Shown in pieces: positions 1 to 47,672 of a stretch of DNA of 47,672 bases. Source of the DNA: Lachnospiraceae bacterium. GTDB taxonomy: Bacteria > Bacillota > Clostridia > Lachnospirales > Lachnospiraceae. The notes below the pieces were generated by a model. The model was not told the origin of the DNA, made no database searches, and saw only the letters and a list, made by a program, of their open reading frames with translations. The stretch is from contig SVEK01000023.1 of NCBI GenBank assembly GCA_015057405.1, positions 1 through 47,672 of the forward strand, given 5' to 3'. A program made the position numbers and the translations under genes. Position 1 is the first letter of the stretch; every line of letters begins with the position of its first letter.

Positions 1-70
1 TTTCTAATATATAGTTCCTTTTAAGTTGTAAAAAGTTTTACTTTTTTGAAAAAAAATTTTTTTTTATAAT
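1..70. other. AT-rich left-edge spacer
   Basis: Almost pure A/T sequence after the sigma-factor stop codon. A short 6-bp inverted repeat (GTAAAA, 2-nt centre, TTTTAC) lies near 28-41, followed by T- and A-runs, which could be a weak transcription terminator. No gene is visible. Confidence 0.4.
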
Positions 71-2134
71 TTATTCTGTTTCAACCTCAAAACCTTCAAT
101 CATTTCATCACCAAATCCCTCAAATTCTTCCTCAGATTGTTTAGGCTTTTTAGTTACTTTAGGCTTCTTGGTTGCTTCAGGCTTCTTGGTTGCTTCAGGT
201 TTCTTGGTTGCCTTAGGTTTCTTGGTTGCTTTAGGTTTCTTAGTCTTTTTTGGTTCTTTCGTAATATCAGGTGCCTGAGTTGTTAAAGAATCACTCCTTT
301 TCATCACTAATGGTGTCAATGTTTCGTTAGGATATGCCCCACACCACAAAACTCCATCTGTACTATTTGAATTAGAATAACTTAATGTAATACTTCCATC
401 TTCATTAACATATAAATATCCATTCATAGCAGCTTCCCGTGATGTAGTTCCAAAAAATGTTGTCAATCCTCTGTTATAACCTATTTCTATACTATTTCTC
501 TCAATTTCCAGTTCGTCTATTGTTTGAGCGCCATTACTTACAATTTCAAATCTTACACTAAAATCTGACACTCCGGTAACATCCGAAATAATCAATCTGT
601 AACCACCATCTTCATTTACATTATCTCCATCTGTATATACATAAGTACCTTCTTGCGGTGCAATCTCTTTTATAAGTCCGGCCGTTGCAGCTTTCGTATA
701 TATCATAAGTCCGGCATGAGTATTTGTAAAAACCTCGCCGTTTATTTTCTTATCTGCATACATAATTATTGAACCATCGCCCATAAACAAGAGTTTTCCC
801 ATCCACTCAATACCAATATCTGATGTCCCGCTTAACTGAACTATTCTGTCAGTTTCCGATACTTGGTTTAATGTAAGGGTTTCACCTTCGCCGTCTACAC
901 CCCCTTTATTTACAATCTGCATATCAAATACGGCATTTCTATTATCTGTTACCGTGGCGTTTGTGATACTGATAGTGGAGTTTCCAAATGTATATAATCC
1001 TTCTATCGAAATTGATTCATCGTATAAATCCGCATTGCTAACTTCATTATCAACATCCTCGGGTTCAGTACCGGTCATTTCCTCTTGCTCAATATTCATG
1101 GCATCATTTTCAGATTGCTGTTCTATCTGATTACCGGCTTCAGCTTGTTCTTCTTTTCCATACTCCCGATCCGTTTGCTCTATTGCTATTTCAGAATTTT
1201 GTGGGGCAGATTTATTAGCAAATAAGGAAACTGTAACTCCAATACCACCTATAATAGCTAACGATGCTGCTACCATTCCTATCTTTGCCATCAAACTTAT
1301 CTTTGCAGTTGTCCCAACCACACTTGCCACATTGCCGGCTGTCACACCACTGCCCAAACCATTAGCTGCATTTCCGGCAACTTCACTGCCTCCCGGCACA
1401 CCGGCAGCTGCACCTGATGCAGAAAGGGAAACCGCCTCAATTCCCAATGCACTACATGATGCTTCATATACACTTTTTGCAGCCTGAGCCGGCATCTTAT
1501 ATGTTTCTTCACTAAATAATCCTTTAAACACAAGAAACAAGATTGCAGGTGATACAGAGCATAATTTATACCTATTCTTTCGCTCATGCTCTTCAACTTT
1601 TGTTTTCAAAAACTTTTTAGCATAATTGAGTCTGCTCTTAATTGTATTAGAAGAACACTCACACATGTCTGCAATAGCATCTATCTTCATATTGTCGTAA
1701 TAAAATGCCATAACCGCCACTCTCTGTAACTCAGGTAGTTCATCTATCATTTCCCGAATTATTTCTACAGTAGCATTCTGTTCTGCCATCTGTTCCGGTG
1801 TCGCTTCATTCGATTCAATATCATCAAATATGTATTCCTGAGTTTCACCGGCAAGAAGCTCCTTCTTCTTATTGATTACTTTCATGCCCTGTCTGTTCAC
1901 GATACCTCCTAACCAGGCGTAGATATTATTGGCATCTTTCAAAGAAGCAATTCCTCTATAAGCCTGTATATAGGTTTCTTGTGTCAAATCAAGCGCATCT
2001 TGTTCTGACTTCATCATGTACTTGGCCTTCGCATATACATAATTATGCGTTTCCTCATATACCTTTGCAAATCCCTCCGGATTTCCTCTTTGCATTTCCT
2101 CAATTGCTTCAATTAATTCTTTGGTTACTGCCAT
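71..2134 (-). CDS. Membrane-tethered ECF-type sigma-70 factor with extracellular domain
   Basis: The N-terminal ~185 residues form an ECF sigma factor: region 2 (around the LDLTQETYIQAYRG motif, promoter -10 recognition) and a region 4 helix-turn-helix (ELPELQRVAVMAFYYDN through CSSNTIKSRLNYAKKFLK). A Gly/Ala-rich stretch and one membrane helix (about residues 283-307) follow. Then comes an acidic linker, a ~240-residue predicted extracellular region and a Lys/Pro-rich tail of 6-residue repeats (ATKKPK/ATKKPE type). The ATG at 2134 was preferred over one four codons upstream because GGATGG lies 8 bases before it. Sigma factors with C-terminal membrane and sensor extensions are a known class in which signal input and promoter recognition sit in one chain; the signal here is unknown. 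The gene follows the terminator of the five-gene operon, so it is probably transcribed separately. The extracellular domain was not recognised. Confidence 0.85.
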   Translation of the reverse strand: MAVTKELIEAIEEMQRGNPEGFAKVYEETHNYVYAKAKYMMKSEQDALDLTQETYIQAYRGIASLKDANNIYAWLGGIVNRQGMKVINKKKELLAGETQEYIFDDIESNEATPEQMAEQNATVEIIREMIDELPELQRVAVMAFYYDNMKIDAIADMCECSSNTIKSRLNYAKKFLKTKVEEHERKNRYKLCSVSPAILFLVFKGLFSEETYKMPAQAAKSVYEASCSALGIEAVSLSASGAAAGVPGGSEVAGNAANGLGSGVTAGNVASVVGTTAKISLMAKIGMVAASLAIIGGIGVTVSLFANKSAPQNSEIAIEQTDREYGKEEQAEAGNQIEQQSENDAMNIEQEEMTGTEPEDVDNEVSNADLYDESISIEGLYTFGNSTISITNATVTDNRNAVFDMQIVNKGGVDGEGETLTLNQVSETDRIVQLSGTSDIGIEWMGKLLFMGDGSIIMYADKKINGEVFTNTHAGLMIYTKAATAGLIKEIAPQEGTYVYTDGDNVNEDGGYRLIISDVTGVSDFSVRFEIVSNGAQTIDELEIERNSIEIGYNRGLTTFFGTTSREAAMNGYLYVNEDGSITLSYSNSNSTDGVLWCGAYPNETLTPLVMKRSDSLTTQAPDITKEPKKTKKPKATKKPKATKKPEATKKPEATKKPKVTKKPKQSEEEFEGFGDEMIEGFEVETE
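140..252 (-). repeat. 18-bp tandem repeats encoding the KKPxxT tail
   Basis: About six imperfect 18-bp units (of the form GGCTTCTTGGTTGCTTCA on the plus strand) encode the Lys/Pro/Thr hexapeptide repeats at the C-terminus of the sigma-factor protein. The units differ by a few substitutions. Copy number could change by slippage without shifting the frame. Confidence 0.8.
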
Positions 2135-2234
2135 AATAATATCCATCCTTTTTTCTTAGTCAGATTATCTCTGCTAATAAGAAGTACCTTTATATATCAA
2201 AAAAGTTTTAAATTACATAATATTTTTTATTCCA

Positions 2235-2271
2235 TAAAAAACATACAGCATCCGTTTTAGATACTGTATGT
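2235..2271 (-). terminator. Rho-independent terminator of the five-gene operon
   Basis: Arms ACATACAGCATC (2241-2252) and GATACTGTATGT (2260-2271) pair with one G-T mismatch. They are followed on the minus strand by a run of U (A-run 2236-2240 on the plus strand). The hairpin lies about 90 bases past the ion-channel stop and before the sigma gene. Confidence 0.8.
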
Positions 2272-2359
2272 ATATAATTATTACTCATAGTTTTTTACAC
2301 AATAAAACAAAATTATTGTCTTATTAGAACAAACCTGTTGTTTCAAATAATTATTGGCA

Positions 2360-4468
2360 TCAATGATTACTGAAAATAATCAGCTTATCATTTTTTTCAA
2401 TCTTAACATTCATTTTATTCTGTTCACCGGAAAATAATATAGTCTTTCCATTCGGCTTAACATAACCAAGCATTATGGATTTGTTATTATCAGGTGTTGT
2501 ACAATATATAGTTCTTATCAATTGAGAGGCTTTACATTCGAGCACATCCGGCATGTCTTTTAAAAATTCACCTGCCGTTTTCACATAGAGCTCCTTACTC
2601 TCATATTCTGTTGATTCTTCCTCATCATAGGTTAGAATATCTCTGTAAAAATCGTATAAAGCTTCCTTTTCACCTATCTGAGTTATCATTCTGCTTATGT
2701 ACCTGTTACTAATGACTACATTTGTTTTACTGTAGCTCTGAACAACATCGTAGTTCTTAGGATTAAGTATCTCGATTACAACATCTATTTTACCCGGATT
2801 GAAATTCTCATCGTTTGCAATTTTATCAGAGATCAAATCCTGTACATAAATAAGGTAGGTAAGCGCCTTAGAATCTATATCTTCTGTAAGTACATTATCA
2901 TCTGAAAGAATCAGAATACTTGTATCGGTTTCATGGGCATCCACAAATTCATTAATTCTTTGCGTTATTTCTTTCCACTCAAATATACTCGCAGCCATGC
3001 AATCTTTTACAAAGAATGTATCTTCACCTCTGTAGTAATCCTGCTTAACCAGACTTTCTTCATCATCAATGACTAAAATATTAAGTATATCCCGGTCTAT
3101 GCCGTCTTTATGCCCCCACTCTCCAACAAAGGTCTTAAATCCTTCCATGATATCTGACATACGGCTATTGTGTCCCAAAATTATAATATTACGTCTTTTT
3201 AGCCAATAATCTTTATTAACCCTGATATCAAGAAGTTCGTGCTTAACCTTTTCACTTCTGTAAACATCTTTCTCTTCCTCCGCAACGTAAAACATATGGT
3301 TACCGGTTTTAGTTTCCAAAGTTGTTATTGGGATTGCTGACACATGATTATTTAGATAATCTTTAATTATTTCTATTTCATCAACTCCATGGTCGCGATT
3401 ATCGCAGTAAAACTCAGCACCCTTATGAGAGAAAAGCTCACTGTAAACTTTATTAAGTTCCGGCATAATTGAAAACTGTGATAAAACCTGTCCCAATATT
3501 CTGTTGACCGGTACAGGAATTATATTACATTTTCCTGATTTTTCTTTATGGGCAATAATCTTTTCAACAAGCTGCGCAGTCCAATCATCTTCAATCTCCA
3601 CAACAATTATCTGATCATCTGCCGATTCCTCCGAAGAAGTGAATTCAGACACCTGTATTAAAGATTTAATTGTATCCGTATTGCCGCTTTCCCTTTGCTC
3701 AAGTTTTTCTTTATAGTCAAATCTACAAGTATTATTCTGGATATCCTTACCCAAAATTATAACTGTTCGCGCTTGAGATATGGAAATATCTGCAAGATGT
3801 TTTGTGGAGTATACATCCCCTTCTTTAACAATAACGGATAGCTTATTTCTAAGTCTGTGTTTTCTAATATAAAAAAATCTGTACAAAAAATTACGACCTT
3901 CACACATTTGTTCAAGACGTTTTCTTTCTTTTTTTACGGTCGCTGATATACGCTCGGATATTTCAAGTTTGACACCTTCACAATCTTCACTTATAAGCAC
4001 AATTACGACTTCTTTTTTGTTACTGTAGACAAGATCGTTAACAATTTCAGATGCACGGGAATTCCAGTTAATTATTATGATATGATCCGATACATTAATT
4101 GCATTCTTACCAAAATTAGCATTATCAATGAAATTAGAAATATAATTGGTTATATAACCGATTACTGCACCTGTAAATGTTATCATTCCCAGTAACACAG
4201 TAACCGTACATATAACAATCAAAGCAACTCCGGCTTGTCCAATATCTTCAACAACGTATTGTATACATCCGGCATCGAGAATCATACTTATAGTATAAAA
4301 TATTGACTCCCAATAACCCTCCGGACCTCTAAGGTCCGGAGAAAAAGCACTAATTATTGCTGCTGCCGCAAAAAATAAAACTATGTTTAAAAATAATATT
4401 GCTATCAATATTGCCCTTGCAGGCGCTTTTACAACGTATATACTTATTTTTTCTTTAAGCTTCTTCAT
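2360..4468 (-). CDS. CASTOR/POLLUX-type cation channel with RCK-like cytoplasmic domains
   Basis: 702 residues. There are two N-terminal membrane helices (about 17-42 and 80-105) around a pore-like segment, YTISMILDAGCIQ. The LDAG motif resembles the ADAG selectivity filter of plant CASTOR/POLLUX channels. A large cytosolic part has Rossmann/TrkA-N-like beta-alpha units: DHIIIINWNSRASEIVNDL near 130, ARTVIILGKD, and a second set at RRNIIILGHNSRMSDIMEGF near 445. Plant relatives gate K+/Ca2+ flux at the nuclear envelope; bacterial members are essentially uncharacterised. It is the last gene of the operon, 32 bases after the 1402-residue gene, with AGGAG 11 bases before ATG. The ion is unknown, and a simple RCK potassium channel is the main alternative. 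Confidence 0.8.
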   Translation of the reverse strand: MKKLKEKISIYVVKAPARAILIAILFLNIVLFFAAAAIISAFSPDLRGPEGYWESIFYTISMILDAGCIQYVVEDIGQAGVALIVICTVTVLLGMITFTGAVIGYITNYISNFIDNANFGKNAINVSDHIIIINWNSRASEIVNDLVYSNKKEVVIVLISEDCEGVKLEISERISATVKKERKRLEQMCEGRNFLYRFFYIRKHRLRNKLSVIVKEGDVYSTKHLADISISQARTVIILGKDIQNNTCRFDYKEKLEQRESGNTDTIKSLIQVSEFTSSEESADDQIIVVEIEDDWTAQLVEKIIAHKEKSGKCNIIPVPVNRILGQVLSQFSIMPELNKVYSELFSHKGAEFYCDNRDHGVDEIEIIKDYLNNHVSAIPITTLETKTGNHMFYVAEEEKDVYRSEKVKHELLDIRVNKDYWLKRRNIIILGHNSRMSDIMEGFKTFVGEWGHKDGIDRDILNILVIDDEESLVKQDYYRGEDTFFVKDCMAASIFEWKEITQRINEFVDAHETDTSILILSDDNVLTEDIDSKALTYLIYVQDLISDKIANDENFNPGKIDVVIEILNPKNYDVVQSYSKTNVVISNRYISRMITQIGEKEALYDFYRDILTYDEEESTEYESKELYVKTAGEFLKDMPDVLECKASQLIRTIYCTTPDNNKSIMLGYVKPNGKTILFSGEQNKMNVKIEKNDKLIIFSNH

Positions 4469-4500
4469 TTGAACGTATTCTCCTAATACACTTTACATTT

Positions 4501-7500
4501 TTATAATGGCTCATGCGGTCTGTCAAATGGAGTCATACCGTTTAACACAGTACCCTCACTAAGTGCATATACTTCACAATATTTTGCAAAGCCGTATCCA
4601 TACTCATCCTCTCTGCACAAAGTTCTTGCTTCTTCTAACTTTGCAGTGCTTATTTCATTGATTAAGAAAGCGTATTGTATCTCAACCCACTTCGCCATTC
4701 CCTCATATACCTGCAGTTCTAAATCAGGACCATATTTTCTGTATATTTCATCAGCATCCCAATTTAAATATTGCCAGATATGAGTCAATTCATGAACAAA
4801 GGTCATGGTTGCCTGAAGTTTAGGCGATCCGTTTTCAATTAACAAAGTATATTTTCCACGCTTGTTAATTGCAACTCCCAAAGTTCGTCCGTCAAAGTCT
4901 GCTGTTGGAATAAATGTTTCTCCCAAAGCCTTACTAAGTCTCTTGGCATTAACCATTTTAATTTCTACATCTGCCCTAATTGTAATTCCGTAGAAGAATT
5001 TAAGATTCTTGCATATCGTATGATAGATTTCAATAAACTCTTTCTCAGTCTTTATGGCAGTTTTACCACAATTACAACAACGTTCTCTTCCGTCCTGCAA
5101 TACTTCATACGTTATACCGGACAATTCTCTGCCACAAAAATCACAATAATGAACCTGATCATTAATTACAGCTGCTCTGTTAGCAAGCTGCTCTGCAAGC
5201 TCTATACCATATCGTGCCTGTTCAAGTTCACCGTTTTTGTACCCAAGATTAGAAAGCAGCGCCCGAACACCTTCTATATCCAACCATTCCGGAGTTTTTT
5301 CATCTCCGAACAACAGATAATAATTCAGATGGTACGGTTTTCTCTCCGTAATCTTGTTAATATCATCGTCTGCGTATTCTTCACCTTCGACAACTCCAGC
5401 TTCGACAACTTCATCCGACGACGGTTCTCCCTGTGGCACCATTCCTTCTTTGTCATCATCAACTTTCTTCCTTCCAAAGAACAATCTCTTGATGAACCTG
5501 AAAAATCTCTTAAATAATCTGATAATCCATCGCAAGAACTTGCCTATAATTCCGCCTCTAATAGGAGGCTCCAATGCTTCCTGTTCTTCTTCGGAAAGAA
5601 CAAAACTCGGCGGGTTCTTCTTTGCCGGTGTATTAAGACTTCTTTCAATTGCACTCTGATGCCAGTCAAAATAGTCATTAATCATCTCAAATATTCTGTG
5701 AAGATTACGACGAACCGCAACCAGCAAACCGATATCCAACTGACTGTCTTCGATTATATAGATACATTTATCACCAAGCTGTAAGTGTTCACCACCATTT
5801 ACCCTATATGTGTTTTGAACAATAGCCTCTCCTGCCGTTGTAGCAATGATAAAGCCCTGATTCTCGGCAAATAACGTTCTGAACATCTCATTCAACATTA
5901 CCGTTAGTGTATTGATTACCTTGTCGTTAACACCATCGCATTCAGAGAAATCAATACACATAATCTGTTTATTATAATAATTTCTTTCAGGAATTCCGTT
6001 AACCTCAATTTTTTTCCCATTAACAAAATCGTTATATGCTGACATCTGAATATATGCCGGAGTTTTAACATTAATATCCGCATACATCATCTGCAGTCTC
6101 ATTTTGTCATATACTATGTTATCTCCCATTTCGCCGGATTCCACCAAGTTGCTTAATGTGTAATCTCTAACCTGTCTGTACGTATATCTGTTAGAAAGCT
6201 GGTCAGCAGCGCGTCGGCAAATCAATTCGTTGGTTGCCGTCAATCGGATTATTTCATAGTATTTACCGTTAAACGTATGGAACTGTCCCGGCAAATGGTT
6301 CTGGAACATCTGCCCTACAAGCTCCGTTCCAAGGTATTGTTTGTCACCAAACTCATCCTCAGCAATATATCGGGCACTTAATAAATCCTGCAATACTAAA
6401 CGGATAAAATCTTTGTCCTCAATATAGTACTTTTTAACAACACCCAAATCCTTTAACGAATATTCTTTTTTGAGTTCGATAATGTCTCTGTAGAACGTGT
6501 ATTTCTCGCCATTCTCTTCTATAACAAGGGTTTTATTACCAGCAGAATCATCTTCACTTAGATTAATCTGCTGATTACATTCACAGATTATTTTCCATAA
6601 TTCCTCGATAACATCCGCTCCGGAAATTCCAACGTTTTTCAGTTCACAACGAATATCATCCTCAGGAACAAGATTTGTTGTCATTCTTAGACAAAGTCTC
6701 ATAGCAACATTTCGCTTTGTATGTGCATAATCAGCAACAATGTACGGAATTGCTTTAGGATCAGTTAACAACAAACTGTTGTTATCCGCCATGTAATCTT
6801 TCAACAGATAATCTCCTGACAATATATTGATAAATCCCTGTTTAGACGCTCTTGAAGAGAAACATCTGCGCATCTCAAACATGTTGTTTGATTCATCTTC
6901 TACAATAATGCATCTTCCGTTCCTTACTTTAGAACCCCACATGTTAACTTTTGATTGTAATACTTTGTCAATAACTTCCTGACTTGCCGGCAATTCTGCA
7001 TAATTAAGTAAATCATAATAATACTGCTTAACTATCCAGTGCATGTCAACAACAGGGAACGCCTCTCCTCCATACCAGGTTACCTTAGGAATCTGATTCT
7101 TAAGAGCTACCATGGCAAGTTCTGTTCCCATTCCGAGATACTGCGAAATATTAGGAAGTATTCTGTGTTGAAGCATTTCATCATCAGTTTCCCAACACAT
7201 ATACGATGATAATCCTTCATGATGATTGCTTGCACACACCTCAGTCAGACTAACCTGAAGCATATGGGACAGTGAGTCAACAAGACCATCACAGTTCTTG
7301 TCAACAGAACAATATACCATTTCATCTTTACATATCTCACACTGTCTCAGGATGGAATTGAGTCCCACCTGCGCAGTCGTAAGAAGACGGGATGGTTCAA
7401 TAATAACTACAAACCCTACACCCTTAAAGAAATCTTTATTGTTCTGCTGCATATTCATGTCATGCACGCACGAGCGGGTTACAATACCCACATTAAGATC

Positions 7501-8709
7501 CTGTTCTTCCTCAGAAAGTACACCAACTTTCCACAAATCCGGCAAATGATTAACTTTTGTAAGACCCTCTACGCACCATTTTTTAATATCTTCTTCAATA
7601 TCATGTCTACCCAGTATAATCATTACTTTCCTATGCTGCATTAACATTCTGTTCATAGGGTAAAACATGTACGGAATAAGGTCATAATAAAATGGATTAT
7701 TGAACACTATACTTTTACCGTTAAGAAGCTTTACTCCGGCTTCAAGATATCCCTGATCAAGCTCCATGCCGGCTTCTACTTTTCGACGCATAAATGTTCC
7801 GTATGCCTGCAATTTGGCATCTTCCTGCTTTTCAAGCTGCTCCAATACCTCATCATTGGTCTGAATCTCTGTCTGTATAGTATTAATTGATGTATTCTCA
7901 GACATTAACTTGTCTCCGAACAAATGTCTGAGGAACTTTCTTAAAATACTGTAATTACTTATTATGCGGGCATCATCATCTTCGCCGATAATATCTTCGA
8001 AATCTTCTTTTTTCTCTCCATTTACAAATGAATACACTTCAACAAGCATTATGACTATATATACCGGATAGAATAGATTCGTGGTTTTATTATCGTTAAA
8101 CAGATATATTGTACACGCCGAAATAAGACAGACCAATATATTTACAATGGTTATTACATACTTAACCAAATCTGTAGCCTGACCCCAATTACGAGCAACA
8201 TACCATTTACAATCCTCTTTATCATAACTGTAGAATACATTGATTTTTGCCAGTAATCCATTCTCATCCCCACTTATTTTTCTGTCCATGAATGACAAAA
8301 CCGGCTTTTTAATTAAACAATAAAGAACAATAACAGCAGGATTGAATATAGCATAAATTATTCTTGTAAGACCACTTGACGCATCAATAGCCTGAACAAA
8401 TCTGTCAAGGACCAGCTTGATAATCGAAATTACATTCTCAAACCCAACTACTGATGCAAATAAATCCAAAATCCTGTCTAAAATATTGGCTATAAACTCC
8501 GCAATATAATGAAAGAAATTGACAAGTTCATCATAAAATATACTTGCAACCATGCAATATATTATTGCAAACAACGGTAAAAATATCTGTTTGTATCTTT
8601 TATCCCTTCCAAGATTTGTTTTATACAAACTTGCAATTGCAACAAGGAAAGGAATAATATACACTAACTGGCTTACGAAAGACATAAGCTCACGCAAGAA
8701 ATCAATCAT
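4501..8709 (-). CDS. Polytopic membrane protein with degenerate helicase-like core, zinc ribbon and DA1-like HExxH peptidase
   Basis: 1402 residues. Residues 1-235 hold about five or six membrane helices. The cytosolic middle (about 290-1020) shows faint spacing similarity to SF2 helicases: a DEAD-box position reads VVIIEPSRLL, a SAT-like motif reads VYCSVDKNCDGLVDSL, and no Walker A is visible, so any ATPase activity is doubtful. After a basic patch (RRLFFGRKK type) there is a zinc ribbon with two CxxC pairs (C1189/C1192, C1211/C1214). A metallopeptidase domain follows with HELTHIWQ at 1306-1313 and a downstream Glu in YEGMAKW (E1336). That zinc-ribbon-then-HExxH...E order is what DA1-type peptidases show. 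GGGAGG lies 6 bases before the ATG, which overlaps the end of the upstream gene by 8 bases. The substrate is unknown. The peptidase call is solid; the helicase resemblance is tentative. Confidence 0.7.
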   Translation of the reverse strand: MIDFLRELMSFVSQLVYIIPFLVAIASLYKTNLGRDKRYKQIFLPLFAIIYCMVASIFYDELVNFFHYIAEFIANILDRILDLFASVVGFENVISIIKLVLDRFVQAIDASSGLTRIIYAIFNPAVIVLYCLIKKPVLSFMDRKISGDENGLLAKINVFYSYDKEDCKWYVARNWGQATDLVKYVITIVNILVCLISACTIYLFNDNKTTNLFYPVYIVIMLVEVYSFVNGEKKEDFEDIIGEDDDARIISNYSILRKFLRHLFGDKLMSENTSINTIQTEIQTNDEVLEQLEKQEDAKLQAYGTFMRRKVEAGMELDQGYLEAGVKLLNGKSIVFNNPFYYDLIPYMFYPMNRMLMQHRKVMIILGRHDIEEDIKKWCVEGLTKVNHLPDLWKVGVLSEEEQDLNVGIVTRSCVHDMNMQQNNKDFFKGVGFVVIIEPSRLLTTAQVGLNSILRQCEICKDEMVYCSVDKNCDGLVDSLSHMLQVSLTEVCASNHHEGLSSYMCWETDDEMLQHRILPNISQYLGMGTELAMVALKNQIPKVTWYGGEAFPVVDMHWIVKQYYYDLLNYAELPASQEVIDKVLQSKVNMWGSKVRNGRCIIVEDESNNMFEMRRCFSSRASKQGFINILSGDYLLKDYMADNNSLLLTDPKAIPYIVADYAHTKRNVAMRLCLRMTTNLVPEDDIRCELKNVGISGADVIEELWKIICECNQQINLSEDDSAGNKTLVIEENGEKYTFYRDIIELKKEYSLKDLGVVKKYYIEDKDFIRLVLQDLLSARYIAEDEFGDKQYLGTELVGQMFQNHLPGQFHTFNGKYYEIIRLTATNELICRRAADQLSNRYTYRQVRDYTLSNLVESGEMGDNIVYDKMRLQMMYADINVKTPAYIQMSAYNDFVNGKKIEVNGIPERNYYNKQIMCIDFSECDGVNDKVINTLTVMLNEMFRTLFAENQGFIIATTAGEAIVQNTYRVNGGEHLQLGDKCIYIIEDSQLDIGLLVAVRRNLHRIFEMINDYFDWHQSAIERSLNTPAKKNPPSFVLSEEEQEALEPPIRGGIIGKFLRWIIRLFKRFFRFIKRLFFGRKKVDDDKEGMVPQGEPSSDEVVEAGVVEGEEYADDDINKITERKPYHLNYYLLFGDEKTPEWLDIEGVRALLSNLGYKNGELEQARYGIELAEQLANRAAVINDQVHYCDFCGRELSGITYEVLQDGRERCCNCGKTAIKTEKEFIEIYHTICKNLKFFYGITIRADVEIKMVNAKRLSKALGETFIPTADFDGRTLGVAINKRGKYTLLIENGSPKLQATMTFVHELTHIWQYLNWDADEIYRKYGPDLELQVYEGMAKWVEIQYAFLINEISTAKLEEARTLCREDEYGYGFAKYCEVYALSEGTVLNGMTPFDRPHEPL

Positions 8710-10657
8710 ATAATTCCTCCCTTTCTACAGTAACTTTATCAAGCAAACCACCTGATACAACTGCATAATTTCCATTCTGCATATATACTATCTTTTTAGA
8801 CGTTAACGCGCTGTTAACCATCGGATAGCTATATCTTCGGAGTGTTACAAAATCGTATTCAAAATAATCAGTATATTCATCCATCGATGTTCCGTAAGGT
8901 ACGATAAACTGACCCATGATATCTCTGATTACTTCACGTTCACCACGAATGTCGGCAATGTGTTTTTTCATCATTTGTATTTTATTGAAACTTAACGCGA
9001 GATTATATTTATCTCTGTCAATAATCGAGTAGGCTCTCATCAAATTACATATTCTGCTCAAATAAACAGAATAATCAACATTGGTGTTATCTACTCTTTC
9101 AACAAATGACTTCATAATGCTATTGTATTCTCTGAATTTAACTACAAGCCTATGTCTGAATATCAGCAGAATTATTATTACTGCTATAAATACACTACCT
9201 AAAAGCCCGGCATATATTGCAAGTGTCATAGGCTTCATTATTTCATCCGTTTTCAAACATGAAATGATATACGGCAAACCTCCCAAGGCAACAATAAATA
9301 ATATAACCACACTTAATAACAAGGTATTTAATGATGTCATTCTCTTGCTAATGTTATCACGAACTACCTCGTTGTGTTTTTCCATTAATTCAAATTGTTC
9401 ATCAACATCATATATGCTCTCCGGCTGATTTTCCATCAGCATTATTTCATTCCTCTGTGCATATTCAATGATATCTTCCTGCTGAAATTCTTCCAGCAAT
9501 TTTTCACATTTTGAATCTGCCACACACTTTTCACTAACAGTTCCGGTAGCTCTCTTTAACATTCGTCTTGATGCTTTCAGAATACGTTGAACTGCGTCAT
9601 AGGATTTCTCAAATGCTTCAGTCCAGTATCCTGACTCACTACGCGGCTTATCAGTAGTTATTCCCGGAACTTTATCATCTACATAACAATCCGATTCACT
9701 AATACTGTATGCGCGATCTTTCAGTACGTCTATTCTTTCATCAAACAGTCTGTCCGTTTCATCTTCAGTCATATACTGTGGCGGAATTAACTCTAACTGC
9801 TTGATTTCATTCAATATAAATTGCTCGGTATTATCAAGTTTTTTATCGTAACCGGATATGATATATTGTACATTATGTCTGCTAAACTCACTGGACAACT
9901 TATATATCCTGTTCGGGGACAAACATCCTCTTGGTGTTGTATTATTGGCAACCGTAAGAATCGTCATAAGGAATCTAAAATAATCCCATTTATATTCAAC
10001 ATTCTTTTTGTCTAACATGTCAAATACCAGATATCTCATATTGTCAAAATACATATTATATTCATAAAACCTTGAATATGATAATTCATGATGTTCACCC
10101 CAAACATCATCAACTTTTCTCTTCTCATTATCACAAGTTCTTCTGGCTATACACAATAGCTCACTCGGATACACAAAAGTTAAATCATCTTCGCTTATCA
10201 GACCATTCCAAAGTTCAAGTTTTTTGTTAATCTCTGTTTGATATCTCTGTAGCTGTACAGGCGCTTCCTCGTCATACTCCGCTGTTACAACCGGTTTCGG
10301 GCAGAGCCTGGCCGTTAACTTAACCAAAGGATTGTCCATCGCTTTTTCATATAACATTAAAGTTTGTTTATGACGCTCTGCGTCATCGGTTACCCCTTTA
10401 ATTACCGGATAGTAATCCACATAATCAAAGGGATTATCTCTGGTTAACAACGACTCATCGCATATAACTACTGCTCTCCACTGTTCCTTTTTATATACCA
10501 AATTCTGCAACTGCGGAACTGCCGAATTAAAATTATTTTTTTCTGCATGCCACTCACAGAAAGCTACCTGAGTTTTATCGTACATATAACCCAAAAGCTT
10601 ATCATTGTCACTGATATCTTTAAGTAACTGCTTTTCAGCTATTACAACTGTAAACAC
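8702..10657 (-). CDS. Unknown two-helix membrane protein of the tubulin-like operon
   Basis: Not recognised. With the preferred GTG start it has 651 residues. A long cytosolic N-terminal part (about 445 residues, mixed alpha/beta at first, then acidic and helical) is followed by two membrane helices (near LLLSVVILFIVALGGLPYI and LLGSVFIAVIIILLIF) and a ~140-residue cytosolic C-terminal domain. The GTG at 10657 is chosen because a perfect GGAGGTG lies 5 bases upstream. The ATG eight codons earlier (10681) has no good ribosome site. The gene starts just after the tubulin-like gene and overlaps the next gene by 8 bases, so translation is probably coupled. Its place between a tubulin-like GTPase and a membrane peptidase suggests an adaptor between filament and membrane, which is inference only. 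Confidence 0.75.
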   Translation of the reverse strand: MFTVVIAEKQLLKDISDNDKLLGYMYDKTQVAFCEWHAEKNNFNSAVPQLQNLVYKKEQWRAVVICDESLLTRDNPFDYVDYYPVIKGVTDDAERHKQTLMLYEKAMDNPLVKLTARLCPKPVVTAEYDEEAPVQLQRYQTEINKKLELWNGLISEDDLTFVYPSELLCIARRTCDNEKRKVDDVWGEHHELSYSRFYEYNMYFDNMRYLVFDMLDKKNVEYKWDYFRFLMTILTVANNTTPRGCLSPNRIYKLSSEFSRHNVQYIISGYDKKLDNTEQFILNEIKQLELIPPQYMTEDETDRLFDERIDVLKDRAYSISESDCYVDDKVPGITTDKPRSESGYWTEAFEKSYDAVQRILKASRRMLKRATGTVSEKCVADSKCEKLLEEFQQEDIIEYAQRNEIMLMENQPESIYDVDEQFELMEKHNEVVRDNISKRMTSLNTLLLSVVILFIVALGGLPYIISCLKTDEIMKPMTLAIYAGLLGSVFIAVIIILLIFRHRLVVKFREYNSIMKSFVERVDNTNVDYSVYLSRICNLMRAYSIIDRDKYNLALSFNKIQMMKKHIADIRGEREVIRDIMGQFIVPYGTSMDEYTDYFEYDFVTLRRYSYPMVNSALTSKKIVYMQNGNYAVVSGGLLDKVTVEREELYD

Positions 10658-10693
10658 TCTTTCACCTCCATTCAATTTCATTTGAGGACTTCA

Positions 10694-13600
10694 TTATTTT
10701 CCTAAAAGTGTTTCCATCTCGTCTATAATAGCTACTGCATCTTTGAGCTGAGATTCTTCTAAAATGTACTTTCTAACCTTTCTGAATACAATGTCCATAA
10801 TATCATTATTAGCTATATCAATACCCCTGCTAACACTGGTATACTTCTTGTAATTTTCAACCAACAATTCAAACTGAGACTTCAATTCTTTACCCATCAT
10901 TGTTTTAATACTTGACTCAAGTTCATGACTTGTTATCTCATCCAGGAATATGTTGATTACTGCATCAATCATTGTCACAATTTCATCATGTGAACGCAAT
11001 GAGCTAGGAAGAGAATTATAGTACACGAACGGAACTTCAAATAAACTAATAGGAGTCTTGTCATCGCCGTGGAAGCATTCAATAGCTAATTTGTTAAGGC
11101 CTAACTTGAATGACGAATTCTCATAGTTAGTGTTCTTTTCTTTGTCATGCTCTACATATTTATTCTTAACATCTTCAAGTTCTGACACAACCATCGGATT
11201 AATATATAACGCATCCAGTACTTCATAGAACTCATCACAAACAGAACCATTCTGTGTAATAAGTTCGGTTTCAGTGCAGTCATCATCAATATACACGTAC
11301 TTCTTACCACTGCCTTCTTCGTTGGAAATCGGCTTGTATTTGAAACATTTGTATATGAAACCATACATCATTGTCTGGTGTACACGCATAATACATGCTC
11401 TATTGTAGTCCATATCAAGTTCCGGCATTTTTGCTATAGAATCCCATCTCTTATCAATATGGGTTGAAATCTTCAATTCCTTCATGGAATCCGGGCTAAT
11501 TGTCTTTGAATAGTCAACATATGCCTTATGATAAAGACCGGCAGGAATAACTCTGACTTCCTCTTTCTTCTCACAACAGAACTTGTCTATCCTATCCGGT
11601 GTAAGGTTGTATAATGCTGTAAAGAAATGTATCTCATATGAAGATATCGTATCAGTTGCAACCCTGCCATCAAGAATCTTATCTATTCTGTATCCTTTCA
11701 TATTGTCAAGAGACTTGTTATATGCACATAAAGGAATCTCTCTCTTTTCTGAAAATGCTACCGGCTGTATACCCGGTGCAGCAAGTCTTCTTCCTCTGCT
11801 TATTACCTCATTGATATGTTCCAAATCATCTTCTGCTGTTACATTATCTACTATCTTCTCATCAGTTTCACCCATCATCTCACGTAATTTAATTCTTCTG
11901 ATAAGACGATTTTCTCTTGCAATCGCTTCAATGATATTCATATCAAGACCTTCTGCATTAGCGCGTACATCTTCCTTGAAATATTTAAGAAGAATCGTAT
12001 CAAACAAATCAATAAATCCGTTTTCTTCAATAACATCCAAGTGCTTTGTCTCTTCTTCAAACCTTACATTTGCCTTAATGGCATCAAACAATTTACCACA
12101 AAGTTCAGAATCCAGCATATTCTCCGTATCAATTCTTGTAGTGGTTCTTTCAAGCTCTTCAAGTATGTCTGCCCTTGAACAAATATTTACATCAGAATCG
12201 CCTTTTCTGTACTTAAGGTCTTCTACTAAGTCTTCTCTTCTCTTCTCCAACAAAACAACTTTGCTCGAGAATGAATTATAAAACTTCTCAAACTGTGCAT
12301 TAACCATTTTGATATATGACAAACCGGAACGAATTGTCTGATAACTTACAATATTCGTTTCCAATTCCGTAAGAATCTCATGCATCTTCATAAATGCAGT
12401 ATTCAGAACATCATAATATTCATCGTCTTTCTTAGAAATGGTTTTTGCAATAGCACCTTGCTTACTGTACTCTTCATCCTCTTCTATAAACTTGTCAATG
12501 TTACAATACCTTTCGTTATTAGCTTCAAATACGGTCTTAGATGCATCCGGTGTAACACTGTATCTTGCAAGATCTTCTCTTAGGCTTGTTACTTCTCCTT
12601 CGTAGAATTCAATCTTCTCTGCAAAGCATTTCTCCAATTCATACAATACAAAACGCATAGCATTCGGATGCATAATTGACTTGTCAGAACATTTTAACAA
12701 CGCTTCAATCATGTAAGATTCAAAATCCAACGCCGTCTTCTGCTCATTCTTAAACAATAAATCAGCATCGTTGCCAGCTTTCTTTTCTATATAACTTAGC
12801 AATCTTTCTACATCTCTCAATTTCTTAAGATTATCTTCTGCAGTTCCTCTTTTTCCGTCATCATTATAATCAATCGCATACCGAAGGTCCTCTATCTCTT
12901 CATTAGCCACAGAAACTTTTGGATCATTTATAACACATTTATTAAACATATGCTCCATCAGATTGTCCACATAACTTGGAATCTTAGTTGCTACAACATC
13001 ATTAAGCTTATACATATCAACCAACGATTTGCTAAACTTATCTGTCGAACCAAGCATAGTTGCTGTGTAAACATCTCTTCTTTTTGGCCATTCCGATTCA
13101 GGAAGTCCATCATTCTTCGCCTTTCTGCGAGCAACATCATAAGCCTTATCGTAACGAGACCATTTAGATGCTTCTTCCGAGCCGCCAATACTGTCAATTG
13201 CCCATCCGTATGCCACATAGTCAGCAATTGTTTCGTATGGATATACTATGGTTGATGCTCCTATACCACCAAAACGGTTACGCGCAAAGTTACCCGGACT
13301 GCAGAATTCTCTTATTATATTATCCTCTATTGAAATTGCGTCTCTTTGCATCGGTCCAATGTTCTGTTCATATAATGCTTTTGCTGCCTGCTCAATATAC
13401 TGTGCTTTACTATTAAGCGTATTATCCTCTGTATTCTGACCATCTAAAAGAAAACAGAAATCACATGGCAGACAATCAAGCCTCAATAACTCATTGGTGC
13501 CCGGCTCCGTGAATTCCATACAAAGATCTTTATAACGATTAAGAGAAGGATCTGTATCAAATATTCCCGTTCCCTTCATCATAAATGCATTCATTTCTTT

Positions 13601-14254
13601 AATTGTTGCATACGCATTTCTTCTTTGATTCTCTTTTTCCGTATTAGATTTAATTTCATTATCTAATGTTTCCGGAAGAAGAAGCATAGATCTTATAATC
13701 AATCCGGTATTAGGATATTTTGACACTATATAATTACGTATATACATGGAAAGCGGCAGTACAATACCGGAACCGGTACCACCTGAAGCAGAAGACACGA
13801 TGGTAACTCTTAATGCCTGCTGTAACGGCTCTCCGTCTTTTCTAAACAAATCGTCAATTGCTCTTATAAGTTCATTAATATTTCCGTTCTTTATTGTTGC
13901 ATTAAGAGCAAGTCTTGAAATTGCACGTACCTGACCGGCTCCTTCTGATACAGTTTTGTTAAACAATACATTATTCTTTGGGAACCAGTATGTCATAGCA
14001 TCTTTATCATGTCCAAGATAATCCCCAACAGTCTGTGAACTTGATGTCTGTACATAATACAGCTTTGCCTTTGAATTTAATACATCCCTTAAATCATTAA
14101 CATTAGTATCCAGACATACAAAATTAACATTGTCCGTTTCTCCCGGTCTGCACATCTCAGCTACTTTGGTTACTATCTGGCTACCAATTCCGCCTACTCC
14201 CACAAATAAAGTCCTTGCCTTAACCTCGTTTGACTTAATAAACTCTTTTCTCAT
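10694..14254 (-). CDS. Large tubulin/FtsZ-like GTPase (Tubulin_2-like family)
   Basis: 1186 residues, about three times the length of FtsZ. The N-terminal GTPase domain has the glycine-rich loop VGVGGIGSQIV (18-28), the FtsZ-like GAGQVR (105-110) and the tubulin signature SASGGTGSG (155-163) that contacts nucleotide phosphates. The remaining ~750 residues are mostly helical with coiled-coil stretches and match nothing I recognise. Related long FtsZ-like proteins have been described in bacterial operons with vWA genes and proposed to act in membrane remodelling. The same arrangement is seen here, with a vWA gene 29 bases upstream. AGGAGG lies 6 bases before the ATG. It is not the cell-division FtsZ, since it has no FtsZ-type short C-terminal tail and sits outside a division cluster. 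Filament formation is inferred from the family. Confidence 0.85.
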   Translation of the reverse strand: MRKEFIKSNEVKARTLFVGVGGIGSQIVTKVAEMCRPGETDNVNFVCLDTNVNDLRDVLNSKAKLYYVQTSSSQTVGDYLGHDKDAMTYWFPKNNVLFNKTVSEGAGQVRAISRLALNATIKNGNINELIRAIDDLFRKDGEPLQQALRVTIVSSASGGTGSGIVLPLSMYIRNYIVSKYPNTGLIIRSMLLLPETLDNEIKSNTEKENQRRNAYATIKEMNAFMMKGTGIFDTDPSLNRYKDLCMEFTEPGTNELLRLDCLPCDFCFLLDGQNTEDNTLNSKAQYIEQAAKALYEQNIGPMQRDAISIEDNIIREFCSPGNFARNRFGGIGASTIVYPYETIADYVAYGWAIDSIGGSEEASKWSRYDKAYDVARRKAKNDGLPESEWPKRRDVYTATMLGSTDKFSKSLVDMYKLNDVVATKIPSYVDNLMEHMFNKCVINDPKVSVANEEIEDLRYAIDYNDDGKRGTAEDNLKKLRDVERLLSYIEKKAGNDADLLFKNEQKTALDFESYMIEALLKCSDKSIMHPNAMRFVLYELEKCFAEKIEFYEGEVTSLREDLARYSVTPDASKTVFEANNERYCNIDKFIEEDEEYSKQGAIAKTISKKDDEYYDVLNTAFMKMHEILTELETNIVSYQTIRSGLSYIKMVNAQFEKFYNSFSSKVVLLEKRREDLVEDLKYRKGDSDVNICSRADILEELERTTTRIDTENMLDSELCGKLFDAIKANVRFEEETKHLDVIEENGFIDLFDTILLKYFKEDVRANAEGLDMNIIEAIARENRLIRRIKLREMMGETDEKIVDNVTAEDDLEHINEVISRGRRLAAPGIQPVAFSEKREIPLCAYNKSLDNMKGYRIDKILDGRVATDTISSYEIHFFTALYNLTPDRIDKFCCEKKEEVRVIPAGLYHKAYVDYSKTISPDSMKELKISTHIDKRWDSIAKMPELDMDYNRACIMRVHQTMMYGFIYKCFKYKPISNEEGSGKKYVYIDDDCTETELITQNGSVCDEFYEVLDALYINPMVVSELEDVKNKYVEHDKEKNTNYENSSFKLGLNKLAIECFHGDDKTPISLFEVPFVYYNSLPSSLRSHDEIVTMIDAVINIFLDEITSHELESSIKTMMGKELKSQFELLVENYKKYTSVSRGIDIANNDIMDIVFRKVRKYILEESQLKDAVAIIDEMETLLGK

Positions 14255-14283
14255 AAGTTACCTCCTCTTGTAAATTAATAATT

Positions 14284-16803
14284 TTATCTAAAGATTAATT
14301 CTCCTTCAATCCTAACGGTTTTCCTTACTCCCCCATCTAACGCCGTTGTTTTAAATGCTACCCTGGTTCCATTTTTTACATCACCCGACAAGTAAATCAT
14401 CGGCTCTTTTCTAAGCTTTTTCTCGTATATACACGATCCGCAACTTACTGATATACTCGGTGCATCCGTGGCATTTGCCGCAACAACCGAAATATCTTTA
14501 ATTTTCACCTTCCTTTTCTTTGATTTAACATAACGTCTGCTTGCCGGTTCCATCGAGAATTCTATAGAAATACTTCCGATATCAGGATGTAATGATGATC
14601 TTCCGTTTATTTTTAGTTTCTTCCTCTTTCCCTTTTTCATATAACGAGACTTTGCCTTCAAAAACACGATAGAAGTATTTCCTTTGGGTTTGTCTGGGCG
14701 AAAAACAATAGTACGTGGCATTACTTTCCTTGTCATGTATATCAAAATAATTAGTAGAATCAACGCTATTATAAATAATCTGATAAGCATTGGTACCCAA
14801 TCCGGATACGGTCGATAAGCTACTTTTTTTGAATCATCTGCCTTAAGTTCATAACCGGTTTCATCAATTAAAGAAGCTGTGACATTAATCTTATATTTAC
14901 CTGACTTTATCTTATCCCCATTTTTTACTATAAGATTAAAGGATGAATCATCTGCAACCGGTTCAGGAGAAAATTCCAAACCTTCTGCATCTACAGTTAA
15001 CTTAACCCCAGCCAATTGTTCGCCGGTTAATTCTTTCCCGTCCATTAAAACTTTAACATTAAGTGGTTCTTTTTCATCTATCTTAGAAATCTGGTAAAAA
15101 CTATCTCCTTTTACAAACTCCACATCAAGAGAATGCACCTCTCCCTGTACGGCAAATTGGGTTGCTCCCTTAGTGGACATGGTTTTGTCGTGTTCATCGG
15201 TATATGATGCTTTTATGGCTAACTTATAATCACCTTTTTCAGTCTCATAAATCTCACCACGGTTCTTTAGTTTTACATATATTCCTGAATCTTCTTTAAT
15301 AACTTCACAATCAAGATTTCCGCCTTTTAAGGTAGCATCAACAGAAACTCTGTCAAGCTGTTCGCCTGCAAGAGGTTGTCCGTCATACACAAAATCCAAC
15401 TTATAAACACCCTCTTCTTCAAGGGTAGCCAATTCATATACTTCTTTTCCTCCGGACACCTGCATTACTAATTCCCCGACAGGCCAATCTACTATAGAAA
15501 GACCTCCCGCAGGCCATCCAAGTTCCTCTCCGGTTTTCTTAATCTTATAATCACCCAGATAGATTACCTGGGCACTAACATCAATTGTATCCCCTGCATT
15601 AAGCTCCACACTTATTTTTCCGTTGTTGTCGCTGTTTTCTGCCTTAGCAGTTCCGTTAACATTATATATTATCTCGAAGTCTCTTCTCCCAAGAAGTGAT
15701 GATTCGGTAAATGCACCGCTACTATCAACAATACCGTATTCGATACAATATTTTCCCGGATGCATGTCCGAACCGGCCGTTATAGGAACGCCTGCCTCGT
15801 CAGTAAGTCTCACTGTCAAATCAACATTCGGTTCATAATATACCCCAACGTCTGTCGCATTACCGCTATATTTAAGCTTATATTTTCCTTTTTCGAGATT
15901 AGAATATATAGCTATGACACCACTAAGATTTTTATCTATCTTAAAGTTAGGTGCACTGCTTCCTTTTTCACTATACTTCGGCGAATATGTATAATCAGGT
16001 TTCCCGATAGAATTGCCGTCAGCATCCGTAACTTTTATATCAGATATTCCTTTTCCCTGTACAAAAATAATCAACTTGCTCATTCCGACATCAAAGGACA
16101 TTCCGTTTTTCGTACTGTCAAGTTCATCTCGGCCAAATATCATATTTGACATTTTAGTCAAAGACTTTAATATCTTATCCGAGGTACTTGCTTTCTCGTA
16201 ATAATACTTATATTTACTTTTTTTCACTTCCGGAATAACAGGATTAGAACCTATCCCCAGGTACATAATATTAAGATCTTTAGCGTATTTAGATAACATC
16301 TCAGATAATTTTTTTTCAGAATCTGATTTAGACATCTTTTTTTTGTTTTTGTAGAATTCTGCGCCGTCCGTAAGAACTATGAGCCATTTTTCATCTGCTT
16401 TTTGGTTTTTGATACCCTTGTATGCCTCTGTTACGGTTTCGATATGAGTATCACCCTTAGCTTCAACAGAAAAGAACTGTCTGATAACGGATGTATCGGA
16501 GCCACCTTCTAACACCAATGGCTTATTCATGGTGTACTCTGTTTTCTTGACCCTCATCTTATTCATCGGAAACACTCTGAGGGTATCTCCGTCATTAAGC
16601 ATTGATGCAAAAACCTCAACTGCATACGTTGCACGACACCATGCATCATCATTAATATACATTGAACCGGAGTTGTCAAACACAATAGAAATTTCACGTT
16701 TGACACTCTTTTTCTCAGCAGCACGACCTACATTTCCTAATACCATCATGCCACATAAAATGCACAACAAAAACACCCCAACCCTAGATAACGCTTTTTT
16801 CAT
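14284..16803 (-). CDS. Secreted vWA-domain protein with C-terminal membrane anchor
   Basis: 839 residues, first gene of the five-gene operon. A signal peptide (to about residue 30, ending GRAA) precedes a von Willebrand A domain with an intact metal site: DNSGS near 41, a downstream Thr in the SDTS/GDTH region, and Asp in VLTDGAEF. Several extracellular Ig-like beta repeats follow (about 230-660). One membrane helix (about 668-690; LFIIALILLIILIYM) and a ~150-residue basic cytoplasmic tail end the protein. The start was moved 12 codons downstream of the longest frame because GGGAGG lies 8 bases before this ATG and the signal peptide begins here. vWA domains bind protein ligands through a divalent metal. 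The topology could link an outside ligand to the tubulin-like GTPase inside, which is inference. Confidence 0.85.
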   Translation of the reverse strand: MKKALSRVGVFLLCILCGMMVLGNVGRAAEKKSVKREISIVFDNSGSMYINDDAWCRATYAVEVFASMLNDGDTLRVFPMNKMRVKKTEYTMNKPLVLEGGSDTSVIRQFFSVEAKGDTHIETVTEAYKGIKNQKADEKWLIVLTDGAEFYKNKKKMSKSDSEKKLSEMLSKYAKDLNIMYLGIGSNPVIPEVKKSKYKYYYEKASTSDKILKSLTKMSNMIFGRDELDSTKNGMSFDVGMSKLIIFVQGKGISDIKVTDADGNSIGKPDYTYSPKYSEKGSSAPNFKIDKNLSGVIAIYSNLEKGKYKLKYSGNATDVGVYYEPNVDLTVRLTDEAGVPITAGSDMHPGKYCIEYGIVDSSGAFTESSLLGRRDFEIIYNVNGTAKAENSDNNGKISVELNAGDTIDVSAQVIYLGDYKIKKTGEELGWPAGGLSIVDWPVGELVMQVSGGKEVYELATLEEEGVYKLDFVYDGQPLAGEQLDRVSVDATLKGGNLDCEVIKEDSGIYVKLKNRGEIYETEKGDYKLAIKASYTDEHDKTMSTKGATQFAVQGEVHSLDVEFVKGDSFYQISKIDEKEPLNVKVLMDGKELTGEQLAGVKLTVDAEGLEFSPEPVADDSSFNLIVKNGDKIKSGKYKINVTASLIDETGYELKADDSKKVAYRPYPDWVPMLIRLFIIALILLIILIYMTRKVMPRTIVFRPDKPKGNTSIVFLKAKSRYMKKGKRKKLKINGRSSLHPDIGSISIEFSMEPASRRYVKSKKRKVKIKDISVVAANATDAPSISVSCGSCIYEKKLRKEPMIYLSGDVKNGTRVAFKTTALDGGVRKTVRIEGELIFR

Positions 16804-16863
16804 TGGTACATCCTCCCAAGTTAATAACTTATACCCCAAAATACTATCGTTTACCTACGCAAT

Positions 16864-16892
16864 AATATACCATAATTTAATTATTTGTTCAA
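16864..16892 (-). promoter_or_regulatory. Sigma-A promoter of the five-gene operon
   Basis: On the minus strand, TTGAAC (16887-16892) and TATATT (16864-16869) are separated by exactly 17 bases. The inferred start near 16857 gives a leader of about 55 bases before the vWA gene. No other clear promoter was seen between the operon genes. Confidence 0.75.
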
Positions 16893-17167
16893 GTATTAAT
16901 AAGATTCCCATCATGTTTATAACGGCATTATTAAACATTTCAAATTTCGATTAAAAAACTTAGTAAGGACTACCATCCCCCAACTCAATTATTAAATCAC
17001 TTTGCTAACTATATAAATCTTTTAGCAAACCCCATTTGAAATTGTACCAACTAATGCAGCTTTTAAGCAATTAATAACGAGTAAAAAAACCGTCAACCCA
17101 ACCGGCAACATTTCTTATAAAAAGACAACTGCATGACACCACTCATCCGGCAGTACTCCGAAATCGA
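16893..17167. other. AT-rich intergenic region between divergent promoters
   Basis: Stretch between the minus-strand operon promoter and the receptor-gene promoter. It has no convincing open reading frame with a ribosome site and no strong hairpin. Confidence 0.5.
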
Positions 17168-17205
17168 TTATTTAGGCAAAACTAAACCTGTTATTTCGGC
17201 AAAAC
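17168..17205 (+). promoter_or_regulatory. Direct repeat upstream of the receptor promoter
   Basis: Two 15-base copies, TTATTTAGGCAAAAC (17168-17182) and TTATTTCGGCAAAAC (17191-17205), differ at one base and start 23 bases apart. They end two bases before the -35 box. Position and phasing suit an activator binding site. The regulator is unknown. Confidence 0.5.
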
Positions 17206-17207
17206 GC

Positions 17208-17236
17208 TTGACTAATTCTTATAATTGAACTATAAT
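17208..17236 (+). promoter_or_regulatory. Sigma-A promoter of the chemotaxis receptor
   Basis: TTGACT (17208-17213), a 17-base spacer and a perfect TATAAT (17231-17236). This gives a leader of about 130 bases before the receptor ATG. Confidence 0.85.
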
Positions 17237-17249
17237 GAATTCACGTTCG

Positions 17250-17263
17250 AGAACATTCGTTTC
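17250..17263 (+). promoter_or_regulatory. LexA-like box in the receptor leader
   Basis: AGAACATTCGTTTC matches 12 of 14 positions of the Firmicutes LexA consensus CGAACRNRYGTTYC. It sits just downstream of the expected transcription start, where a repressor could block. A chance match in AT-rich DNA is possible, and SOS control of a chemoreceptor would be unusual. Confidence 0.25.
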
Positions 17264-17372
17264 TAAACGACAATTCTTTAACAAGAACACAAACGCAATA
17301 ATACTATATAATACCTAATACATACAGTTATCGAAGTTGACTGCCGACAACAAAACGATTGGAGGAAACAAT

Positions 17373-18899
17373 ATGACGCAAAACAATACATTTTTAATCG
17401 AAAATGAAAAACAGGCAAACCGATTAGCAGCACAGGTAATGCAGATTACATTCGTTTTCTTTACCCTGGCATACATATGTAATCTTATAGGGGTGTTCAA
17501 AGTAGACAAAATGATTATGACCATAGCATATGTAGCAGGAGGTTTAATGCTCATAATCCCATCTCTGCTTATTATGAAATTTAAGATGAACAGCAGTTTT
17601 GTGAAATATCTGGTAGTTATAGGTGCCATATGTTTTGTTATGCTGCTAAGCATTATGCTTACCTACCATGTAGTGGTTATCTATGTGTATCCGATAGCAA
17701 TTGCAAGTTTGTATTTTTCTAAGAAGTTAAATGTCATTTCAGCGGTTTTGACTGCGGCAAGCGTGTCTGTCGGACAGATTGTTGCATTCTTTTTAGAAAC
17801 GTTACCGGATGATAACTTTACAGACTTAAGAAGAGTAATTGTATTCGGAGTTATTCCTCGAGCATTAATATTATTTGCACTTGCAGCGATTTTCACAACT
17901 CTCGGAACCAGAACTTCCGCAATGCTTTCCAATCTTATGGGCGCAGAGGAACAAGAGCGTATGCTCGACCACATGAAAGAGATGAAAGCCAGTGTTGAAA
18001 AAACATCCGATACTTTGTGCAATATGATAACAGAGCTCTCTTCAATTACAGATAAATCTACACAAGCAAATGGATTAATAACACAGGAAACTGATGCCCT
18101 GCTATTAGGTGTCACCGACAATACTACAGAAGTAGAAAACACCAATCAGCGAATGCAGGATATTTCAGAAAAATTATTTAGCCTTAATGAACTGAATCAT
18201 CAAACCGCATTATTAACAGAACAGATAGAGCTTAACACAAAAGAGAATCAGAGTCGCATGAATGAAACCACCGAAAATATGGAACTGATATTCAAGAGTA
18301 CCGACGAATGCAAACAAATCATTTTCACTTTAGGTGAAGCATCCAAAGAAATTATCGGCATCGTTCGTACCATCACGAACATATCCGCCCAAACCAGCAT
18401 ATTAGCATTAAATGCTTCCATTGAAGCTGCTCGCGCCGGTGATCAGGGAAAAGGCTTTGCAGTTGTTGCAGAAGAGATTCAAAAACTTTCAGAGCAAACC
18501 AAATCAGCAACAGAGCATATAGGCCGAATTGTAAATGATGTTGTCAACAACACGGAAAGAGCAGTTATTTCCATGGAGCATAACGTAACCTATACGCAAA
18601 ACGGAATGGATAGCATCAGAAAGGCAAATGAATCTGCCAACACCATCACTTCATCTAACATGGAACTGGCAAAACAGATTCACGAAATAGATAAAATGGC
18701 CGAACTGATTAAAGAACGAAGCAGCGAAGTTGCCAACGCAATGAATACCATCAGTCATAACACACAACAAAACTGCGAAGCCGTGGAGCAAATCTCTGCA
18801 GCAACACAGGAAAACAATGCAGGGATGGTAAGCCTTTCCGGATTTGTGGAAAACATAAAGGAAAACATAGAACGCTTAAATGAACTTGTTCAAGAATAA
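17373..18899 (+). CDS. Methyl-accepting chemotaxis-type receptor with multi-helix membrane domain
   Basis: 508 residues from the ATG that has GGAGG 7 bases upstream; the longer frame starts with an unsupported TTG. About six membrane helices fill roughly residues 15-190, and there is no extracellular sensor loop of note and no obvious HAMP domain. A long coiled-coil signalling domain follows, with the conserved hairpin tip around NISAQTSILALNASIEAARA and GDQGKGFAVVAEEIQKLSEQ, the part that contacts CheA/CheW. The sensed cue may be membrane-based or intracellular. No other chemotaxis gene lies in the window. The gene stands alone, between its own promoter and a long hairpin terminator. Confidence 0.9.
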   Translation: MTQNNTFLIENEKQANRLAAQVMQITFVFFTLAYICNLIGVFKVDKMIMTIAYVAGGLMLIIPSLLIMKFKMNSSFVKYLVVIGAICFVMLLSIMLTYHVVVIYVYPIAIASLYFSKKLNVISAVLTAASVSVGQIVAFFLETLPDDNFTDLRRVIVFGVIPRALILFALAAIFTTLGTRTSAMLSNLMGAEEQERMLDHMKEMKASVEKTSDTLCNMITELSSITDKSTQANGLITQETDALLLGVTDNTTEVENTNQRMQDISEKLFSLNELNHQTALLTEQIELNTKENQSRMNETTENMELIFKSTDECKQIIFTLGEASKEIIGIVRTITNISAQTSILALNASIEAARAGDQGKGFAVVAEEIQKLSEQTKSATEHIGRIVNDVVNNTERAVISMEHNVTYTQNGMDSIRKANESANTITSSNMELAKQIHEIDKMAELIKERSSEVANAMNTISHNTQQNCEAVEQISAATQENNAGMVSLSGFVENIKENIERLNELVQE

Positions 18900-18935
18900 T
18901 ACTTGCCACATGCCTCTTTGAGAAGGTATATTATC

Positions 18936-19007
18936 ATATTCGAACTGTACACGTAAAAGGCAGTCCTCAAAACGGAGGGCTGCCTTTTACATGTACAGTT
19001 CGAATAT
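18936..19007. terminator. Long bidirectional hairpin terminator
   Basis: Two 33-base arms (18936-18968 and 18975-19007) are complementary except for two mismatches, around a 6-base loop. The inner part is a textbook terminator stem ending in CCTTTT; the outer part continues the pairing far beyond what termination needs. It separates the receptor gene (plus) from pfkA and the RyR remnant (minus) and should stop transcription in both directions. Confidence 0.85.
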
Positions 19008-19037
19008 AATTCACGTGATTCTACCTACATGCCTTAT

Positions 19038-19247
19038 TTACTCTTTTTCAATCTTATATCCCAGTTTTACAATTAATTTCAATGTTTCTAATGCGGTATT
19101 TCTGTCATAATCTTTTTCACTCTCAGCAAGCTCCTCATAAGGAACAAGTAATGGTGTGATTTTATTGGCGGCATCTTTTTTTTCACCGTAAACCCAGCCC
19201 TCAGAAATTCTTCCGACAGCAAACTCCCTATCTGGATAATTTGTGAA
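19038..19247 (-). pseudogene. 5'-truncated RyR-domain remnant
   Basis: The minus-strand frame from a stop at 19248-19250 to the stop at 19038-19040 encodes about 69 residues, of which the last ~64 read as the C-terminal two thirds of a RyR (ryanodine-receptor repeat) domain. Visible motifs are GRISEGWVYGEKKD, LLVPYEELAESEKDYDR and ALETLKLIVKLGYKI. There is no ATG, GTG or TTG before the domain and no ribosome site. The frame also overlaps the last 20 bases of pfkA. The best reading is a gene whose 5' part was deleted when it became joined to pfkA. A +1 frameshift off the end of pfkA could in principle fuse it to the enzyme, but no slippery site is seen. Confidence 0.65.
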
Positions 19248-20211
19248 TCAGCTTATCAAAGTTATGGTTAATTGTCTTATTCATAGCAAGAGCTTCTGCT
19301 ATGGAATAGTCTGTAAACTTTCCGTTTCTGTATGCTACGGCTCTGCTTGTCTGTCCCTGATCAAGAAGTTCAACTGCTCTTGAGCCAAGAGCTGATGCGT
19401 ACACACGGTCACGACAGGTTGGGCTTCCGCCACGCTGGATGTGACCGATTACTGTTGCTCTTGTTTCAATGCCGGTGGCAGCCTGAATTCGTTTTGCAAT
19501 TTCAAATGAATCACCGACACCTTCAGCATTAACGATTATGTGATGTTTCTTTCCTATGTCATGCTTACTTTTAACTTTTTCAATAAGCTTCTCCATCTCT
19601 TCTTCACAGAAGGTTTCCGGGAGAAGCACGTATTCTGAACCATTGGCAATTGAGCACCAGAGTGCGATGTGACCGGCAGTTCGTCCCATAACCTCTATAA
19701 CGTTACAACGCTCGTGGGAACCTGATGTGTCACGGAGCTTATCTGCAGCTTCCATTGCGGTATTGACTGCCGTGTCGAATCCTATTGTGTACTCTGTACA
19801 AGCGATATCAAGGTCGATTGTTCCCGGTACTGCAATTGTACGAATACCCTGTTCTGCAAGTTTTTCGGCACCCTTAAATGAACCGTCTCCTCCTATTACA
19901 ACTACACCGTCAATACCGTGCTTTCTGCAGTTTTCAGCTCCGAGTATCTGTCCCTCCTCAGTTCTGAATTCTGCGCATCTTGAAGTATACAGTATGGTTC
20001 CGCCTCTTGAAATAATGTCAGAAACACTCATTGCATCCATGTCAACAAAATCTTCTTCAAGAAGTCCCGTAAATCCTCGTCTTATTCCTTTTACTTTATG
20101 TCCTAAATCGCATGCTGTTCTTACTACTGCTCTGATTGCTGCGTTCATTCCCGGAGCATCGCCACCACTTGTAAGTACTGCTATTGTCTGTTGTCTTTTT
20201 CCCATTTTCAT
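19228..20211 (-). CDS. pfkA: ATP-dependent 6-phosphofructokinase
   Basis: 327 residues, the usual bacterial length. It phosphorylates fructose 6-phosphate to fructose 1,6-bisphosphate, the committed step of glycolysis. Residues seen are TSGGDAPGMNAAIRAVV at the N-terminus (ATP loop), IGGDGSFKGA near 107-115 (the Gly after GGD fits the ATP rather than the PPi type) and the catalytic segment TIDLD at 131-135. The usual form is TIDND: both Asp residues are kept, but Asn is Leu, and the following GTD is CTE. MGRTAGHIA and the C-terminal EALAMNKT helix are present. It lies 142 bases downstream of dnaE, a common Firmicutes pairing. Its ribosome site is weak (GGGTA just before ATG), and a 7-bp hairpin (20273-20297) lies in the leader. 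Confidence 0.95.
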   Translation of the reverse strand: MKMGKRQQTIAVLTSGGDAPGMNAAIRAVVRTACDLGHKVKGIRRGFTGLLEEDFVDMDAMSVSDIISRGGTILYTSRCAEFRTEEGQILGAENCRKHGIDGVVVIGGDGSFKGAEKLAEQGIRTIAVPGTIDLDIACTEYTIGFDTAVNTAMEAADKLRDTSGSHERCNVIEVMGRTAGHIALWCSIANGSEYVLLPETFCEEEMEKLIEKVKSKHDIGKKHHIIVNAEGVGDSFEIAKRIQAATGIETRATVIGHIQRGGSPTCRDRVYASALGSRAVELLDQGQTSRAVAYRNGKFTDYSIAEALAMNKTINHNFDKLIHKLSR

Positions 20212-20353
20212 TACCCGGTATATTGTAATTGACCCATCTGACAGTCACTTACAGATACACCTTATCCTTTCTATCAACCTTTTAATCCGTGGTTGATTAC
20301 GGTTTTGTACATTTATATTTCATTCCAATTAATTAAAATCTTTCTTTATGCTA

Positions 20354-23300
20354 TCACCTTTTACCTTGTTTTTCAATTGTCTTTTCAACAACTCTGACAT
20401 TATCTTCCCCAACAATTTCTCTAAGTGTAGCAAGCAACTCTTCATTAACATTCACCGTTCTGCTCACAGGAAGATGATTTACCTGCTTTTCCTTTGCAAG
20501 ATACAATGAAACCTTACTGATTCCGTCACTTTTATACAAAACTGCATCGATTGCATCTTTTTTACTCAGGTAATCTGCCTTATCTGTAAATTGAATCCAC
20601 AAATGCTTTGGCATATTATCAAACAAAACGATATTGCCGGCTATAAGTTTAGCCGGTTTATCTTCTTCCATACTAACCCTTCCTATTATGAACACTTTTT
20701 CATCAAGGTTTAAAAGCTGCTTGTATTTTTCAAAATCCTTTGGAAATACAATAACTTCTACGGTTCCGAATAAGTCTTCTATTGTAACAAATGCCATCAT
20801 ACCGCCTTTTTTTGTTGCAATTATTCTCTTGTCTGTTATCATGCCTCCTATTACAGATTCCTCATTGTCTTTTACAACCGGGAACCCGGAATCGTCATCA
20901 GGCACATAATCTTGGGAGGTATGTGTTATATTTTTATTCATAATATCGCTGTGTTCATCTAAAGGATGTCCGCTTACATATATTCCGAGCACCTCTTTTT
21001 CGTAGCCCAACAACTCTTCTTTGGCATATTCAGGAACATTAGGATACTCTACTTTGTTGTAATCATTAGCTCCTTCCGTATCAAACTCAAAAAGGCTCAT
21101 TTGACCTGCAGTGTTAGATTTGCGGTCACTATTAGTATCATCAATCAACTGCCCAAATATGAGCATTTTTTGCTTTCTGTTACCACCAAGTTCATCAAGA
21201 GCACCTGACTTGATAAAACTTTCTACGGTTCGCTTGTTGACTTCTTTTCCGGAAAGACGTTTCACAAAATCCTGCAAGTCAATATATTTTCCATTCTTTC
21301 GTTCATTTACAATTGCATCTATAACAGGACGTCCCACACTTTTTATTGCAGACAAACCATAGATAATGCCTTCGTCTGTGGTGGAAAAATTACCAAATCC
21401 GTTATTGATTCCCGGAGGCATTACTTTAATCCCCATCTGTCTGCAGTTCATAATATATGATGCTATCTTGTCCGTTCTGTCCATAACAGACGTCATAAGT
21501 GCTGCCATAAATTCTACCGGAAAATATGTTTTCAGGTATGCTGTTCTGTAAGATACAACCGCATACGCTGCCGCATGGGATTTATTGAACGCATATCTTG
21601 CAAAATCAGTCATTTCATCAAATATATGCATTGCTATCCCTTCAGGAATTCCATTTGCAATACAACCCTTTACATTTTCTTCCTCATTACCGTATACAAA
21701 ATTCTTACGTTCCTTCTCCATAACAGACGCCTTCTTCTTGGACATGGCACGACGTACAAGGTCACTTCGTCCGTAACTGTATCCTGCAAGGTCACGTACA
21801 ATCTGCATAACCTGCTCCTGGTATACTATACAACCATAGGTCGGTTCAAGAATAGGTCTTAACTGTTCACATTCGTACACTGCTGCCTCCGGTCTGTTTT
21901 TTCCGGAAATATACTTTGGAATAAAGTCCATCGGCCCCGGTCTGTACAAAGATATTCCGGCAATTACATCTTCAAGACTCTTTGGTTTTAACTCCTTCAT
22001 GAAGTTCTTCATGCCGGGACTTTCAAGCTGAAATATTCCTTCGCAACGTCCTGAACCGATAAGCTCGTATACCGTCAAATCATCATAGTCTATTTTATCA
22101 ATGGAAAATTCACCGTCCATTGCCTTAAGTATCTCGCCGGCAGCACCTTCTGTTATGTGAGAAAAACCCTGTTTATATCCATAATTTATCAAATCAACTG
22201 CATCCTGAATAACAGTAAGGGTTCTAAGACCGAGGAAGTCCATTTTAAGCAACCCAAGCTCTTCTAAGGTCGTCATCGTATACTGGGTTGTGATTGTGTC
22301 TTCTGAGGATTTTGACAACGGCACATACTCAATAACAGGAGCATTACTGATAACTACTCCGGCCGCATGCATTGACGTATGCCTTGGAAGACCTTCAAGC
22401 CTCATGGACATATCGATAAGATATTTGCATTGTTCATCTGAATCATATGCCTTAAGCAAATCAGGATTAACCTTAAGTGCCGTAGCTATCGTAATTCCAA
22501 GGTCTGCCGGAATCATTTTCGCAATAGTATCAACGTACGCATAAGGAAGGTCAAGCGCACGACCAACATCTCTTATGGCATTCTTTGCCTTCATCGTACC
22601 AAATGTAACTATCTGTGCCACTCTGTCCTTTCCGTACTTACCTATAACGTATTCTATAACCTCCTGCCTTCTCTCGTAGCAAAAGTCAATATCTATATCC
22701 GGCATAGTAAGTCGTTCCGGATTCAGGAATCTCTCAAAAAGAAGATTATATCGAATTGGGTCTATATCAGTAATTCCTAGGGCGTATGCAACAATACTTC
22801 CTGCTGCCGAACCACGTCCCGGTCCTACAGGAATTCCGTTATCCTTAGCATATCTGATAAAGTCGGCCACAATAAGGAAATAATCTACAAACCCCATATT
22901 TTTAATAGTCTCGTATTCGTACTCCATGCGTTCCATATGTAATGGCGCATTGTCTTTGTACCTTTCACTGACACCCTGAACACACAACTTATGAAGGTGT
23001 TCTTCCGCTGACAGATTATCAGGAACATCAAACTTCGGAAGCTTGTACTCCCCAAATGAAATTGTCACATTACATCTGTCTGCAATAAGTCCCGTATTAT
23101 CAAGTGCCTCTTTTGCATATGGAAACAGATTGGCCATCTCTTCCTCAGATTTAAGGTAGAACTGTTCTCCCTCGTAGCGCATCCTGTCACTGTCATTTAC
23201 CTTTTTGCCTGTCTGAATACATAACAAAATATCATGAGCCTGCGCATCATCATCGTATATATAATGAACATCATTGGTTGCAACGAGAGGAATTCCCGTC

Positions 23301-23887
23301 TCCCCATGCATTTTCATAAGCCCCTGATTAACATTGGCCTGTTCCGGAATACCGTGGTCCTGTAATTCCAGATAAAAGTTATTTTCTCCGAATATATTTT
23401 GTAGCTTATATGCCTCTTCAACGGCTTCTTTATAAAATCCCATATTAAGTAATGAAGGAACGATACCTGCAAGGCAGGCACTAAGCGCAATTATTCCCTC
23501 ATGATACTCTGTAAGGACCTCATAATCCACTCTCGGTTTATAATAGAATCCTTCCACAAATCCCTTCGAAACAATCTTCATCAGATTCTCATAACCCTGA
23601 TTATTCTCTGCAAGCAACACAAGATGATGATACCTCTCAGTACCACCCCTTGATTCTCTGTCAAATCTTGAACCGGGAGCCACATAAACCTCACAACCTA
23701 TAATAGGTTTAATTCCGGCTTCATGAGCTGCCTTATAAAAATCAATAACACCGTACATAACTCCATGGTCAGTTATGGCAATACTATCCATTTCAAGTTC
23801 TTTTGCCCTTGCCACAAGCTCCTTAATCTTACTTGAACCATCAAGCAAACTGTATTCCGTATGTACATGTAGATGTCTAAATGCCAT
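20354..23887 (-). CDS. dnaE: DNA polymerase III alpha subunit (DnaE type)
   Basis: 1177 residues, full length. The N-terminal PHP domain has HTEYSLLDGSSKIKE and AITDHGVMYG. The polymerase palm has GRGSAAGSIVAYALGITDID and PDIDIDFCYERRQEVIEYV, with the catalytic Asp residues in DIDID. Fingers, helix-hairpin-helix and a C-terminal OB fold (MAFVTIEDLFGTVEVIVFP) follow. In Firmicutes this DnaE works beside PolC, extending RNA primers on the lagging strand. AGGAG lies 10 bases before the ATG. Transcribed with pfkA from an extended -10 promoter. Confidence 0.97.
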   Translation of the reverse strand: MAFRHLHVHTEYSLLDGSSKIKELVARAKELEMDSIAITDHGVMYGVIDFYKAAHEAGIKPIIGCEVYVAPGSRFDRESRGGTERYHHLVLLAENNQGYENLMKIVSKGFVEGFYYKPRVDYEVLTEYHEGIIALSACLAGIVPSLLNMGFYKEAVEEAYKLQNIFGENNFYLELQDHGIPEQANVNQGLMKMHGETGIPLVATNDVHYIYDDDAQAHDILLCIQTGKKVNDSDRMRYEGEQFYLKSEEEMANLFPYAKEALDNTGLIADRCNVTISFGEYKLPKFDVPDNLSAEEHLHKLCVQGVSERYKDNAPLHMERMEYEYETIKNMGFVDYFLIVADFIRYAKDNGIPVGPGRGSAAGSIVAYALGITDIDPIRYNLLFERFLNPERLTMPDIDIDFCYERRQEVIEYVIGKYGKDRVAQIVTFGTMKAKNAIRDVGRALDLPYAYVDTIAKMIPADLGITIATALKVNPDLLKAYDSDEQCKYLIDMSMRLEGLPRHTSMHAAGVVISNAPVIEYVPLSKSSEDTITTQYTMTTLEELGLLKMDFLGLRTLTVIQDAVDLINYGYKQGFSHITEGAAGEILKAMDGEFSIDKIDYDDLTVYELIGSGRCEGIFQLESPGMKNFMKELKPKSLEDVIAGISLYRPGPMDFIPKYISGKNRPEAAVYECEQLRPILEPTYGCIVYQEQVMQIVRDLAGYSYGRSDLVRRAMSKKKASVMEKERKNFVYGNEEENVKGCIANGIPEGIAMHIFDEMTDFARYAFNKSHAAAYAVVSYRTAYLKTYFPVEFMAALMTSVMDRTDKIASYIMNCRQMGIKVMPPGINNGFGNFSTTDEGIIYGLSAIKSVGRPVIDAIVNERKNGKYIDLQDFVKRLSGKEVNKRTVESFIKSGALDELGGNRKQKMLIFGQLIDDTNSDRKSNTAGQMSLFEFDTEGANDYNKVEYPNVPEYAKEELLGYEKEVLGIYVSGHPLDEHSDIMNKNITHTSQDYVPDDDSGFPVVKDNEESVIGGMITDKRIIATKKGGMMAFVTIEDLFGTVEVIVFPKDFEKYKQLLNLDEKVFIIGRVSMEEDKPAKLIAGNIVLFDNMPKHLWIQFTDKADYLSKKDAIDAVLYKSDGISKVSLYLAKEKQVNHLPVSRTVNVNEELLATLREIVGEDNVRVVEKTIEKQGKR

Positions 23888-23940
23888 ATCCCGGTCTCTC
23901 CTTTTTAGAAAGTTATGTTGCGGTTTTTCACCTGATATAC

Positions 23941-23949
23941 ATTATAACA
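23941..23949 (-). promoter_or_regulatory. Extended -10 promoter of dnaE
   Basis: The minus strand reads TGTTATAAT, a TGn extended -10 with a perfect TATAAT at 23941-23946. No good -35 lies 17 bases upstream, as is common for extended -10 promoters. It sits back to back with the nicotinate phosphoribosyltransferase promoter. Confidence 0.55.
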
Positions 23950-23993
23950 CCGAACAAACCGTATGAGTATAGAATTTTTCATTTCGTGGCATA

Positions 23994-24022
23994 TTGACTT
24001 TTGCATATAAATATGGTATCAC
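23994..24022 (+). promoter_or_regulatory. Promoter of the nicotinate phosphoribosyltransferase gene
   Basis: TTGACT (23994-23999), 17 bases, then TATCAC (24017-24022). The -35 is good and the -10 moderate. Confidence 0.5.
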
Positions 24023-24050
24023 GAAGAAAATGCCAGCCGGAGGTGTCCTA

Positions 24051-25517
24051 ATGATTAACAATTTCAATCTTACTCTTTTAACAGATTTTTACGAATTGAC
24101 AATGATGCAGGGATATTTTAAGAACAAAACCAATCCCGTGGTGGTGTTTGATATGTTTTACAGGGTTAACCCTAACGACGGAGGTTATGCACTGTGCTGC
24201 GGTCTTGAGCACTTAATTGACTATATCAAAAATCTGAATTTTAGTTACGAAGATATTGAATACTTGAGGGGCCTTGAGATATTTGACGAAGATTTTCTAA
24301 ATTATCTTGCCGGATTCCACTTTTCAGGAGATATATATGCTATTCCTGAAGGAAGTATTATTTTTCCGATGGAACCTATAGTAAAGGTTATTGCCCCGAT
24401 CATGGAAGCCCAACTGGTAGAAACCGCAATCTTATGCATTATTAATCACCAGAGTCTCATTGCCACAAAAGCAGCGAGAGTTTGTTATTCAGCAAAAGGA
24501 GATGCTGTTATGGAATTTGGGCTCAGACGTGCCCAGGGACCTGATGCGGCAACACTTGGTGCAAGAGCTGCAGTTATTGCCGGTTGTGTCGGAACCAGCA
24601 ATGTTCTGTGTGCCAAAAAATACAACCTTCCGGCTCTTGGTACTCATGCCCACAGCTGGATAATGAGTTTTCCCGATGAACTAACTGCATTTAGAAAATA
24701 TGCCGAACTGTATCCTAACAACACTACACTTCTTGTTGACACTTATGATACCCTTCGCAGCGGAATTCCAAATGCAATTAAGGTATTTACTGAACTTCGC
24801 GAGTCGGGGAGGATGCCTAAAGCCTACGGAATTCGTCTCGACAGCGGCGATTTATCATACCTTTCAAAAAAAGCCCGCATAATGCTTGATGAGGCCGGAT
24901 TCGAAGATGCAGGAATATGCGCTTCCAGTGACCTTGATGAATACCTTATTGATTCCCTTAAGACCCAGGGTGCCAAAATCGACTCCTGGGGTGTCGGAAC
25001 CAATCTGATAACTTCCAAAAATCATCCTGCATTTGGTGGCGTATATAAACTTGCCGCCATTAAATCCGGAGACAAATTTCTGCCTAAGATTAAGATTTCA
25101 GAGAATCAATGGAAAATTACAAATCCGGGTAATAAAACAGTTTACAGAGTATATGACAAACTTACGGGAAAGATTCACGCAGACCTTATCGCACTGGCTG
25201 ATGAGCAGTTTGATGAAAATGAACCGCTCTTACTGTTTGACCCTATTAACACATGGAAAAAACTTCACCTCAAGCCGGGCACTTACACACTTCGTGAAAT
25301 GCTTATCCCAATATTTAAAAACGGAACCTGTGTTTACGAATCACCTGATGTTATGACTATACGTGATTATTGCTTAAACGAACAAAATACGTTATGGGAA
25401 GAAACGAGACGTCTTGTTAATCCTCACAACGTATATGTTGATTTGTCCTCCCGATTATGGGAATTAAAAAAGTCTCTTCTTGATGAATATACTGCTTCCC
25501 ATGAACAACAGATATAA
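24051..25517 (+). CDS. pncB: Nicotinate phosphoribosyltransferase
   Basis: 488 residues from the ATG preceded by CCGGAGGTG; upstream in-frame starts lack a ribosome site and would extend into the promoter. It joins nicotinate with PRPP to make nicotinate mononucleotide in the Preiss-Handler NAD salvage route. Motifs are LTLLTDFYELTMMQGYF at the N-terminus, FGLRRAQGPDAA, GTHAHSWIMSFPDE (the His region phosphorylated during the ATP-coupled reaction), VDTYDTLRSG and IRLDSGDL, the PRPP/phosphate-binding side. Stand-alone gene with its own promoter and terminator. NAD supply fits the neighbouring Rnf system in a general way only. Confidence 0.95.
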   Translation: MINNFNLTLLTDFYELTMMQGYFKNKTNPVVVFDMFYRVNPNDGGYALCCGLEHLIDYIKNLNFSYEDIEYLRGLEIFDEDFLNYLAGFHFSGDIYAIPEGSIIFPMEPIVKVIAPIMEAQLVETAILCIINHQSLIATKAARVCYSAKGDAVMEFGLRRAQGPDAATLGARAAVIAGCVGTSNVLCAKKYNLPALGTHAHSWIMSFPDELTAFRKYAELYPNNTTLLVDTYDTLRSGIPNAIKVFTELRESGRMPKAYGIRLDSGDLSYLSKKARIMLDEAGFEDAGICASSDLDEYLIDSLKTQGAKIDSWGVGTNLITSKNHPAFGGVYKLAAIKSGDKFLPKIKISENQWKITNPGNKTVYRVYDKLTGKIHADLIALADEQFDENEPLLLFDPINTWKKLHLKPGTYTLREMLIPIFKNGTCVYESPDVMTIRDYCLNEQNTLWEETRRLVNPHNVYVDLSSRLWELKKSLLDEYTASHEQQI

Positions 25518-25527
25518 TTTAACATTA

Positions 25528-25576
25528 ATATGCACCATAAAAGCATTTGTCCGAAAAATGATTTTATGGTGCATAT
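25528..25576 (+). terminator. Terminator of pncB
   Basis: Perfect 15-base arms ATATGCACCATAAAA (25528-25542) and TTTTATGGTGCATAT (25562-25576), with partial pairing continuing into the loop. It lies 10 bases after the stop codon. Confidence 0.75.
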
Positions 25577-25634
25577 GATTAACTTAAATAGAATTTGAAA
25601 TATGTTGTAAAGAATAATATAAATATTATCTTGC

Positions 25635-26660
25635 TTACGAAAAGCCTATTATTCTTCTTGACATCTTATAGACTATAATAATAATCTTTCGTCCTAACCA
25701 CGAACGCATCTGCAATGCTTTTCCAAGAAAAGACTTATTAACCAAATCAGCCATCTCAGGATTAGTATCTCTAAGATACTTCCATATCGCATCTCTTTTT
25801 GCAAGACTTTCTTTGGTATTCTCTTTTACAAGAAATACGGAACAGATTGTCATCATAATGGTTATATATTTTATCATATAATTTCTTAATTTTGCCTCAG
25901 GCAACTTCGGAACATCATGATAATTAATCATCAGTTTAGTTACTCTTAACTGCTGGTCAATTCTTCCCATCATAATCTTCTCATTAACAGACTGATCTTC
26001 TCTGCCTATGTAATATCTGTAAAGATCAATGTCCATATAATACATTTTTTTAACAGACGGCAACGGATAATACACAAATATATTATCTACATAAAATGTA
26101 TGTTCCGGAAGTTCAACCTTACAGTTTCTTAACAATTCAGTTCTGTATATTACAGAATGCATAAGAATATTCTGACTTGGCTTAAACTTCTTGATCTCAG
26201 ACCATGTAAAGAATCTGTCAACCGGAAGCGCCGAATGATAGTTAATCGACTTTTGCTTCTTTATTGCCACTCTTTCATACACGTAATTGGCAATAAACAT
26301 ATCAAGCTCTTTATCATTTGCAACTATATCACGCAAAAATTCCATCGTCTTGCATAACGCATCACGGTCAAGCCAGTCATCACTGTCAAGAACCTTATAA
26401 AATTCGCCTCTTGCATTCAATATACCTGTGTTAACAGCACTGCCGTGACCACCGTTTTCCTTGGAAATCACTCTGACATTATCAGGAAACTGTCTTTCGT
26501 ACTCAAGTCCAACTTCCTTTGTCTTATCTTTTGAACCGTCATCCACTACTATTACTTCAATATCATCGCCACCGGCCAATGCTGATTCTATGGCTTTTCC
26601 CATATACTCTTCAGAGTTATAACACGGAATGGCAACCGTTAATATATACTTTTTTTCCAT
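25635..26660 (-). CDS. Family 2 glycosyltransferase
   Basis: 341 residues starting at the ATG preceded by AGGAATAGGA. GT-A fold motifs are VAIPCYNSEEYMGKAI, IEVIVVDDGSKDKT (nucleotide binding) and the metal-binding KVLDSDDWLDRDAL at about 90-103. There is no clear membrane helix; the C-terminus is basic and hydrophobic (IIIIVYKMSRR) and could touch the membrane. It transfers a sugar from a nucleotide sugar, probably to a cell-envelope glycan or lipid; neither sugar nor acceptor can be named. It is monocistronic behind its own promoter. Confidence 0.85.
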   Translation of the reverse strand: MEKKYILTVAIPCYNSEEYMGKAIESALAGGDDIEVIVVDDGSKDKTKEVGLEYERQFPDNVRVISKENGGHGSAVNTGILNARGEFYKVLDSDDWLDRDALCKTMEFLRDIVANDKELDMFIANYVYERVAIKKQKSINYHSALPVDRFFTWSEIKKFKPSQNILMHSVIYRTELLRNCKVELPEHTFYVDNIFVYYPLPSVKKMYYMDIDLYRYYIGREDQSVNEKIMMGRIDQQLRVTKLMINYHDVPKLPEAKLRNYMIKYITIMMTICSVFLVKENTKESLAKRDAIWKYLRDTNPEMADLVNKSFLGKALQMRSWLGRKIIIIVYKMSRRIIGFS

Positions 26661-26694
26661 TGTATTTTTCCTATTCCTCTTAAAATTCACACTA

Positions 26695-26723
26695 ATTCTA
26701 TCACACAGTACTTAACCTTGCAA
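26695..26723 (-). promoter_or_regulatory. Promoter of the glycosyltransferase
   Basis: On the minus strand TTGCAA (26718-26723), a 17-base spacer and TAGAAT (26695-26700). Confidence 0.6.
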
Positions 26724-26746
26724 GATACGATATTGTGTATAAATTA

Positions 26747-27256
26747 TTAATTCATTCGTATTTTTTTCATGAATTCCTCTGTTTCTTCTTCACTCATTTT
26801 GCTGATACGACTGTTATGAAACATAGGAGTATCAGTTACTTCCTCTGCGAACCAGTCCGGTACAACATAATCTGTCGCATCTTCTCTGCTTACAAATTCT
26901 ACCTCAGCCATTACAAATCCTTTTAGCTTTCCCTGAAATACATCAAGCTCTATTACATGACCGTTTCCGTCATCTATTTTATATCTTATTTTGCTAATAA
27001 CGGTTCCGTCCGCTTTCTGTATAAGATGCTCATATCCTTTTTTTCCGAGTTTGTGTTCATATTCCTCACGAATCATTAAACCTCCTGATTTGTAAGTAAG
27101 AATATACTCGTCATCCATTTTACGCACCCTGACTACCGGCTCCGTACACAGATAACCCTGCTCTATCTCGCACTTTGGATACTTCTCAAGATTCTCCGGA
27201 AGCTCCTTAACAAGAAATTTTCGTTCTATCTCGTAACTGATTGATTCTGATTCCAT
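26747..27256 (-). CDS. CYTH-domain phosphohydrolase-like protein
   Basis: 169 residues from the ATG that follows GGGTGGG. The hallmark EIERKFLV (9-16) supplies the paired Glu residues that bind metal in the CYTH/triphosphate-tunnel fold. Later charged strands (VVRVRKMDDEYILTYKSG, ISKIRYKID, IELDVFQGKLKGFVMAEVEF) line the tunnel that binds polyphosphate groups. Family members hydrolyse inorganic tripolyphosphate or nucleoside triphosphates, or make cAMP; a single-domain bacterial form is most often a triphosphatase. The physiological role is not evident from the neighbours. Confidence 0.88.
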   Translation of the reverse strand: MESESISYEIERKFLVKELPENLEKYPKCEIEQGYLCTEPVVRVRKMDDEYILTYKSGGLMIREEYEHKLGKKGYEHLIQKADGTVISKIRYKIDDGNGHVIELDVFQGKLKGFVMAEVEFVSREDATDYVVPDWFAEEVTDTPMFHNSRISKMSEEETEEFMKKIRMN

Positions 27257-27301
27257 TATTCCCACCCTTTTTCCTTGTTTTATTGATGCATTTATAGTAT
27301 C

Positions 27302-27330
27302 ATTATAATACAGCATGATTGTTTGGTAAA
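27302..27330 (-). promoter_or_regulatory. Promoter of the CYTH gene, overlapping a divergent -10
   Basis: Minus strand TTTACC (27325-27330), 17 bases, TATAAT (27302-27307). The same ATTATAAT core reads as TATAAT on the plus strand (27304-27309), with a poor -35 (TTGATG, 15-base spacing), and could drive the small acidic gene that follows. Confidence 0.5.
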
Positions 27331-27353
27331 TAGCAGAAAGGAACGGTGATTTG

Positions 27354-27500
27354 ATGAAATTTTATAGCGATGACGACCTTAAAGATATCCTTGCAGAACT
27401 ATCAACCGATGAATTTGATGACAGCGATACATATGTTGATGAAGAACTTATTGCTTCCCAACGAAGATATGAAGAGATTGTTAAAAAATACAAGAATTAA
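27354..27500 (+). CDS. Small acidic protein, 48 residues
   Basis: ATG preceded by AGGAACGGTGA. The product is very acidic in its middle (LSTDEFDDSDTYVDEE) and ends in a basic helix (RRYEEIVKKYKN). No family recognised. Codon use and the ribosome site make it look real. Its TAA stop overlaps the stop of the opposing zinc-ribbon gene by two bases, which suggests the two convergent genes have been together for some time. It could bind a basic partner, but nothing in the sequence tells which. Confidence 0.55.
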   Translation: MKFYSDDDLKDILAELSTDEFDDSDTYVDEELIASQRRYEEIVKKYKN

Positions 27501-27673
27501 TATTTAATATATTTTTTGCGTATACTGTCACGCTCAGACGAATCTAATTCTATGTAATTTGCGTATTCTATATCTGCCAATGTCATATGACGTTGGCATT
27601 TATAACATGTGTAATTATTATTGGTAACGAATCTGTAACTTCCGCACTTTGAACATATATAAACTTTAAGCAT
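27497..27673 (-). CDS. Small zinc-ribbon protein, 58 residues
   Basis: The open frame extends 59 codons further upstream, but through repeat DNA and without a ribosome site. The ATG at 27673 has GGAG 11 bases before it. Two CxxC pairs (C7/C10, C23/C26) form a rubredoxin-like zinc ribbon: YICSKCGS and YTCYKCQR. The C-terminal half is charged and helical. Small stand-alone zinc ribbons often bind nucleic acid or act as protein adaptors; no specific role can be assigned. The start codon lies inside a perfect hairpin arm, which may control translation. Confidence 0.65.
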   Translation of the reverse strand: MLKVYICSKCGSYRFVTNNNYTCYKCQRHMTLADIEYANYIELDSSERDSIRKKYIKY

Positions 27674-27718
27674 CCGAATATCAACTCCTTTTGAGTATAG
27701 TTTAATGTTCGGATGCTT
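27668..27718 (-). promoter_or_regulatory. Hairpin enclosing the zinc-ribbon start codon
   Basis: Perfect 11-base arms AAGCATCCGAA (27668-27678) and TTCGGATGCTT (27708-27718). In the minus-strand mRNA the downstream arm contains the ATG and the 29-base loop holds the GGAG ribosome site. Closed, the stem would hide the start codon. Confidence 0.45.
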
Positions 27719-27734
27719 ATTTTTCAATCTTATT

Positions 27735-27850
27735 TCACCGCAAGTTTCGACGACTTTTTCGCCGCAAGTTTCAACATATTCCATCGTAGGTTTCGACGAC
27801 TTTTTCGCTGCAGGTTTCAACGTTTTCCACCATAGGTTTCGGCAACTCAT
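27735..27850 (-). repeat. Imperfect 46-bp tandem repeat
   Basis: On the minus strand, units of the type GTTGAAACCTGCAGCGAAAA (21 bases) alternate with GTCGTCGAAACCTACGATGG (25 bases), about two and a half times. One frame reads as repeated VETCGEKV, but unit lengths break the frame, so the region now looks non-coding or like a decayed coding repeat. It lies between the Big2 gene and the zinc-ribbon gene. Confidence 0.6.
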
Positions 27851-27895
27851 TTCGCCGCAGATAACATGTTACATTTGGGGTCAAATTATAAAATA

Positions 27896-28762
27896 TTAAC
27901 CGACTACAGTTTGAGCAGAAGTATTGCTGCTGACCTTTTTATCAGCCTTATCGGTTTTTTCAGTTTTATCGGTCTTATCAGTTTTATCGGTCTTATCAGT
28001 TTTATCGGTCTTATCAGTTTTATCAGTCTTGTCGGTTTTATCTGACTTATCAGTTTTATCAGTCTTGTCAGTCGAAGTCAGGCTACTATCCTCTTCCAAA
28101 TCCTGTTCTGTCGCTTTTTTATCTTTCTTCACCGGCGCAGGTGTTGTCTGACTTTCACACTGATAGTTAGGGTTTATAACTGTAAGCTGATAAGAAGCCT
28201 CTTTGCCATTAGAAATGATAGCTCTGATTATCGTTTGACCCGGTGCTATCGCCGACACAGTTCCGTTACTGCTTACAGTCGCAATGCTGGCATCCTCAGA
28301 TATATACATTGCTTTTTCTTTTGATGTATTGGGTTTTATCCTTGCTTTAATCTTCTTGGTCTTACCTACTGCAAGTTTATAGCGTTTTTTATTGAATTTA
28401 ATACTCACAGCCTGGGGAGCCACCGTAACTTTACAATTAAGATTCATAATTACATTTTCTTCGCTGTCAGTTACGTTAACTTTCACATTCGCAGTCCCCA
28501 GCGATATTGCTTTTATCTTGCAAGTTGACTCCTTAACTTTTCCTAAAGATATAACAGCATCATTATCCGAATCGAAAGAAAGTGAATAACCTTCTTTCAT
28601 GTTGTACACTCTAAGTTTATACGAGGTATTTTTAATTAAACTCAGTTCTTTTACATTTAGTTTAGGACCCTTGAACGCAGCCTGACATTTTGTCTCTGCA
28701 AATACACATAAGATAAGCCCTAACATTGTAATCAATATGATTATTCTCTTCCTAACATTCAT
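27896..28762 (-). CDS. Secreted Big2 (Ig-like) domain protein with Thr-Asp-Lys repeat tail
   Basis: 288 residues. There is a signal peptide (1 to about 29, ending CQA). Two Ig-like bacterial Big2-type segments follow; the second is clear (KKRYKLAVGKTKKIKARIKP, then ISEDASIATVSSNGTVSAIAPG). After about residue 205 comes a low-complexity tail dominated by repeated TDK triplets, then a short end. No sortase motif or lipobox is seen. Big2 domains are found in adhesins and cell-wall proteins. The highly charged repetitive tail may act as a spacer or wall-binding stretch. AGGTGA precedes the ATG. Confidence 0.8.
   Translation of the reverse strand: MNVRKRIIILITMLGLILCVFAETKCQAAFKGPKLNVKELSLIKNTSYKLRVYNMKEGYSLSFDSDNDAVISLGKVKESTCKIKAISLGTANVKVNVTDSEENVIMNLNCKVTVAPQAVSIKFNKKRYKLAVGKTKKIKARIKPNTSKEKAMYISEDASIATVSSNGTVSAIAPGQTIIRAIISNGKEASYQLTVINPNYQCESQTTPAPVKKDKKATEQDLEEDSSLTSTDKTDKTDKSDKTDKTDKTDKTDKTDKTDKTDKTDKTEKTDKADKKVSSNTSAQTVVG
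27945..28075 (-). repeat. 9/18-bp tandem repeats encoding the TDK tail
   Basis: Each TDK tripeptide is a 9-base unit. The plus strand shows repeated TTATCAGTTTTATCGGTC-type 18-base double units with small changes. Length variation by slippage would keep the frame. Confidence 0.8.
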
Positions 28763-28879
28763 ATGTCACCTATCACCTTTCCCGTTTATGGGCATCCATG
28801 CCAAATGAACCTCAAACAATGGTCCTTTTCTCCACCTTGACTTAAGAATATATATCTATTTTGTCATATTCGTGTCAAT

Positions 28880-28909
28880 TTGCCATGTTTTTGCTACACA
28901 TGTTATTAT
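28880..28909 (+). promoter_or_regulatory. Promoter of the two-component operon
   Basis: TTGCCA (28880-28885), 18 bases, then an extended -10 TGTTATTAT (TATTAT at 28904-28909). It is followed by a ~40-base leader and GGGAGG before the response-regulator ATG. Confidence 0.5.
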
Positions 28910-28953
28910 ATACTATATACGGTATCCTAAAGCAAAAAAAGGGAGGTGTTGGC

Positions 28954-29640
28954 ATGTCATATATTCTAATTGCAGATGACAATCAGGATATTACCGATAT
29001 TCTGTCAACTTACGTTACGAAAGAAGGTTTTGAACCTATTGTCGCTACAGACGGCGCAATGGCTCTTTCATTATTTGAAAAATACTCACCGGACGTTATT
29101 CTTTTAGATGTTATGATGCCCCGAAAAGACGGTTATCAGGTTTGCCGTGAAATAAGAGCCGTATCAGATGTCCCGATTATCCTTATAACAGCACGAGGAG
29201 AAGATTTTGAGAGAATCATGGGTCTTGATATCGGTGCAGATGATTATATTGTAAAACCGTTCAGCCCAAGCGAAGTAATGGCAAGAGTACGTGCCGTACT
29301 CAGAAGGATTCAAAAAAATAACTCCGATAGTTCCGATAACATTTTGTCTATCAACTCATTAATTGTAAATATAGATGAATACACACTTTCTATATCCGGC
29401 AACAAAGTGCCACTCACTAAAAAAGAGATAGAAACCATGTGGATTCTTGCAGGTAATCCAAACAAGGTATTTACAAGGGACAACCTGTTAGACAGTTTAT
29501 GGGGAATAGATTATTATGGAGACCCAAGAACGGTTGATTCACATATTAAAAGACTTCGTGCCAAACTGGATCAATTTGAACATCCTGACTGGCGTATTAA
29601 AACCATATGGGGACTTGGCTACAAATTTGAACTCGACTAA
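28954..29640 (+). CDS. OmpR/PhoB-family response regulator
   Basis: 228 residues from the ATG with GGGAGG 8 bases upstream; the longer frame runs back into the promoter. The receiver domain has DD at 8-9, phosphoacceptor D52 in VILLDVMMPRKDG, and the conserved Lys in DYIVKPF. The C-terminal winged helix has the typical TKKEIETMWILAGNP and DSHIKRLRAKL. It activates or represses target promoters after phosphorylation by the kinase encoded 18 bases downstream. Targets are unknown. Confidence 0.95.
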   Translation: MSYILIADDNQDITDILSTYVTKEGFEPIVATDGAMALSLFEKYSPDVILLDVMMPRKDGYQVCREIRAVSDVPIILITARGEDFERIMGLDIGADDYIVKPFSPSEVMARVRAVLRRIQKNNSDSSDNILSINSLIVNIDEYTLSISGNKVPLTKKEIETMWILAGNPNKVFTRDNLLDSLWGIDYYGDPRTVDSHIKRLRAKLDQFEHPDWRIKTIWGLGYKFELD

Positions 29641-29658
29641 ATTATAGGAGATAACAAA

Positions 29659-31125
29659 ATGCGCTTCTATAACAAACTGTATTTCAGATTCTTCACATTA
29701 TTCGGTATTGCATCTTCGGTGCTTGTTATAGCTATCGGTGTTATTTTCATGCTCATGTATAAAAGAAATGTAATTAACGAATATGTATCTGTATTACAAT
29801 CAGATGCCACTAAAATTGCGTACTCTATTGAAGACTTTGTAGTCGAAGATAATGCCTCTGACTACTATGACTATATGAGTTCAATTGAGTCAGTTCTTGA
29901 AAGTCAGCTTGTTGATGTATGGGTAGTACGCAATTATCATCGTGAACATCGCATAAAAAACCGTTACGTCAATGTTTCCCTAAAATACCGCGATATGTCT
30001 CCGGGCATGAAAGAAGTCCTGAAAAAAGCAATTAACAATGACAGAACTGTCTCTAACAGAGGATTTGATAGCATATATGATAAGGATATTATCCGGTGCG
30101 CTTCTCCCATACACGACGGTGGTGGGAATGTTATCGGTGCTGTTTTATTAAACGGAGATTATGACAGTAAGGTCGAATCTATTGAGAATGGAAAGAGAAT
30201 CATATTATTTTGTATGATAATTGCCTGGCTTGTGTCTCTTGTTCTTGCGCTATTTTTTGCAAAGCAACTATCAAGTCCGATAAGTATAATAAGAAAAACA
30301 GCAATGAAGCTTACAGACAGACAGTACTCTGTTAAAACAGGTTTAAAGAATTCCGGTGAACTTGGAGAGCTTGCTAAAGCTATTGATATTCTCTCTGATA
30401 AACTCGCGGAAAATGAACGTATCCGTGACGAAATCGAACAGGGACGTCTTGATTTTTTTGCAAATGTTTCACATGAACTTCGCACACCTATAACAGTAAT
30501 ACGCGGGTATACTGAGTCCCTTGCCGATGGTTATATCACTGAACCGGATAAAGTTAGTCATACCTACGACAGAATGTTAACAGAATGTCGTGGCATCGAG
30601 CGACTTGTGGGAGATCTTTTAACTCTTTCCAAAATGCAAAATCCTGATTTTATGATAGATATGGAACCGATAAGTGTAGTACAGATAATCGACGACATAA
30701 CCCGTAACGCAAAAATATTGTGTGACAGCAGAAATATTACAATCAATACAACAACCAATGATTCATATTGTTTTATGATGGGAGACTATGACCGAATAAG
30801 ACAAATGTTCCTCGTTATCGTTGACAATGCAATTAAATTTTCTTACGATAATTCAAACATTGATATAGTCATGAAAAAAGCAGAGAATCTTACTATATCT
30901 ATTACTGATTACGGAATTGGTATACCCAAAGAAGCTCTTCCGAATATATTTGAAAAATTCTATCACTCAAAACTCAGAATGAATGAAAAAGGATCCGGTC
31001 TCGGACTCCCTATTGCTAAAAATATAGCCGCAAAACACGGCGGAACAATCAGTGTCACAAGTATACCGGATACCCATACAACATTTACTTTTGAATTTGA
31101 TTCAATTGAAATGCCCGATGATTAA
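29659..31125 (+). CDS. Sensor histidine kinase
   Basis: 488 residues. There is an N-terminal membrane helix (about 11-32), a ~140-residue extracellular sensor region (PAS-like/dCache-like, not further recognised) and a second helix (about 176-196). A HAMP linker (SPISIIRKTAMKLTDRQYSV) leads into the dimerisation domain with the phosphoacceptor His in FFANVSHELRTPITVIRGY. The ATPase domain has N box VDNAIKF, DYGIGIP and GSGLGLPIAK. The whole kinase is intact. It is the partner of the upstream response regulator: same operon, AGGAG 8 bases before ATG. The signal is unknown. Confidence 0.95.
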   Translation: MRFYNKLYFRFFTLFGIASSVLVIAIGVIFMLMYKRNVINEYVSVLQSDATKIAYSIEDFVVEDNASDYYDYMSSIESVLESQLVDVWVVRNYHREHRIKNRYVNVSLKYRDMSPGMKEVLKKAINNDRTVSNRGFDSIYDKDIIRCASPIHDGGGNVIGAVLLNGDYDSKVESIENGKRIILFCMIIAWLVSLVLALFFAKQLSSPISIIRKTAMKLTDRQYSVKTGLKNSGELGELAKAIDILSDKLAENERIRDEIEQGRLDFFANVSHELRTPITVIRGYTESLADGYITEPDKVSHTYDRMLTECRGIERLVGDLLTLSKMQNPDFMIDMEPISVVQIIDDITRNAKILCDSRNITINTTTNDSYCFMMGDYDRIRQMFLVIVDNAIKFSYDNSNIDIVMKKAENLTISITDYGIGIPKEALPNIFEKFYHSKLRMNEKGSGLGLPIAKNIAAKHGGTISVTSIPDTHTTFTFEFDSIEMPDD

Positions 31126-31137
31126 AGTTAACTAATG

Positions 31138-31488
31138 TCATTCATCAAGGCAGCTTATTATTTTATTATAAGACTCTCTCATACTAACAATATTCTCTTT
31201 CACACCGTCAAGTTTTCCGGCTCTTGTTGTCTCACATATATCCGTAACCAGCGCATCAAGTTCAACAAGTCCGGCATTCGCTAAAGTCCCCTTAAGACCA
31301 TGTGATATGTCAAATATCTGTTCATGATCAACAGAATTTTCAAGTTCAAATAACTTAATTATGGATGTATCTCTAATAACCTTATTAAAAATTTTATCAA
31401 ACATTTTGGCATTACCGAGATTAATCTGTATACCCTTAGCTACATCAACTCCAACATCTTCCAGCTTAGCACGTAAAGTATCTTCCAT
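31138..31488 (-). CDS. Histidine phosphotransfer (HPt) protein
   Basis: 116 residues from the ATG that follows GGGTGGGGA. The HPt motif ISHGLKGTLANAGL places the phosphoacceptor at H63. The protein is an all-helical four-helix bundle that shuttles phosphate between receiver domains. It is convergent with the two-component pair, 12 bases past the kinase stop. That kinase is not a hybrid, so the natural donors would be hybrid kinases such as the partial one at the right edge of this window. Confidence 0.88.
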   Translation of the reverse strand: MEDTLRAKLEDVGVDVAKGIQINLGNAKMFDKIFNKVIRDTSIIKLFELENSVDHEQIFDISHGLKGTLANAGLVELDALVTDICETTRAGKLDGVKENIVSMRESYNKIISCLDE

Positions 31489-31692
31489 AATAAAATCCCC
31501 ACCCTCTTTTGTATTATGCACGATATAATTATAATAATATTTTACAGGGTAAAATTCAAGACTCCCTTGACCGAATAATAGCCCCAAAATATAAAACTTT
31601 CATGTTAAAATTATTAACAACAAACTTTTTCTCTCTACACCCTTATTTTTCCCAAAAAATCCCTTTTATCAAGTCTTCCAGGAATTATGTTT

Positions 31693-31947
31693 TTATTGGA
31701 TATTTTTCTCTGTGCTATGTTTTATCACCTTACATTTACTAATATTATCATCTCCTCTTGCCACTGCTTTTGCCAGCTCCTTACACCCGGCATATCCGCA
31801 GGCTCCACAATTGAATCCGGGAAGTTTCGACATAATATCCACCACATTTTCATCCTCAGAATCTTTACTTCCAAGTATTCTGTCTGCTGCTCCGAGAAGT
31901 AACCCCAGTATCAGCCCTGTTATTCCAAGTATTAATGCACATTTCAT
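31693..31947 (-). CDS. rnfB: RnfB, short form lacking ferredoxin domains
   Basis: 84 residues. There is a membrane anchor (about 4-20), then the first iron-sulfur motif LPGFNCGACGYAGC with C47, C50, C55 and C72. In known Rnf complexes RnfB is roughly two to four times longer and carries extra 4Fe-4S ferredoxin modules that receive electrons from ferredoxin. Here the frame stops right after the first cluster motif. The following ~100 minus-strand bases contain no Cys-rich remnant. It is the last gene of the operon, 6 bases after rnfA with GGAGG before the ATG. It may be a natural minimal form or a truncation. Confidence 0.85.
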   Translation of the reverse strand: MKCALILGITGLILGLLLGAADRILGSKDSEDENVVDIMSKLPGFNCGACGYAGCKELAKAVARGDDNISKCKVIKHSTEKNIQ

Positions 31948-31953
31948 CTTATA

Positions 31954-32529
31954 TTAACCTCCGATTCCTGCAAATCCTGAAAATGCTATCGCCATAAGAC
32001 CTGCCGTTATAAGAACTATAGGGGTTCCGCGAAATGGAACCGGCACTTCATTTTCATTAATTCTTCCTCGTATTCCCGACATAATAAAAATTGACAATGC
32101 AAACCCGCCTGACACACCTATTCCGTATACAATACTTTGCACAAAATCATGGTTCTCCATGGTGCATCGTATTACGGTCCCCAGCACGGCACAGTTGGTT
32201 GTAATCAGTGCCAGATAAACTCCAAGCATATCATATAAAGTTTTGTTATAACGCTTAATAATCATTTCAAGAAGCTGCACTACCGCCGCAATTATAAGAA
32301 TAAACATAATGGTTTGCATATATTCCAAATTGTGAATACTAAGAAACTTCCGTATCGGATATGTAATTACTATAGTCAGTACTATTGCAGTAGCTACAGA
32401 AAGACTGATTCCCTGTGCAGATTTTGTATTGCCGGAAACCCCCAGGAAGGGACATATGCCCATAAATCTGCTTAATATTACATTATCAATAAGCATTGCA
32501 CCCAGTAAAATTATTATTAGCTCTTTCAA
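31954..32529 (-). CDS. rnfA: RnfA, membrane subunit of the Rnf complex
   Basis: 191 residues, normal length, six membrane helices with the conserved SRFMGICPFLG and TTNCAVLGT segments. The two half-membrane Cys residues together with those of RnfE hold an iron-sulfur cluster that carries electrons across the membrane. The start is TTG, with GGGGAG 7 bases upstream. Part of rnfCDGEAB. Confidence 0.95.
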   Translation of the reverse strand: MKELIIILLGAMLIDNVILSRFMGICPFLGVSGNTKSAQGISLSVATAIVLTIVITYPIRKFLSIHNLEYMQTIMFILIIAAVVQLLEMIIKRYNKTLYDMLGVYLALITTNCAVLGTVIRCTMENHDFVQSIVYGIGVSGGFALSIFIMSGIRGRINENEVPVPFRGTPIVLITAGLMAIAFSGFAGIGG

Positions 32530-32587
32530 AATAATACTCCCCGTCTTTTTTTATAATTGCATTTACATTTTGACAGTTTTGGGAATC

Positions 32588-33298
32588 TCAACGGTTACTC
32601 TCACGACAATTGCCCGGACAAACCATACAATTTCCCATACATTTTTCATCCGTATTACCGGCAACATCGGATTGACACGATTTTACATTTTTTCTGTCTG
32701 AACGAATCATACTGTTTCTGACTGCACAAATAAATGCAAGCACAAAAAAAGCTCCCGGCGCCAGTACCATAATCGATACCGGTGTGAAGCTTCCACCCAA
32801 TATATTATTGTTAATATCATAATCAAATAATGTGCCTTTTCCTAAAAATTCTCTTACCGCTCCAATCACGGTAAGACCCAATGTAAAGCCTGTACCCATT
32901 CCGAGACCGTCGCATACCGAAAGCACTACGTCGTGCTTCGAGGCAAATCCCTCTGCTCTGCCAAGTATAATGCAGTTAACCACTATCAGAGGAACATATA
33001 CTCCAAGTGCATCATATATATGTTTGAAATACGCCTGCATAATAAATCCTGCCACAGTAACAAGCGTTGCAACTATAACAATATATGCAGGTATCCTTAC
33101 GTTGCCGGGAATAATATTTCTCAACATCGACACAAGCATGTTGGACAAAATAAGTACTGCTGCCGTAGATATCCCCATTCCAAGACCGTTACGTGCTTCT
33201 GTTGTTACGGCTAATGTGGGACACATTCCAAGCATAAGAACAAATGTAGGATTCTCCGTAACAATTCCTCCGTATATCTGTTTAAGACAACGGTTCAA
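32588..33298 (-). CDS. rnfE: RnfE, membrane subunit of the Rnf complex
   Basis: 236 residues starting at the second of two close TTG codons; GGAGG lies 6 bases before it but only 1 base before the first. Homologous to RnfA, with six helices, the LGMCPTLAVT and VVNCIILGRAEGFASK segments and the paired Cys positions for the shared cluster. An extra C-terminal tail is rich in Cys and Asn (CMGNCMVCPGNC), not usual for RnfE, and could bind a metal. Confidence 0.93.
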   Translation of the reverse strand: MNRCLKQIYGGIVTENPTFVLMLGMCPTLAVTTEARNGLGMGISTAAVLILSNMLVSMLRNIIPGNVRIPAYIVIVATLVTVAGFIMQAYFKHIYDALGVYVPLIVVNCIILGRAEGFASKHDVVLSVCDGLGMGTGFTLGLTVIGAVREFLGKGTLFDYDINNNILGGSFTPVSIMVLAPGAFFVLAFICAVRNSMIRSDRKNVKSCQSDVAGNTDEKCMGNCMVCPGNCRESNR

Positions 33299-33324
33299 AT
33301 ACAAACCTCCTTTATCCGGAACAT

Positions 33325-33936
33325 TTATTTTAAACTGCTATATACACTAAAACACTGATTCACTGCTCTTGTAACAGCTGATGTTGTAACTGTAGCACCT
33401 GATATAGCGTCAATACCTGCGTCACTTTCGCCGGGCTTTTTGTTAATAACAATTGCTTCTGATTTCCCAATAAACTGATTTTTGAATTCTTCGTCAGTAC
33501 AATTGGCTCCGAGACCGGCAGTTTCATTCATTGAAACAATATCAATTCCTGTGATTACACCCTCAGTATTAATTCCCACCGACACTGTAATATCACCATT
33601 ATAACCTTTTGAAGTGGCGATAAATGAATAACCGGCTTCACTACCGTCTGCATTAAGCATTTTTGTCCCGTCTGAAACATGGGTATTGTATTCATCCTTC
33701 GCTTCACCGAACTTAGCAATCATTTCTTTTGCAAGTTCTTCTCCCGGCTTAACATCATACCCTTTAAAACTTCTTAAATATGATTCCTTCTTGGCCTCCA
33801 AAGCGCCATTATCAATTGACGGCTTTGTCATTTTAAATGTAGCACCAAGTATCAGTCCGATTACAGCTGTTATCCCGCATAAAATAAGTGCATCTCTTAT
33901 CAGACTGTCCCCTTTTCTCTTAATCTTTCTTGTCAT
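33325..33936 (-). CDS. rnfG: RnfG, covalent-FMN subunit
   Basis: 203 residues. One N-terminal membrane helix anchors an extracellular FMN-binding domain. The attachment motif SGATVTTSAV near the C-terminus carries FMN on Thr in the family (SGAT). It passes electrons between RnfD and the membrane cluster. GGAGG precedes the ATG. Confidence 0.95.
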   Translation of the reverse strand: MTRKIKRKGDSLIRDALILCGITAVIGLILGATFKMTKPSIDNGALEAKKESYLRSFKGYDVKPGEELAKEMIAKFGEAKDEYNTHVSDGTKMLNADGSEAGYSFIATSKGYNGDITVSVGINTEGVITGIDIVSMNETAGLGANCTDEEFKNQFIGKSEAIVINKKPGESDAGIDAISGATVTTSAVTRAVNQCFSVYSSLK

Positions 33937-33998
33937 TGTCAGTCCTCCATAATCCTTTTATGTACTCTCAAAATCTTTTAAATATATTTTTTTGTTAT

Positions 33999-35048
33999 TT
34001 ATCTTCGCAGACAGGCGCATTTTCCATCAATTAGCGGAACAATCATATTAGCGCAAAGTATAGCATATGATACTCCTTCTGCTGACGTTCCGTGTATTCG
34101 CAATATTCCGGTGAGCACTCCCGCAAATGCTCCGTAAATACATTTACCGGCAAAACTCATGGGCGAGGTCACATAATCAGTTGCCATAAATATTATGCCA
34201 AACAACAAACCTCCCCCAAACATGTGGGCTCCGATATATCTTATATCTATCCCATTGTTGCTTATTAATGAATATATCACAATGTATCCAATAAAGGAAG
34301 TGATATATGCCATGGGAATGCACACTGTTATTACCTTGCGATACACAAGATACATTCCTCCCGCAATAATTGCCATAACCGAAACTTCACCAATGGTGCC
34401 GGCAGTTATTCCAAGAAACATGCCCCCAAGGTCGATATTATTCCCTGCCCCAAAAAGGGTTGCCTGGGGTGCAATACTATTCCCCGCACTAAAAGAGGTT
34501 GTCACTTGAGTCATGGATGATGTTTTTAATACTTCCAACGGTGTTGCCGAAGATACGGCGTCCGTTAACGGACAGATATATTCTGTCATCGGCTTTGCAA
34601 ATGATATATGAAGAAAGCATCTTGCCGCCAACGCAGGATTCATAATATTACATCCGATACCTCCATATAATTGCTTTACAATTATTATGGCAAATGCACT
34701 TCCTACAGCCGGTATCCATAACGGAACTGTTGGAGGTAAAGTAAGCGAAAGAAGGAGCCCTGTCAAAAATGCACTCATATCATTTACAGTAACTTCTCTG
34801 TGTGTAAGAAGCTGAAAAATAAGTTCACTTATCACAGCAGACAAAACTCCGGTCAGAATAATCAAAGCCGCATGCGCGCCAAACATTCCTATACCAAAAA
34901 ATGTAGCCGGAATCAATGACACACAAACGTCAGTCATTATCGTCGCTGTCGTAGTTATAGTTCTTATATGCGGAGCTCTTCTGTAAATATTATTATGTTT
35001 GACTTGTTCCTGTACAGTTAAGCCTTGTTTTACATCCTTTATAATCAT
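33999..35048 (-). CDS. rnfD: RnfD, ion-channel and FMN subunit
   Basis: 349 residues with about ten membrane helices. The motif GGIGCNIMNPALAARCFL is typical. The FMN attachment site reads DAVSSATPLEVL; most relatives have SGATPL, so the Gly is Ser here, while the Thr that carries FMN is kept. Couples electron flow to Na+ or H+ transport. A ribosome site (GGGAG) lies 13 bases upstream, a little far. Confidence 0.95.
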   Translation of the reverse strand: MIIKDVKQGLTVQEQVKHNNIYRRAPHIRTITTTATIMTDVCVSLIPATFFGIGMFGAHAALIILTGVLSAVISELIFQLLTHREVTVNDMSAFLTGLLLSLTLPPTVPLWIPAVGSAFAIIIVKQLYGGIGCNIMNPALAARCFLHISFAKPMTEYICPLTDAVSSATPLEVLKTSSMTQVTTSFSAGNSIAPQATLFGAGNNIDLGGMFLGITAGTIGEVSVMAIIAGGMYLVYRKVITVCIPMAYITSFIGYIVIYSLISNNGIDIRYIGAHMFGGGLLFGIIFMATDYVTSPMSFAGKCIYGAFAGVLTGILRIHGTSAEGVSYAILCANMIVPLIDGKCACLRR

Positions 35049-35091
35049 GTTATATGTTTTGCTCCCTGCAAAAATTCATGAAAAATAGTAC

Positions 35092-36528
35092 TTATTTTTT
35101 ACTAAATGTAGCGATAATGGCAGTAAGTTCTCTTCCGGCCGGACACACATAAGAACAACTTCCGCATTTCATGCATTCTTTTCCGCCATTCTTAATAAAT
35201 GATTTACCAGCACCGGATAATGCGCACTGAACAAGATTCACAGGTGAAAGTCCCATCGGGCACACCTCGATACATTTACCGCACCTTATGCATGAAGAAT
35301 CTTTAATTTCCTTGTTACACAGAGTCCCTTTAATACAGATTAAACCGTTTACGGAACCCGTAATGACAGTCTCATCAGAGAAAATAACATGCCCCATCAT
35401 AGGTCCTCCTGCAATAACCGTTACCGATTCTTCAATAATCCCCGCCTCATTAAGCACATCTTTACATGACACTCCAATCGGAACAAGATAATTGCCGGGA
35501 TATCTAACCCCATCTCCTGATACTGTTATTACCCTGTCTATCAAAGGTTTACGATATGCAATAGCTTCATATATTGCATTTACTGTATGAATATTACTGA
35601 CAACACATCCGACATCGGAAGGAAGCATTCCCGAATCCACTTGCCTTCCCGTTACAGACTTTACAAGTATTTTTTCTGCTCCCCGGGGATAAATTGAGGG
35701 CAGTGTAACAACTTGAATATCTGTTATTTTACCTGCCCGTATTACACCCTCCAGCGCATCATTTGCCCTCGGTGAAGTATTCAAATTCTGTTTTTCAAGT
35801 GCAATTATCCCCTTTACGGATAATTCTCCGGTATCATTCTTAAACCGCCCGGCTTTCTGTTCTTTCGAATAATTTTTATTGATTTTAACAACATTCGTAA
35901 TATTTTTTTCGTCACTCAACCGGCGAATTATCTCGCAGAGTCCAAGTACAATATTTTTCGGTTTTTCAACCATCAATCTATAGTCTGCCGTTAGATACGG
36001 TTCACACTCTGCGCCATTTGCTATAACATAATCTATGGATTTTTTTGCTGCCAGAGCGTACTTTGCATAGGTCGGATATCCTGCACCACCCATACCCATA
36101 ATCCCTGCCGAGCGCACGATGTCAATCAACTCACACATACCTTTTGAAAATTTCCCATCCGGGGACTGCTTTGTACAGTAGTTCTCCGTCTTCGTCCAAA
36201 TATATCTTTTCGTGTCAGAAGACTTGTTACCACGAACCACAATTGAATCCACCATCGTGCCGTCAACCGTTACTTTCTTGGCTATACCGATAACTGTCCC
36301 GTCAACGGAAGAATGGATACAGATTGACAAGCCTTTTGCTTCCTTTGCAATTAACTGTCCTCTTTTCACCTTATCACCCGGTTTAACTACGGGAATTGCC
36401 TGCTTTCCTATATGTTGTTTTAACGGAAATGAATACTCAGCCTCTTTTGCTTCTATCTCTATTATTGGTTTATCTTTTGTAAAATATTTTCCCACATGGG
36501 ATAATCCGGCAACCCCTTTATCTGCCAT
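35092..36528 (-). CDS. rnfC: RnfC, NADH/FMN-binding peripheral subunit
   Basis: 478 residues. The N-terminal barrel-sandwich has HIGKQAIPVVKPGDKVKRGQ. The NADH and FMN-binding region has GMGGAGYPTYAKYA and NGAECEPYLTADYRLM. Two 4Fe-4S motifs lie at the end: CIRCGKCIEVCPMG and CMKCGSCSYVCPAG. Cytoplasmic entry point for NADH. Its ATG lies 11 bases inside the end of spoIIID, so the two may be translationally coupled; no separate ribosome site was found. Confidence 0.95.
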   Translation of the reverse strand: MADKGVAGLSHVGKYFTKDKPIIEIEAKEAEYSFPLKQHIGKQAIPVVKPGDKVKRGQLIAKEAKGLSICIHSSVDGTVIGIAKKVTVDGTMVDSIVVRGNKSSDTKRYIWTKTENYCTKQSPDGKFSKGMCELIDIVRSAGIMGMGGAGYPTYAKYALAAKKSIDYVIANGAECEPYLTADYRLMVEKPKNIVLGLCEIIRRLSDEKNITNVVKINKNYSKEQKAGRFKNDTGELSVKGIIALEKQNLNTSPRANDALEGVIRAGKITDIQVVTLPSIYPRGAEKILVKSVTGRQVDSGMLPSDVGCVVSNIHTVNAIYEAIAYRKPLIDRVITVSGDGVRYPGNYLVPIGVSCKDVLNEAGIIEESVTVIAGGPMMGHVIFSDETVITGSVNGLICIKGTLCNKEIKDSSCIRCGKCIEVCPMGLSPVNLVQCALSGAGKSFIKNGGKECMKCGSCSYVCPAGRELTAIIATFSKK

Positions 36529-36778
36529 ATTGCTTATGAAGGTATTTCTCTCTCGTAGCCATCCCGCCTCTTATATGACGTTCAGATTTGTTGATGTCAA
36601 GCACTTGTCTTGCATCACTCGCAAGTGAGGGATTAATTTGCATAAGTCGTTCGGTTACGTCTTTGTGTACGGTTGATTTACTAATCCCAAACTTACCCGC
36701 AGTCTGTCTTACCGTCGCATTAGATGCAATTATGTAGTTGGCAATTGCAATTGCCCTCTCTTCAATATACTGTTTCAC
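36518..36778 (-). CDS. spoIIID: Stage III sporulation transcription factor SpoIIID
   Basis: 86 residues, the normal size. The helix-turn-helix TVRQTAGKFGISKSTVHKDV and basic C-terminal arm (HIRGGMATREKYLHKQYG) are as in SpoIIID of Bacillus and Clostridia. It controls mother-cell genes after sigma-E becomes active. The start is GTG, preceded by GGGGGT. A sigma-E promoter lies just upstream. Its presence shows the organism can probably form spores. Confidence 0.95.
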   Translation of the reverse strand: MKQYIEERAIAIANYIIASNATVRQTAGKFGISKSTVHKDVTERLMQINPSLASDARQVLDINKSERHIRGGMATREKYLHKQYGR

Positions 36779-36800
36779 TTAAAAACCCCCGGGGCTTCAT
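36681..36800 (+). repeat. Left copy of the direct repeat, spoIIID 5' segment
   Basis: The 5' third of spoIIID and its leader up to CTTCAT matches 41729-41842 with a handful of substitutions and one 6-base gap. Both copies have the same orientation. Confidence 0.9.
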
Positions 36801-36811
36801 ACATTCTATAC

Positions 36812-36840
36812 AGTGTATGAGCAGCCGAGGGTGATTATGC
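36812..36840 (-). promoter_or_regulatory. Sigma-E promoter of spoIIID
   Basis: On the minus strand GCATAAT (36834-36840), 14 bases, then CATACACT (36812-36819). The sigma-E consensus is KMATATT-N14-CATACANT: the -35 matches 6 of 7 and the -10 is perfect. An imperfect hairpin partly overlaps the -10 and leader. Confidence 0.75.
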
Positions 36841-36879
36841 CATTATCAACTTTAACGTTTAAAATTTAATCATCAGATT

Positions 36880-37064
36880 CATTATTATCCAAATACTTCG
36901 CTAGCTCCTCCACTAACTCATACGCCTTTGTTCCCGGCGCAATTTCTGTCAGTGTTTTACCTTCTCCATCTTTTATATTTTTCTTTACTCAACTTCTCTG
37001 CCCGTTCCACAGCACTGTTGAAATGCTCAGTAGTAAACTGTCTTTATCGTAAACACACCGGATT
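36880..37064 (-). pseudogene. Internally deleted rloB remnant
   Basis: 36890-36985 matches the 3' end of intact rloB near 41944-42035 (same LVEELAKYL and TKAYELV coding). It then jumps to DNA matching 42265-42356, so about 240 bases of the middle are missing, and the 5' end is absent. The remnant runs straight into the stop codon of the reductase gene. It no longer encodes a complete protein. Confidence 0.85.
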
Positions 37065-38720
37065 TCATCCCACATCCAAGTCCTCTATAATTTGCAATAC
37101 CTGCTGCAAATTTTTCTTTCCGAAATATACATGCTCATCGTTAATTACCATACACGGAACACTCATAACCTTGTATTTATTTCTCAGACTTTCATAATGC
37201 TGAATGTCATAAATTTCTGTGGTGATATGCTCTCCGACTGCTGCCATGTGCTGGGCTGCAATTACCAAATCCGGACACATCGTACAGGATAAAGATATCA
37301 ATATTTTAATATCCACTTGTTTTTTGATATCTTTAATTCGCTTTCTAATATCCTCATCCATTGCCTGTCCCGGACCTGCAGCATTGTATATTCCAAGCAC
37401 AAATGAAGTGAATTCATGACCTCCCGGAACGCCATGGAAAGCAAGGCCTGTATAGATATCATCTTTATACAATTTAACGGATGGTGCAAATTCATCACTA
37501 TAATCTGTCACAAGTTCCATAGACAATTTATCCGTCATTGCTGTCAATGCTTCTACATATTTCTGTAACTCCTTAGATACCAAGCGTTGATCCAAATATA
37601 GTTTCAACACCAGGGTATTTTCCATTTTTTCAAAAACACTTTCTAACTGTGCACGTAATTCCGGCGTGAATAGACCATCACCATGTGTTTTATTTTCTTC
37701 ATCTGACACTTTTTGCGTCTTTCCGGCAAACACCTTCTCTCGCATTACCGGCTCCTCGGTGCGAAGCCCGGTTCTGCTCTGCACTTTTGCCACATATTTT
37801 TCCAGTTCTGTGGCTGCCAGGGCACCGTCACTTGTTGCTGTTACTACCTGCCTGAGTGGTTTAATGCAAATGTCCCCGGCTGCATACAGTCCATCCACAC
37901 TTGTTTTCTGAGATTTGTCCGTAATGATATATCCCTGCTCGTTCAATTCCGCAATATCTTTTGCCAAATCCGTCTCAGGCGCATAACCTGCGAATACAAA
38001 TATTCCGAAGTTTTCTCCTTCTTTTGTGTGATACTCTGTAACCTCGCCGGTGGTACTATTATTGTAGCGGATATAATTTAGCCCGTCTTCTCCTTTTACC
38101 TCTTCCACCACTGTATTTGTTATTACTGTTATTTTTTCATGGTTTCGTGCTTGTTCTGCCACCGACTCTGCACAGGAAAAATCTTTTCCTCGCATTATAA
38201 TAGTAACATGGCTGGCAAATTTGGTCAAAAAGATACTTTCTTCTGCGGCAGCATATCCGCCACCTATGACAAATACTTCTTTCCCCGTAAAAAATTCTCC
38301 GTCACATGTGGCACAATATGCAACGCCTCTTCCTCTATATTCTGTCTCACCTTTAAATCCTACCATTTTAGGACGCGCTCCGGTCGCCAGCAATACACCC
38401 AGACATTTAAAGTCTCCTCGATTAGTACGCACAATTTTCACATCTTCTTTTAAATCAAGTCCTGTTGCTTCAGCTATTAAAAAGTCCGCACCAAAATATT
38501 CTGCCTGCAAATACATGGTATCTGTCAGCTCTTTTCCGCTGCATTTCCCTACCCCGGGATAATTTACCACTTCATGGGTAATTGTTATTTGGCCCCCAAA
38601 CTGCTCTTTTTCCAATACTAAGACACGATATTTTGCGCGGGTGAGGTATATGGCGGCGGAAAGTCCTGCCGGTCCACCGCCTACAATTACCACATCATAA
38701 AGATTTTCTTTATCTGCCAT
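37065..38720 (-). CDS. AhpF-like NAD(P)H:peroxiredoxin reductase with permuted domains
   Basis: 551 residues. Residues 1-310 are a thioredoxin-reductase unit: FAD motif VIVGGGPAGLSAAIYL (11-26), active-site CATC (C136, C139), NAD(P) motif VIGGGYAAAEES (151-162) and the FAD motif VDGLYAAGDICIK. After a linker, about 350-551 is a double thioredoxin-fold domain with CTMC (C479, C482) and the cis-Pro segment SVPCMVIND. E. coli AhpF has the same parts in the opposite order. It passes electrons to AhpC, whose stop overlaps this ATG in a TAATG junction, so they form one operon. The 3' end borders the rloB remnant. Confidence 0.9.
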   Translation of the reverse strand: MADKENLYDVVIVGGGPAGLSAAIYLTRAKYRVLVLEKEQFGGQITITHEVVNYPGVGKCSGKELTDTMYLQAEYFGADFLIAEATGLDLKEDVKIVRTNRGDFKCLGVLLATGARPKMVGFKGETEYRGRGVAYCATCDGEFFTGKEVFVIGGGYAAAEESIFLTKFASHVTIIMRGKDFSCAESVAEQARNHEKITVITNTVVEEVKGEDGLNYIRYNNSTTGEVTEYHTKEGENFGIFVFAGYAPETDLAKDIAELNEQGYIITDKSQKTSVDGLYAAGDICIKPLRQVVTATSDGALAATELEKYVAKVQSRTGLRTEEPVMREKVFAGKTQKVSDEENKTHGDGLFTPELRAQLESVFEKMENTLVLKLYLDQRLVSKELQKYVEALTAMTDKLSMELVTDYSDEFAPSVKLYKDDIYTGLAFHGVPGGHEFTSFVLGIYNAAGPGQAMDEDIRKRIKDIKKQVDIKILISLSCTMCPDLVIAAQHMAAVGEHITTEIYDIQHYESLRNKYKVMSVPCMVINDEHVYFGKKNLQQVLQIIEDLDVG

Positions 38721-39283
38721 TATAACTGTCCAACCAAATCAAGGCTTGGTTTTAAGGTCTCAGCACCCGGTTTCCAGTTGGCAGGACATACCTGGTCTCC
38801 GTGGGCATGCACAAACTGACATGCTTGCACCTTACGAAGCAATTCCTCTGCATTTCTACCTACGTTTCCGGCAGTTACCTCATAACCCACAATTTTTCCT
38901 TCCGGATTGATGATAAAAGTACCACGCTCTGCTAATCCGTCTGCCTCAATAAACACTTCAAAATCTTTAGAAATGGAATGCGTTGGATCTGCCAGCATAG
39001 GATATTTGATTTTACGGATACGTTCAGATGCATCATGCCATGCTTTATGCACAAAATGTGTGTCAGTAGATACGGAATAAATTTCGCATCCGATTTCCCT
39101 GAACTGTTCATACTTTTCTGCCAAGTCCTCCAATTCTGTAGGACATACAAACGTAAAGTCTGCGGGATAGAAAAAGAACACATTCCATTTTCCTAAAATG
39201 TCTTCCTTGGATACCATCTTAAAATTCTTTTCATGAAATGCGTAAGTTTTAAAATCTGCAATTTCTTTGTTAATCATTGACAT
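38720..39283 (-). CDS. ahpC: Alkyl hydroperoxide reductase peroxiredoxin subunit
   Basis: 187 residues, normal length. The peroxidatic Cys is C47 in ADFTFVCPTEL; the resolving Cys is C166 in DQVCPANWKPG: a typical 2-Cys peroxiredoxin that reduces H2O2 and organic peroxides. AAGGAGT precedes the ATG. It is the first gene of the ahpC-reductase operon. No PerR-type box was recognised upstream. Confidence 0.96.
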   Translation of the reverse strand: MSMINKEIADFKTYAFHEKNFKMVSKEDILGKWNVFFFYPADFTFVCPTELEDLAEKYEQFREIGCEIYSVSTDTHFVHKAWHDASERIRKIKYPMLADPTHSISKDFEVFIEADGLAERGTFIINPEGKIVGYEVTAGNVGRNAEELLRKVQACQFVHAHGDQVCPANWKPGAETLKPSLDLVGQL

Positions 39284-39349
39284 AGCGATTACTCCTTTTT
39301 TTTATTTTTTGAGAACATCCCAATGATTAGTTTGTCCCAATTCTTACGA

Positions 39350-39378
39350 AATACACATATTTATTAATAAAAAGGCAA
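39350..39378 (-). promoter_or_regulatory. Probable ahpC promoter
   Basis: Minus strand TTGCCT (39373-39378), 17 bases, TGTATT (39350-39355). Moderate match, in the 133-base gap between divergent ahpC and the MFS gene. Confidence 0.4.
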
Positions 39379-39416
39379 TACTATCTATTGTTTAACAAAA
39401 AAAATGAGGTGCATGT

Positions 39417-40844
39417 ATGGAACACTATAAAAATACAAATTACATGAAGGGATTTCTTCCCTATGCACTTGCAGCTTTCCTTGTAGGCATTGTAGGCGGA
39501 CTCTCTACTGTACTTGGCCCCGCCTTTATGTTGGACATGAATTTAGCATACAACAATACTACCTGGTCCGCTCTGGCTCAAGCGATATCTACCGCGGCCT
39601 GCTCTCCCATTCTCGGAAAACTGGGAGATATATTAGGTAGGAGAAAAACACTTTTATTAGGAATCCTTGTCTTTGCCCTTGGTTCCATCCTAAGTGCTCT
39701 TTCTACCTCCCTTCTGTTTCTGCTCATAGCAAGATTTGTAGTAGGAATTGGTACCGCAGCCATTGCACCCACAGTTATGTCCTATATCATTACTGAATTT
39801 CCACCCCGGCAGATTGCCAAAGGATTCTCCCTTTATATGTTGATTTCCAGTGCAGCTGTTATCTTTGGTCCAACCCTTGGGGGAGTGATTCTGGAGATTT
39901 CCGGTTGGAGAACACTTATGTGGGTTTCTTCTGCCATATGTATTGTATTCTTATTACTATGCTTTTTTACACTTCCCAAACAGACCTTTGTAAGAAAACC
40001 CTTACTGAATTTTGACTTTATCGGAGCTTTTTTTGTAATTGTTTTTTTTAGTCTATTGCTTTGTGTGCCTTCTTTTGGACAGAACTTTGGATGGACATCC
40101 ACTCCGTTTCTACTGGTACTTACCTTGGCACTTATCACTTTAGTAGTGTTGGCAGTAACAGAAAAAAAAGCAAAGAATCCAATTCTTATCAGATCATTTA
40201 TGGCTCGAAAAGCCTTCATCCTGCCTGTTATCATTCTTTTTTTAACTCAGGGATTAATGCAGGCAAACATGACTAATACCATTGTATTTGTAAATTACAC
40301 CCAGCCAACAAATACCGTCATTTCCGGATATGCAATTTCGATAATGTATGTAGGAATGTCTCTTGGCGCCATTCTCTTAGGTCCTTTGGCTGACCGCTTT
40401 GAGCCGAAACGCATTTTGACCGGCTCTCTTATACTCACAGGCATTGGTTGCGGAATTATACTCTTATTTTCTCAAATCACACCTCTCTTTCTATTGGCAG
40501 CTTCCCTTTGTATTTTAGGTTTTGGGCTCGGGGCGAATGCTACTATTTTCATGAAGATTGTTCTCTCCAATCTGCCTATGGAAACTGCAGGCACCGGGAC
40601 CGGTATCTATGGACTTTTCAGAGACCTTGCAGCCCCCTTTGGTGTTGCAGTGTTTGTCCCCATGTTTACCAATGAAATCACACGCCAATCTGCGGATACT
40701 ACTGTGAATTTATCAACGTCGCAGATTGCCGTTAACTCCATCCACATGCTTGCTATGATAGAACTGGTCTGCGTAGCTATAGGTATTTTTATTGTTCAGT
40801 TACTACCTAAAATCTATCAAAATAATCATTTAAAAGGAGACTAA
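39417..40844 (+). CDS. MFS transporter, DHA2-like
   Basis: 475 residues with about 12-14 membrane helices. The motif GKLGDILGRRKTLLLG between helices 2 and 3 is the MFS signature, and RFVVGIGTAAIAPTVMSYI resembles the drug-exporter motif of DHA families. GAGGTG lies 6 bases before the ATG. It is followed after 5 bases by a hydroxysteroid-dehydrogenase-like gene, so the transported compound may be a bile acid or a similar sterol, in or out; this is inference. A multidrug exporter is the plain alternative. Confidence 0.88.
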   Translation: MEHYKNTNYMKGFLPYALAAFLVGIVGGLSTVLGPAFMLDMNLAYNNTTWSALAQAISTAACSPILGKLGDILGRRKTLLLGILVFALGSILSALSTSLLFLLIARFVVGIGTAAIAPTVMSYIITEFPPRQIAKGFSLYMLISSAAVIFGPTLGGVILEISGWRTLMWVSSAICIVFLLLCFFTLPKQTFVRKPLLNFDFIGAFFVIVFFSLLLCVPSFGQNFGWTSTPFLLVLTLALITLVVLAVTEKKAKNPILIRSFMARKAFILPVIILFLTQGLMQANMTNTIVFVNYTQPTNTVISGYAISIMYVGMSLGAILLGPLADRFEPKRILTGSLILTGIGCGIILLFSQITPLFLLAASLCILGFGLGANATIFMKIVLSNLPMETAGTGTGIYGLFRDLAAPFGVAVFVPMFTNEITRQSADTTVNLSTSQIAVNSIHMLAMIELVCVAIGIFIVQLLPKIYQNNHLKGD

Positions 40845-40849
40845 CTATC

Positions 40850-41650
40850 ATGAGATTAGAAAACAAAGTCATTTTGATAACAGCCTCTACCAGAGGAATA
40901 GGACTTGCCTGTGTAAAGGCGTGCGCTAAGGAAGGTGCCATCGTCTATATGGCAGCGCGAAACTTAGAAACTGCTGAGAAAACTGCAAACGAATTAAATG
41001 CACAGGGATATCGTGTAAAATATGTTTATAACGACGCCGGCAAACCGGACACCTTTTTATCCATGATTGATGAAGTTGTGAAAAATGAGGGACGTCTCGA
41101 TGTACTGGTAAACAACTTCGGCGTTTCCAATCTTCAAAAGGATTTAGATTTTTCTAATACAAATATCAACGATTACCTGGATATTGTAACGCTAAATCTT
41201 AGAAGTGTATTTATGGCCAGCCAGGCTGCCACAAAGTATATGGCAAAACAAGGCGGAGGAAGCATTGTTAATATTTCTTCCATCGGTGGATTGGTGCCGG
41301 ATATTTCACAAGTTGCTTACGGTAGTAGCAAAGCGGCCATCAACTATCTTACAAAACTGATTGCTGTCCACGAAGCCACCCATCATATCCGTTGCAATGC
41401 CGTCCTTCCCGGAATGACGGCAACTGAGGCCGTTAAAAATCATCTCTCTGAGGACTTCCGCAATTTGTTTCTTCGTCACATACCCCTGAAGAAAATTGGA
41501 CTGCCTGCAGAAATAGCTGCAGCAGTAGTCTATTTTGCCAGCGACGAATCTGCTTACACCACCGGGCAAATTCTTGCAGTTTCCGGGGGATTTGGTCTCG
41601 CCACTCCTATTTACGGAGATGTTACCGACACAAACGCTTCCAGATCTTAA
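40850..41650 (+). CDS. Short-chain dehydrogenase, 7-alpha-hydroxysteroid-dehydrogenase-like
   Basis: 266 residues. Classical SDR: TASTRGIG cofactor loop (11-18), N116, catalytic S144, Y157 and K161 in YGSSK. From memory of clostridial 7-alpha-HSDHs, several stretches look alike: LVNNFGVSNLQKDLD, IRCNAVLPGMTAT, and the ending VSGGFGLATPIYG. 7-alpha-HSDHs oxidise the 7-hydroxyl of cholate-type bile acids using NAD(P)+. An Arg after the glycine loop (AARN near 36-38) would favour NADP+, but this is uncertain. It forms an operon with the MFS gene; AAAGGAG lies inside the end of that gene. Generic SDRs of other substrates remain possible. Confidence 0.8.
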   Translation: MRLENKVILITASTRGIGLACVKACAKEGAIVYMAARNLETAEKTANELNAQGYRVKYVYNDAGKPDTFLSMIDEVVKNEGRLDVLVNNFGVSNLQKDLDFSNTNINDYLDIVTLNLRSVFMASQAATKYMAKQGGGSIVNISSIGGLVPDISQVAYGSSKAAINYLTKLIAVHEATHHIRCNAVLPGMTATEAVKNHLSEDFRNLFLRHIPLKKIGLPAEIAAAVVYFASDESAYTTGQILAVSGGFGLATPIYGDVTDTNASRS

Positions 41651-41728
41651 TACTGAATTCAAGTAGGTCGATATTCGCTCATACATCCACATATCGTTCT
41701 ATATTGTTACTTCTGTAAGTACGTTATG

Positions 41729-41842
41729 CTAATCCCAAACTTACCCGCGGTCTGTCTTACCGCCGCGTTAGATGCAATTATGTAGTTGGCAATTGCCCTC
41801 TCTTCAATATATTGTTTCACTTAAAAACCCCCGGGGCTTCAT
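41729..41842 (-). pseudogene. spoIIID 5' remnant (right copy of the direct repeat)
   Basis: Carries the spoIIID leader from CTTCAT, the GTG start and about 31 codons, with an in-frame 6-base deletion (AIAIANY becomes AIANY) and a few substitutions. It then stops matching at 41729. The sigma-E promoter is missing: the leader is joined directly to sequence equal to 36879-36899. Non-functional. Confidence 0.9.
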
Positions 41843-41913
41843 TATTATCCAAATACTTCTTATGACAATCCAAATAGTAGACGATTTCTTCGTAATGATA
41901 ACATTTTGTTTTT

Positions 41914-42612
41914 TCACCTAAATGTATCTTGTTCTTCCTCCGGCAAATACTTCGCCAGTTCCTCAACTAACTCATACACCTTTGTTCCCGGCGCAATTTC
42001 TGTCGGTGTTTTACCTTCTCCATCTTTTATAATTCTCTTTGCATAGCGAATTGCAAGCTTCGGATTCCCATGCTCCATAAGAATTCCAAAGATATCCTGC
42101 ATATTCTTTTGATACTTTACAATTCCAAGCTCCTTGAACTTGTCATTTAAAAATGCGATATACTCCGCCCTGTGGTTATTGGCAGTGTAATAAGCAAAAT
42201 GAAGCAAAAACCAAAACTCAATACACTCATTACTCCATGCAGTATGATATTGCAAATCCGGATTTTCTTTATTCAACTTCCTTGCCCGTTCCACAACACC
42301 ATTAAAATGTTCAGCAGGAAAACTGTCTTTATCATAGACACACCAGATTTGCCCCTTTTTGATCTTGTTCTTCTTCACGTAATCTTCTGCCATACCAATC
42401 ACACGCATAGTTTCTGCCTGGCAAGGTTCTATCTCAATGAGCACCATGTCCTTGTAAACAGAATTTTCCTCAATCAGCTTCTTAAATCCCGTAAAATATG
42501 CTGGTTCTGTCTGCTGACCTTCGCAAAAAATATAATACCTATATAGCTTCTGCTCCATATGCTCTTGGCGACGCTTTTTCTTCCACTTCTCCATTCCGGC
42601 TTTTTTAGGCAT
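41914..42612 (-). CDS. rloB: RloB-like protein, partner of the AAA ATPase (AbiLii-like)
   Basis: 232 residues. RloB-family motifs are YIFCEGQQTEPAYF (28-40), IWCVYDKDSF with DxD at 94-96, and NECIEFWFLLHF. A Glu in the first motif and DxD in the second recall Toprim folds, so a metal-dependent nuclease role is plausible but not shown. The start has GGGGG 7 bases before the ATG and overlaps the ATPase gene by 8 bases. RloA/RloB pairs occur in restriction loci and resemble the AbiL phage-abortive system. Here it borders the duplicated island. Confidence 0.85.
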   Translation of the reverse strand: MPKKAGMEKWKKKRRQEHMEQKLYRYYIFCEGQQTEPAYFTGFKKLIEENSVYKDMVLIEIEPCQAETMRVIGMAEDYVKKNKIKKGQIWCVYDKDSFPAEHFNGVVERARKLNKENPDLQYHTAWSNECIEFWFLLHFAYYTANNHRAEYIAFLNDKFKELGIVKYQKNMQDIFGILMEHGNPKLAIRYAKRIIKDGEGKTPTEIAPGTKVYELVEELAKYLPEEEQDTFR

Positions 42613-43831
42613 TGACTTGCCCCCAATCTATAATTGTTTGGAGGTATGGATCAGCACCATATCTACCTTCAAGATATCTTTTATCATATTTTTCATCGTT
42701 TCTGACTGAACCGCCTTTGGCATCCTTAAACTCCACCAATGAATATAACTGAGAATTTTGCGCCTTTCCCTTCGCAACAAACCAGATTTCATCCCTACGG
42801 AATACATCGTTGTTCATTGTAGACAAATCATGTGATGTAAATATCAACTGAGCTTTGTGACTATTGATTTTCATATTATTAAACATCATTATGATATAAC
42901 GCAACAACACCGGATGAATTTTCGCATCTAACTCATCAATCACAAGGGTTGTTCCTGTAATCAAACTTTCTGCAATAAAAGGAAGCAGACCAAATAGTTT
43001 CTTTGTTCCGCTGGACTCATCTGATAAATTGAGTTCTGTCTCCACATCATCCACACGATGCTTTGTGAATACTTCAATCATATCATTCTCTTTTTCTTCT
43101 ACTCTAAAATCAACGATATCCAAATCCATTTCCTGAATCATATCAAGCATCAGATATTTAACGTCCTCAGATGTAGAAATAGCCATTCTAAGCTCTTGCA
43201 TCGGATTACTATAATTTAAGAAATCAATACCAAATTCAAACCAATTCAATACATCCTTAACTACTGCATTTTCTTTATAAGCGATACCTAAGTAAGAAAG
43301 TAGTGCAAGTGTTTTGGATAAATCATCACTTACCTTTAACTTAGCAAATGCTCCCTTCAAATCAACACCACTCTCATCTCTTATAAACAACGCAGAACGT
43401 CTTCCTGTTTCAAGTTTAACCCTATCTAAACTTTCATAAATAACAACATCACGTTTCACATGCAAAATATATCTGTACTCTGCTAAGTTTGTACGGAAGA
43501 ATAATTCAAATTCCGTTGGGCTCTCTCTGTACTCCTCTAAAAAAGCAAATGGCTCAACAATTATCTTTTTCTGCAAAAACGCATGACCTTCAGTATCCGC
43601 CGTCGCATAAATTGGACGTAAAATTTTAGCCACTAATGTATTAATTGCTTCTAATACATTAGACTTGCCACCACCATTTGGACCATAAATTGCAGATACC
43701 GGCAAATACAATTCACCATCCATATCTTTGATTATTCTATCTTTATGTTCTGAAACTGCAGCTGCCTGCATATCAAAAGTTACTTCATTTCTTATACTTT
43801 TGTAATTTTTAACAGTAAATTGACATAGCAT
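42605..43831 (-). CDS. AAA/ABC-like ATPase of the RloAB/AbiL type
   Basis: 408 residues from the ATG with GGAGG 8 bases upstream. Walker A is GPNGGGKS (50-57). The ABC-like signature region is LNLSDESSGTKKL. Walker B is TTLVIDELDAKIHP. A His-switch-like region is QLIFTSHDLSTMNN. The insert between Walker A and the signature is long and helical, as in OLD/AAA_15 ATPases. It likely senses infection or DNA ends and activates RloB. Both genes share one promoter. Confidence 0.9.
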   Translation of the reverse strand: MLCQFTVKNYKSIRNEVTFDMQAAAVSEHKDRIIKDMDGELYLPVSAIYGPNGGGKSNVLEAINTLVAKILRPIYATADTEGHAFLQKKIIVEPFAFLEEYRESPTEFELFFRTNLAEYRYILHVKRDVVIYESLDRVKLETGRRSALFIRDESGVDLKGAFAKLKVSDDLSKTLALLSYLGIAYKENAVVKDVLNWFEFGIDFLNYSNPMQELRMAISTSEDVKYLMLDMIQEMDLDIVDFRVEEKENDMIEVFTKHRVDDVETELNLSDESSGTKKLFGLLPFIAESLITGTTLVIDELDAKIHPVLLRYIIMMFNNMKINSHKAQLIFTSHDLSTMNNDVFRRDEIWFVAKGKAQNSQLYSLVEFKDAKGGSVRNDEKYDKRYLEGRYGADPYLQTIIDWGQVNA

Positions 43832-43855
43832 ATCTTTTACCTCCATTCTATCTTT

Positions 43856-43883
43856 ATTATACCTCACTTTTCGTGTTTTGCAA
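43856..43883 (-). promoter_or_regulatory. Promoter of the ATPase-rloB operon
   Basis: Minus strand TTGCAA (43878-43883), 16 bases, perfect TATAAT (43856-43861), 24 bases before the ATPase start. Confidence 0.7.
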
Positions 43884-44000
43884 CGCGTATTTGAGATTTT
43901 TTCTCATATTTTGCCTTGTAGTTGTCATTTCGAAAAATCCCGATACCGCAATGTAAATATCATGATTCCGTTTTTTAACCTCATCAATATTCACGAACTT

Positions 44001-44043
44001 AAATAGGAACTCAAATTCATCTAAATTTTTTTAGTTCCTATTT
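44001..44043. terminator. 11-bp perfect hairpin
   Basis: Arms AAATAGGAACT (44001-44011) and AGTTCCTATTT (44033-44043), 21-base T-rich loop. AT-rich stem; may be a secondary terminator. Confidence 0.4.
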
Positions 44044-44060
44044 AACATTTTCAATCACAG

Positions 44061-44091
44061 AAAAAGCAAGACATCTCTACCTTGCTTTTTT
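44061..44091 (-). terminator. Terminator downstream of the NERD gene
   Basis: Arms AAAAAGCAAG (44061-44070) and CTTGCTTTTT (44081-44090), loop of 10 bases, flanked by A- and T-runs, so it can act on both strands. Confidence 0.7.
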
Positions 44092-44264
44092 GTCTTTCCA
44101 CAATTACTCATCCTTTACGTGCTTTCGAATTAATTTGTTAATTGTCTGAGTTATTTTTCTAGAGAGTATTTCTTAAACTTTCTTTCATTACTTATTACAT
44201 GAACCTTTCTCGACCTTCCAAATTAATTACGTTAATTCTTACATGAATTTGCTAAAAAGTTACA

Positions 44265-45284
44265 TCACTTCTGTCTTTCCAGTTCACGAATATATCTACA
44301 TTTTGGGAAATTCGAGCAACCATAAAACGGCTTTCCCACATTTTCTCCTTTCGTAGCTGTTCTCAAAACTAGCGAACCTCCACATTTAGGGCACATTAAC
44401 TCATCTTCTTGCTCCAGCTCCATTACATTCTGTCCACATTTCTCGCTCTCTTCGGTTCCAGAAGCAGCTTTTTCTGTGAGAGAATTACAAGAAGTATCAT
44501 CTGTTTTAGTATTTGCTGCATTCTTAATATTAGCAATATGATTCTCTTTAACAGAAGTATCTACTTGTGAACATGGATATAATTTTTCATACAACTCATT
44601 GATATCTGACTGGGTTAAACAATCTGTCGTCTTGTTTTCTATCGTTTTTATTGCTTGCGACACATCTTCGCAATGAACAATTTGTTGGTCACTCTTGATA
44701 TCGATTCCTTTAAACGTGCATCTATTAGAAAAGACTATAACAGAATGCATCGGTACATCTGTGCCTAAAAATGTTTTTAGACACTTGATATGCAAACGAT
44801 TCTGCATAATAGGATTTAAAAATGTTTCCTTCGAACTTTTTCTTCCCTTTCCCATTGGAAGTGTCTGATACCAATTCTTTTGATTTTCCCTTCCAAATAT
44901 CCAACCACTATAATTCTTGCTTTCAAACACAAAAATACCCTTTGTCGTAAGCATGAGAACATCTATTTCTGTTGTCTGCCCATCTTCCTTTGGAACATAT
45001 ACATTAAATAAGAACTTTGAGCCTGCTTGTTCATATTTTTTTAAATACAAATATGTATGATATTCTCCCAACTTACCTTTGTCACGTTGTAATTTGAAAT
45101 ATGAACACTTGGTTTGTGCATAATAAGTCGTTTTCTTATATTTTGAAATTATGTACGCATATACAATTACTACTGTACACACAAGCAGAAGAACTGCTGG
45201 TGTTTGTAGAAGTGTTACTATCGTAGTGAAAACCGACGTAACCATTGTATATATCATATTAATAATTATCTCTTTCAATTCCAT
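44265..45284 (-). CDS. NERD-domain membrane protein with C-terminal topoisomerase-type zinc finger
   Basis: 339 residues from the second ATG, which has AAGGAG 8 bases upstream; the first ATG is only 2 bases from it. One membrane helix (about 27-47; LLLVCTVVIVYAYII). A NERD (nuclease-related) domain follows: GKLGEYHTYLYLKKY, then TTEIDVLMLTTKGIFVFESK, holding the D...E-x-K-like residues of the restriction-endonuclease fold. The end is a four-Cys zinc finger CPKCGGSLVLR...CSNFPKC like those of topoisomerase I. NERD proteins are thought to be nucleases or DNA-processing enzymes. The palindrome at its promoter suggests repression. Confidence 0.88.
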   Translation of the reverse strand: MELKEIIINMIYTMVTSVFTTIVTLLQTPAVLLLVCTVVIVYAYIISKYKKTTYYAQTKCSYFKLQRDKGKLGEYHTYLYLKKYEQAGSKFLFNVYVPKEDGQTTEIDVLMLTTKGIFVFESKNYSGWIFGRENQKNWYQTLPMGKGRKSSKETFLNPIMQNRLHIKCLKTFLGTDVPMHSVIVFSNRCTFKGIDIKSDQQIVHCEDVSQAIKTIENKTTDCLTQSDINELYEKLYPCSQVDTSVKENHIANIKNAANTKTDDTSCNSLTEKAASGTEESEKCGQNVMELEQEDELMCPKCGGSLVLRTATKGENVGKPFYGCSNFPKCRYIRELERQK

Positions 45285-45321
45285 TTCCATATCTCCTTGG
45301 TCGATAGTATTTTATTTTTAT

Positions 45322-45350
45322 ATTTTACCGCTTTATTACAGAAAAGTAAA
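45322..45350 (-). promoter_or_regulatory. Promoter of the NERD gene
   Basis: Minus strand TTTACT (45345-45350), 17 bases, TAAAAT (45322-45327). Confidence 0.6.
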
Positions 45351-45360
45351 TTTTTCTGTA
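45337..45360. promoter_or_regulatory. Perfect palindromic operator candidate
   Basis: TACAGAAAA, six central bases, TTTTCTGTA: 9-base perfect arms overlapping the -35 of the NERD promoter. The placement suits a dimeric repressor; which one is unknown. Confidence 0.5.
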
Positions 45361-45549
45361 TACTCTAATATTTGCTCCTAAGTTATGATTCAATAGTATC
45401 AACCTCCGTTCATTTGTCGGTACCGTACTTTCATTATACTTTGAAAGCTCCATAAAAAACAAGCAATGTATATTTGGAGAAAAATCAAGCAACACTTGTT
45501 TTCTACAAAGTTTTTCCCAATTAAGAGCACTTCGTCCCACTCTCCTTAA

Positions 45550-45578
45550 TTGACAGGTTCTACCAGATTTGTTAAAAT
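45550..45578 (+). promoter_or_regulatory. Promoter of the TPR gene
   Basis: Perfect TTGACA (45550-45555), 17 bases, TAAAAT (45573-45578). Start codon 39 bases downstream. Confidence 0.85.
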
Positions 45579-45616
45579 TTACCCGGACCGAAACAAAGAC
45601 AAAGGGGCAACAAACT

Positions 45617-46450
45617 ATGAAAAATAAAGTTTTACTCATACTCAATATTCTTGTTATACTATTTTGCGGAACTATGCTTGTCTTACACTTTACGGGCATT
45701 GTGGAAATGAAAACGAAAGGATTTATGAAATTCGGCATTATGCTGGTATCCTACGTACTGGGCGTGTCCAATTACTTTATCAAATCAAGAGCAAATCTGC
45801 CAAAACCCCGACAATATGCTGAAATATATAAAGATCTTCTACAAGATGCTTTTTCAAATGACAAAGGAGGTTACCGTAAACTCATACGAGGCATTGACTT
45901 CTACCAGAATGACCAGCTTAATAAGGCTATCAAACATCTGACAAAGTTAGAAAAGCGTTGTATAACCTCTCACGATACTTCCGCCGTACTATTTTTTATC
46001 GCGAAATGCTATCAGGAAAAAGGAGAATACAGTAAGGCTATCGCAACCTATGAACGTCTGTTGAAAATCAATGGCTCCTGTTCTGCTGCCTGGTCCAATC
46101 TGGGATTTATTAATCTTGAAAATGGGAATTTTTCTGATGCAGAATATGCACTAAACCAAGCATTACTCTATGATCCGAATGATTCATATGCATACTGTAA
46201 TCTTGCCAACATATTATATAAAAACGGCGAATTTGAAAAAGCAAAAAATCTAGGAGTGAAGGCATTCCAATTGAACAACCAATTATCTGAAGCTGCCAGC
46301 ATTACTGCACTGTGTTATGCCTGCCTTGGTGACATAGAACATGCAAAAAAATACTGCCAGATTTATGGTACTGCCAAAGACAACAGAGACTTAATTACCA
46401 TGGTGAAGCAACAATTAAAATCGAGCAAAAAATTATTGGATACTCCATAA
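45617..46450 (+). CDS. Membrane-anchored TPR-repeat protein
   Basis: 277 residues from the ATG with AAAGGGG 9 bases upstream. Two N-terminal membrane helices (about 5-27 and 36-56), then about four to five tetratricopeptide repeats: LFFIAKCYQEKGEYSKAIAT, AWSNLGFINLENGNFSDAEY, AYCNLANILYKNGEFEKAKN. TPRs bind proteins; the partner is unknown. Strong promoter of its own, no operon partner. Confidence 0.88.
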   Translation: MKNKVLLILNILVILFCGTMLVLHFTGIVEMKTKGFMKFGIMLVSYVLGVSNYFIKSRANLPKPRQYAEIYKDLLQDAFSNDKGGYRKLIRGIDFYQNDQLNKAIKHLTKLEKRCITSHDTSAVLFFIAKCYQEKGEYSKAIATYERLLKINGSCSAAWSNLGFINLENGNFSDAEYALNQALLYDPNDSYAYCNLANILYKNGEFEKAKNLGVKAFQLNNQLSEAASITALCYACLGDIEHAKKYCQIYGTAKDNRDLITMVKQQLKSSKKLLDTP

Positions 46451-46736
46451 TGATACTTTCTCGCCTTCCGGTGTGTATTTTTCACACTCCTTTGGATAAC
46501 GCAACATATAATCATGTCGTCTTTCTCCTTTTCATAAATTTAGCTGCTTCACCGGATGCCGGACGAAAAAAAACCACCTACCCGAATGATAAGCGGTCAA
46601 AAACAACTATACTAAAATATTATGTTCCTGAAAACTTATTTTTCTTCGTAACTCAAGTACTTACATGTCTGACAAAATCCAATATCTTGATAAAACTCAA
46701 CTGATATCAATTGATAATTTTAAATTTTGCAAAATA
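46451..46736. other. Gene-poor spacer
   Basis: About 290 bases without a supported gene. A minus-strand frame near 46450-46540 reads LRYPKECEKYTPEGEKVSLW before a stop, which looks protein-like but is short and has no clear start; it may be a decayed 3' or 5' fragment. Confidence 0.4.
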
Positions 46737-46766
46737 ATACACCAAACATTAATATGTCCGGTGCAT
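46737..46766 (-). terminator. Terminator-like hairpin after the hybrid kinase
   Basis: Arms 46737-46749 and 46754-46766 (13 bases, three mismatches that are mostly G-T pairs) followed on the minus strand by a T-rich stretch. Confidence 0.45.
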
Positions 46767-46803
46767 ATTTCACAATCACTTGCAGATTCTGTACATCCTT
46801 CAC

Positions 46804-47672
46804 TTACTGCAAGTACTTTACCAGTATCTCTTCAAGCCTTTCTATCTCTATAGGTTTTGACAGATAATCAGCAAAGCCTTCCTGCAAATACTGCTCCTTC
46901 ATTCCTTCAATAGCATTGGCTGTAAGAACCACTACCTCCGTGGACTGATTTACATTATCCTCATCTTCACGAAGCATATGCAGGGTCTGAATACCGTCCG
47001 GTTCCGGCATCATGTGGTCCATAAGGATTAAATCGTATTTTTTATTCTTTGTCATGTTCAAACACTCAATTCCGCTGGATGCCATATCCAGTTGAACTTG
47101 TGTATGCTTCATAAGTGCACGAATTACTGCCAGATTCATTCGGTTGTCATCAACCACAAGCACCTTTGCATCCGGTGCCACAAATTCCGTTTTGGTTATT
47201 GTAGCCGTCTCCTCCTTGTGGCTTGGAGTACCCATTGCCTTAGAATCTACTATTATCTGCGGAATAGTAACGGTAAAACAGCTTCCCTTTCCATGTTCAC
47301 TTTCTACATCTATAGTTCCATCCATAAGCTCTATTAACTGCTTGGCAATATTAAGACCAAGTCCGCTTCCCTGTATGTAACGGTTTTTGGACATCTCAAA
47401 TCTCTGGAAACTGTCAAATAGATGTCCCATATCTTCTTTACTGATACCAATTCCCGTATCCTTTACAGCTAATACCAGAACGATTTTATTATCTTTGTAT
47501 ATTCCTTTTGCAGAAAATGTAACTTTTCCTTTTTCCGTATACTTTACTGCATTAGATAATATATTATTCAAAACCTGTTTAATACGGATTTCATCACCAT
47601 AAAGTACGGACGGCATTGTTTCATCAATATCAAGTTCTAACTGTAGCTGCTTTTGTTTCGCCCTGATATCTG
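46804..47672 (-). CDS. Hybrid histidine kinase, C-terminal part (gene runs off the window)
   Basis: The frame stays open to the right edge, where it encodes RAKQKQLQLELDIDETMPSV, so the internal Met at 47616 is not the start. Visible parts are the end of a kinase ATPase domain (NNILSNAVKYTEKGK, DTGIGIS, GSGLGLNIAK) and then a receiver domain (VLVVDDNRMNLAVIRAL, phosphoacceptor Asp in YDLILMDHMMPEPDG, Lys in YLSKPIEIERL). Hybrid kinases pass phosphate through an HPt; the free HPt protein at 31138-31488 is a possible partner. The sensor part is outside the window. Confidence 0.92.
   Translation of the reverse strand, partial: DIRAKQKQLQLELDIDETMPSVLYGDEIRIKQVLNNILSNAVKYTEKGKVTFSAKGIYKDNKIVLVLAVKDTGIGISKEDMGHLFDSFQRFEMSKNRYIQGSGLGLNIAKQLIELMDGTIDVESEHGKGSCFTVTIPQIIVDSKAMGTPSHKEETATITKTEFVAPDAKVLVVDDNRMNLAVIRALMKHTQVQLDMASSGIECLNMTKNKKYDLILMDHMMPEPDGIQTLHMLREDEDNVNQSTEVVVLTANAIEGMKEQYLQEGFADYLSKPIEIERLEEILVKYLQ

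What the first reader, a model, noticed from the sequence alone, without database searches (positions are those of the whole stretch)
2360..16892. Five-gene tubulin-like / vWA / DA1-peptidase / POLLUX-channel operon
Five genes on one strand with gaps of 8-base overlap to 43 bases, one 17-spaced promoter in front and one terminator behind. They encode a secreted vWA sensor with a cytoplasmic tail, a 1186-residue FtsZ/tubulin-like GTPase, a two-helix unknown, a 1402-residue membrane peptidase and a CASTOR/POLLUX-like channel. FtsZ-like/vWA pairs have been noted and proposed for membrane remodelling. I am not aware that a DA1-type peptidase and a POLLUX-type channel have been tied to them in one machine. 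The whole could sense an external ligand, assemble a filament and act on membrane potential or protein turnover. That function is inference.
Basis: partly seen in the sequence, partly recalled or inferred. Interest (0 to 1): 0.85.

Follow-up and report, generated by a model that had tools for sequence, protein, structure and literature searches.

The report
Tubulin-vWA membrane machine with ion channel
A gut bacterium carries a gene set, also found in many other bacteria, for an unstudied membrane machine built around a tubulin-like protein and a surface sensor, here joined to a calcium-channel-like protein; what it does is not yet known.

Summary
The five genes are real and co-directional; four form a conserved core. 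In 79 loci picked only by tubulin similarity, the vWA gene lies beside the tubulin gene in 75 of 76 loci with room, P3 in 67 of 70, the P4 core in 64 of 65 and the P4 peptidase in 58 of 60. P4 is two modules: a polytopic protein with a superfamily-2 helicase fold (Foldseek to MrfA, E 1.8e-21) without an ATP-binding motif (0 of 62), and a zinc peptidase that is a separate ORF in 21 of 56 loci. The POLLUX-like channel is a recurrent accessory, not core: it lies within 6.1 kb on the same strand in the window and 8 other genomes, on either side, and a strong homologue occurs in 12 of 79 core genomes. A class-wide sample showed no co-occurrence besides the window. Other lineages couple the core to a type-VII-like ATPase with ESX-like and toxin-domain proteins, RCK-RyR-like proteins, transglutaminase-like proteins or TIR proteins. 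I read it as a surface-sensing, GTPase-based membrane machine with exchangeable outputs. The mechanism is inferred.

The parts
14284..16803 (-). vWA gene, corrected start: signal anchor, extracellular vWA and beta-rich region, one C-terminal membrane helix, ~150-residue cytoplasmic tail (topology by hydropathy)
   Evidence: neighbour of the tubulin gene in 75 of 76 loci with room
16663..16677 (-). MIDAS motif D43-x-S-x-S of the vWA domain
   Evidence: D43, S45, S47 invariant in 58 aligned members; DxSxS in 67 of 67 relatives over 650 aa
10694..14254 (-). Tubulin_2 / FtsZl1-type GTPase, 1186 aa
   Evidence: PF13809 E 3.2e-52
13766..13783 (-). GTP-binding loop GGTGSG of the tubulin-like protein
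   Evidence: GGTGSG in 75 of 76 relatives over 500 aa, GGTGAG in 1
8702..10681 (-). P3: N-terminal alpha/beta domain, two membrane helices (about 9161-9319), long coiled coil, small C-terminal beta domain; no known family
   Evidence: beside the tubulin gene in 67 of 70 loci with room
5650..8709 (-). P4 N-terminal part: membrane helices (six predicted here), then a degenerate SF2-helicase-fold core (from about 7746)
   Evidence: AlphaFold2 pLDDT 84.3; Foldseek 6znp_A E 1.8e-21; no P-loop pattern in the core of 62 relatives
4501..5337 (-). P4 C-terminal part: four-cysteine zinc module and HELTH...EGMA metallopeptidase
   Evidence: separate ORF in 21 of 56 relatives
2360..4468 (-). POLLUX/CASTOR-like channel with RCK-like cytoplasmic part, 702 aa
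4268..4276 (-). D-A-G of the predicted selectivity filter (LDAGC)
   Evidence: LDAGC in 16 of 16 aligned homologues; CASTOR filter AD265S(A)GNHA in PMC6697748 (passage)
16864..16892 (-). promoter-like site TTGAAC-17-TATATT; not above chance
2241..2271 (-). intrinsic-terminator-like hairpin, 13 pairs, then T5

Best explanation
The operon encodes a conserved membrane machine plus one of several exchangeable outputs. Shown: a four-gene core (vWA, tubulin-like GTPase, P3, P4) keeps its order across Bacillota, Actinomycetota and MAGs labelled Myxococcota, Pseudomonadota and Bacteroidota; the metal site of the vWA domain, the GTP loop of the tubulin and the zinc site of the peptidase are conserved; P4 is predicted to have a helicase fold and lacks the ATP-site motif; different lineages carry different channel-like, secretion-like or enzyme genes beside the core. 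Inferred: the extracellular vWA domain binds a ligand or a neighbouring surface; the signal crosses to the cytoplasmic face, where P3 and the pseudo-helicase of P4 tether the tubulin-like GTPase and let it assemble when GTP-bound; this releases the zinc peptidase and opens the partner output. In this genome the output is a cation channel of CASTOR/POLLUX type, probably Ca2+-permeable, so the expected response is cation influx plus cleavage of a membrane-near substrate.
For: Core order: vWA 75 of 76, P3 67 of 70, P4N 64 of 65, P4C 58 of 60, all five modules 54 of 58 loci with full room. Conserved active-site motifs. Recurrent predicted membrane spans: vWA two in 61 of 67, P3 two in 58 of 60. 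POLLUX association: 5 of 6 strong-POLLUX genomes also hold P4 among 299 family genomes; own genome left out, Fisher p 5e-7. POLLUX is same-strand within 6.1 kb of the core in 9 genomes, on both sides. Alternative outputs: T7-like ATPase, RCK-RyR-like, transglutaminase-like genes.
Against: No interaction, expression or activity is shown. In a class-wide sample strong POLLUX (3 of 291) and P4 (4 of 291) overlap only in the window genome. Strong POLLUX also occurs with no core in the stretch around it (G509, G479, G308, G301, G366). 67 of 79 core genomes lack a strong POLLUX. For FtsZl1 proteins the T6-H7 elements of the fold could not be confidently identified, so filaments are uncertain (PMC2875224, parts read). 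Related genomes cluster on the tree, so the Fisher p overstates independence.
Confidence: 0.4

Rival explanations
1. The core is the membrane part of a type-VII-like, contact-dependent secretion apparatus in all lineages. In the window the motor ATPase and substrates are absent, replaced or encoded elsewhere.
For: 14 of the 79 core genomes, and G288, carry the ATPase family or its N-terminal part directly behind the core. It is nearest to EccC/EssC (TIGR03924 E 4.7e-21, TIGR03928 E 1e-19), with Walker A and B intact in 9 of 9 looked at. ESX-like small genes were found in 10 of 10 downstream stretches examined (nine of the ten supplied sequences to one or both profiles, L239 to neither). One small protein passes PF10824 (26.4 vs 23.5 bits); two toxin-domain proteins pass PF15644 and PF03496.
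Against: The ATPase was not found in the window genome, and in only 17 of 50 genomes (49 of them core genomes other than the window's) at E 1e-20 or better. It has no predicted membrane helix in 9 of 9 and one intact P-loop, unlike membrane-bound EssC/EccC. Its NCBIfam scores are far below cut-offs (75 vs 509 bits). Among rows in the tree it is confined to one supported 21-row set that does not hold the window.
Confidence: 0.25
2. It is an immune or conflict device: the sensor detects attack and the machine kills or silences the cell through ion leak, proteolysis or TIR activity.
For: TIR proteins near several cores; a published class of tubulin/vWA/GTPase conflict systems (PMC7159879, section 29 read); patchy distribution, P4 in 8 of 299 family genomes.
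Against: PADLOC gave no convincing match for the five proteins (one weak 2TM hit, E 0.014). No DO-GTPase or GAP1 match among the nine window genes scanned against Pfam. The core order is very stable, which I would not expect of a rapidly exchanged defence system (inference).
Confidence: 0.17
3. It is a membrane-remodelling cytoskeleton, as proposed for FtsZl1/vWA operons; the channel is a bystander or a stretch sensor.
For: Family membership and the published proposal (PMC2875224).
Against: Among the accessory genes identified here the recurrent ones are channel-like, transglutaminase-like and secretion-ATPase-like; many accessory genes were not identified.
Confidence: 0.1
4. POLLUX is merely a neighbour, with no functional tie to the core.
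For: Strong POLLUX is absent from 67 of 79 core genomes; free-standing copies exist; class-wide sample shows no overlap beyond the window.
Against: Nine same-strand linkages in both relative positions; enrichment in the family sample.
Confidence: 0.15

Closest known systems
FtsZl1 (Tubulin_2) / vWA operons, Makarova and Koonin 2010 (PMC2875224)
   Same: Tubulin_2 protein with a long helical C-terminus, beside a secreted/membrane vWA protein and lineage-specific membrane proteins
   Different: P3, P4 pseudo-helicase/peptidase, POLLUX and the T7-like links are not named in the parts I read (parts 1-3 of 5); the supplementary gene lists were not available, so some of these families may be among their unnamed A/B families
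GAP1-N2 / DO-GTPase tubulin systems, Kaur et al. 2020 (PMC7159879)
   Same: tubulin plus membrane vWA in Bacillota; in one DO-GTPase2 locus (L023) an FtsK ATPase gene also lies beside them
   Different: no DO-GTPase or GAP1 match among the nine window genes scanned; one tubulin instead of two; P3 and P4 present
Type VII secretion variants T7SSa-T7SSj (PMC11217815)
   Same: in one lineage an EccC/EssC-like ATPase with paired small helical proteins and toxin-domain genes
   Different: ATPase without predicted membrane helix and with one intact P-loop; envelope part is vWA-tubulin-P3-P4. The words tubulin and FtsZ do not occur in that paper's main text
CASTOR/POLLUX/DMI1 plant Ca2+ channels (PMC6697748)
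   Same: colinear RCK-type homology to CASTOR (6o6j E 3.8e-9); D-A-G in the filter position
   Different: bacterial, two or three predicted membrane helices in the 16 aligned, window member below the Pfam cut-off
MrfA / DUF1998 SF2 helicases
   Same: predicted fold of the P4 core
   Different: no P-loop, DExH place reads EPS in most, fused to membrane helices
DA1 peptidases
   Same: four-cysteine zinc module before an HExxH...E peptidase (the DA1 architecture is recalled)
   Different: PF12315 matched by 6 of 40 relatives only, best E 0.018, and not among the window member's matches

Membership tests
FtsZl1 / Tubulin_2 | PF13809 score over cut-off | tested here: met
   178.4 bits vs 27
FtsZl1 / Tubulin_2 | glycine-rich GTP loop, GGGTG(S/T)G in the paper | tested here: met
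   GGTGSG in 75 of 76 relatives and in the window
FtsZl1 / Tubulin_2 | vWA gene in the operon | tested here: met
   75 of 76 loci with room
FtsZl1 / Tubulin_2 | forms filaments | not testable with these tools
   needs biochemistry; no such experiment in the passages I read
GAP1-N2 / DO-GTPase systems | GTPase and GAP1 genes beside the tubulin | tested here: not met
   no GTPase family other than tubulin in Pfam scans of the five genes and two flanking genes
CASTOR/POLLUX channels | Pfam Castor_Poll_mid over cut-off | tested here: not met
   22.7 vs 26.7 bits; 4 of 16 homologues match at E<=0.001
CASTOR/POLLUX channels | profile similarity to solved CASTOR/DMI1 chains | tested here: met
   6o6j E 3.8e-9, 7vm8 E 7.3e-8
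CASTOR/POLLUX channels | acidic filter D-(S/A)-G | tested here: met
   LDAGC in 16 of 16; filter sequence from PMC6697748 passage
CASTOR/POLLUX channels | Ca2+ conduction | not testable with these tools
   needs electrophysiology
DA1 peptidase | PF12315 over cut-off | tested here: not met
   6 of 40 members at E<=1, best 0.018
DA1 peptidase | zinc module then HExxH...E (recalled) | tested here: met
   four invariant Cys; E, T and second H of HELTH invariant, first His and the later Glu 90% or more, 40 members
SF2 helicase | tandem RecA-like fold | tested here: met
   on a predicted model: Foldseek MrfA E 1.8e-21, TM on target 0.55-0.62
SF2 helicase | Walker A and DExx motifs | tested here: not met
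   GxxxxGK[ST] in the core of 0 of 62 core-length relatives (the one match among 78 P4 ORFs lies in a peptidase part); aligned places read mostly PFYRDL and EPS; the hhalign score itself is not significant
Type VII secretion | EccC/EssC-like ATPase of this kind in the window genome | tested here: not met
   no match to the L062 ATPase at E<=1e-20 in G000, which is about 94% complete
Type VII secretion | membrane-bound, several-NTPase-domain ATPase (in the ATPase-bearing relatives) | tested here: not met
   no predicted TM in 9 of 9, one P-loop
Type VII secretion | WXG100-type small partners (in the ATPase-bearing relatives) | tested here: inconclusive
   PF10824 passes for one of two proteins tested, WXG100 only E 0.012, below cut-off; PDB searches gave only generic helical proteins

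The most novel reading that the evidence does not exclude
vWA-tubulin-P3-P4 is a new class of tubulin-driven envelope machine in which a GTPase polymer and a membrane-tethered pseudo-helicase form a common chassis that lineages load either with a type-VII-like toxin export motor or with Ca2+-type channels: one contact-triggered device that can either fire proteins out or let ions in.
Probability: 0.22. Interest if true: 0.92.

Novelty: new variant of a known kind. Interest (0 to 1): 0.72.

Why it matters
Tubulin_2/vWA operons were described in 2010, and I saw no experiment on them in the passages I read. The data here fix a testable core, give P4 a predicted fold, and tie the core in different lineages to calcium-type channels and to type-VII-like toxin modules. 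If right, a tubulin relative works in signalling or secretion across the envelope rather than in division, and a bacterial relative of the plant symbiosis Ca2+ channels gains a genomic context. Named cultured hosts with the core exist (Faecalicatena contorta, Microbacterium sp., Leucobacter salsicius, Neobacillus niacini).

Tried and rejected
Rejected: DA1 family membership (profile score too low). Rejected: promoter as evidence (chance level). Rejected: 'the other Tubulin_2 loci in the family are the same system': the five fetched (L016-L018, L022, L023) show no P3 or P4; L023 holds a DO-GTPase2 gene; three further weaker Tubulin_2 matches were not looked at beyond their short loci. Rejected as a clean test: empty-site comparison with same-genus G270; of 28 window genes only the one at 19228 and dnaE match in the 40 kb fetched, so there is no simple insertion boundary. 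Led nowhere: P3 fold search (best E 0.02, no match at E 0.001); Pfam on P3 relatives gave hits that look like membrane composition; PDB searches of the small proteins; profile search of P4 against PDB sequences; literature searches. In the listings of searches I saw no paper on a tubulin/POLLUX or tubulin/type VII link; one search listed 20 of 22 and one search listed 20 of 436, I opened five papers in part, and the library holds open-licence PMC papers only, so this is weak evidence of absence.


Full report
WHAT IS THERE. Five minus-strand genes span 2360-16803. In order of transcription: a vWA protein, a Tubulin_2 protein, P3, P4 and a POLLUX-like protein. Gaps are 29, 12, -8 and 32 bases. 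The vWA gene probably starts at ATG 16803 behind GGGAGG. Promoter-like sites are at chance level; a 13-pair hairpin with T5 follows the last gene.

IDENTITY OF THE PROTEINS. The tubulin-like protein is PF13809 at E 3.2e-52. The vWA domain is below the Pfam cut-off in the window protein, but its MIDAS residues are invariant in 58 aligned members, and 17 of 58 match VWA_2 at E 0.01 or better. P3 matches no family convincingly; its model (pLDDT 88.5) has an N-terminal alpha/beta domain, two membrane helices, a long coiled coil and a small beta domain, and finds no significant fold match. P4 is two modules. Residues 203-1402 were modelled with 55 sequences (pLDDT 84.3, pTM 0.76). The best Foldseek hits (50 shown) are nearly all superfamily-2 helicases or complexes that contain one, led by MrfA (6znp_A E 1.8e-21, 6zns TM 0.62 on the target). 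No P-loop pattern lies in the core of 62 core-length relatives; the single match among 78 P4 ORFs falls in a peptidase part. A profile alignment to seven PF09369-bearing helicases places NPFYYDLI over TPTASGKT and EPS over DE.H; that alignment's own score is not significant (E 0.019, probability 2.5%), so the fold rests on the model. I therefore call it a pseudo-helicase. The C-terminal module has four invariant cysteines and HE[LM]THIWQ...EGMA in most members; it is fused to the core in 35 and a separate ORF in 21 of 56 loci (two of the 21 are in frame and may be interrupted genes or assembly errors, and frameshifts in MAGs cannot be excluded for others). DA1 similarity is weak (6 of 40); DUF6782 is the commonest weak match (40 of 40, best E 1.1e-4).

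THE CORE IS CONSERVED. A scan with the tubulin alignment gave 79 distinct loci. Six-frame profile searches find vWA directly upstream in 75 of 76 loci with room (miss: L097), P3 downstream in 67 of 70 (misses L090, L098, L099; in L098 and L099 a two-helix gene of 722-723 aa sits in that place but scores below threshold), P4N in 64 of 65 (miss L090) and P4C in 58 of 60 (misses L075, L090). With full room all five modules are present in 54 of 58. The profiles were built in part from these same loci, so these counts measure presence, not independent discovery. Record titles place the loci in Bacillota, Actinomycetota and MAGs labelled Myxococcales, Proteobacteria and Bacteroidetes. Five other Tubulin_2 loci of the family (L016-L018, L022, L023) show no P3 or P4 in the 16-20 kb fetched, so the core marks a subfamily.

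POLLUX IS AN ACCESSORY, BUT A RECURRENT ONE. Among 299 family genomes six hold a POLLUX homologue above 690 bits and eight hold P4 (the G237 match is diverged, E 2.7e-29); five hold both. With the window genome left out, 4 of 5 POLLUX genomes hold P4 against 3 of 293 others (Fisher p 5e-7; relatedness not corrected). Among 79 core-bearing genomes 12 hold a strong POLLUX (600 bits or more). In a class-wide sample strong POLLUX (490 bits or more) is in 3 of 291 and P4 in 4 of 291, overlapping only in the window genome: that sample gives no support for association. Physical linkage on the same strand, within 6.1 kb: the window (downstream) plus L024, L047 and L056 (upstream) and L067, L127, L181, L182 and L188 (downstream). 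This is a lower bound, since only 1 of 79 loci holds 6.1 kb behind the core and 44 hold it in front. Copies without a core in the stretch fetched: G237 (29 kb from its P4), G308, G301, G366, G509, G479; G304, G226 and G332 lie on short contigs and cannot tell. The 16 aligned homologues all read LDAGC at the filter position. CASTOR has AD265S(A)GNHA and is a Ca2+-regulated Ca2+ channel (PMC6697748: start of abstract in a listing, and passages). A profile of the bacterial set finds CASTOR at E 3.8e-9 with colinear pieces.

OTHER OUTPUTS. In 14 of the 79 core genomes (13 loci directly, plus the L084 genome through L188) and in G288 the gene behind the core matches an FtsK/SpoIIIE ATPase family, full or nearly full length in about ten and only its N-terminal part in others. 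NCBIfam ranks it nearest to type VII EccC/EssC but far below cut-offs. Ten downstream stretches were examined and all ten hold matches to both small helical families; nine of the ten supplied sequences to one or both profiles, and one (L241) lies on another contig than its core. One small protein passes PF10824. Behind them lie toxin-domain genes, of which two passed Pfam cut-offs (PF15644, PF03496), while three other candidates tested matched nothing convincing. The ATPase was not found in the window genome. A family of RCK-RyR-like proteins with two or three predicted membrane helices is linked to 10 of the 79 (7 within the loci, 3 in later stretches) and to two further genomes; its name rests on one member over the RyR cut-off (L133) and weak matches in L127 and L237, while L094, L189 and L182 matched nothing. 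Transglutaminase-like proteins, most with an N-terminal hydrophobic segment, are linked to 9 of 79 and the same two; one member was tested and passes PF01841. TIR proteins occur near several cores. On the tubulin tree the ATPase-bearing rows all lie in one supported 21-row set, and the window falls in another set of 16 rows; the tree is a quick one with warned long branches.

HOW IT MAY WORK. Shown or predicted from sequence: order, conserved motifs, fold of P4, membrane spans. Inferred: outside binding by the MIDAS vWA domain, signal across the membrane, GTP-dependent assembly of the tubulin-like protein on a P3/P4 tether, release of the zinc peptidase and opening of the partner output. In the window that output would be cation influx through POLLUX. 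The type-VII-like relatives raise the rival that the core is itself an export apparatus.

PRIOR WORK. PMC2875224 (parts 1-3 of 5 read) describes FtsZl1/vWA operons and proposes membrane remodelling; a reviewer there proposed transport or signalling instead. PMC7159879 (section 29 and passages) describes GTPase-centred tubulin/vWA conflict systems; 'type VII', CASTOR, RyR and DA1 do not occur in its main text as whole words. PMC11217815 (abstract, passages and sections 9, 13 and 16) describes T7SSc-T7SSj; words beginning with tubulin or FtsZ do not occur in its main text. PMC9871819 (passages) sets Tubulin_2 proteins aside as divergent.

Noticed in passing
window 71-2146 (-): A 691-residue protein joining sigma-70 regions 2 and 4 (Pfam E 9.6e-9 and 3.2e-12) to a predicted membrane helix, a further part and a lysine/proline repeat tail; an ECF-type sigma factor that may be membrane-anchored.
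   Followed up: no
L023 1951-5289: A locus with two tubulin-like genes, a vWA gene and a DO-GTPase2 gene also carries an FtsK/SpoIIIE ATPase (PF01580 E 6.8e-18) without predicted membrane helices just upstream of the vWA gene, hinting that such ATPases go with more than one tubulin/vWA type.
   Followed up: partly
L075 9-18999: A Turicibacter MAG with the core repeated head to tail: Tub-P3-P4 followed by vWA-Tub-P3-P4.
   Followed up: no
L098 19560-20510: In a Neobacillus locus a ribose-phosphate pyrophosphokinase-like gene lies close behind the core; similar-sized genes follow in L099 and L101.
   Followed up: no
L043, L052, L079, L089: Actinomycetota loci share a 272-321-residue one-helix protein behind the core; the L043 copy matches GmrSD_C (E 1.2e-15).
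   Followed up: partly
L185 8075-12114; L187 8745-12059: POLLUX copies with no core in the stretch sit next to the RCK-RyR-like gene (L185) or the transglutaminase-like gene (L187), the same accessory set seen at cores.
   Followed up: partly
L027 2645-4609: A TIR domain in one protein with a Ser/Thr protein kinase domain, upstream of a core.
   Followed up: no
L237 10788-11126: A 112-residue protein made of short GYGWG-type repeats several genes behind an ESX-like pair.
   Followed up: no
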